Assembly (NCBI GenBank): GCA_021741065.1
Contig: JAIOYN010000012.1
Span: forward strand, 1 to 34,317
Direction of reading: 5' to 3'
DNA from: Sphingomonadaceae bacterium
GTDB lineage: Bacteria > Pseudomonadota > Alphaproteobacteria > Sphingomonadales > Sphingomonadaceae
Length of the DNA stretch: 34,317 nt
Shown here in pieces: positions 1 to 34,317 of this stretch. A program made the position numbers and the translations under genes. The notes below the pieces were generated by a model. The model did no database searches and had not been told where the DNA came from. It saw only the letters and a list, made by a program, of their open reading frames with translations. The number at the start of each line of letters is the position of its first letter. Position 1 is the stretch's first letter.

Positions 1-402
1 GCCGATATTGTCCGAAATGATCGCACGGCCAATATGGAGGCCATTGTTGTTGCCGTAAGACGAGTCACCCAAAGGAATGCCGTCCAACGTGTACCCTAGT
101 TGGTTCTGGTTGAACCCGCGGATCGACACGCGGCTTGACCATTCGTAGGTCCCGAAGGGATCGGCGGATTGAAAATTGACGCTGGGAAGTTTCTCGATTG
201 CTTTCAACGGGCTTGTACCGGCGGCGAGAATCAAGAGCTCTTTATTGCCAACCTCCTGCACCTGGCGTGTTTCGCCTTTTCCGAACACAACAATTTCAGC
301 TTCGGCCGAGTCGACCGCAGTCGGCGTATTTGCCTGCTGTGCCATAGCAGGCGCTGAAAAAAAGGCCGCTCCCGCCAAAAGCATTGCTGATATTTTACGC
401 AT
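1..402 (-). CDS. TonB-dependent receptor, N-terminal part (cut by window edge)
   Basis: The minus-strand reading frame from the ATG at 402 stays open for 134 codons to the window edge, so only the N-terminus is present. It has a signal peptide (residues 1-21, ending AMA before QQ), then a TonB-box-like AEIVVFGKGE and the start of a plug domain. The plug shows the typical pattern VSIRGFNQNQLGYTLDGIPLG followed by a serine/asparagine-rich turn. A Shine-Dalgarno AGGGAAGG lies about 7 nt before the ATG. Family role: outer-membrane active uptake of a large substrate, energised by TonB-ExbBD; the substrate cannot be read from this fragment. It diverges from the TPR gene at 626, and the shared intergenic region carries PhoB-like direct repeats facing both ways, which suggests phosphate-starvation control. 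Confidence 0.93.
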   Translation of the reverse strand, partial: MRKISAMLLAGAAFFSAPAMAQQANTPTAVDSAEAEIVVFGKGETRQVQEVGNKELLILAAGTSPLKAIEKLPSVNFQSADPFGTYEWSSRVSIRGFNQNQLGYTLDGIPLGDSSYGNNNGLHIGRAIISDNIG

Positions 403-548
403 GATTTTTACCTTCCCTGAGCATGATTGTAGGAAGGCGCATTAGGGAAGGTGCGTGGCCGTTTGATGCGGTTATTATGCTGTTTTTGTATATTATTCAT
501 GGCTGAAATATTACGGCCAACCGAGCTAACTCCATGCCTTGAGTATAT

Positions 549-566
549 CATTACATTTTTATGACA
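549..566 (-). promoter_or_regulatory. Candidate Pho box facing the truncated TonB receptor
   Basis: Read on the minus strand, TGTCATA (560-566) and TGTAATG (549-555) are direct repeats with an 11-bp period and an A-rich spacer, as in PhoB binding sites. One base of the second half-site departs from TGTCATx. It lies about 150 bp upstream of the receptor start. The motif is seen directly; PhoB binding is inferred. Confidence 0.5.
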
Positions 567-581
567 TAATTGTTGCAGTGG

Positions 582-599
582 TGTCATTAAAGTGTAATA
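582..599 (+). promoter_or_regulatory. Candidate Pho box upstream of the TPR protein
   Basis: TGTCATT (582-588), spacer AAAG, then TGTAATA (593-599) form an 11-bp-period direct repeat resembling a PhoB box. It ends about 26 bp before the ATG at 626, so the leader would be short. It is back-to-back with the minus-strand copy at 549-566, consistent with co-regulation of the divergent pair. I did not find a convincing -10 element. Confidence 0.5.
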
Positions 600-625
600 T
601 TGAGACCAGGACAAGGAGAGACGCT

Positions 626-1006
626 ATGAAAATATTGTTGTTAGGCGCTTTGGTCGCCGGAACTATTTCAGTTGCGGCACAGGCTAAGCCGGAAGCAACC
701 GGCGAAATTTCATACCCAAAGGGCTCGATCGGATATGAGGCACTGATGCGCGGCGATAATGCGCGCGCGATCTCCCAAATCACTACGAGCGCGAAGATAA
801 GTAAGCATGACCCTGCAAAACTGCTTAACCTTGGACGCGCTCACGCGCGAATGGGGCAGACCGAGCAAGCTGCGGCATATTTTAAGGCCGCGATGCAGGC
901 ACGTGATAGCGTGGACTTGGTTCTAGCCGATGGCCGCGTTATGAATTCTAAAGTTGTAGCACGCGAGGCCTTCGCCAATCTGCAAAAGCGGGTGGCAACG
1001 CGTTAA
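626..1006 (+). CDS. Small periplasmic tetratricopeptide-repeat protein
   Basis: This encodes 126 residues. The ATG at 626 is chosen over an in-frame upstream ATG at 539 because AAGGAGAG sits 6-7 nt before it and because it begins a signal peptide (MKILLLGALVAGTISVAAQA, cleavage expected after AQA). The mature protein is mainly a TPR-like helical hairpin: LLNLGRAHARMGQTEQAAAYFKAAMQA (about residues 64-90) matches the TPR pattern, and a weaker preceding repeat is possible. No catalytic motif is visible. TPR proteins mediate protein-protein contacts; the partner is unknown. It stands alone between a Pho-box-like promoter and a strong terminator, so it is probably monocistronic. Similar small TPR proteins are common in sphingomonads, but I do not recognise a named homologue. 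Confidence 0.85.
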   Translation: MKILLLGALVAGTISVAAQAKPEATGEISYPKGSIGYEALMRGDNARAISQITTSAKISKHDPAKLLNLGRAHARMGQTEQAAAYFKAAMQARDSVDLVLADGRVMNSKVVAREAFANLQKRVATR

Positions 1007-1043
1007 GTTACAGTCGCCGAAAGTTACAATTGTTGACGTTTAG

Positions 1044-1077
1044 AAGGCGGGCCTGCTGGGCCCGCCTTTTTCATTTT
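1044..1077 (+). terminator. Intrinsic terminator after the TPR gene
   Basis: A 10-bp GC-rich stem, AAGGCGGGCC (1044-1053) pairing with GGCCCGCCTT (1059-1068), has a 5-nt loop and is followed by TTTTTCATTTT. It lies about 38 bp after the stop codon at 1006. The rest of 1007-1303 holds only a possible Pho half-site near 1132. Confidence 0.92.
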
Positions 1078-1131
1078 AGTGTTTTTAATTTTCGTTGGTT
1101 TATGGCTGCGACATGGATCGCCATTTTTTGA

Positions 1132-1154
1132 CTGTCACATTAATGAAGTAAAAT
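1132..1154 (+). promoter_or_regulatory. Weak Pho half-site and possible -10 before the lipoprotein gene
   Basis: CTGTCAC (1132-1138) is a good PhoB half-site, and TAAAAT (1149-1154) is a plausible -10 located 10 nt downstream of it, the spacing seen in Pho promoters. The partner half-site 11 bp up or downstream is poor, so this is much weaker than the arrays at 582 and 5738. It would leave a leader of roughly 140 nt before the ATG at 1304. Confidence 0.3.
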
Positions 1155-1303
1155 ATTCTCTCAACTGCAATGTTATGCGCACACTGTTGTCATAGGTGGT
1201 GCCTAATCGCATCGTTATCAACTAGTGGGGACTCTTTTGATTCGTCGCTGCTGCGTTGTAACTGCCCATAGCCGGGCAAGCCATTTTGTTGCGGAGATTA
1301 AGA

Positions 1304-2875
1304 ATGTTTGACCCTAAATTGCGCGGGATCGTATATGCGACAGCAGCAGCAGTCCTTGTCACTGGTTGTGGCGCAGACGATATCGCGTCGCCAGGTACTG
1401 GTGGTAACATCACCATCAACAACCCAGCTCCACCACCTCCGCCGCCACCGCCACCACCGCCACCTGCTGCAGTTACGCCTGCTGGCGGCTGCCCAACCAT
1501 AGATGATGCGCAAGGCTTGACCGATAGCGGCACGATCACTGGCCCAACAGGTACATATCGCGTCTGCACATTGCCAGCGCGCCTCAATACAACCAGCACA
1601 TTGCCAAAGATTGCAGGCGTTCTGTATCGTATTGGTGGCCGCGTTGACGTAGGTACCGACCAAGGCCCTTCATCGACCAACAACGTTGTAACGTTGAACA
1701 TTGCACCCGGCGTTGTCCTCTTTGGCGGAACGGGCGTCTCGTGGTTGAACGTGAACCGTGGAAACCGGATCAACGCCGTTGGTACGGCTGCTCTTCCTAT
1801 CATCTTCACCAGCCGTGACAACGTGCTCGGTCTTAACACCGACAGCTCGATCGGTCAGTGGGGTGGTGTCGTTCTTAATGGACGGGCGCCAGTCACTGAT
1901 TGTGCAGCACCCGCAGCGACACCAGGGACCGTCGCTTGTGAGCGTCAGGTTGAAGGCGCAGTTGACCCTGCTCTTTACGGCGGCGCAAACACCGCTGACA
2001 ACAGCGGTCGTATGAGCTTTGTTCAGATTCGCTATTCTGGCTTCGTCCTCTCGGGCAACTCTGAACTGCAGGCGCTCACAACCGGCGGTACAGGCACTGG
2101 TACAATTTTGAACAATATTCAGTCGTTCAACAGCTCTGACGATGGCGCAGAGTTCTTCGGCGGTAACGTCAACATGAAGTATTTCGTTTCGATCGGCGCG
2201 GATGATGACAACCTTGACACCGATGTTGGTATAAAAGCCAACTTCCAATATGTTTTGGTAGTCCAACGTCCAAATGCCGGCGACTCGATGATAGAGGCTG
2301 ACACCGACAACACTTCGGACGGCAATACGCCGCGCCAGAACGTGCGCCTTTCGAACTTCACCTTCATTCAGCGCAACAACCAGGGCAACCAGGCTGCTAT
2401 GTTGCTGCGTGGTGGTACGGATTACAGTATGTTCAACGGTGTGGTTGTTAGCCCATCTACCTCATGCCTGCGTATCAGCCGTGCCCAGACCGCTTCGACA
2501 ACAGTAGATGCAACAATTGACGAAGCTGGAGCGCCAGTCTTCCGTTCGGTGGTCATGCAGTGCGGAACGCCGGCGTTCGTTGGATCGAACTCTGTAACCG
2601 AAGCGCAAGTAAGCGGTATCTTTGGTTCAGGTTCGAGCGGCAATAATAGCGCGTTCACACCAACCTTGACATCATTGTTTATCAATGGTGCGAGTGAAAC
2701 TGCAGTCACTGCCTTCAACGCAAGCACCATTGCATCATTTTTCGATGCGACAACCTACATTGGTGCGGTGAAGGATGCCAATGACACTTGGTACGCTGGC
2801 TGGACTTGCAACAGTGCAACCGCCACGCTCGGTACCAGTGTAACTGGTCTTTGCACCTCGCTCCCTACCTATTGA
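1304..2875 (+). CDS. Surface/secreted lipoprotein with proline-12 linker (ElpS-like candidate)
   Basis: This encodes 523 residues. The ATG at 1304 is preferred over an in-frame TTG at 1286 because GGAG lies 8 nt upstream and it starts a lipoprotein signal peptide with lipobox VTGC (acylated Cys22). After Cys22 comes a Gly/Asn-rich stretch and twelve consecutive prolines (residues 43-54). The long Gly/Asn/Thr/Ser-rich body has repeated beta-strand and turn patterns suggesting a beta-helix, and the C-terminus ends WYAGWTCN...GLCTSLPTY. No catalytic motif is recognised. It lies directly upstream of a TonB receptor and a complete T2SS. From memory, the Caulobacter T2SS locus has a phosphate-starvation-induced, T2SS-exported lipoprotein, ElpS, next to a TonB receptor; this is a positional and architectural match, not a proven homologue. 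A role in phosphate or phosphoester scavenging at the surface is inference. Confidence 0.85.
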   Translation: MFDPKLRGIVYATAAAVLVTGCGADDIASPGTGGNITINNPAPPPPPPPPPPPPAAVTPAGGCPTIDDAQGLTDSGTITGPTGTYRVCTLPARLNTTSTLPKIAGVLYRIGGRVDVGTDQGPSSTNNVVTLNIAPGVVLFGGTGVSWLNVNRGNRINAVGTAALPIIFTSRDNVLGLNTDSSIGQWGGVVLNGRAPVTDCAAPAATPGTVACERQVEGAVDPALYGGANTADNSGRMSFVQIRYSGFVLSGNSELQALTTGGTGTGTILNNIQSFNSSDDGAEFFGGNVNMKYFVSIGADDDNLDTDVGIKANFQYVLVVQRPNAGDSMIEADTDNTSDGNTPRQNVRLSNFTFIQRNNQGNQAAMLLRGGTDYSMFNGVVVSPSTSCLRISRAQTASTTVDATIDEAGAPVFRSVVMQCGTPAFVGSNSVTEAQVSGIFGSGSSGNNSAFTPTLTSLFINGASETAVTAFNASTIASFFDATTYIGAVKDANDTWYAGWTCNSATATLGTSVTGLCTSLPTY

Positions 2876-2890
2876 TAGGCAGTCATTGAT

Positions 2891-2934
2891 TGGGGTGAGG
2901 TGCGGGCTTGACCAAGCACCTCACCCCATTTTTA
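2891..2934 (+). terminator. Intrinsic terminator between lipoprotein and TonB receptor genes
   Basis: A perfect 13-bp stem, TGGGGTGAGGTGC (2891-2903) pairing with GCACCTCACCCCA (2916-2928), has a 12-nt loop and is followed by TTTTTA. It begins 15 bp after the lipoprotein stop codon and ends only 21 bp before the receptor ATG. The receptor must therefore be transcribed by read-through or from a promoter that I cannot see in the 80-bp gap. Confidence 0.9.
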
Positions 2935-2955
2935 CATCATAAAAAGGGAATGAAA

Positions 2956-5649
2956 ATGTTGAAGCCATTGGGGGCAATCAGCCTGTTGCTTTTAACGTCC
3001 GCACTTGTTGCGCCATCGTTGGCATTCGCGCAAAGCGCTGAGCCTGCGGTAGCCGAATCAGCTGAACCAGCGCCAGAAGGCGCAGCCTCCGAAACGGCGG
3101 AACAGCCAGTGGAAGAGGAGGAGGTTGATGTCTCCTTTGGCGGTGAGGAAATTGTCGTCCGCGGATATCTGGATCGCAATATTTCAAAAAATGCAGCGCA
3201 GGTTGTTTCAGTTCTGTCTTCCGCAGATATTGAGCGGACGGGCGAAGGCGACATCGCTGGCGCGCTCTCTCGCGTAACAGGCTTAAGCGTGGTTGGTGGC
3301 GGCTTTGTTTATGTGCGTGGTTTGGGTGATCGCTACTCGTTGGCTTTGCTGAACGGTTCGCCCTTACCGAGCCCTGAGCCTTTGAAGCGCGTTGTTCCCC
3401 TTGATCTGTTCCCGACAAGCGTTATCGCGTCGTCCCTTGTACAAAAAACCTATTCCGCGAACTTCCCTGGCGAATTCGGCGGCGGTGTGATCAACCTTAC
3501 CACCAAGGCTATCCCGCGCGAAACATTCCTGACGTTGAGCGCGGACGCCAGCGGCAACAGCGAAACAACCAATAAGCTTGGCTATACTTATTACGGCAGT
3601 TCTCTGGACTGGACCGGTTTCGACAATGGGAACCGTAATCTGGCGCCAGCGCTCGCCGCATTTCTTGCAAGTGGTAAGCGTATCAGCACCGGCGGTGTCG
3701 ACACGAAGCCCATCGCAGGTCAGTTGGTGACAGGACGCAATGCCGTTGTGCAGCGCGACAATAATCTGCCCGCAAATGGCTCGGCAAACATTTCGGGTGG
3801 CACTAATTTCGAGATTGGTGACGATGCCACCATGGGTATTTTGTTCAACGCAGGTTATAGTAATAAGTGGCGCACACGCGACACGTTGCAGCAAACCGCG
3901 TCGACCCGTGATTTGGGCCAAAAAGAATCAGATTTTCAGAAGGTTATTACAGACAACCGCTTGGTTGTTAACGGCTTACTTGGCTTCGGCATTGAAGCGG
4001 GCGAGCAAAAAGTGCGTTGGACCAACATATTTATTCGCGACACCCTGAAACAAGCACGGTTGGGGATTGGTACACGGCAATCGACATCGCCTACTGCTTC
4101 ACTGCTACAGCAGGACACTGCTTGGTATGAACGGCAGTTGATTAACTCGCAACTTGTCGGCGAATTTAAGCTTTCGCCTGACGTCAATTTAAGCTTCCGT
4201 GCTGGATACGCCAATTCAAAACGTGAGGCGCCAGATGAACTGAGCTTTGAATATTATCGAAGCAATCAGGCGTCCGATCCATTTGGCGCGGTCTTCATCA
4301 ACCGCCTGGATAACGGTCAGCGGGGCAGCGCTGAGGTGAGTTATTCTGACCTCAGTGAGGATCTCTGGTCGGGAAGCGCCGATCTGTCCTTCAAGATCAC
4401 GCCAGACATGACCGGCACCTTTGGCTATGCCTATTCCGACACGGTCCGTCGCACAGAACGCCGCGATTTTCAGTTTGTAGCACCGGGTGGCACGCCGATT
4501 ACTTCTGCACTATTTCGGCCAGACTTCTTGCTGCAGCCTGATGTCATCGATTTCTATAATATCGCACTGATCGATTCTAATGAAGCGAACCCGGTATTTG
4601 ACTCTGCATTGGTTACGCACGGCGCTTATGGACAAATTCAGGCATTTATTACGCCGGAAATCAGCTTCAATGTTGGCGTGCGTTATGAAAAAGCAGAGCA
4701 GACGGTCTCGCCGGTTCAAGTTTTTACCGTGCCGACCGCGTCTTTGGCTTCCACCAGTCTCAATGAATCATATTGGTTGCCGGCTGCTACATTGACTTGG
4801 GATATCAATGACCAGATGAAGTTCCGTATGAGCGGTTCAAAGACAATTGCGCGTCCGCAATTTCGCGAACTGATTTTCCAGAATTTCTATGACACCGATT
4901 CCAACCGCTTGTTCCGTGGGAACCCGTTGTTGACCGATAGCCAACTTTACAACGCCGAAGCGCGCTACGAGTGGTATTTTGACCGGGAACAGCGTTTCAC
5001 GATTGCTGGCTTCTTCAAGCGTATCGATAAGCCAATCGAGTCTTTCTCAAGTTTCGATCAAAACTCGGTCATTACCAGCTTCGCCAACGCACCGAAGGCC
5101 GATTTATACGGTGTGGAAATCGAAACGCAGAAATATTTCGACCTGTCGGGTTTAGGTGAAGAGGGTTTCTTCTCGACGCGCCGCGCTGTGGCAATCGCCA
5201 ACTATACCTACACGCAGTCGAAATTGAGCGTGAAGGCAGGGGACTCGGTTGCAGTGTTCAACGCATCATCAACCAGCGCGCTCGATTTCTTCACGGACGG
5301 CTCTCCATTGACGGGGCAAGCCGACCATCTGGTCAATCTGCAACTTGGGTTGGAAGATACAGAGCGCCTATCGCAACAGACGATATTGCTTAGCTATTCC
5401 ACTGATCGAGTTACAAGCCGTGGCGCCTCTGGTCAGCCAGACATTAAGGAAAAGCCAGGGATTCAGTTGGATTTCGTCGCCCGCGAGGGCTTTAAGCTTG
5501 GCGGCACAGAAGGCGAGTTGAAGTTTGAAGTGCGCAACCTGACCAACACAAAATATCAGGAACTGCAGGAAAACGGTGAGAATAAAATTTTCTACAACCG
5601 CTACAAGCAGGGCATAAGCGCCTCAATAGGATTTGAAATCAACTTTTAA
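2956..5649 (+). CDS. TonB-dependent outer-membrane receptor
   Basis: This encodes 897 residues, a normal length for the family. The ATG at 2956 is chosen over 2950 because AAAGGGA ends 6 nt before it. The signal peptide runs to about residue 25 (AFA before Q), followed by an acidic Glu/Pro/Ala-rich linker (about 27-60). A TonB-box-like EEIVVRG (64-70) is followed by a plug domain with VVGGGFVYVRGLGDRYS, GSPLPSPEP and the strong plug motif FPGEFGGGVINLTTK. The remainder is a 22-strand-type barrel with alternating aromatics, ending in the typical aromatic C-terminus ASIGFEINF. Role: TonB/ExbBD-driven uptake across the outer membrane; the substrate is unknown. Its position between a lipoprotein and the T2SS suggests that it takes up a product released by secreted proteins, possibly phosphate-containing compounds. 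That is inference. Confidence 0.95.
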   Translation: MLKPLGAISLLLLTSALVAPSLAFAQSAEPAVAESAEPAPEGAASETAEQPVEEEEVDVSFGGEEIVVRGYLDRNISKNAAQVVSVLSSADIERTGEGDIAGALSRVTGLSVVGGGFVYVRGLGDRYSLALLNGSPLPSPEPLKRVVPLDLFPTSVIASSLVQKTYSANFPGEFGGGVINLTTKAIPRETFLTLSADASGNSETTNKLGYTYYGSSLDWTGFDNGNRNLAPALAAFLASGKRISTGGVDTKPIAGQLVTGRNAVVQRDNNLPANGSANISGGTNFEIGDDATMGILFNAGYSNKWRTRDTLQQTASTRDLGQKESDFQKVITDNRLVVNGLLGFGIEAGEQKVRWTNIFIRDTLKQARLGIGTRQSTSPTASLLQQDTAWYERQLINSQLVGEFKLSPDVNLSFRAGYANSKREAPDELSFEYYRSNQASDPFGAVFINRLDNGQRGSAEVSYSDLSEDLWSGSADLSFKITPDMTGTFGYAYSDTVRRTERRDFQFVAPGGTPITSALFRPDFLLQPDVIDFYNIALIDSNEANPVFDSALVTHGAYGQIQAFITPEISFNVGVRYEKAEQTVSPVQVFTVPTASLASTSLNESYWLPAATLTWDINDQMKFRMSGSKTIARPQFRELIFQNFYDTDSNRLFRGNPLLTDSQLYNAEARYEWYFDREQRFTIAGFFKRIDKPIESFSSFDQNSVITSFANAPKADLYGVEIETQKYFDLSGLGEEGFFSTRRAVAIANYTYTQSKLSVKAGDSVAVFNASSTSALDFFTDGSPLTGQADHLVNLQLGLEDTERLSQQTILLSYSTDRVTSRGASGQPDIKEKPGIQLDFVAREGFKLGGTEGELKFEVRNLTNTKYQELQENGENKIFYNRYKQGISASIGFEINF

Positions 5650-5673
5650 GGGAATTACAACCCCCCAACTTTT

Positions 5674-5711
5674 GGCGGCACGTTGCAATCAACGTGCCGC
5701 CTTTGTTTTGT
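5674..5711 (+). terminator. Intrinsic terminator after the TonB receptor
   Basis: A perfect 12-bp stem, GGCGGCACGTTG (5674-5685) pairing with CAACGTGCCGCC (5690-5701), has a CAAT tetraloop and is followed by TTTGTTTTG. It insulates the receptor from the gsp operon, which has its own Pho-box-like region immediately downstream. Confidence 0.93.
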
Positions 5712-5737
5712 GTATCATCCAAGCAATAGGCATGAAT

Positions 5738-5781
5738 TGTCATTAAAATGTCATTTTAAATTCACTTTTAAGTCACAACAG
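5738..5781 (+). promoter_or_regulatory. Tandem Pho-box array upstream of gspC
   Basis: Four half-sites occur at exact 11-bp spacing: TGTCATT (5738), TGTCATT (5749), ATTCACT (5760) and AGTCACA (5771). The first two form a near-perfect PhoB box with an AAAA spacer, and the next two are degenerate but in phase. The array ends 44 bp before the gspC start and lies just after the terminator of the preceding gene. It is the only obvious promoter region for the 13-gene T2SS operon, so phosphate-starvation induction of secretion is the simplest inference. No clear -10 was identified. Confidence 0.72.
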
Positions 5782-5825
5782 CGTCTTAGTCCGTCATCAA
5801 CGGGCGGAATCGCCAAGGGGGTTTT

Positions 5826-6644
5826 GTGGCTGGATCATTGGCTGAAAGGGTTAGGGCGCAATCACGTGCGTTTTCTCTGCGGCCGATCGGCAATGTTCTT
5901 ATTGCCTTGATTTTTATACTTTTGGTTATTCAAGTAGCCCGTCTTTTTTGGGTCGTTGTTACACCGGTCGGTCCGCTTACTGGTTGGCGCGCGCCATCGG
6001 TCAATCTTGTATCATCGTCCGCTCGGCTTGCGCTCTTCAGCGGCTTTGATCCTTTTTACCGCAGCGATACGTCCGCTGCTTCCACGCAAAATGTCACATC
6101 GTTAAATCTGGTTTTGTTTGGCGTGCGCGCAAATGAAAGCTCGGGCGGCGGATCCGCCATCATTGCCGGAGAGGATGGCGTGCAGAATAGTTTTGCCGTG
6201 GGAGAAGAGGTCGCGCCGGGCGTTACCTTGGACGCGGTTGCCTTTGACCATGTGATATTGTCGCGCGGCGGGGTGAAGGAATCGCTGTATTTGGATCAGT
6301 CTGTTCCGGCGGAAACAGTCAACCCGTCTGAAGTCGCTCCGCAAGCCGCACCCGCTGCGTCGGCCACGGGAGGACTGAATGCCCAAACGCTGCAAAAAGC
6401 TATTGGCTTTGCACCCCGTAACGAAGGGGGCAGGGTAACCGGTCTTGTTTTGAAAGCTCAGGACGACGGAACCATGCTTCGGCTTGCTGGATTTCAGGCT
6501 GGCGATGTCGTTGTTGCCGTCAATGGACGTCCCGTTTCATCCGCCACTGATGTTATAGCCCAATTCCGACCCGGAGCACGTATCAGCGTCGAGGTCGAAC
6601 GCGGCGGCTCAAAGGTCCCCATCGCTCTAAATCTGGAACAATAG
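5826..6644 (+). CDS. gspC: Type II secretion system protein C
   Basis: This encodes 272 residues from a GTG start, supported by AAGGGGG 5 nt upstream. The layout is that of GspC: a short cytoplasmic N-terminus, one inner-membrane helix (about 22-45), a periplasmic homology region (about 60-155, with LVLFGVRAN and the NSFAVGEEV pattern), a Pro/Ala-rich linker (about 163-180) and a C-terminal PDZ domain (about 185-270, with RLAGFQAGDVVVAVNGRPV). The family role is to connect the inner-membrane platform to the secretin GspD and take part in substrate recruitment. It is the first gene of the operon, directly downstream of the Pho-box array. Its TAG shares the final G with the GTG of gspD. Confidence 0.93.
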   Translation: MAGSLAERVRAQSRAFSLRPIGNVLIALIFILLVIQVARLFWVVVTPVGPLTGWRAPSVNLVSSSARLALFSGFDPFYRSDTSAASTQNVTSLNLVLFGVRANESSGGGSAIIAGEDGVQNSFAVGEEVAPGVTLDAVAFDHVILSRGGVKESLYLDQSVPAETVNPSEVAPQAAPAASATGGLNAQTLQKAIGFAPRNEGGRVTGLVLKAQDDGTMLRLAGFQAGDVVVAVNGRPVSSATDVIAQFRPGARISVEVERGGSKVPIALNLEQ

Positions 6645-8830
6645 TGATCCGTAATTTCTCCTTATGGTTGGCGTGCAGCACGCTTATTTTGACAACGCCG
6701 GTGACGGCGCAGCAGACTTTGAACGTCCGAGACGCCGATATCCGTGCCTTTGTGCAGGATGCTGCGCGCGTCACGGGCCAAACCTTCATCGTTGATGGTC
6801 GTGTTAGCGGTAAGGTGTCGGTTGTAACAGACAGGCCCTTGTCGCGTTCCGAATATTTCGAAGTCTTTTTGTCTACTTTGCGCGCAAACGGCTTGGTCGC
6901 CATTCCCATGCGCGGCGGCGGATATCGCATTCAGCCGTCCGATGGTGCTGCAACGCAGCCAACACGCGTCGGCAGCAAAGCTGAGTCTGCTAGCCAGTTT
7001 GTAACCGAAGTGTTCCGCTTGCGGTCGATTGATGCAACCACGGCGGTTGAAACGCTGCGTCCGTTAATCAGCAGGGAAGGCTCGCTCACGGCTAACCGTA
7101 GCGCAAATAGCCTTGTGGTGGCTGATTATGCCGACAATATCCGCCGGATCCGCGATCTCATCCGCCAGATTGACCGCGACAGCGCCGCCACGCAGGTTGT
7201 TACGCTCGACAATGCTGGCGCACGCGAAATTGCAACGGCATTGCAAGGATTAGCTGGCCAGGGCGGCGGCGAAGGAGCGCGTGCGCCGGTTTCGATCGCT
7301 GCCATCGACAGTAGCAACGCAATCGCGTTGCGCGGTGATCCAACATCAGTCGCTCGCTTTGCCGAAATGGCGAAGCAATTAGACGCCCGTGCGCAATCTG
7401 GCTCGGAAATTCGTGTTTACCGACTTGAGTATGCGAATGCCGAAACTTTGCTCAAAACGGTCGAGTCGCTAATCGGCGGACAGAGCGGTTCTACGCGCAG
7501 CGGCGATATGGCGCCCGTGGCTGCATCTGCGAACGGCGGAGCACCAGCTGCTGCCGTAGCGCCCATTGTTGCGACATCTGCTGGCACGGCTACGAACGGC
7601 ATAGGGGGGCGCGGGCCTATTGTGGTTACGCGTTATGAAGGCACAAATGCCCTCATCGTTGCTGCCAATCCCGACGTACAACGCAGCCTGGGCGAATTGA
7701 TCCGGCAATTGGATACACGTCCTGAACAAGTTCTGGTCGAAGCCATTGTAGTGGAAATCGGCAATGAGGCCGCCAAAAAGCTTGGTGTGCAATTCCTCGT
7801 TGGAGGCAAGGACGCGCCCTTTGCCGCGACCAATTACTCCAATGCCTCGCCCAACATCCTAACCATAGCAGGGGCCGTCGGGGCAGAGGAGTTGACGCGC
7901 ACGACGACGACCGTAAATGGTAACACCACCACCACCGCGACCAACAGCGCCTTGGGCGACGGTCTGCAAGAAGCGGCTGCTGCATCTATTTTAAGCGCAA
8001 CGGGCGGCTTTGGCGGCTTTGCCCTTGATATCGGCAATAATGCGATTTTCGGTACCATTATCAACGCAATTGCAGCAGACACGGAATCCAACCTTTTGGC
8101 GACGCCGCACATTGTGACTTTGAACAACCAAAAGGCGAAATTCCTGGTGGGCCAGGAAGTGCCAGTCAGCACGGGCGAACAATTGTCTGCAAACTTCGAA
8201 AATGCATTCCGCACCGTGCAGCGGCAGGAGGTCGGCATCAAGCTTGAGGTCACGCCACAGGTCAATGCACAAGGCGATGTGAAGCTGTTCCTCAAGCAAG
8301 AAGTGTCGAGCGTTGCAGGCCCAGTATCTTCGCGATCCAGCGACCTTGTCCTCAACAAACGCGAATTCGAGACCACGTTGACCGTTGGCGACGGGCAATT
8401 GTTGGCGATAGGCGGGTTGCTTAACGATGACGAACGCCGCACGATTGAGCGTATCCCGTTGCTCAGCGACATACCTCTCGTTGGTGAGCTGTTTAAGTCA
8501 CGTAGCCGCAGTCGCAGCAAGACCAACCTAATGGTGTTCATCCGGCCTACAATATTGCGGAGCCGGGAAGATGGTGATCAACTGACCGCGCGTCGTTATG
8601 ATTATGTGCGCGACATGCAGAGGGTGCGTAATCCCGATGTCGAACCGAGTATCGATGAACTGCTACGCGACTATATGGGCGCCACACTGCCGACCGAACC
8701 AAATGCGCGGGCAAGCGACATCATGATCGGTGTAGATGGCAATATCACGCGGCCGCCAGTTGCTGGTCCGCTTAAACCCGCAGATGTGCCTGCCAGCTCC
8801 ATATCGACACCTAGCGGGGATGGACAATAA
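6644..8830 (+). CDS. gspD: Type II secretion system secretin GspD
   Basis: This encodes 728 residues from a GTG start that overlaps the gspC stop by 1 nt. The signal peptide is residues 1-22 (cleavage after PVTA). An N0 domain (about 23-95) is followed by repeated N1-N3 KH-like domains (TEVFRLRSIDATTAVETLRPLI, TQVVTLDNAGAREIATALQ, IRVYRLEYANAETLLKTVESLI). The secretin core (about 400-640) contains LLATPHIVTLNNQKAKFLVG, the VPVS motif, and RIPLLSDIPLVGELFKS, with a C-terminal tail after it. It forms the outer-membrane multimeric channel. An Ala/Gly/Ser-rich insertion interrupts N3 at about residues 281-325. No pilotin gene is recognised nearby, and the protein has no lipobox. The TAA overlaps the gspE ATG. 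Confidence 0.97.
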   Translation: MIRNFSLWLACSTLILTTPVTAQQTLNVRDADIRAFVQDAARVTGQTFIVDGRVSGKVSVVTDRPLSRSEYFEVFLSTLRANGLVAIPMRGGGYRIQPSDGAATQPTRVGSKAESASQFVTEVFRLRSIDATTAVETLRPLISREGSLTANRSANSLVVADYADNIRRIRDLIRQIDRDSAATQVVTLDNAGAREIATALQGLAGQGGGEGARAPVSIAAIDSSNAIALRGDPTSVARFAEMAKQLDARAQSGSEIRVYRLEYANAETLLKTVESLIGGQSGSTRSGDMAPVAASANGGAPAAAVAPIVATSAGTATNGIGGRGPIVVTRYEGTNALIVAANPDVQRSLGELIRQLDTRPEQVLVEAIVVEIGNEAAKKLGVQFLVGGKDAPFAATNYSNASPNILTIAGAVGAEELTRTTTTVNGNTTTTATNSALGDGLQEAAAASILSATGGFGGFALDIGNNAIFGTIINAIAADTESNLLATPHIVTLNNQKAKFLVGQEVPVSTGEQLSANFENAFRTVQRQEVGIKLEVTPQVNAQGDVKLFLKQEVSSVAGPVSSRSSDLVLNKREFETTLTVGDGQLLAIGGLLNDDERRTIERIPLLSDIPLVGELFKSRSRSRSKTNLMVFIRPTILRSREDGDQLTARRYDYVRDMQRVRNPDVEPSIDELLRDYMGATLPTEPNARASDIMIGVDGNITRPPVAGPLKPADVPASSISTPSGDGQ

Positions 8831-10386
8831 TGACCGATCCGCAAGGCGCGTTAGAACAAACAGGCGCGACTGGCGCCGAACCTGACGCAGTGGTTAACGG
8901 TGCCCAAACCACGCCATTGCTGGACCTGCCTTATGCCTTTGCCAAGGCACACGGCTTGGTTTTGCGTTATGAGAACAATGACCGTTTGATCGTCGCCATG
9001 CGCGAAGGCGCGGATCCTCTAATGCTGCTCGAAGTGCGGCGCTATCTCGCGATGCCTTTTGACGTTGAGTTAGTCGATAGCCAGACCTTTGACCGGCATC
9101 TGTCCGACCATTATGCCATGGACGGAAGCGCAGCGGCCATGGCTGGTTCGATTGGCCCTAACGACGGCGATCTCCTATCGGATATGTTACCAAGTGTCGA
9201 TGATTTGCTCGACAGCGCAGATGACGCGCCGGTTATTCGGTTGATTAACGGTGTCATTGCAGAGGCTGTAAGGCAAGGTGTTTCGGATATTCATATAGAG
9301 CCGTATGAAACTGGCCTGGTGATACGCATGCGCGCCGATGGCGTGTTGCAGGAACGGCTTCGACTCCCCGCTAACGTCGCGCCTGTTGTTGTTAGCCGCA
9401 TAAAGGTCATGGCGCGTCTGGACATTGCGGAGCGCCGTATTCCGCAGGATGGCCGTATTGGCCTGACTCTTGGCGGGAAGATGGTCGATGTTCGCGTGTC
9501 GACCTTACCCAGTCGTGCTGGCGAGCGCGTCGTCATGCGTATTTTGGATAATGAAAATGCCGGGATTTCGCTTGATCTGTTGGGCATGTCCGATGAGACC
9601 CTTAAAATCTTGCGCGAGGCGTTAGCTGAACCCAATGGTATCATCTTGGTTACGGGACCCACCGGATCGGGTAAGACCACCACGTTATATGCTGGTCTGA
9701 AGCGGCTTAACGACGGTTCCCGGAACATATTGACGGTGGAAGACCCGGTGGAATATGCTGTTGAAGGCATTGGTCAGACGCAGGTGAATGCTAAGGTTGG
9801 TATGACTTTTGCCGCTGGTCTGCGTGCGATTTTGCGGCAGGATCCTGATGTCGTCATGGTCGGCGAAATCCGCGACCGTGAAACCGCAGATATTGCTGTA
9901 CAAGCGGCGCTTACCGGCCATTTGGTGCTGACCACGGTACACACAAATGATGCGTTGGGTGCAATTACACGTATGCGGGATATGAAGGTGGAGCCGTTTT
10001 TGCTCGCTTCGACCTTACGCGCCGTCATTGCACAACGGCTTGTGCGCCGCTTGTGCCCCCATTGCCGCCAAACGGTTCAGGCCGACGGCAACGCAGCATC
10101 ATTGCTTGGTTTTGATAAAGGTACCGCGGTTTATAAAGCCGTTGGTTGCCCTGAATGCAACAACACTGGCTTTTTGGGTCGCATTGGTGTGTTTGAGGCT
10201 GTTCGTGTGGATGAAACCATCCGGCGCTTGATTAATGACGGCGGCGATGAAGCCATATTGGCGCGACATGCGTTTGTGAACCAACCCAATTTAAGTGCCG
10301 CGGCACGCAAATTGGTGCGTAGCGGGGATACCACGCCAGAGGAGGCCATACGCATTTCACGCCGTGAAGACGTCATTGATGCCTGA
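8830..10386 (+). CDS. gspE: Type II secretion ATPase GspE
   Basis: This encodes 518 residues, starting at the A of the gspD stop codon. An N-terminal N1E/N2E region (about 1-130) precedes the secretion ATPase core. Visible motifs are Walker A GPTGSGKTTT (276-285), the Asp box ILTVEDPVEY, Walker B ILRQDPDVVMVGEIRD, the His box LTGHLVLTTVHTND, and a zinc tetracysteine (C409, C412, C440, C443). It is the hexameric cytoplasmic ATPase that powers pseudopilus assembly through GspL and GspF. All catalytic motifs are intact, so the operon's motor should be functional. The paralogous PilB is excluded mainly by operon context, because the whole gsp set surrounds it. Confidence 0.97.
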   Translation: MTDPQGALEQTGATGAEPDAVVNGAQTTPLLDLPYAFAKAHGLVLRYENNDRLIVAMREGADPLMLLEVRRYLAMPFDVELVDSQTFDRHLSDHYAMDGSAAAMAGSIGPNDGDLLSDMLPSVDDLLDSADDAPVIRLINGVIAEAVRQGVSDIHIEPYETGLVIRMRADGVLQERLRLPANVAPVVVSRIKVMARLDIAERRIPQDGRIGLTLGGKMVDVRVSTLPSRAGERVVMRILDNENAGISLDLLGMSDETLKILREALAEPNGIILVTGPTGSGKTTTLYAGLKRLNDGSRNILTVEDPVEYAVEGIGQTQVNAKVGMTFAAGLRAILRQDPDVVMVGEIRDRETADIAVQAALTGHLVLTTVHTNDALGAITRMRDMKVEPFLLASTLRAVIAQRLVRRLCPHCRQTVQADGNAASLLGFDKGTAVYKAVGCPECNNTGFLGRIGVFEAVRVDETIRRLINDGGDEAILARHAFVNQPNLSAAARKLVRSGDTTPEEAIRISRREDVIDA

Positions 10387-11596
10387 ATTTGCTTATCACG
10401 CCATCGACCCGGACGGACAAGAGCGGCGCGGCCGGATATCCGCGGCTAATGATGATCTTGCACGCGAAGCATTGGTATCGAAAAAACTCTATATCGTGAG
10501 CGTTGCGCCTGCTGAAGTGCGTGCGTCGGCCTTTGCTAATCTGCCGCTGAAACGGCAGCCACGGTTGAACGCAAAGCAGCTAACATTGTTCACGCGGCAA
10601 TTATCCTCATTGGCACAAGTATCGCCATTGGAAGAGGCGCTAAGGACGATTAGCCGGCAAAGCGAACAACCCCATGTACGGCAAATATTGACCGGTGTTC
10701 ACACGGGTGTGGTGGAAGGTCAGCGTTTGTCCGACGCTATGCGGCGCGAAAGCAACAGCTTCCCCCCCTTGTACCGAGCAATGATCGCTGCAGGGGAGGG
10801 GGCAGGCACACTGCCGCTCATCACGGAACGTCTTGCTGTGCTGCTCGAACGGCAGGCGGAAATGCGTGGTAAGTTGATTGGCGCGCTCGCTTATCCTGCA
10901 ATCCTGTCGCTTGTCGCCTTATTGGTCGTAATGGGGCTTATGGTCTCCGTTGTGCCGCGCGTGGTTGAACAATTTGACAACGTGGATCAGCAATTGCCGC
11001 TGATAACGCAGGTGGTAATTGGCATTTCTGCATTTTTGGCGAGTTATTATTGGGTGCTAATCATCGTCGCCCTGCTCGGCGCGTTGGTTTTTGCGCAAGC
11101 CCTAAAACAGCCATCTTTCCGTTTGGCGGTGGACCGCAATATCCTGCGCATTCCTGTGCTTGGGAAGCTGTTGCGTAACTTGCATGCCGCGCGCATGGCG
11201 CGAACACTGGCCACAATGGTTGCAAGTCGCTTGCCTTTGTTGGAGGGCTTGCGCCTGACGGGCGGCACCATTCGCAATAAAGTGCTCTCTGGGGCCAATG
11301 ACGAAATTGTGGAAGCCGTGCGTAGCGGGGGTAGCCTGTCCGGTGCGATGCGAGCCAGCGGCGTTTTTCCTCCTTTGCTTGTATATTTGACGGCCAGCGG
11401 CGAGAGCGCAGGGCAGTTGGATATCATGCTGGAACGTGCCGCCGAATATCTGGAGCGCGAATTTGATACTTTCACCAGCACCGCTTTGTCGCTGCTGGAA
11501 CCCTTGATCATTGTCGCGATGGGTGGCGTGGTCGCGGTCATCATATTGGCAATATTGCTGCCCATTCTTCAACTTCAGAACCTAACGGGACTTTAA
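10379..11596 (+). CDS. gspF: Type II secretion inner-membrane platform protein GspF
   Basis: This encodes 405 residues. The ATG at 10379 gives the canonical GspF start (MPEFAYHAIDPDGQERRGRI) and overlaps the end of gspE by 8 nt; the frame is open further upstream but inside gspE. It has two duplicated GspF cytoplasmic domains (about 70-195 and 270-390), each with the FTRQLSSLAQ...LEEALR or ARMARTLATM...LLEGLRL pattern. Three transmembrane helices lie at about 170-190, 220-242 and 372-395. The family role is the integral-membrane platform protein that contacts GspE and GspL and receives pseudopilin subunits. The length is typical. Confidence 0.96.
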   Translation: MPEFAYHAIDPDGQERRGRISAANDDLAREALVSKKLYIVSVAPAEVRASAFANLPLKRQPRLNAKQLTLFTRQLSSLAQVSPLEEALRTISRQSEQPHVRQILTGVHTGVVEGQRLSDAMRRESNSFPPLYRAMIAAGEGAGTLPLITERLAVLLERQAEMRGKLIGALAYPAILSLVALLVVMGLMVSVVPRVVEQFDNVDQQLPLITQVVIGISAFLASYYWVLIIVALLGALVFAQALKQPSFRLAVDRNILRIPVLGKLLRNLHAARMARTLATMVASRLPLLEGLRLTGGTIRNKVLSGANDEIVEAVRSGGSLSGAMRASGVFPPLLVYLTASGESAGQLDIMLERAAEYLEREFDTFTSTALSLLEPLIIVAMGGVVAVIILAILLPILQLQNLTGL

Positions 11597-11599
11597 AAT

Positions 11600-12073
11600 A
11601 TGCTCCGCTTATTTTTCAATCTTTTCAACGACACCAACCGATCACCAGCGCGGTTCCGCCGCAAGGCAGTTCAGGCACACCGCAACGGTTTCACCTTAGT
11701 TGAAATGATGGTGACCTTGTTCATTTTGGCGCTACTGACGACGGTCGTGGCCATCAACGTGCTACCAAATCAGGATAAGGCCATGGTGCAAAAGGCGAGG
11801 GCTGATATCGCGGTTTTAGGACAGGCGATGGAAACCTACCGCCTTGATAATTTGACCTACCCAGACGCAGGTGCGGGTTTGCAAGCATTGGTTACGCCGC
11901 CGACGACCGGAATGCGGAGCGAAGGCTATATCAAGAAATTGCCTATGGACCCTTGGAATCGTCCTTATCAGTATAGCATGCCTGGAAAGAGCGGCGCTTT
12001 TGATATCTATTCGCTGGGTGCCGATGGCGCGCCTGGCGGTGAGAATGACAATGCCGACATTTACGGCGACTAA
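11600..12073 (+). CDS. gspG: Major pseudopilin GspG
   Basis: This encodes 157 residues. The type-IV prepilin motif is G30 before FTLVEMM, so the conserved Glu5 is present. The rest is a hydrophobic N-terminal helix and a globular domain with the hallmark DPWNRPYQYSMPGKSGAFDIYSLGADGAPGGENDNADI, the calcium-binding loop region of GspG. The leader of 30 residues is long for the family, but no nearer start exists; the only later Met codons are within VEMM. Its Shine-Dalgarno is weak. It polymerises into the periplasmic pseudopilus after GspO cleaves the leader. It starts 3 nt after gspF. Confidence 0.96.
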   Translation: MLRLFFNLFNDTNRSPARFRRKAVQAHRNGFTLVEMMVTLFILALLTTVVAINVLPNQDKAMVQKARADIAVLGQAMETYRLDNLTYPDAGAGLQALVTPPTTGMRSEGYIKKLPMDPWNRPYQYSMPGKSGAFDIYSLGADGAPGGENDNADIYGD

Positions 12074-12539
12074 GCCGTCCCTTCATAAAATCGTTCCTGA
12101 TAATGCGCGCGGCTTCAGTTTGGTTGAACTGATGGTGGTGTTGTTCATCATCGGTATTGCAAGCACTGCCGTTATCATGACCGTGCGCTCGCCCGAACGT
12201 AGCGTGCGGGATGAGGCGGAACAATTTGCCGCCCGGGTTGCCGCCTTGCGCGATAACGCCATATTGCAATCGCGCACTATGGCGGTCACTGTGCGTCCGT
12301 CGGGCTATGGTTTTGAAACGCGCAGTGAAGGGAACTGGGTTTCGTTGTCCGAGGCGCCATTTTCAACAACCAACTGGAAAAGTGGTACAACGGTTCAAAT
12401 GTCCGGCGCGCGGCAAATGCGGATAGCCTTCGACAGCACTGGTTTGCCGTCGAGCGCGGCCAATATCGCGATCAAACATGACAATGTAACCGTCACGCTA
12501 GACCTCGCCGCAACCGGAGATATCCGCGTTGTCCGTTAA
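12051..12539 (+). CDS. gspH: Minor pseudopilin GspH
   Basis: This encodes 162 residues. The ATG at 12051 is chosen because GGTGAG lies about 8 nt upstream and the resulting 21-residue leader ends at G21 before FSLVELMVV. It overlaps the end of gspG by 23 nt. A hydrophobic helix (22-42) is followed by a GspH/FimT-type beta-rich domain with RDEAEQFAARVAALRDNAILQSRTMAV and a conserved G-F-E. The family role is a minor pseudopilin between the GspG shaft and the I-J-K tip. An alternative ATG at 12045 would put the Shine-Dalgarno too close. Confidence 0.92.
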   Translation: MPTFTATKPSLHKIVPDNARGFSLVELMVVLFIIGIASTAVIMTVRSPERSVRDEAEQFAARVAALRDNAILQSRTMAVTVRPSGYGFETRSEGNWVSLSEAPFSTTNWKSGTTVQMSGARQMRIAFDSTGLPSSAANIAIKHDNVTVTLDLAATGDIRVVR

Positions 12540-12912
12540 ACCTTCATTGCCGCGCAATGGCTTCACGCTATTGGAGATTATGGTTGCACTGGCGATTTTT
12601 AGCCTCGCGGCCTTAGCAATGGTTCGCTTGCAGGGGTATTCTGTGCGCTCGACATCTAATTTGGGCGACAGCAGCATGGCTTGGCAAGTGGCGCGGAACG
12701 TGGCCGTGGAAATATTGTCCAACCCAACCCCGCCAACTCTTGGAGAAACGCGCGGCGAAGAGTCAAACGGCGGTCAGAATTGGACATGGACAGCCACAAC
12801 AAGGTCCACCGATGACAGCCGCCTCGTAACCGTTGAAATCGATGTGGTGGGGACCGGCAATGCCGCACTGCGCAGGGCGCGCCTTACGATTGCAAGGCCA
12901 GTTGAACAGTGA
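12529..12912 (+). CDS. gspI: Minor pseudopilin GspI
   Basis: This encodes 127 residues from a TTG start that overlaps gspH by 11 nt. The leader MSVKPSLPRNG is cleaved after G11 before FTLLEIMVALAIFSLAALAMV, so the prepilin motif is complete. The remaining domain has the GspI-like LGDSSMAWQVARNVAVEIL and a Trp-rich strand (NWTWTATT). The family role is the core of the GspI-J-K complex that caps and nucleates the pseudopilus. TTG is the only credible start that keeps a leader of normal length. Four bases overlap with gspJ. Confidence 0.92.
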   Translation: MSVKPSLPRNGFTLLEIMVALAIFSLAALAMVRLQGYSVRSTSNLGDSSMAWQVARNVAVEILSNPTPPTLGETRGEESNGGQNWTWTATTRSTDDSRLVTVEIDVVGTGNAALRRARLTIARPVEQ

Positions 12913-13553
12913 CCAAATTACGAGATTCAGAGGCAGGGTTTACCCTAATTGAGTTGCTCGTGGCGCTTGCGATCTTTGCGCTGATTTCGGTGGCTGGTGT
13001 CATGCTTCTGCGTTCCGGCAGCGATACCCAAATCGCCTTGAAAAAGCGCTTGGAAGAGATGGCATTGTCGCATCGTTTGGCCAATAGCCTTGAAGGCGAT
13101 TTGGCGCAGGTGATCGCCCGGCCTGTGCGAGATCAATCCGGCCAGCCTATCCCTGCTTTCACCCAAGGAGAGGCCAGCATTCCCGGCGCGCTATTTGGTT
13201 TTGTCCGGGCAGGGTGGTCAAATTTTGATGCCGCACCCAGGGCAGGGATCCAGCGCGTGGCTTATGTGTTGGAAGGCGGCGCGCTCAAGCGGTTAAGTTG
13301 GCCCATGCTGGACGGCACAACTCCCTCAGACGCCGCGGTTTTATTGGAGGATGTAACGTCTGCAACAGTCGAATTTCGCGATGATGCCGGTATTTGGCGT
13401 GATGATTGGACTGCGACAGATGCGGACGCTTTGCCACGCGCCATTGCCTTAACTATCAATTTGGCGCGTAAGCCCGAACAACGCATGCTTTTCCTCGTCG
13501 GGCCACAAATACGCATCCTTCCACCGAGCATTGAAACAGGCGTTGCGGAATGA
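12909..13553 (+). CDS. gspJ: Minor pseudopilin GspJ
   Basis: This encodes 214 residues from a GTG start in a GTGA overlap with the gspI stop. The leader of 10 residues ends at G10 before FTLIELLVALAIFALISVAG. The globular domain carries GspJ features: the R-L-E-E-M...HRLANSLEGDLAQVIARPVRD stretch after the helix, and later VAYVLEGGALKRLSWPMLD and a C-terminal strand series. The family role is a tip pseudopilin that binds GspI and GspK. The 4-nt overlaps on both sides point to translational coupling and equal stoichiometry for I, J and K. Confidence 0.93.
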   Translation: MTKLRDSEAGFTLIELLVALAIFALISVAGVMLLRSGSDTQIALKKRLEEMALSHRLANSLEGDLAQVIARPVRDQSGQPIPAFTQGEASIPGALFGFVRAGWSNFDAAPRAGIQRVAYVLEGGALKRLSWPMLDGTTPSDAAVLLEDVTSATVEFRDDAGIWRDDWTATDADALPRAIALTINLARKPEQRMLFLVGPQIRILPPSIETGVAE

Positions 13554-14536
13554 TTCCGCAAAAGCCTTCAGAGCGCGGTGCGGCCTTGCTGTCGGTTTTG
13601 CTTATGGTGGCAGTGCTGGCCGTGATTGCGGCTACGACTCTTGACCGGCTAAGCTTGTCGAGCAAATTGTCGGCTAATGGAAACGCGCTGGCACAGGCAC
13701 GGATGTTTACATACGCGACCGAGGCGATTGCCGCTGCGCGAATTGAGGACTTGGTAGCCCGCGATGCCGCACAAACGACGTTGGCCGGTGATTGGCTCGG
13801 TAAAGCGCAAGTTATTCCCATTCCGATTGGGTCTGCGACTGCTTCCGTGCGCGATGCAGGAAACTGTTTCAATCTCAACAGCTTGGTGACTGAGACGGAT
13901 GGCCAATATTTTGCCAGCGCAGCTGGGCAGGAACAGATGACGTCGTTGATGGTCGTTTTGGGCATCAACGAAAACGCCGCGAGAGCCGTTGCTGCGGCGG
14001 GCGCTGACTGGGCGGATAGCAATATCACGCCTTTACCAAATGGCGTGGAGGATGATGGTTATCGCGCGGTCGCTGCGCCATATCTTGCGGCGAACAGGCT
14101 TTATGCGCATCCAAGCGAATTGCGCGCGGTCAAGGGGGTAACCCCTGCTATTTATGCGAAGTTACAGGATTGGATCTGCGCGCTTCCTGATCCGGCTTTA
14201 TCGCCGCTGAACGTCAACACCTTGTTGCCTGAACAAGCACCATTGTTGGCAATGCTATTCCCGCCCGGTAAAATGAATTTGACCTTCGCGCGCAGCTATC
14301 TCGCCAAGCGGCCATCAAATGGCTATGGCAGCCTCATCCGATTCTGGGCGGCGCCGGAAATTGCTGATCTGGAGCCGTCTCCTCTAGTTCAAGGGCAGGT
14401 AAAACTGACAAGCAATTACTTCCTTTTGAACACAATAGTGTCTTTTGGCGAACTCAAGCTTGCTGGACAGTCGATGATTGTCGCGTCGCCTGCGCCTGCG
14501 CGCGTTGTCTGGCGCAGTTGGGGGGAAGAGGAATGA
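13550..14536 (+). CDS. gspK: Minor pseudopilin GspK
   Basis: This encodes 328 residues. The ATGA overlaps the gspJ stop. The leader ends at G10 before AALLSVLLMVAVLAVIAATTLD; the Glu5 of other pseudopilins is absent, as is normal for GspK. The large alpha-helical insertion expected in GspK is present, with FNLNSLV followed by an acidic and Asn-rich region, LYAHPSELRAVKGVTPAIYAKLQDWICALP and the conserved LSPLNVNTLLPEQAPLLAML. The family role is the bulky tip of the pseudopilus. The length and composition fit the family well. Confidence 0.94.
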   Translation: MIPQKPSERGAALLSVLLMVAVLAVIAATTLDRLSLSSKLSANGNALAQARMFTYATEAIAAARIEDLVARDAAQTTLAGDWLGKAQVIPIPIGSATASVRDAGNCFNLNSLVTETDGQYFASAAGQEQMTSLMVVLGINENAARAVAAAGADWADSNITPLPNGVEDDGYRAVAAPYLAANRLYAHPSELRAVKGVTPAIYAKLQDWICALPDPALSPLNVNTLLPEQAPLLAMLFPPGKMNLTFARSYLAKRPSNGYGSLIRFWAAPEIADLEPSPLVQGQVKLTSNYFLLNTIVSFGELKLAGQSMIVASPAPARVVWRSWGEEE

Positions 14537-15618
14537 CATTGGTCATTACCCGTTTTCCGACATCTGAGCGGGACGACCCATCGGTATTTCGGGTCGCCGA
14601 GGGCGTTTGGCAGGAGGCAGGTGCTCTCTCCAACTTCGTGCCGACGGTTGACGACATTACTGTCATGGCGCTGGTAGCGCCGGAGGATGTCCGGTGTCAT
14701 TGGTTGACGCTGCCCGATATGCAAGGACGTCAGGCGGAAAGTGTGGCGAAACTGCGTGCTACCGAACAATCGCTTGGTCTTGTCCACTGCAGCGCTGGTG
14801 CAGATTATGACGACGTTGTTGCCACAGCAACTATCGCGTCGGAAGTTATGCAGTTTGGGTTAGATATCCTGAAAGCGCGCGGGCTAAATCCCGACATCGT
14901 CCTGCCCTTTGCATTGTCGCTGTCGGTCCATTCGGATGGCATATCCAAGGCGGAAATGGACGGCCTGTCCGTTCTGCGCGGCGAGCAATTTGCAATACCT
15001 GACGACGCCGTGCTGCGGGATATGTTCATTGGCGATGCACCTATAGAAACCATCGATGCCGACTCCATTCGATCCATGCTGCTTTCCGCCAGCGCCGCGC
15101 CATTGCTGAACTTGCGTGAAGGCAAATTCGCAAAACGGGAGCGGGCAAATTGGATGACCGCAGAGCAAAAGATTTGGGTGAAGCGTCTTTTGATTGCGTT
15201 TCTTATCGTGACAACGATTCTTGCTCTTGCGACCTTGGCGAAATATTGGGCCGCGACTGCGTCTGAAAATGGCGCAGCATTGGCTGCGGCACAGAAGATT
15301 GATCCAGCTATACAGGACATTGATCAGGCCGAGAGCATGCTCGCCGCATCGCTTAATCGTCAGGGGAAAACGCAAGGTGATTTTGCGCAACTTTCTGCCG
15401 GGCTATGGCGTAGTGTTAAAGCATCGCCGAATGTATCCGTACGGGAATTACGATATACGCCGGACGGAATTTTGACCGTGGTTCTGGCTGCCCCCACGTC
15501 GGATAACATCAATAAGGCTCTTGTTGCCATTCAGCAGGACGGGTTCCGCATCACGGCAACACCCCGTCAAGACACGACCGGAGCGACATTGGTCGACATG
15601 ACAGTGAGGATGCCGTGA
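14533..15618 (+). CDS. gspL: Type II secretion protein GspL
   Basis: This encodes 361 residues. The ATG at 14533 overlaps the gspK stop as ATGA and has GGAAGAGG immediately upstream, so it is preferred to the in-frame TTG at 14518. The N-terminal cytoplasmic actin-like domain (about 1-210) is divergent. One transmembrane helix (about 217-237) leads into a periplasmic coiled segment and a ferredoxin-like domain (about 285-361, VSVRELRYTPDGILTVVLAAPTSDNINKALVAI). GspL anchors the GspE ATPase to the membrane and pairs with GspM. Identification rests on topology, operon position and the C-terminal domain; the N-terminal half alone would be hard to assign. Confidence 0.9.
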   Translation: MTLVITRFPTSERDDPSVFRVAEGVWQEAGALSNFVPTVDDITVMALVAPEDVRCHWLTLPDMQGRQAESVAKLRATEQSLGLVHCSAGADYDDVVATATIASEVMQFGLDILKARGLNPDIVLPFALSLSVHSDGISKAEMDGLSVLRGEQFAIPDDAVLRDMFIGDAPIETIDADSIRSMLLSASAAPLLNLREGKFAKRERANWMTAEQKIWVKRLLIAFLIVTTILALATLAKYWAATASENGAALAAAQKIDPAIQDIDQAESMLAASLNRQGKTQGDFAQLSAGLWRSVKASPNVSVRELRYTPDGILTVVLAAPTSDNINKALVAIQQDGFRITATPRQDTTGATLVDMTVRMP

Positions 15619-16094
15619 TTGCGGCGATACGCTTATGGTTTGCTGCCCTGACGCGGCGGGAGCAACGGCTCGTTGGTGTCGCGGGCACCCTGACCGCTTT
15701 TCTAGTGGCGATTTTCGGAATTTTACTTCCCGTTCTGTCAACCATTGATCAGGCAAAGATAGATCATGACGAGGCGGTCCAGCGCCGCGGGCGCATAATC
15801 GCAACGGTGAATGCAGCCCAGCAGCAGGAAAAGGGGCCTCGTTCCACAGCAACGGCAGATATTGATCTATTGATTACCCAAAGTGCGGCGGAAAAGGGAT
15901 TTGATCTCATCAAATCGGGTAATAGCGCACCAGGACAAGTCAGTTTTCGGATTGATCAAGCACGTGCACCAGCATTACTCGTGTGGTTGACCGAGCTCGA
16001 GGGCCAGGATGTTGCTGTGCGCAGTGTCGCCTTGCGACCCGGCGCAAACAGCACCGTAACGGTGGAAGCGCAATTGCAGATGAGCGCACCATGA
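15615..16094 (+). CDS. gspM: Type II secretion protein GspM
   Basis: This encodes 159 residues from a GTG in a GTGA overlap with gspL. The short cytoplasmic N-terminus has the GspM-typical WFAALTRREQRLV, a single membrane helix lies at about 20-41, then a periplasmic coiled coil (about 44-75, DQAKIDHDEAVQRRGRIIATVNAAQQQ) and a ferredoxin-like fold to the end. It is an inner-membrane partner of GspL. The sequence is poorly conserved in the family, so the call relies on topology, size and position between gspL and gspN. Confidence 0.9.
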   Translation: MIAAIRLWFAALTRREQRLVGVAGTLTAFLVAIFGILLPVLSTIDQAKIDHDEAVQRRGRIIATVNAAQQQEKGPRSTATADIDLLITQSAAEKGFDLIKSGNSAPGQVSFRIDQARAPALLVWLTELEGQDVAVRSVALRPGANSTVTVEAQLQMSAP

Positions 16095-16786
16095 AGCGGC
16101 GCTTTGTTGTGGCTTCGGCGGCAGCTTTGGCTGCTGCGGCAATTGTGTTTATGCCCTTGCGGACGATCGTGGCTGAAGATGCGATAACCGCACGCAAGGT
16201 TGATGGTATCATTTGGGACGGTTCTATCCGTGACTTGCGCCTTGGCAAAGTAGCCGTGGGCGACGTCAATGCACGTTTGTTGTTCTCGCCGCTGTTCATG
16301 GGCCGGGCGGAGATCTTGCTATCGCGCGGCAACTCCCCATTTGTGCCAGGGATAAACGGGTCTGTATCCCGCGGTATAAGTGGTGTGTCGGTCAGGAATC
16401 TGTTCGCAACTTTGCCAGTAGGCGTGCTGCTCGCGCCGTTTCCTGCGGAGAATATCCAGTTTGAAGGCTTTTCTGCGCGTTTTGCCGATGGTAAGTGCAT
16501 GAATGCGGGCGGGCAAGTCCGGCTGACTTTGTCCGACACTATACCGGGGCTTAACTTACAGAATGGTATGCTCGGTCAACCCCGCTGCGACGGTGCGCAG
16601 TTGTTACTGCCATTGGTCAGCCAATCCGCGATGGAGCGCGCGGACATCCGCGTGTCGGCAGATGGGAGTTACACCGTGACTGTTATGCTGAACGCCGACC
16701 TCGGCGGCCAAGCGGCAGTGATGAGCCTTACTGGCTTCCGTCCCGTAGATGGCGGCTACCGCCTATTGCAAAAGGGCCGGTTCTGA
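16091..16786 (+). CDS. gspN: Type II secretion protein GspN
   Basis: This encodes 231 residues. The ATG at 16091 overlaps the gspM stop by 4 nt; an upstream in-frame extension lies inside gspM and is rejected. An N-terminal membrane anchor (about 5-27) is followed by a beta-rich periplasmic domain with IIWDGSIRDLRLGKVAVGDVNARLLFSPL, a repetitive amphipathic pattern typical of GspN/AsmA-like proteins. Two cysteines (in KCMNAGG and QPRCDG) may form a periplasmic disulfide. GspN is present in only some T2SS operons and its role is not settled. Position and fold support the assignment. Confidence 0.86.
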   Translation: MKRRFVVASAAALAAAAIVFMPLRTIVAEDAITARKVDGIIWDGSIRDLRLGKVAVGDVNARLLFSPLFMGRAEILLSRGNSPFVPGINGSVSRGISGVSVRNLFATLPVGVLLAPFPAENIQFEGFSARFADGKCMNAGGQVRLTLSDTIPGLNLQNGMLGQPRCDGAQLLLPLVSQSAMERADIRVSADGSYTVTVMLNADLGGQAAVMSLTGFRPVDGGYRLLQKGRF

Positions 16787-16791
16787 TCACG

Positions 16792-17559
16792 TTGCTGGGG
16801 TCATTGGGCGATATGTTATTAGCTTTGCCCTTTTGGTATCACGTCATGTTCGCCATGATATTCGGTACAATCTGGGGTAGCTTTATTGCGGCGTTGTGCA
16901 GTCGCTGGCCACGCGGCGAAAGGGTGTCGGACGGTCGGTCGCATTGTGATGATTGCCAGACGCCGCTTGGGGCAAAAGACCTCGTGCCCATCCTGTCTTA
17001 TCTATGGCTGCGCGGCAAATGCCGACATTGTGGGCATTCCATAGGCATAAGCGTACTCTATATTGAACTTGCTTCTGCCGCGATCGGCTTGTTTGCAGTC
17101 TTATTCTTGTCGGGTGGTCAAGCACTGGCGGCGGCGGTATTCGGTTGGCTGCTACTCCCGCTCGTCATCCTCGATTATCAGAAGCTGTGGTTACCCAATC
17201 AACTGGTTTTGGCGCTGGCAATAGCAGGCGTCTGCGCCGGCGCGTTTCTAACGCCTGAGATTAACTGGCTAGACCGCATTTTGGGCGGGATTTTTGGATT
17301 TCTCGCATTGGAAGCTATCCGGCAAGCCTTTCGCAAGATGCGGCAGGTGGAAGGCATGGGCGGTGGCGACCCAAAATTGTTCGGAGCCATTGGCCTCTGG
17401 CTCGGTTGGCAGGGATTGCCGATGACTTTGCTTTTGGCAACTCTATTTGGGTTTTTGTGTATTGCGCTCGCCTTTGCGCTGTCCAGAAAAAGCCCCCAAC
17501 AGCTACCTTTCGGGGCATATATGGGAATGGCGGCATTTTCTATTGTTTTGCTGGCTTAG
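16792..17559 (+). CDS. gspO: Prepilin peptidase / N-methyltransferase (A24 family)
   Basis: This encodes up to 255 residues. The start is uncertain: a TTG at 16792, 5 nt after gspN, or an ATG at 16813 (residue 8); neither has a strong Shine-Dalgarno. The N-terminal domain has the zinc-binding tetracysteine C52/C55/C77/C80 (HCDDCQ and KCRHCG), a feature of bifunctional peptidase-methyltransferases. The aspartyl protease residues are D128 (VILDYQKLWLP) and D193 in the GGGD motif (GMGGGDPKLF). About seven to eight membrane helices are expected. It cleaves the leaders of GspG-K and methylates the new N-terminus. It ends the T2SS operon and is followed by a modest hairpin. Confidence 0.93.
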   Translation: MLGSLGDMLLALPFWYHVMFAMIFGTIWGSFIAALCSRWPRGERVSDGRSHCDDCQTPLGAKDLVPILSYLWLRGKCRHCGHSIGISVLYIELASAAIGLFAVLFLSGGQALAAAVFGWLLLPLVILDYQKLWLPNQLVLALAIAGVCAGAFLTPEINWLDRILGGIFGFLALEAIRQAFRKMRQVEGMGGGDPKLFGAIGLWLGWQGLPMTLLLATLFGFLCIALAFALSRKSPQQLPFGAYMGMAAFSIVLLA

Positions 17560-17575
17560 CTTTCTGGCGCATGTC

Positions 17576-17597
17576 GCGAAAGCCAGCCTTTCGCTTT
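17576..17597 (+). terminator. Possible terminator at the end of the gsp operon
   Basis: GCGAAAG (17576-17582) pairs with CTTTCGC (17588-17594) across a 5-nt loop and is followed by TTTAAAT. It lies between the convergent ends of gspO and the small lipoprotein gene. The stem is short and the T-run weak, so termination efficiency is uncertain. Confidence 0.45.
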
Positions 17598-17600
17598 AAA

Positions 17601-17843
17601 TCATTCTGCAGGCTCGGCTGGTGCGGGCATTGCAACCTCAATCTCTGCCTTTGCGTCTGCCTCAATCAACTTCGTGGCTTCTTCTGCGGCTTGTTCAATA
17701 GTCAGCTTTTGTTTTGCCACTTCATCCTGTTGCGAGGCCGCAGACACATCTCCCTCGGCTTTTCCAGTATCGGGGTTTGCTGGCGTATCATTACAAGCCG
17801 TAAGCATGGCCAACACAGATATCAGTGAAGCAGCTTTCTTCAC
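17601..17843 (-). CDS. Small lipoprotein of unknown function
   Basis: This encodes 80 residues from a GTG start whose GTGA overlaps the stop codon of the upstream peptidase gene. The signal peptide MKKAASLISVLAML ends in a lipobox LTAC (acylated Cys17). The mature part is short and charged: an Asp/Gly/Ser-rich linker, then a Lys/Glu/Ala-rich segment likely to be one helix (about 44-70, VAKQKLTIEQAAEEATKLIEADAKAEIEVA), and a Pro/Ala tail. No known domain is recognised. Coupling to the M28 peptidase suggests that the two act in the same compartment, but no function can be assigned. Confidence 0.72.
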   Translation of the reverse strand: MKKAASLISVLAMLTACNDTPANPDTGKAEGDVSAASQQDEVAKQKLTIEQAAEEATKLIEADAKAEIEVAMPAPAEPAE

Positions 17844-19237
17844 TGGGCTGGTTCCGACTTTAGCTCGCCTTTATAATTGGCCAGATAGGCCAAGGTTGCG
17901 ACCCAAGCGGCAACGTTTTGGCGCAGTTCGTCCTTGTCGATCTTGTCCAAAGTGTCGTCGGGCGTATGGTGCAGGTCGAAATATTTTGTTCCATCTTGCT
18001 GCAGATCTACGATGCCGAGTTTTTGCGCAGCGATGATTGCGCCAATATCCGCGCCGCCGCCTGCCAGTTCACGCCGGGGAACTACACCCAAGGGCGCCAG
18101 CGCCGAAATGATTTGTGCACGCAAACCATTTGCACTTTCAGGCAGGCGGAAATCCACAGCCCAGACCTTGCCTGCGCCAAAGTCAGATTCCATAGCCAAA
18201 GCATGCGGTTCATTCGCGTGCTTTTCACCATAATCGCGGCCACCCCAGATACCGACTTCTTCCGCCCCGGCCCAAAGTAAGCGCACGGTGCGCTTTGGTT
18301 GGCCCATAGACTGCAAATGCTTGGCCGCCGCACCGATGATGCCGCAACCTGCAGCGTCATCAATTGCGCCCGTGCCGAGGTCCCAGCTATCCAGATGGCA
18401 TGCAATAACGATGATCGGTAAGCTTGAGTCCGAACCCTTCACTTCTGCCAACACATTGCCCGACGTCTGCATACCGATATTTTGCGGAGTAAGCTTCAAT
18501 TTCATGCGCACAGGCTTACCGCGCGCGATCATACGCTGTAGGTTCTCGGCGTCGGGAATGGACAATGCACCCGCCGGAATAGGCGTGACACCAGGTTCAA
18601 AATTGGTGTTCCCCGTGTGCGGATTGCGGTGATAATCGGTGCCGACGGATCGAATAACGATAGCCGCGGCGCCTTTCTTGGCGGCAATATTCGGTCCAAC
18701 AAAGCGGGCAGGGCCAAATGCGCCATAGCTGCTACCGTCCTGCGTGGCTTTCATACTGTGGCTCACAAAGGCGATCTTGCCCTTCAGGCTGCCGTCCGGC
18801 GCAGCGCGCAAGTCATCAATGGTCGGGAAATAGACAATCTCCGCATCCAACCCCGCTTCACCTGTGCTACCGCTATTACCCAATGCGGCAACGGCCAACT
18901 TCTGCGGAAAAGGCGCGGTAATCTCAGCGGTTTCTGCGCCGCGTACCCAGGTGGGCATCTGATATTCTTCAATGCGGACATTTTCGAAGCCCAACGCCTT
19001 TAATCTGTTAACCGACCAGACCCGTGCGCGCGCCTCTGCCTCTGTGCCTGCCTGTCGTTGGCCAATCTCGGTCGTTAGGCCCTCGACGATGTCATAAGCA
19101 ATGTCATCGGACTGCAGTGCTTTGTCGCGCAATTCGGCAATAGACATTGCTTTTGAGGCCGTTGGTGCGGCGACGATAACGGCGGGGTTTAGGAACAGCA
19201 TTGAAGCTGCGGCGAACAGGGCGATGTTTTTCTTCAT
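17840..19237 (-). CDS. M28-family zinc metallopeptidase, exported
   Basis: This encodes 465 residues. The ATG at 19237 is chosen because it begins a signal peptide (MKKNIALFAAASMLFLNPAVIVAA); the frame is open further upstream, into the region between it and ettA, but without a signal. A protease-associated (PA) domain is inserted at about 110-230, and the M28 catalytic domain follows. Visible zinc-site residues are H281 and D283 (CHLDSWDLGTGA), bridging D293 (IDDAAG), catalytic and ligand E326/E327 (GAEEVG), D352 (ESDFGAG) and H423/H424 (LHHTPDD). This resembles carboxypeptidase Q or aminopeptidases. Its role is probably periplasmic or secreted peptide degradation. It is next to the T2SS operon but on the other strand; whether it is a T2SS substrate is unknown. 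Confidence 0.93.
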   Translation of the reverse strand: MKKNIALFAAASMLFLNPAVIVAAPTASKAMSIAELRDKALQSDDIAYDIVEGLTTEIGQRQAGTEAEARARVWSVNRLKALGFENVRIEEYQMPTWVRGAETAEITAPFPQKLAVAALGNSGSTGEAGLDAEIVYFPTIDDLRAAPDGSLKGKIAFVSHSMKATQDGSSYGAFGPARFVGPNIAAKKGAAAIVIRSVGTDYHRNPHTGNTNFEPGVTPIPAGALSIPDAENLQRMIARGKPVRMKLKLTPQNIGMQTSGNVLAEVKGSDSSLPIIVIACHLDSWDLGTGAIDDAAGCGIIGAAAKHLQSMGQPKRTVRLLWAGAEEVGIWGGRDYGEKHANEPHALAMESDFGAGKVWAVDFRLPESANGLRAQIISALAPLGVVPRRELAGGGADIGAIIAAQKLGIVDLQQDGTKYFDLHHTPDDTLDKIDKDELRQNVAAWVATLAYLANYKGELKSEPAQ

Positions 19238-19350
19238 GTTGCGCAGGCTTAATCGTATCACACAGTTTTGCAATCCCGCCTTGCGAGGAAAGCTGCGGAT
19301 AGCTAGGGAAGCGGCCAAATCAAAGTAATGCAACACAGGAACTAATCCCC

Positions 19351-21030
19351 ATGGCAGCGCAATATAGCTTCGTAATGAAGGGAATGACCAAAACCTTCCC
19401 CGGCGCAAGCAAGCCGGTTCTCAACAATATCAACCTGCAATTCTACCCGGATGCAAAGATTGGTATCGTTGGACCGAACGGTACGGGTAAGTCGACCCTG
19501 ATGAAAATCATGGCGGGTATGGACACCGAATTTACCGGCGAAGCATGGCCCGGAGAACATATCCGCGTGGGTTATCTGGCTCAGGAGCCAGAGTTGGATC
19601 CGAACAAAACAGTGCGTGAAAACGTGATGGACGGCGTTCGTCCAGTGGCGGACTTAGTCGATCGTTTTAACGAAATTTCGATGATCATGGGCGACCCGCC
19701 GGAAGACGCCGACTTTGACGCGTTGATGGAGGAAATGGGCACGCTTCAGGAAAAGATTGATGCCGTTGATGGTTGGTCGCTGGATAGCCAGCTTGAATTG
19801 GCGATGGACGCACTTCGGTGTCCGCCCGGCGATAGCCCAGTAACGAGCCTTTCTGGAGGTGAGAAGCGCCGTATCGCCCTGACGCGTTTGTTGCTTGAAA
19901 AGCCTGATATCCTGTTGCTCGACGAACCTACCAACCACCTTGATGCGGAATCGGTGGCGTGGCTGGAAAAGCATTTGGTTGACTATAAGGGCAACGTCAT
20001 TCTGGTAACCCATGACCGCTACTTTCTCGATAATGTCGTAAGCTGGATACTTGAGCTCGATCGTGGTCGCTATTTTGTTTATGAGGGCAATTATTCGACC
20101 TATCTTGAGAAGAAGGGCAAGCGCCTCGAGCAGGAATCGCGCGAAGATGCCGGTCGTCAGAAGGCCATTAAGGATGAGTTGGAGTGGATCCGTCAAAGCC
20201 CGAAGGCGCGTCAGACTAAGTCGAAAGCGCGCATCAAGTCTTTCGACCAATTGGTAGAGGCGCAAGAAAACCGCACGCCAGGTAAGGCGCAAATCGTCAT
20301 TCAAATACCAGAGCGGCTTGGCAGTAAGGTTATCGAAGTAAAGAATGTAACCAAGGCTTATGGTGATAAATTATTGTTCGAAAATCTCTCCTTCACCATC
20401 CCCCAGGGCGGTATTGTCGGCGTTATCGGGCCGAACGGCGCTGGTAAATCAACACTTTTCCGCCTGATCACTGGTCAGGAAGTGCCGGATTCAGGCGAAG
20501 TAGAAATCGGCGAAACCGTTAAGCTTGGCTTTGTTGATCAAAGCCGTGATGATTTGGATCCCAATAAAAATGTGTGGGAAGAAATCTCCGGCGGCGCAGA
20601 CTTCATGAAGCTCGGCAAGCATGAAACGCCAACCCGCGCATATGTCGGTGCGTTCAACTTCAAGGGCACTGACCAGCAGAAGAAGGTTGGCCTGCTATCT
20701 GGCGGTGAACGCAACCGCGTGCACATGGCAAAGATGTTGAAAGAAGGCGGCAACGTGCTTTTGCTCGATGAACCTACCAACGATTTGGACGTTGAAACGC
20801 TATCAGCTCTTGAAGAAGCGCTCGAAAGCTTCGCAGGTTGTGCGGTGGTCATCAGCCATGACCGCTTCTTCCTTGATCGCTTGGCCACGCACATTCTGGC
20901 CTTTGAAGGTGACAGTCACGTCGAATGGTTTGAAGGCAACTTTGAATCTTACGAAGAAGACAAGATTGCCCGTCTTGGCGACGAAGCCACGCGTCCACAC
21001 CGGGCAACCTATAAGAAGATGACGCGTTGA
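19351..21030 (+). CDS. ettA: ABC-F ATPase EttA (energy-dependent translational throttle)
   Basis: This encodes 559 residues, matching EttA length. The ATG has CAGGAA about 8 nt upstream. There are two ATP-binding cassettes and no membrane domain. The first has Walker A GPNGTGKST (41-49), signature LSGGEKRR and Walker B ILLLDEPTNHLD. The second has Walker A GPNGAGKST (360-368), signature LSGGERNR and Walker B VLLLDEPTNDLD. Between them lies the long charged P-site tRNA-interaction linker with the KKGKRLEQESRE and KARQTKSKARIKSFDQL stretches. The family role is to bind the ribosomal E site and gate the first elongation step according to ATP/ADP. It is divergent from the M28 peptidase, with a 113-bp gap. 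Confidence 0.96.
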   Translation: MAAQYSFVMKGMTKTFPGASKPVLNNINLQFYPDAKIGIVGPNGTGKSTLMKIMAGMDTEFTGEAWPGEHIRVGYLAQEPELDPNKTVRENVMDGVRPVADLVDRFNEISMIMGDPPEDADFDALMEEMGTLQEKIDAVDGWSLDSQLELAMDALRCPPGDSPVTSLSGGEKRRIALTRLLLEKPDILLLDEPTNHLDAESVAWLEKHLVDYKGNVILVTHDRYFLDNVVSWILELDRGRYFVYEGNYSTYLEKKGKRLEQESREDAGRQKAIKDELEWIRQSPKARQTKSKARIKSFDQLVEAQENRTPGKAQIVIQIPERLGSKVIEVKNVTKAYGDKLLFENLSFTIPQGGIVGVIGPNGAGKSTLFRLITGQEVPDSGEVEIGETVKLGFVDQSRDDLDPNKNVWEEISGGADFMKLGKHETPTRAYVGAFNFKGTDQQKKVGLLSGGERNRVHMAKMLKEGGNVLLLDEPTNDLDVETLSALEEALESFAGCAVVISHDRFFLDRLATHILAFEGDSHVEWFEGNFESYEEDKIARLGDEATRPHRATYKKMTR

Positions 21031-21040
21031 TCATGGAATG

Positions 21041-21087
21041 AAAAAGCAGGACTCGTCACCAACTGTAACGCAAGTTTAGGTGACGAG
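21041..21087 (-). terminator. Terminator between convergent ettA and the sbt operon
   Basis: CTCGTCACC (21052-21060) pairs with GGTGACGAG (21079-21087), with an inner AACT/AGTT pairing extending the stem. Read on the minus strand, the hairpin is followed six bases later by TTTTT (21041-21045), so it should mainly end the minus-strand operon. It may also slow ettA transcripts arriving from the other side, although no T-run follows on that side. Confidence 0.55.
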
Positions 21088-21098
21088 GATAAGTTGCC

Positions 21099-21728
21099 TT
21101 ACGGGATAAGCCAACTGCCTACCCAAGAATTTTGCAATGCGTCCCATTGCCAATAGGCGCGCCGGTGGCCGGCATTAGCAAGATACAGCCATTCGATTGA
21201 CTCGACCTCTACCAACAAAGCCGCAAAATTAGTGCGGTAATCGGCCAATTGTTCTTCGTCAGGTTGCTTGCCCTCTATCCAATTAGGCAAGCCTGACGAA
21301 GGTTTAGCACAACGCATACCCGGAGCAGATTCGGCCATGTAACAGCGCCGCGCAAATGGCGTTGAGGTCGACCAAGCCGTGTCGGCAATGTCGCCCGTGG
21401 TCGCAAAATGTGTCTTGCCCGACATCCGAATTTGAACTTTAGCCGCGGGGTCATAGATCAAAATGCTGGTCGCAGGGTTTTGGCGCAGTTGATCCGCCTT
21501 GATCGAACGGGAATCCGTATGAAACCGAAGTATACGCGCATCTCGCGACACATCGCGCAATATCATGACACGCAGTTGTGGCACGCCCGAAGCATCGACG
21601 GTGCCCACTGCGGGCGTATGAGACGGGCTATTGCGATTGGTCACCCCAGCGGCGATGACGCCCCATGCTTCCTCAAAACTTAACGCAAGATCATCGTAAT
21701 GAGCGGGGAAGCTATCGGCTAAGTTCAT
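21099..21728 (-). CDS. Pyridoxamine 5'-phosphate oxidase-related FMN-binding protein
   Basis: This encodes 209 residues. It overlaps the carbonic anhydrase stop codon as ATGA. The fold is the split-barrel flavin reductase type: the N-terminal segment has VGTVDASGVPQLRVMILRDVSRDARILRFHTDSRSIKADQLRQNPATSILIYDPAAKVQIRMSGK, the pattern of the PNPOx-like/Alr4036 family that binds FMN. The C-terminal R-L-x-P end of true PdxH is missing (it ends SWVGSWLIP), so it is probably not the PLP-biosynthetic enzyme. The substrate is unknown. It is the last gene of the bicarbonate operon, so a link to that process or simple hitchhiking are both possible. Confidence 0.85.
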   Translation of the reverse strand: MNLADSFPAHYDDLALSFEEAWGVIAAGVTNRNSPSHTPAVGTVDASGVPQLRVMILRDVSRDARILRFHTDSRSIKADQLRQNPATSILIYDPAAKVQIRMSGKTHFATTGDIADTAWSTSTPFARRCYMAESAPGMRCAKPSSGLPNWIEGKQPDEEQLADYRTNFAALLVEVESIEWLYLANAGHRRAYWQWDALQNSWVGSWLIP

Positions 21729-22348
21729 TGGACCTCAAAACTGTCATTTTCATCATTCAAAACGTAAAGATTGCCGTCTGATATGCCGAAATAAGCGCCA
21801 TGCAGCTTCAATTGTCCGGATTGTTCGCGTGCTGCAATGAAGGGAAAACTTCGCAGGTTAGCTAGGCTGACGCGTATCGCCTCCAGCTCCAAGTCGCGTT
21901 GGGGGTTTTGCGATGAGGACGCCAGCACCTTGTCGCGGGCAGGGCGAACAATATCCACCCAGCTATCAATGAAGCTATATCCAGCTTCGCCAAGATCACC
22001 GCCCTCCAATGATGCCTTGATGCCTCCGCATTGGGCGTGGCCAAGAACAACAATATGGCGAACCTCAAGGCCCAATACGCCAAATTCGATAGCGGCCGAT
22101 ACCCCATGCAATCCGCCGTCGGTTTCATATGGCGGAACTAAATTCGCGACATTGCGCAGTGCAAAAACTTGCCCTGGCGTCGTGTCAAACACCGTCGCAG
22201 GGTCTACCCGGCTATCGCAACACGAAATAATCATGATGGGCGGTGACTGCCCGTCGCTGGCAAGCGCGTCATAGCGCGCCTTTTGCCGGACATACGCGTC
22301 GGATTTGAACCGTTGATAGCCCTCTACGAGCATAGCAAATTCGGGCAT
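21725..22348 (-). CDS. Beta-class carbonic anhydrase
   Basis: This encodes 207 residues. The zinc and catalytic motifs are complete: C43-C-D45-S-R47 (CxDSR) and H104-A-Q-C107 in GHAQCGG, followed by the GLHGVSAAIEFGVLGL context typical of the family. There is no signal peptide, so it acts in the cytoplasm. It interconverts CO2 and bicarbonate. Its ATG overlaps the stop of the PII-like gene by 1 nt (TGATG), and the operon starts with a bicarbonate transporter, so its job is probably to balance imported bicarbonate with CO2 for carboxylation reactions. Confidence 0.96.
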   Translation of the reverse strand: MPEFAMLVEGYQRFKSDAYVRQKARYDALASDGQSPPIMIISCCDSRVDPATVFDTTPGQVFALRNVANLVPPYETDGGLHGVSAAIEFGVLGLEVRHIVVLGHAQCGGIKASLEGGDLGEAGYSFIDSWVDIVRPARDKVLASSSQNPQRDLELEAIRVSLANLRSFPFIAAREQSGQLKLHGAYFGISDGNLYVLNDENDSFEVQ

Positions 22349-22659
22349 CAGAAACGTTCCCCTCGGACAACTTGAACGTCGCCAACAGTTAGCAACATGC
22401 CATAGCTATCCAGCAAGGGCGCAATCGCGTCGATTAACTGTGCTGTTTTTGTGTCAGATGCGATGGCAAGCACGATGGTCTTAGCGCTGGCGCCAGTAAC
22501 GTCGTCATGCTGCCATTCGCCCGCCCGTCCACCACCAGAGTCCACGTGAACGACGCTCCATCCTGAAATATCCACGGCTTTCAACTTACTGACAATACGC
22601 GGGACAAGCGGCGTATCGACCAAGATTTCAATGCGTTTACGGGGGACGGTTTGCACCAT
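22348..22659 (-). CDS. sbtB: SbtB-like PII signalling protein
   Basis: This encodes 103 residues. It has a ferredoxin-like PII fold: an initial strand RIEILVDTPLV, then SKLKAVDISGWSVVHVDSGGGRAGEW corresponding to the strand and T-loop, AKTIVLAIASDTKTAQLIDAIAPLLDSYGMLLTVGDVQVVRGERF. Cyanobacterial SbtB binds cyclic or adenine nucleotides and inhibits SbtA. The position directly after sbtA (4-nt gap) supports the same partnership here. Compared with my memory of the cyanobacterial protein, it stops where the C-terminal Cys-Gly-Pro-x-Gly-Cys redox loop would begin, so that regulation seems absent. It is not GlnB/GlnK: the uridylylated-Tyr T-loop is missing. Confidence 0.83.
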   Translation of the reverse strand: MVQTVPRKRIEILVDTPLVPRIVSKLKAVDISGWSVVHVDSGGGRAGEWQHDDVTGASAKTIVLAIASDTKTAQLIDAIAPLLDSYGMLLTVGDVQVVRGERF

Positions 22660-22663
22660 TGGG

Positions 22664-23617
22664 TTATCCTAAAGCTTGGGCAAGTGCAGCAAAGATGCTG
22701 ATGCCAACGATAATGTTGAACGGGAAGGTGACGCCGAGCGACATGCTCAGATAAATGCCCGGATCGGCTTGGGGCAGGGCAAGCCGCATAGCCGCCGGGA
22801 CCGCGATGTAGGATGCGCTTGCCGCCAATATGCCGAGCGCGGCTGCAGAAGCAATGTCGAGGCCGATAACCGTTCCAACGACGGTACCAATGGTACCGTT
22901 TACCAACGGCAACAAAATCGCGAGGAAAACCAGTCGCAAAGTCATCTTACGCGATTGGATTAAGCGGCGGGCCGCAATTAGGCCCATATCTAGCAGGAAC
23001 AGGCACAATACACCACGGAAGCCTGTATCGAACAGCGGCTTTACCGGTGCAAACCCGTCGCTTCCCGCAATGGCGCCAATGACGAAGCTGCCAACAAGCA
23101 ACATCACCGATGCATTGGTGAGCACCTCATGCCATGGCGTTCCATTGCCTTCACCAGACGTTGTCTCCCCCCAGCGCGCGAGCATGAGGCCGCTGATAAT
23201 GGCCGGCGTTTCCATTAACGCCAAGACGGCAACCATATATCCCGCGGGGCTTAAGCCTTCGCCCGTCAGCAATTCTATAGCGGTTACAAAGGTGACAACA
23301 CTGACCGAACCATAATGCGCAGCAACCGCGCCAGCGTCAACTTTAGACAATCTACCGATTCCGCGTAACAATGCAAAGGCGATAACAGGCAAAAGGAAGC
23401 TTAAAGCGAGGCCAGCTGCTGCAGCAACCATGACTTCTGCGGTGATTCCGCTCTTCGATACCTCAACCCCGCCTTTCAAGCCGATAGCTGCCATCAAGTA
23501 GATGGACATCGCCTTGGCGAACGCCTCTGGAATAGTTAGGTCTGACTTTAATGCGGCAGCAACGAAACCGAGTACAAAAAACAGGATCACCGGCGAAGTG
23601 AGGGTATCAGCAATCAT
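22664..23617 (-). CDS. sbtA: Sodium-dependent bicarbonate transporter SbtA family
   Basis: This encodes 317 residues. The ATG at 23617 gives the normal family start ([50 protein letters not shown]); a longer open frame runs upstream into lipA on the other strand and is rejected. About ten membrane helices are visible. The conserved features [50 protein letters not shown] and [40 protein letters not shown] match the SbtA (DUF897) family. In cyanobacteria it imports bicarbonate with sodium across the inner membrane. It leads the four-gene operon and diverges from lipA across 81 bp that must hold both promoters. Confidence 0.92.
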
Positions 23618-23698
23618 CTTTGCCCCTTTGCGGATTTTGCAACCCATAGCAGGCAAGTTGCAGTTGGCAAGATAGCGCGCTACGTCTATTCGAGCACT

Positions 23699-24625
23699 AT
23701 GAACGCTCCGACACATTTGCCCGAACGCCCATTGAGGGAACGCAAACCAGATTGGATCAGGGTTAAAGCACCGACCGGTGCCGTGTTTAATGAAACGCGC
23801 CGCTTGATGCGCGATCTCAATTTGAACACGGTGTGTGAAGAAGCAGCCTGCCCCAATATTGGCGAATGCTGGAGCAAGAAGCACGCTACCGTGATGATCT
23901 TGGGCGATGTGTGCACTAGGGCTTGCGCATTTTGTAACGTCAAAACCGGCATGCCGCGCGCAGTCGACCCGCTCGAGCCAGAGCATGTGGCGATTGCTGC
24001 AGCGAAGATGGGCCTTGAGCATATCGTTATCACATCGGTTGACCGTGATGATCTCCCCGACGGTGGAGCCAGCCAGTTTGTGAAGGTGATTGAGGCATTG
24101 CGGCGCAATACGCCCAACACCACAATCGAAATCCTAACGCCCGATTTTCGGAACAAGGCGCAGGCGGCGATTGAAGCGATCGTTACCGCGCGCCCCGATG
24201 TGTATAATCACAATCTCGAGACCGTTCCGCGGCTTTATCCGACCATCCGACCTGGAGCGCGTTATTATGCGTCGCTGCGCTTACTGGAAACGGTGAAGCG
24301 CCACGATCCCTCGATTTTCACCAAGTCGGGCGTTATGCTCGGTCTGGGCGAAGAACGGATGGAGGTGCATCAGGTCATGGACGATATGCGCAGCGCTGAC
24401 ATCGATTTTCTTACAATGGGCCAATATCTGCAACCAACGCCAAAGCATGCCAAGGTTATGGATTTTGTGACGCCAAGTGCATTTGACGCTTATGCGGCCA
24501 TCGCGCGTGCCAAGGGCTTTTTGCTGGTTGCGGCAAGTCCGCTGACCCGGTCCAGTTACCATGCGGGTGATGATTTCGCCAAGATGCGTGATGCGCGTGC
24601 AGCACAACTTGCCAAGGCGCGCTAA
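23699..24625 (+). CDS. lipA: Lipoyl synthase
   Basis: This encodes 308 residues, a normal LipA length. It carries both [4Fe-4S] clusters: the auxiliary set C46, C51, C57 ([12 protein letters not shown]) and the radical-SAM set C72, C76, C79 (CTRACAFC). Other family blocks are present: [42 protein letters not shown] and [10 protein letters not shown]. It inserts two sulfurs into the octanoyl chain on lipoyl domains of 2-oxoacid dehydrogenases, in the cytoplasm. A START-family gene follows 15 nt later, a common alphaproteobacterial pair. Confidence 0.97.
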
Positions 24626-24640
24626 GGTCCCGACGCACAT

Positions 24641-25099
24641 ATGCCGCACCATCACGAACGCCGTAGCCTGCCGCATAGTGCCGCGCAAATGTATGATCTG
24701 GTCGCGGATGTCCGCCGCTACCCGGAATTTCTGCCTTGGGTAAGCGCCATCCGAATTAGAAAGGATGAAGAAAACGAAATGTTCGCGGACATGATTGTCG
24801 GGTTCAAATCACTTCGGGAAACGTTCAGCAGCCGCGTCGTAAAGACCCCTAAGTCATCGATCATCGTCGATTATCTCGATGGCCCCATGAAACATTTGCA
24901 CAACGCCTGGACGTTTGAAGATGTTGAAGGTGGCGGCTCAGTCGTCGATTTTACCGTCGACTTTTCGTTCCGCAATCGGGTGTTTGAGGCGCTAGCAGGT
25001 CAGTTTTTTGATTCCGCTCTCCGCAAAATGACAACCGCGTTTGTTGGTCGTGCGGACGCGCTTTATGGTGCAGGCGGAAGCAACAACTCCAACGCGTGA
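24641..25099 (+). CDS. COQ10/RatA-like START-domain protein
   Basis: This encodes 152 residues. The START/polyketide-cyclase fold is recognised from HSAAQMYDLVADVRRYPEFLPWVSAIRI near the N-terminus, the central FKSLRETFSSRVVKTPKSSIIVDYLDGPMKHLHNAWTFE and the C-terminal amphipathic helix QFFDSALRKMTTAFVGRADALYG. In alphaproteobacteria this family is named coenzyme-Q-binding COQ10 or type II toxin RatA; a role in ubiquinone handling is more likely than toxicity, but that is inference. It follows lipA closely (SD-like AAGG 13 nt before the ATG). Its last 37 nt overlap the 3' end of cinA on the opposite strand. Confidence 0.9.
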   Translation: MPHHHERRSLPHSAAQMYDLVADVRRYPEFLPWVSAIRIRKDEENEMFADMIVGFKSLRETFSSRVVKTPKSSIIVDYLDGPMKHLHNAWTFEDVEGGGSVVDFTVDFSFRNRVFEALAGQFFDSALRKMTTAFVGRADALYGAGGSNNSNA

Positions 25100-25575
25100 A
25101 GCGTTGCAAAGGCGCGGATATCAGCGCGGCTTTTGTCTGAGCCGAAGGACTTGTGGTCACCCATAACCTCTTCCGGGTTTTGACCTTTGACCGCTACTGC
25201 AAAAACAACAGTTCCAACTGGCTTGCTAGCACTTCCGCCGTCTGGCCCAGCCACGCCGCTAATTGCAACCGCGATGTCTGCCCCGCTTTTTTTCAGCGCG
25301 CCTTGCGCCATTGCCCATGCAACACCGACGGATACAGCGCCAAATGCGTCGATGATGTCCTCATTTACGCCCAGCAGCTTAATCTTCGCGTCATTGCTAT
25401 AGGTAACAAAGCCATAGCCAAGGACGGCGCTGCTCCCGGGAACTTCGGTAATCGCGGCAGCGACAAGGCCGCCGGTGCAGCTCTCCGCGATAGCGATCGT
25501 CCGCCCTGCGGCTTTGTTCTCGGCAACAACGCGCGCGGCCAGATCGGCAATATCGGCGGGTAAGACGGTGTCCAT
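25063..25575 (-). CDS. cinA: CinA-C family protein (nicotinamide-nucleotide amidase)
   Basis: This encodes 170 residues, the stand-alone C-terminal CinA domain (PncC type). Characteristic blocks are TIAIAESCTGGLVAAAITEVPGSSAVLGYGFVTYSNDAKIKLLGV, the SVGVAWAMAQGALKKSGADIAVAISGVAGPDGGSASKPVGTV stretch, and the final ALELL. The Ser/Cys-Thr-Gly-Gly site is intact. The family deamidates NMN to NaMN in pyridine nucleotide salvage, although the activity of stand-alone forms varies. It starts 2 nt after ispDF on the same strand, so they are probably co-transcribed. Its 3' end runs into the 3' end of the COQ10-like gene. Confidence 0.93.
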   Translation of the reverse strand: MDTVLPADIADLAARVVAENKAAGRTIAIAESCTGGLVAAAITEVPGSSAVLGYGFVTYSNDAKIKLLGVNEDIIDAFGAVSVGVAWAMAQGALKKSGADIAVAISGVAGPDGGSASKPVGTVVFAVAVKGQNPEEVMGDHKSFGSDKSRADIRAFATLHALELLLPPAP

Positions 25576-25577
25576 AT

Positions 25578-26720
25578 TCAGATTTTCTCAAAAGTTGCAG
25601 TAGCCTGCGCAGCGATACCTTCGCCGCGACCAGTAAAACCAAGCATTTCGGTTGTTGTTGCCTTTACCGATATCCTATCGACATCAACAGACATTATTTC
25701 TGCAAGCCGCTCCCGCATTTTTCCTCGGAAGGGCCCGACCTTTGGCTGTTCGCAGATAATAGTAACATCGGCATTTGACAGTTCAAAGCCGTCTGCGCGG
25801 GCCAGATTCATAGCATGCGCAAGAAATTGGTCGGATGATGCTCCGCGCCACTGCGGATCGCTTGGTGGGAAATGATCGCCAATGTCGCCTTTCGCAATGG
25901 CGCCCAATATGGCGTCGGTCAGCGCATGCGTCGCAACATCCGCATCGCTATGGCCATCAAGCCCTTTGTCATGGGGTATCTGCACGCCGCATAGCCATAA
26001 TTCGGCGCCGGACACCAGTCGGTGGACGTCAAAACCATTTCCGCTTCGAAATGAGGGCATGTTGTTTCCTGCAAAATCGCTTGAGAAGGTAAATTTATTG
26101 AGTGCTTCCGCGCCTGGCACAATGCGCACATCGCCGCCCTGGGCCATCAACATCCGTGCATCATCGGTGGGTTCTGCACCCGTCCAAGATTGGTGGGCTG
26201 CGTAAATGTCCTGAAAGGCAAAAGCCTGCGGTGTTTGAATACGCCATAGATTTTCGCGCTCGACGGTTTCGGACAGTATACCCTCTCCCCTTGAAAGGCT
26301 GTCCACGACGGGGAGGGCAGGGACCGCGCCAGGCACGCGCAATAGTGCTTTCAACAAGTCGTCGATGACTGGGGCAGGAAGGAAAGGCCGTGCAGCGTCA
26401 TGGATCATTACCTGATCAACCGTTTGAGCAGAGGCAATCGCCTTTAACCCCAAATAGACGCTTTCGCGACGCGTCACGCCGCCTTGTACGAGAATCGGTT
26501 CTCTAAGACCCGCAAGCGCCGACATAGCCTCAGCTTCTTGGCCAGCAGCAATTGCGACATAAACTTTGTCGATAGCAGGGTGCGCCGCCAATGCAGCATA
26601 GCTGTGCCATAACATCGGTTTGCCGCGTATATGGCGAAACTGCTTTGGCTGCGCACCACCCGCGCGGCTGCCTAAGCCTGCGGCGACGATAAGCGCAACG
26701 GTGGTTGGTCGAGATGCCAT
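25578..26720 (-). CDS. ispDF: Bifunctional IspD/IspF of the MEP isoprenoid pathway
   Basis: This encodes 380 residues. The N-terminal IspD domain (about 1-225) has the CTP-binding VALIVAAGLGSRAGGAQPKQF, RRESVYLGL, VMIHDAARPFL and NLWRIQTPQAF motifs. The C-terminal IspF domain (about 226-380) has the zinc ligands in GNGFDVHRLV and LDGHSDADVATHALTDAILGAIAKGDIGDHFPPSDPQWRGASS, plus ISVKATTTEMLGFTGRGEGIAAQATATF. IspD makes CDP-methylerythritol and IspF cyclises the CDP-ME 2-phosphate, in the cytoplasm. Fusion of the two is common in alphaproteobacteria. It diverges from dusB. Confidence 0.96.
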   Translation of the reverse strand: MASRPTTVALIVAAGLGSRAGGAQPKQFRHIRGKPMLWHSYAALAAHPAIDKVYVAIAAGQEAEAMSALAGLREPILVQGGVTRRESVYLGLKAIASAQTVDQVMIHDAARPFLPAPVIDDLLKALLRVPGAVPALPVVDSLSRGEGILSETVERENLWRIQTPQAFAFQDIYAAHQSWTGAEPTDDARMLMAQGGDVRIVPGAEALNKFTFSSDFAGNNMPSFRSGNGFDVHRLVSGAELWLCGVQIPHDKGLDGHSDADVATHALTDAILGAIAKGDIGDHFPPSDPQWRGASSDQFLAHAMNLARADGFELSNADVTIICEQPKVGPFRGKMRERLAEIMSVDVDRISVKATTTEMLGFTGRGEGIAAQATATFEKI

Positions 26721-26775
26721 TTGCGCGCTCTAGCGACAGCAGACTTGCCCGCCAAGCTGAAAGCGGGTATCGGCC

Positions 26776-26792
26776 TGCCTAAATTTTAGGCA
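26776..26792. promoter_or_regulatory. Perfect 17-bp palindrome before dusB
   Basis: TGCCTAAA and TTTAGGCA flank a single central T, a perfect inverted repeat with 8-bp arms. It ends 10 bp before the dusB ATG at 26803, overlapping the only SD-like bases (AGG 26788-26790). Its size and TGC/GCA ends recall NtrC operators, but the inner bases differ from the usual TGCAC/GTGCA pattern. It could be an operator for a nitrogen regulator or an RNA hairpin that hides the ribosome site. Confidence 0.5.
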
Positions 26793-26802
26793 ATGTTTGA
26801 AG

Positions 26803-27798
26803 ATGCAACTTAAACCTATCCATATCGGCAACATTAAAATTGAATGTCCCGTCATTTTGGCGCCAATGACTGGCGTTACCGATATGCCGTTCCGCAAAAT
26901 TGTGCGTGAGTTTGGATCCGGCCTGAACGTGACCGAAATGATCGCTAGCCAAGCAATGATCCGTGAGACCCGGCAAAGCATCCAAAAATGCGAATGGGAC
27001 GCCATTGAAGAGCCAGTTTCGATGCAGCTCGCTGGTTGCACGCCTTATGAAATGGGTGAAGCGGCCAAGCTGAATGAAGAACGCGGTGCGGCGATCATCG
27101 ATATCAACATGGGCTGCCCGGTCAAAAAGGTTGTCAACGGCGACGCCGGCTCTGCGTTGATGCGCGACTTACCTTTGGCCGCGAGCTTGATTGAAGCAAC
27201 GGTGAAGGCCGTTTCGGTGCCTGTGACCGTAAAAATGCGCATGGGTTGGGACCATGGGAGCCTGAATGCGCCTGAACTTGCGCGCATCGCCGAAGATTTG
27301 GGTGCAAGGATGATTACCGTGCACGGGCGAACGCGTAACCAGATGTACAAGGGCTCTGCTGACTGGGCATTTGTGCGTAAAGTGAAAGATGCTGTGTCGT
27401 TGCCTGTCATCGTAAATGGTGACATTTGTAACATTGAAGACGCGCAAACTGCCTTGGCGCAAAGTGGCGCAGACGGTGTAATGATTGGCCGCGGCGCTTA
27501 TGGTAAGCCTTGGTTGCTTGGTCAAATGATGCACTGGTTTCGTACCGGACAGACGCTTGCCGACCCGAATATCGATACGCAATTTCAACTTATCATGGAC
27601 CATTATCGCGCCATGCTTAACCATTATGGCAGCGAAGTCGGCGTGCGCATCGCGCGTAAGCATATCGGCTGGTATACCAAAGGGCTCAACGGCTCAGCTG
27701 AGTTTAGAAACTTTATGAACCGCATTGATGATCCAATGGTCGTGATCGAGGAATTGACGCGCTTTTATGAGCCGTTCCTGATTAAATCGGCTGCCTGA
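26803..27798 (+). CDS. dusB: tRNA-dihydrouridine synthase DusB (NifR3)
   Basis: This encodes 331 residues from the ATG at 26803; a TTG two codons earlier (26797) is the other possible start and is 6 nt after the AGG. It has a flavin-binding TIM barrel with [63 protein letters not shown] (catalytic acid C105) and [33 protein letters not shown]. It reduces uridine in tRNA using FMN and NADPH. As nifR3 it precedes ntrB in alphaproteobacteria and is transcribed with ntrBC. A perfect palindrome sits over its ribosome-binding region. Confidence 0.96.
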
Positions 27799-27801
27799 TT
27801 T

Positions 27802-28893
27802 ATGTCACCCGCCATGCATCGTCCCGATTATGGCCAGATGCTGGCGAGCCTTTCGGTTCCGGTACTGTTGATTTCGCCTGAACACATCATCTCCTATGCC
27901 AATGACGCCAGCGAGGCCTTTTTTGGACGAAGCCGCCGTCGGTTAGAAGGGCAGCGCGTTGACGACACGCTGATATTCGAAAGCGAACGGATGAATGCTG
28001 CATTATTGTCGGCAGACAGTGACATCTCCGCTCAAGATATGGAGCTTAAGACGCCCCACGGCATCATTACAGTCGACGTAAATCTCTCTCCGGTACCTAG
28101 GGAGCCGGAATGGCGAATCGCTGTCATATCGCCCCGCAATGGTGGCCGTGAGCACATTGGCGATCAGCGTGACGGCGGGCAGCAGCAAGCGATGGGCGCA
28201 CCTGCGATATTGGGACATGAGATAAAAAATCCATTGGCGGGTATTAAAGGCGCAGCGCAGTTGTTGGACCGGATCGTCGATGAAAAAAATCGCGCATTGA
28301 CGGAATTGATTGTCAATGAGGTCGATCGCATTGCGCGGTTGTTGGACCAAATGCAAAAGCTTGGCCGTTCTGAACCGGCAGAACTTGCGCCAGCCAATAT
28401 TCACTTGTTGATCGAGCGTGCAATTCGTTCACTACGTGCCGCGAACCGCGGCATGCCCGAAATCTCCATTAACTATGACCCGTCCTTGCCCGATGTTCTG
28501 ATTGATACCGACGGAATGGTACAAATACTCATCAATCTGCTGCAGAACGCGACTGACGCGCTGCAAGGGCGATTAGACGGTGTTATAGGCATTTCGACCC
28601 GTTATGTCATGAGCGGCGCGTTGAGAGACGCTGATGTTGACCGGCGGTCTGTTAAGTTGCCCGTTGAGATCGCAATTTCGGACAATGGCCCCGGCGTGCC
28701 AGAACATATTGTGGACGAGCTGTTTTCGCCCTTTGTCACCACGAAACGCGATGGGCAGGGGCTTGGCCTCGCCATTGTTCGCAAACTGGTGCAGCAAATA
28801 AACAGCCGCGTACTGTTCGAACGTGACGCAGTGCAGGGCCAAACAACGTTCCGGCTGTTATTGCCGGTTGCATCAAGGAAAACGAACGCATGA
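27802..28893 (+). CDS. ntrB: Nitrogen-regulation sensor kinase NtrB
   Basis: This encodes 363 residues. It starts 3 nt after dusB. An N-terminal PAS domain (about 10-115) is followed by the H-box ILGHEIKNPLAGIKGAAQLL with phosphoacceptor H139, then the ATP-binding N box (ILINLLQNATDAL), G1 (ISDNGPGVPE), F (LFSPFVTTKRDGQGLGLAIV) region. There are no membrane segments, as expected for cytoplasmic NtrB. It phosphorylates or dephosphorylates NtrC under control of PII proteins according to nitrogen status. Its TGA overlaps the ntrC ATG by 4 nt. Confidence 0.95.
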   Translation: MSPAMHRPDYGQMLASLSVPVLLISPEHIISYANDASEAFFGRSRRRLEGQRVDDTLIFESERMNAALLSADSDISAQDMELKTPHGIITVDVNLSPVPREPEWRIAVISPRNGGREHIGDQRDGGQQQAMGAPAILGHEIKNPLAGIKGAAQLLDRIVDEKNRALTELIVNEVDRIARLLDQMQKLGRSEPAELAPANIHLLIERAIRSLRAANRGMPEISINYDPSLPDVLIDTDGMVQILINLLQNATDALQGRLDGVIGISTRYVMSGALRDADVDRRSVKLPVEIAISDNGPGVPEHIVDELFSPFVTTKRDGQGLGLAIVRKLVQQINSRVLFERDAVQGQTTFRLLLPVASRKTNA

Positions 28894-30311
28894 CACCGCC
28901 TCGGGTACTCATTGTTGAGGACGACGCGTCCATTGGACTAGTGGTGAGCGCCGCGCTTCAAGCGGAGAATATCGAAACATTATTGTGTGATTCCGTGGCG
29001 GCGCGTAACACGATATTGGCCAATGGGCATTTTGATTTGATGCTAACGGACGTGATGTTGAAGGACAGTGATGGCCTCGCCACGTTAAAAGAGGCGATGG
29101 AGAAATCGCCCGACATGCCCGTCATCATCATGTCGGCGCAAAACACCCTGGAAACCGCTGTGCGTGCCAGTGAAATCGAAGCATTTGAGTATTTTCCAAA
29201 GCCGTTTGATCTGAATGATCTTGTTCTGGCGGTGAAGCAAGGCATCGAAAAGCAGCGTTCCACGGCCCAAGATCCGTTTGTATCGCTCACTGAGGCCAAT
29301 CTTCCGATGATTGGAAGAAGTGCTGCCATGCAGGATGTTTACCGGATGGTCGCACGGCTTTTGCGTAATGATTTATCAGTGCTAATCTCCGGCGAAAGCG
29401 GAACGGGCAAGGAATTGGTGGCCGAAGCGATCCACAATCTTGGCCATCGCAAGACCGGCCCTTTCGTTGCCGTCAATATGGCAGCAATACCAAGCGAGCT
29501 CATCGAAGCCGAGCTATTCGGTCATGAAAAAGGTGCATTTACAGGGGCCGTTGGCCAATCGGTTGGCCGGTTTGAGCAGGCACAAGGTGGCACGTTGTTC
29601 CTCGACGAAATTGGCGACATGCCGATGCATGCACAGACCAGACTACTGCGCGCACTACAAAGCGGCGTTATTAGCCGTATCGGCGGCAAGGCCAGCATTC
29701 GCCTAGATGTACGTATCGTGGCAGCCACTAACCAGAATTTGTCTGTATTGATCGAAAAAGGCGGCTTTCGTGAAGATTTATTCTATCGCCTGAACGTCGT
29801 CCCGATCGAAATGCCACCATTGCGCGACCGGACGGATGACATTGGCCTGCTCGCGCAACATTTCTTGGTCATGGCTGCGAAAGATGGCCTGCCAATGCGG
29901 AAAATCGACGATAACGCCATAGGCTATTTGATGGCGATGCCGTGGCGCGGCAATATTCGTGAATTGAAAAACCTAATCTACCGTCTCGCGTTATTATGTC
30001 GCGAAGATACCATCACGGACGCGACGATCCTGCAATTTGTTGAACCGGCGCAGGAGGCGGAACAGCCCATTCAGGGGGCTAGTTTTGAAGCAGCGGTGGC
30101 GCAGTTTCTGAGAGATCAGCGTCAGCGTGGTGCATTGCGTGAAAAGCTATATCCACGCGCACTGGCCCAGTTCGAAATCCCATTGCTTCAGCAGGTAATG
30201 AAGCAAGTGAAGGGCAATCAGTTAAAGGCAGCGGCTTTGCTGGGTATAAACCGCAATACCTTGCGCAAAAAGTTGACTGACTATGGTATTGGCCTCTCAG
30301 GTGGCCGTTAG
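28890..30311 (+). CDS. ntrC: Nitrogen response regulator NtrC
   Basis: This encodes 473 residues. A receiver domain with phosphoacceptor D54 and Lys in FPKPF is followed by a sigma-54 AAA+ domain: Walker A GESGTGKE (168-175), an intact GAFTGA loop (215-220), Walker B GGTLFLDE (233-240), and a sensor region [20 protein letters not shown]-terminal Fis-type helix-turn-helix (NQLKAAALLGINRNTLRKKL) binds DNA. All elements needed for sigma-54 activation are visible. It is the partner of NtrB in the same operon. An 82-bp gap with a strong inverted repeat separates it from ntrY. Confidence 0.96.
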   Translation: MTPPRVLIVEDDASIGLVVSAALQAENIETLLCDSVAARNTILANGHFDLMLTDVMLKDSDGLATLKEAMEKSPDMPVIIMSAQNTLETAVRASEIEAFEYFPKPFDLNDLVLAVKQGIEKQRSTAQDPFVSLTEANLPMIGRSAAMQDVYRMVARLLRNDLSVLISGESGTGKELVAEAIHNLGHRKTGPFVAVNMAAIPSELIEAELFGHEKGAFTGAVGQSVGRFEQAQGGTLFLDEIGDMPMHAQTRLLRALQSGVISRIGGKASIRLDVRIVAATNQNLSVLIEKGGFREDLFYRLNVVPIEMPPLRDRTDDIGLLAQHFLVMAAKDGLPMRKIDDNAIGYLMAMPWRGNIRELKNLIYRLALLCREDTITDATILQFVEPAQEAEQPIQGASFEAAVAQFLRDQRQRGALREKLYPRALAQFEIPLLQQVMKQVKGNQLKAAALLGINRNTLRKKLTDYGIGLSGGR

Positions 30312-30331
30312 ATCGATGAATTAACGCGATA

Positions 30332-30371
30332 CGTTGCCTGAAAACCACTATTTTGTGCTTTTCAGGCAACG
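30332..30371. repeat. 13-bp perfect inverted repeat before ntrY
   Basis: CGTTGCCTGAAAA (30332-30344) and TTTTCAGGCAACG (30359-30371) are perfect complements separated by 14 nt. No T-run follows on either strand, so it is not a classical terminator. It ends one base before AAAGGA (30372-30377), the only SD-like sequence for ntrY. It may be an operator for a dimeric regulator or a leader hairpin. The arm shares TGCCT and an A-run with the palindrome before dusB. Confidence 0.85.
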
Positions 30372-30393
30372 AAAGGAATGCCACAGTGTCTTT

Positions 30394-32658
30394 ATGGCAA
30401 CAATGGACCTTGAGGAAGAAAACACCAAACCGTCCGCTGTCCGGCGTCTCTTTGAACGAGTCACTGACCTCCTCGGAAAAAGCCAGTCGATAAAGTTTTT
30501 GGAAATTGCCAGCGCCGTGATGTTAGTCTTTATGGGCATTATCACTGCCCTGTTTTTGATGGGGCAAGGGCCACAATCGGAACCACTGGCGCCTGCGGCA
30601 TCGGCGACAATGCTCGTCAGCAACTTGTTGCCAGCGACCTTACTCCTTGTTTTGTTTGGCCGCCGCGTCGCACTTAAGCGCGCGGAGAGCAGCAGCATTG
30701 GCAGTAAGCAGCTATTGCATGTCCGTTTGGTGGCGATATTTTCGGCGATCACTGCCGTCCCTACGGTTCTCCTCGTTATTTTCGCATCCTTGCTGTTTCA
30801 AAGCGGCATCCAATTTTGGTTCTCGGGCTCTGCGCGGGGAATGCTTGAGAATGCTGGAGAATTGGCAAAGGGATATTATGAAGTAAACGCCAAAGATGTC
30901 GGCGACGAAACGGTTACCATGGCTGGTGACTTCCGAAATGCTTTAAGCCAAACCAATGCCGATGACCCTGCTTTTTTGAGCTATTATCTGGAACAGGTAT
31001 TCCGCCGACGGTTAAGTGAATCTGCAATTGTGTCGGTAGGTGCCGACGGGATACAAAGGACCGAAGCGGTCGCAACTGAAAATGATGGCAGGAAGCAGGA
31101 CTGGATCGCTGCAGACATCTTGAAAAAGCTGAATGCAGGCGAGGGGATGGTGATTGCTAACCGCGCCGACAGAATTGAAGCCGTCACTATATTGTTCGAC
31201 ACGCCGCGCAGCTATTTATACGCCAGTCGGGCCTTATCGGTTCCATCCTTTGCGTTGGGTGAAAAGGCACAGTCGGTGCTTCAAGATTATGACGAAATGG
31301 TCAGTCGGTCACGCACGCTGCAAATCCAGTTCAATCTCGCGCTGTATTTTGTATCATTGATGATTATCGGGATCACCTTGTGGGTCGCCTTGCGCGTTGC
31401 CGACCGCCTTGTACGGCCAGTCAATAATCTCGTGTACGCTGCACAATTGATTGCAGAGGGGGATTTATCTGCGCGCGTCACCATTGACCAATATCGCAAC
31501 GATGAAGTTGCCTTTCTCGCGCAATCCTTCAACCGCATGACAGAGCGCCTACAACAACAGACAGGGGTGTTGTTAGCAACCAATCATCAACTTGGTGAAC
31601 GACGTCTCTTTATCGAGGCAGTTTTGGAATCTGTGTCCGCAGGCGTGGTTTCGGTTGATGACAATGGCGTGGTGGAGCTCGCCAACTCTACGGCGGAAAA
31701 GCTGCTTAAAAATACATTCGATACAATCGTTGGTCAAAGTTTTGCAAGCGTAGCACCCGCATTGGCGGCGTTAGTTAGCGAAAGCCCACGCGGTGTAGTG
31801 CAATTGGGCGACGGACCTGAGCCGCTGACGGTGGCTGTAACTGTATCCCCGCGTGAGCAGGGCAGTGTGGTGACTTTTGAAGACATCAGCCAACAATTGG
31901 CCGACCAACGCAGCGCGGCATGGTCGGACGTTGCGCGCCGCATCGCCCATGAGATCAAAAATCCGCTGACTCCGATACAATTGGCCGCAGAACGGCTGCA
32001 ACGCCGGTTTGGCAAGAATATCACCAAGGATCAGGCCATATTCGAACAATTAACTAGCACTATTGTCCGACAGGTCGGGGATTTGCGCAACATTGTCGAT
32101 GAATTCTCCTCCTTTGCCCGCATGCCAAAGCCATTGTTCCGTGCCGAAAATGTGCACGATATTGTCGGCCATGCGGTATTTTTATTTGAAGTTGCACATC
32201 CCAACATCACATTCAAATATAATCAAAGCGGCGCAGTGCCCAATCTGATTTCCGACAGACGTCAGCTTGGACAGGCGGTTACAAATATCCTCAAAAATGC
32301 AGTAGAATCCATTGAAGAAAAAAGAAAATCAGGTGAAATTGATGGAACGATTTCAATTGATCTGTTGATGGAGGAGGATGTTTTGGTGATACGCATCGCG
32401 GATAATGGCATTGGCCTGCCACCAGACCGTCAACGTATAATGGAGCCCTATATCACCAACCGCGCGAGCGGATCGGGGCTAGGACTTGCGATTGTGAAAA
32501 AGATTATTGAAGAACATTTCGGAGAAATTTCCTTGTCTGACAATGATCCTGTTGGCGCTGTCGTGACGTTGAAATTCAATCCGCAATTCGTGGCATCCAA
32601 GGTGGGGAAGGCACATTCTTCCACACCGCTTTCCAATGCAGATGAGGTTATCAGCTAA
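30394..32658 (+). CDS. ntrY: Membrane sensor kinase NtrY
   Basis: This encodes 754 residues from the ATG at 30394. An in-frame TTG at 30334 lies inside the inverted repeat and is rejected, and an ATG at 30403 is possible; the SD AAAGGA is 16 nt away, so the start is not certain. Membrane helices are expected near 38-60, 75-95, 118-142 and 338-360, with a periplasmic sensor loop between the third and fourth. A HAMP domain (ADRLVRPVNNLVYAAQLIAEGDLSARV), a PAS domain, the H-box IAHEIKNPLTPIQLAAERL (H519) and a complete HATPase domain (N box ILKNAVESI, G1 IADNGIGLP, G2 GSGLGLAIVKKI) follow. It is the sensor partner of NtrX in nitrogen, redox or cell-envelope signalling. Confidence 0.94.
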   Translation: MATMDLEEENTKPSAVRRLFERVTDLLGKSQSIKFLEIASAVMLVFMGIITALFLMGQGPQSEPLAPAASATMLVSNLLPATLLLVLFGRRVALKRAESSSIGSKQLLHVRLVAIFSAITAVPTVLLVIFASLLFQSGIQFWFSGSARGMLENAGELAKGYYEVNAKDVGDETVTMAGDFRNALSQTNADDPAFLSYYLEQVFRRRLSESAIVSVGADGIQRTEAVATENDGRKQDWIAADILKKLNAGEGMVIANRADRIEAVTILFDTPRSYLYASRALSVPSFALGEKAQSVLQDYDEMVSRSRTLQIQFNLALYFVSLMIIGITLWVALRVADRLVRPVNNLVYAAQLIAEGDLSARVTIDQYRNDEVAFLAQSFNRMTERLQQQTGVLLATNHQLGERRLFIEAVLESVSAGVVSVDDNGVVELANSTAEKLLKNTFDTIVGQSFASVAPALAALVSESPRGVVQLGDGPEPLTVAVTVSPREQGSVVTFEDISQQLADQRSAAWSDVARRIAHEIKNPLTPIQLAAERLQRRFGKNITKDQAIFEQLTSTIVRQVGDLRNIVDEFSSFARMPKPLFRAENVHDIVGHAVFLFEVAHPNITFKYNQSGAVPNLISDRRQLGQAVTNILKNAVESIEEKRKSGEIDGTISIDLLMEEDVLVIRIADNGIGLPPDRQRIMEPYITNRASGSGLGLAIVKKIIEEHFGEISLSDNDPVGAVVTLKFNPQFVASKVGKAHSSTPLSNADEVIS

Positions 32659-32660
32659 TT

Positions 32661-34061
32661 ATGGCACTCGACATACTGATAGTAGACGATGAACAAGACA
32701 TCCGGGATTTGGTATCCGGGGTGCTTGATGACGAAGGCTATGGCACAAGGACGGCAGCTTCTGCGGATGAGGCGTTAGCCGCGTTGGATGAGCGATTGCC
32801 GTCGTTGATATTACTTGACGTCTGGCTGCGTGGTTCTTCGATGGACGGTATTGAGTTGTTGCGCGCCATCAAAATTCGAGATCCGCAAATCCCGGTCATT
32901 GTATTCTCTGGTCATGGGAACATTGACACGGCCGTCGCTGCCATCGGGCAAGGCGCTGCCGATTTTATCGAAAAGCCGTTTGAAGCCAGCAAGTTATTGC
33001 ACCTCGTGTCAAAGGCAACCGAAACGGAGCGACTGCGCGCGGAAAATGCCGACCTTAAGGCGCGGGTGGGGCATTCCGAAGAACTGACCGGTTCGTCGGT
33101 GTCGATTAACGCCGTGCGCGCAACGCTTAAGAAGGTCGCTGGCACTGGGAGCCGAATGCTCATTACGGGGCCTGCAGGGGTTGGCAAGGAGGTTGCTGCG
33201 CGCCTGTTGCATAGTTGGAGTCCAAGGGCAGGGTCGCCCTTCGTGTCTGTCAGTGCCGCGCGTTTGTCTCCTGAGCGGTTTGACGAAGAGCTGTTTGGCA
33301 TCGAACAGGATGGTCGGCTTGTGCAGGCGGGCATGTTGGAAAAGGCCCATGGCGGTACATTGTTCCTAGACGAAGTCGCCGACATGCCGCGCACCACACA
33401 AGGCAAGATTTTGCGCGTGTTAACGGACCAGAGCTTTGTCCGGGTAGGCGGCGACCGGCAAATACGTGTCGATGTCCGCTTCGTGTCGGCCACTGCACGT
33501 GATCTGGCGATTGAAATTTCCGAGGGCCGGTTCCGTGAAGATTTGTTTTATAGGTTAAACGTCGTTCCGGTCGAAATTCCGCCCTTGTCGGGGCGGCGCG
33601 AAGATATTCCTGACCTCGTCAACCATTATGCCGCGCGCTTTGCATCCGAACACCGCATTTCGCCACCTAACTTTTCGGGTGATGCGATGGCTGCACTTCA
33701 GGCATGTGAATGGCCAGGCAACGTCCGGCAATTGCGTAACATTATTGAACGCACCATCATATTGGCCCCGGCAGAAGGCGTAGCGACAGTTGAGGCGGAT
33801 ATGCTGCCGTCAGAGATTATCAATAGCTATGAAGGTGCAGAGCATAATGTAACATCCCTTATGGGAGCGCCATTGCGCGAGGCGCGCGAAGCATTTGAAC
33901 GTGAATATTTGCGGGTGCAGATCAAGCGGTTTTCCGGAAATATTTCGAAAACAGCCGCTTTTGTGGGGATGGAACGTTCTGCACTGCACCGAAAGCTAAA
34001 GCTACTGGGCATTTCTGTCCGCAAAAACGCAATGGAATTTAGCGACGACGCAGAGTCCTGA
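32661..34061 (+). CDS. ntrX: Response regulator NtrX, GAFTGA-less
   Basis: This encodes 466 residues, starting 2 nt after ntrY. A receiver domain (D53 in LLDVWL, Lys in IEKPF) is followed by an AAA+ domain with Walker A GPAGVGKE (170-177) and Walker B GGTLFLDE (231-238), then a Fis-type HTH ([25 protein letters not shown]). Between the LFG of the AAA+ domain and Walker B, NtrX has [18 protein letters not shown] where NtrC has GAFTGA, so the sigma-54 contact loop is missing. It therefore probably acts as a sigma-70-type regulator or repressor rather than a sigma-54 activator. The receiver and NtrY pairing remain typical. Confidence 0.95.
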
Positions 34062-34074
34062 CCGCAATTGCGAA

Positions 34075-34102
34075 TTTGGCTTATTTCGTGTAACGGTAAT
34101 AT
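34075..34102 (+). promoter_or_regulatory. Possible promoter before hfq
   Basis: TTTGGC (34075-34080) and TAATAT (34097-34102) are separated by 16 bp, a plausible -35/-10 pair in the 115-bp ntrX-hfq gap. The match is loose. Nothing resembling a terminator was found in this gap, so read-through from ntrX is also possible. Confidence 0.28.
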
Positions 34103-34176
34103 TTCCAACCTATGATGCGGACTGCGCGGTGCTCAGCGTTATTTGGCTTAACGATAAATATAAACGGATAACAATA

Positions 34177-34317
34177 ATGACTGAAAAAAATAACGGTCTT
34201 CAGGACCTCTTTCTGAACTCCCTCAGAAAGTCGAAGACACCTGTGACAATGTTTCTGGTTAAGGGCGTAAAGCTCCAAGGTGTTGTAACGTGGTTTGATA
34301 ACTTTTCGGTTCTGCTG
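34177..34317 (+). CDS. hfq: RNA chaperone Hfq, N-terminal part (cut by window edge)
   Basis: There are 47 codons from the ATG at 34177 to the window edge, with no stop. The translation [43 protein letters not shown] is the Sm1 motif of Hfq, with the distal- and proximal-face residues of the family (Q, F and the KGVKLQG turn) present. It forms a hexameric RNA-binding ring that pairs small RNAs with mRNAs. A location after ntrYX is the usual alphaproteobacterial order. It has only a weak purine stretch (CGGATAA) before the start. Confidence 0.97.

Follow-up and report, generated by a model that had tools for sequence, protein, structure and literature searches.

Pseudomonas aeruginosa has, in Hxc, a phosphate-regulated type II secretion system (T2SS), which is a separate second system with a dedicated alkaline phosphatase. 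Phosphate regulation is what it would share with the T2SS considered here, and its standing as a separate second system, according to its usual description, is what sets it apart. At the level of the promoter, the likeness is to pstS of Escherichia coli, where the half-sites TGTCAT, TGTCAT, TTACAT (the degenerate third) and TGTCAC follow one another at 11-bp steps and are succeeded, after 10 nt, by TATTTT. That promoter serves phosphate uptake and not secretion, and its units are slightly nearer to the consensus than those described below for gspC (22 versus 21 of 24 positions).

The closest described locus is that of Caulobacter crescentus, where the lipoprotein gene elpS (cc0170) is expressed under phosphate starvation and release of its product requires the T2SS (PMC2996285). 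Expression of the Caulobacter T2SS was termed constitutive in that 2010 paper, which gave a 1.7-fold increase in poor medium, and the system was placed in the PhoB regulon in 2024 (PMC11208175). As far as the available text of these two papers goes, control by PhoB of the T2SS next to elpS has been reported in Caulobacter before, and a promoter array is described in neither. Our search of the open-licence literature returned no report of a sphingomonad T2SS under Pho control, the Caulobacter paper of 2010 being the only relevant one. Here we describe an array of PhoB-type half-sites ahead of the T2SS operon of a freshwater bacterium related to Sphingorhabdus.

Organization of the T2SS locus

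The window, that is, the whole stretch of 34,317 nucleotides analysed, has its nearest named relatives among Sphingorhabdus and Sphingomonadales assemblies. Its T2SS operon begins with gspC (5826–6644, forward strand), which encodes T2SSC and PDZ domains, and continues on the same strand with gspD to gspN and the prepilin peptidase gene gspO (6644–17559). The secretin, ATPase, platform and pseudopilin genes that mark a T2SS follow in order; GspH scored above the Pfam and below the NCBIfam cut-off. The thirteen gsp genes placed downstream of the array by the original prediction are thus present and co-directional. The same prediction had a terminator isolating the operon from the preceding gene, and an intrinsic terminator-like hairpin with a 12-bp stem and a T-rich tail does lie at 5674–5701 (forward strand), 3' of the upstream TonB-dependent receptor gene. 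At gathering scores, Rfam models had no match in the window.

Upstream of the operon are, on the forward strand, an ElpS-like lipoprotein gene (1304–2875) and the TonB-dependent receptor gene (2908–5649), which occupies the place of Caulobacter cc0171. The former is named by gene order, which is that of cc0170, and by a lipobox seen by eye; it had no Pfam or NCBIfam match. In the available description of Caulobacter cc0170–cc0184, lipoprotein, TonB receptor and gspC onward stand in the same order as here, whereas gspO lies on the opposite strand there. Convergent with the end of the operon is an M28-family peptidase gene (17840–19408, reverse strand); its product is a candidate T2SS cargo because release of Caulobacter ElpS was ascribed to a T2SS-secreted protease.

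The half-site array at the gspC promoter

Four units, TGTCATTAAAA, TGTCATTTTAA, ATTCACTTTTA and AGTCACAACAG, occupy positions 5738–5781 of the forward strand at steps of exactly 11 bp and end 44 bp before the GTG start codon of gspC at 5826. Their hexamers (TGTCAT, TGTCAT, ATTCAC and AGTCAC) form four in-phase PhoB-type half-sites that match a fourfold TGTCAY consensus at 21 of 24 positions, the departures being in units 3 (ATTCAC) and 4 (AGTCAC). When the 250-bp region upstream of gspC was simulated 5000 times with a Markov model, this score of 21 was never reached, so that the half-sites claimed by the original prediction at exact 11-bp steps ahead of gspC are borne out. Counted against the consensus over both strands, the site is the top four-unit array of the whole window. 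It also ranks first for a four-unit array with a weight matrix derived from the gspC promoters of 26 relatives, the window's own row being excluded, with a score of 25.2 compared with maxima of at most 20.7 in 200 simulated windows. Across the 1.9-Mb assembly, the sequence TGTCATNNNNNTGTCAT has a single copy, at this array.

The trinucleotide TAG at 5787–5789 (forward strand), 10 nt past the hexamer of the last half-site, is presumed from its conservation to belong to the −10 element. The array therefore has the form of a Pho box, with at least two direct TGTCAY repeats at 11-bp steps and a last half-site about 10 nt before what conservation suggests to be the −10.

Conservation of the array among relatives

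The original prediction had named the lack of 11-bp repeats in relatives as evidence against it, and the comparison, carried out at two levels, did not refute it. Among named relatives, 23 loci were fetched and two left out, L121 with only 24 bp of upstream DNA and L136 starting inside gspC. All 21 with enough upstream DNA (17 Sphingorhabdus-like and four of Sphingopyxis or Sphingobium) have the array, the best four-unit arrays ahead of gspC scoring 21.1–30.3; L129 and L130 were taken to stem from the same genomes as G137 and G192, and so do not count independently from L003 and L004. Many of these relatives have imperfect single units, unit 3 above all, and TA stands 16 bp past the start of the last unit in 21 of 21, including all 17 genus-like loci. 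In an alignment of 17 genus-like sequences, the window included, the mean majority was 0.93 in the GTCAY cores, 0.69 in the spacers and 1.00 at the TA, compared with 0.51 in the 40-bp 5' flank of the array.

At the level of the family we used the 43 best-matching gspC regions, from a search in which 149 of 199 genomes gave a match, many of them weakly and by the PDZ domain alone. A significant four-unit array was present in 31 of the 43 at p ≤ 0.01 and in 34 at p ≤ 0.05, and absent from nine. When steps of 7 to 16 were scanned on both strands, scores of at least 18 of 24 were reached in 23 of the 43 regions at step 11 on the forward strand and in none at steps 7–10 or 12–16, or on the reverse strand. 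Of 28 family arrays selected blind to the downstream bases, 20 have TAG at +16, and any other offset occurs at most twice. For two further sets, 27 of the 43 rows were kept (score of at least 16, TAG at +16), A1 comprising all 27 and A2 omitting three same-genus rows, and 26 of the 27, without the window's own, supplied the weight matrix; the invariance of TAG in these sets is uninformative, as TAG was part of the selection rule. When GspC was searched across the class (E ≤ 1e-15, at most nine candidates scored per genome), at least four other genomes of 289 gave matches. The five upstream regions obtained scored only 12–17 of 24; in one of them, L171, TAG comes after a half-site pair at the same distance.

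A trivial explanation would be repeats that arose by chance in AT-rich intergenic DNA, and the surroundings of the array are indeed AT-rich and two of its four units imperfect. The simulations, the conservation amid diverged flanks and the enrichment at step 11 only contradict it, and we regard its probability as negligible.

Occurrence of the motif at other promoters

A profile (R1) was made from 24 gspC promoters, all belonging to other genera, and searched over three whole genomes of the window's genus, with 150 of 373–452 candidates scored per genome. At least 15 matches were obtained, 13 of 15 having E > 0.01; as most are weak singly, the weight of this evidence lies in the company that the matches keep. 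The top match in the window's own genome is the pstS promoter, and the matches as a whole comprise pstS (three), gspC (two, in G137 and G192), a TonB receptor-phytase operon (two), a porin O/P gene (two), the TonB receptor beside the elpS-like gene (three), a divergent pair of response-regulator and TonB-receptor genes (two) and one site with no evident link. The window's own gspC array was not returned by this genome search, and scanning the window yielded only fragments, at 7.6 and 6.8 bits; the departure of units 3 and 4 from the consensus probably accounts for this.

Several of these sites have further features. On contig C40 of the window's genome (L158, 1225–7396), a polyphosphate kinase gene is divergent from the TonB receptor-phytase operon, which has an in-phase array in its promoter. 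Convergent to the porin O/P gene lies one for a response regulator, identified as phoB in G192; in that genome (L162, 4218–6424) the array stands ahead of the gene for the phosphate-selective porin, with TAG 18 instead of 16 bp past the start of the last unit. Also in G192 (L160), a PhoB-like response regulator (4460–5245, reverse strand), below the PhoB cut-off and with its receiver domain partly matched, is divergent from a TonB receptor gene (5368–7733, forward strand) in two parts in different frames; the intervening DNA has in-phase arrays on either strand. The PhoB-like protein is maybe a second, Pho-controlled regulator.

The pstS upstream regions of 30 genomes were scanned with one PstS match per genome, three genomes having a second match. 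Arrays exceeded the 95% null in 28 and fell below it in two, mostly with three to four units, and TA was at +16 in 21. The motif ahead of gspC thus recurs at pstS of the same genomes, as expected of a Pho box. These arrays also bear on the significance of the number of half-sites. The original prediction took two half-sites as usual for Pho boxes and read the extended array as a sign of strong or graded control. Family pstS promoters mostly have three to four and that of E. coli has four, so that four half-sites are a normal design, and a customary one in this family, and length by itself lends no support to strong or graded control.

Neighbouring promoters

In-phase sites are also found at the other genes of the locus. 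Ahead of the elpS-like gene (1133–1206, forward strand) the array is longer than at gspC, with six in-phase positions at 11-bp steps (1133, 1144, 1155, 1166, 1177 and 1188), followed after 10 nt by TAA (1204–1206). Its best units are TGTCAC at 1133, TGCAAT at 1166 and TGTCAT at 1188, those at 1155 and 1177 are degenerate, and its first four positions score only 11.9 with the weight matrix. A GTCAY unit, 10 nt and TA are found at this promoter in 16 of 16 genus-like loci, three of them read from the alignment. The third (ATTCTC) and fifth positions are fairly conserved and not PhoB-like.

The 126-aa small TPR-like protein gene (626–1006, forward strand; weak TPR matches) is preceded by a PhoB-type half-site pair, TGTCATTAAAG and TGTAATATTGA, at 582–603 (forward strand). 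It shares one intergenic region with a divergent TonB-dependent receptor gene (1–402, reverse strand; plug domain), truncated by the contig end, and the opposed sites at 577–534 on the reverse strand form an in-phase array (TGCAAC, TGTCAT, TGTAAT and a poor last unit, ACTCAA) followed by TAG at 528–526. With a pair score of at least 14.8, 11 of the 13 loci scanned show the TPR pair; the opposed pair is seen in seven of 13, to which L134 is added by its four-unit score. In G137 (L164, 2370–5953, reverse strand) a Pfam scan identified a type I phosphodiesterase/nucleotide pyrophosphatase gene after the divergent receptor, which points to organic phosphate; in G192 the ORF next to the receptor is of the same length. 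The presence of the same kind of sites at the elpS-like, TPR and divergent TonB receptor genes suggests that this locus works as an island for scavenging phosphate.

The regulator

Genes for phoR, pstS, pstC, pstA, pstB, phoU and phoB are found in this order on contig C11 of the window's genome, phoR and phoB being truncated by the contig ends; the assignments were made from ORF reading, with added support for PstS and PhoB. No protein of this genome, whose PhoB is truncated, passed the PhoB cut-off. The PhoB piece is identical to the PhoB of the relative G192 at 92 of 93 residues, and this whole protein scored 340 bits with TIGR02154, above the NCBIfam cut-off of 296. It shares 48% identity with E. 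coli PhoB, with the segment RTVDVHIRRLRKAL, which we take to be the recognition helix, identical in both. PhoB and PhoR are therefore encoded, as partial copies in the window's genome and, for PhoB, as a whole copy in G192.

Since the gspC motif is common to the promoters of pstS, the phytase operon and the phosphate-porin gene, PhoB is the likely regulator of the gspC array. Together with the conservation of the array in relatives, this supports the original reading of PhoB control of the T2SS operon. Another regulator of the OmpR family, ChvI or CenR, acting on the array would couple secretion to envelope stress instead of phosphate. The window's genome has a pair of chvI-chvG type on contig C85, named from ORFs and neighbours, and the CenR motif TGA-N8-TGA, as given in the available text of PMC9275681, reads TCA-N8-TCA on the opposite strand and is contained in the GTCA array. 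This fit, judged by eye, is partial, however, and does not account for the conserved core G and the C/A choice. The ChvI motifs TTGC-N3-GCAA of Caulobacter and GCC-N8-GCC of S. meliloti, as reported in the available text of PMC9731502, are, again judged by eye, unlike GTCAY, and the ChvI-type protein has the recognition segment RTIDSHIKRLRRKF versus RTVDVHIRRLRKAL in PhoB. The occurrence of the motif at the pstS, phytase and porin O/P promoters likewise argues against both. On the published motifs as available and these matches, ChvI and CenR were set aside as binders of the array, and we consider their involvement very improbable.

Proposed mechanism

Taken together, we consider it highly probable that these half-sites make up an extended Pho box through which phosphorylated PhoB (PhoB~P) activates gspC to gspO as one unit, within a phosphate-scavenging island. 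This reading builds on the array, its conservation and fixed geometry, the recurrence of the motif at promoters of pstS, phytase and porin genes, and the phoR-pstSCAB-phoU-phoB genes that the genome encodes. Under phosphate shortage, PhoR would phosphorylate PhoB, and PhoB~P would bind head-to-tail on the four 11-bp half-sites. The last half-site would replace the −35 element, and RNA polymerase would be recruited to a −10 element near 5787, starting 10 nt on. From there, gspC to gspO would be transcribed as a single unit, which the terminator at 5674–5701 would separate from the preceding gene. The T2SS would export or release phosphate-freeing enzymes and a lipoprotein, and TonB-dependent receptors would import the products.

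PhoB could also bind and repress, or merely fine-tune, a mainly constitutive gsp promoter, as might be read from the expression of the Caulobacter T2SS in both rich and poor medium (available text of PMC2996285). We deem this improbable, as the last half-site occupies the place of the −35 at a distance of 10 nt from the presumed −10, an activator geometry that E. coli pstS shares, and RNA-seq put the Caulobacter T2SS in the PhoB regulon (available text of PMC11208175). Judged from sequence evidence, activation by PhoB is thus the reading that we retain, and the source bacterium very probably turns on secretion when it is short of phosphate.

Implications for the family

A broader view, which we favour only slightly over its opposite, is that the T2SS of Sphingomonadaceae is largely a dedicated phosphate-starvation arm governed by a rigid Pho code. 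Under this code, four to six in-phase positions, corresponding to two to three PhoB dimers, would end exactly 10 nt before the −10, and such arrays would replace the −35 at gsp, elpS, pstS and TonB-receptor genes.

The findings carry PhoB control of a T2SS beyond Caulobacter, where it was reported, into another family of Alphaproteobacteria, at the promoter level and with sites defined to the base. They suggest that the cargo of the T2SS in freshwater sphingomonads is best sought under phosphate limitation. The family Pho-promoter rule of an in-phase array, 10 nt and TA can be used to find phosphate-starvation genes without a known function.
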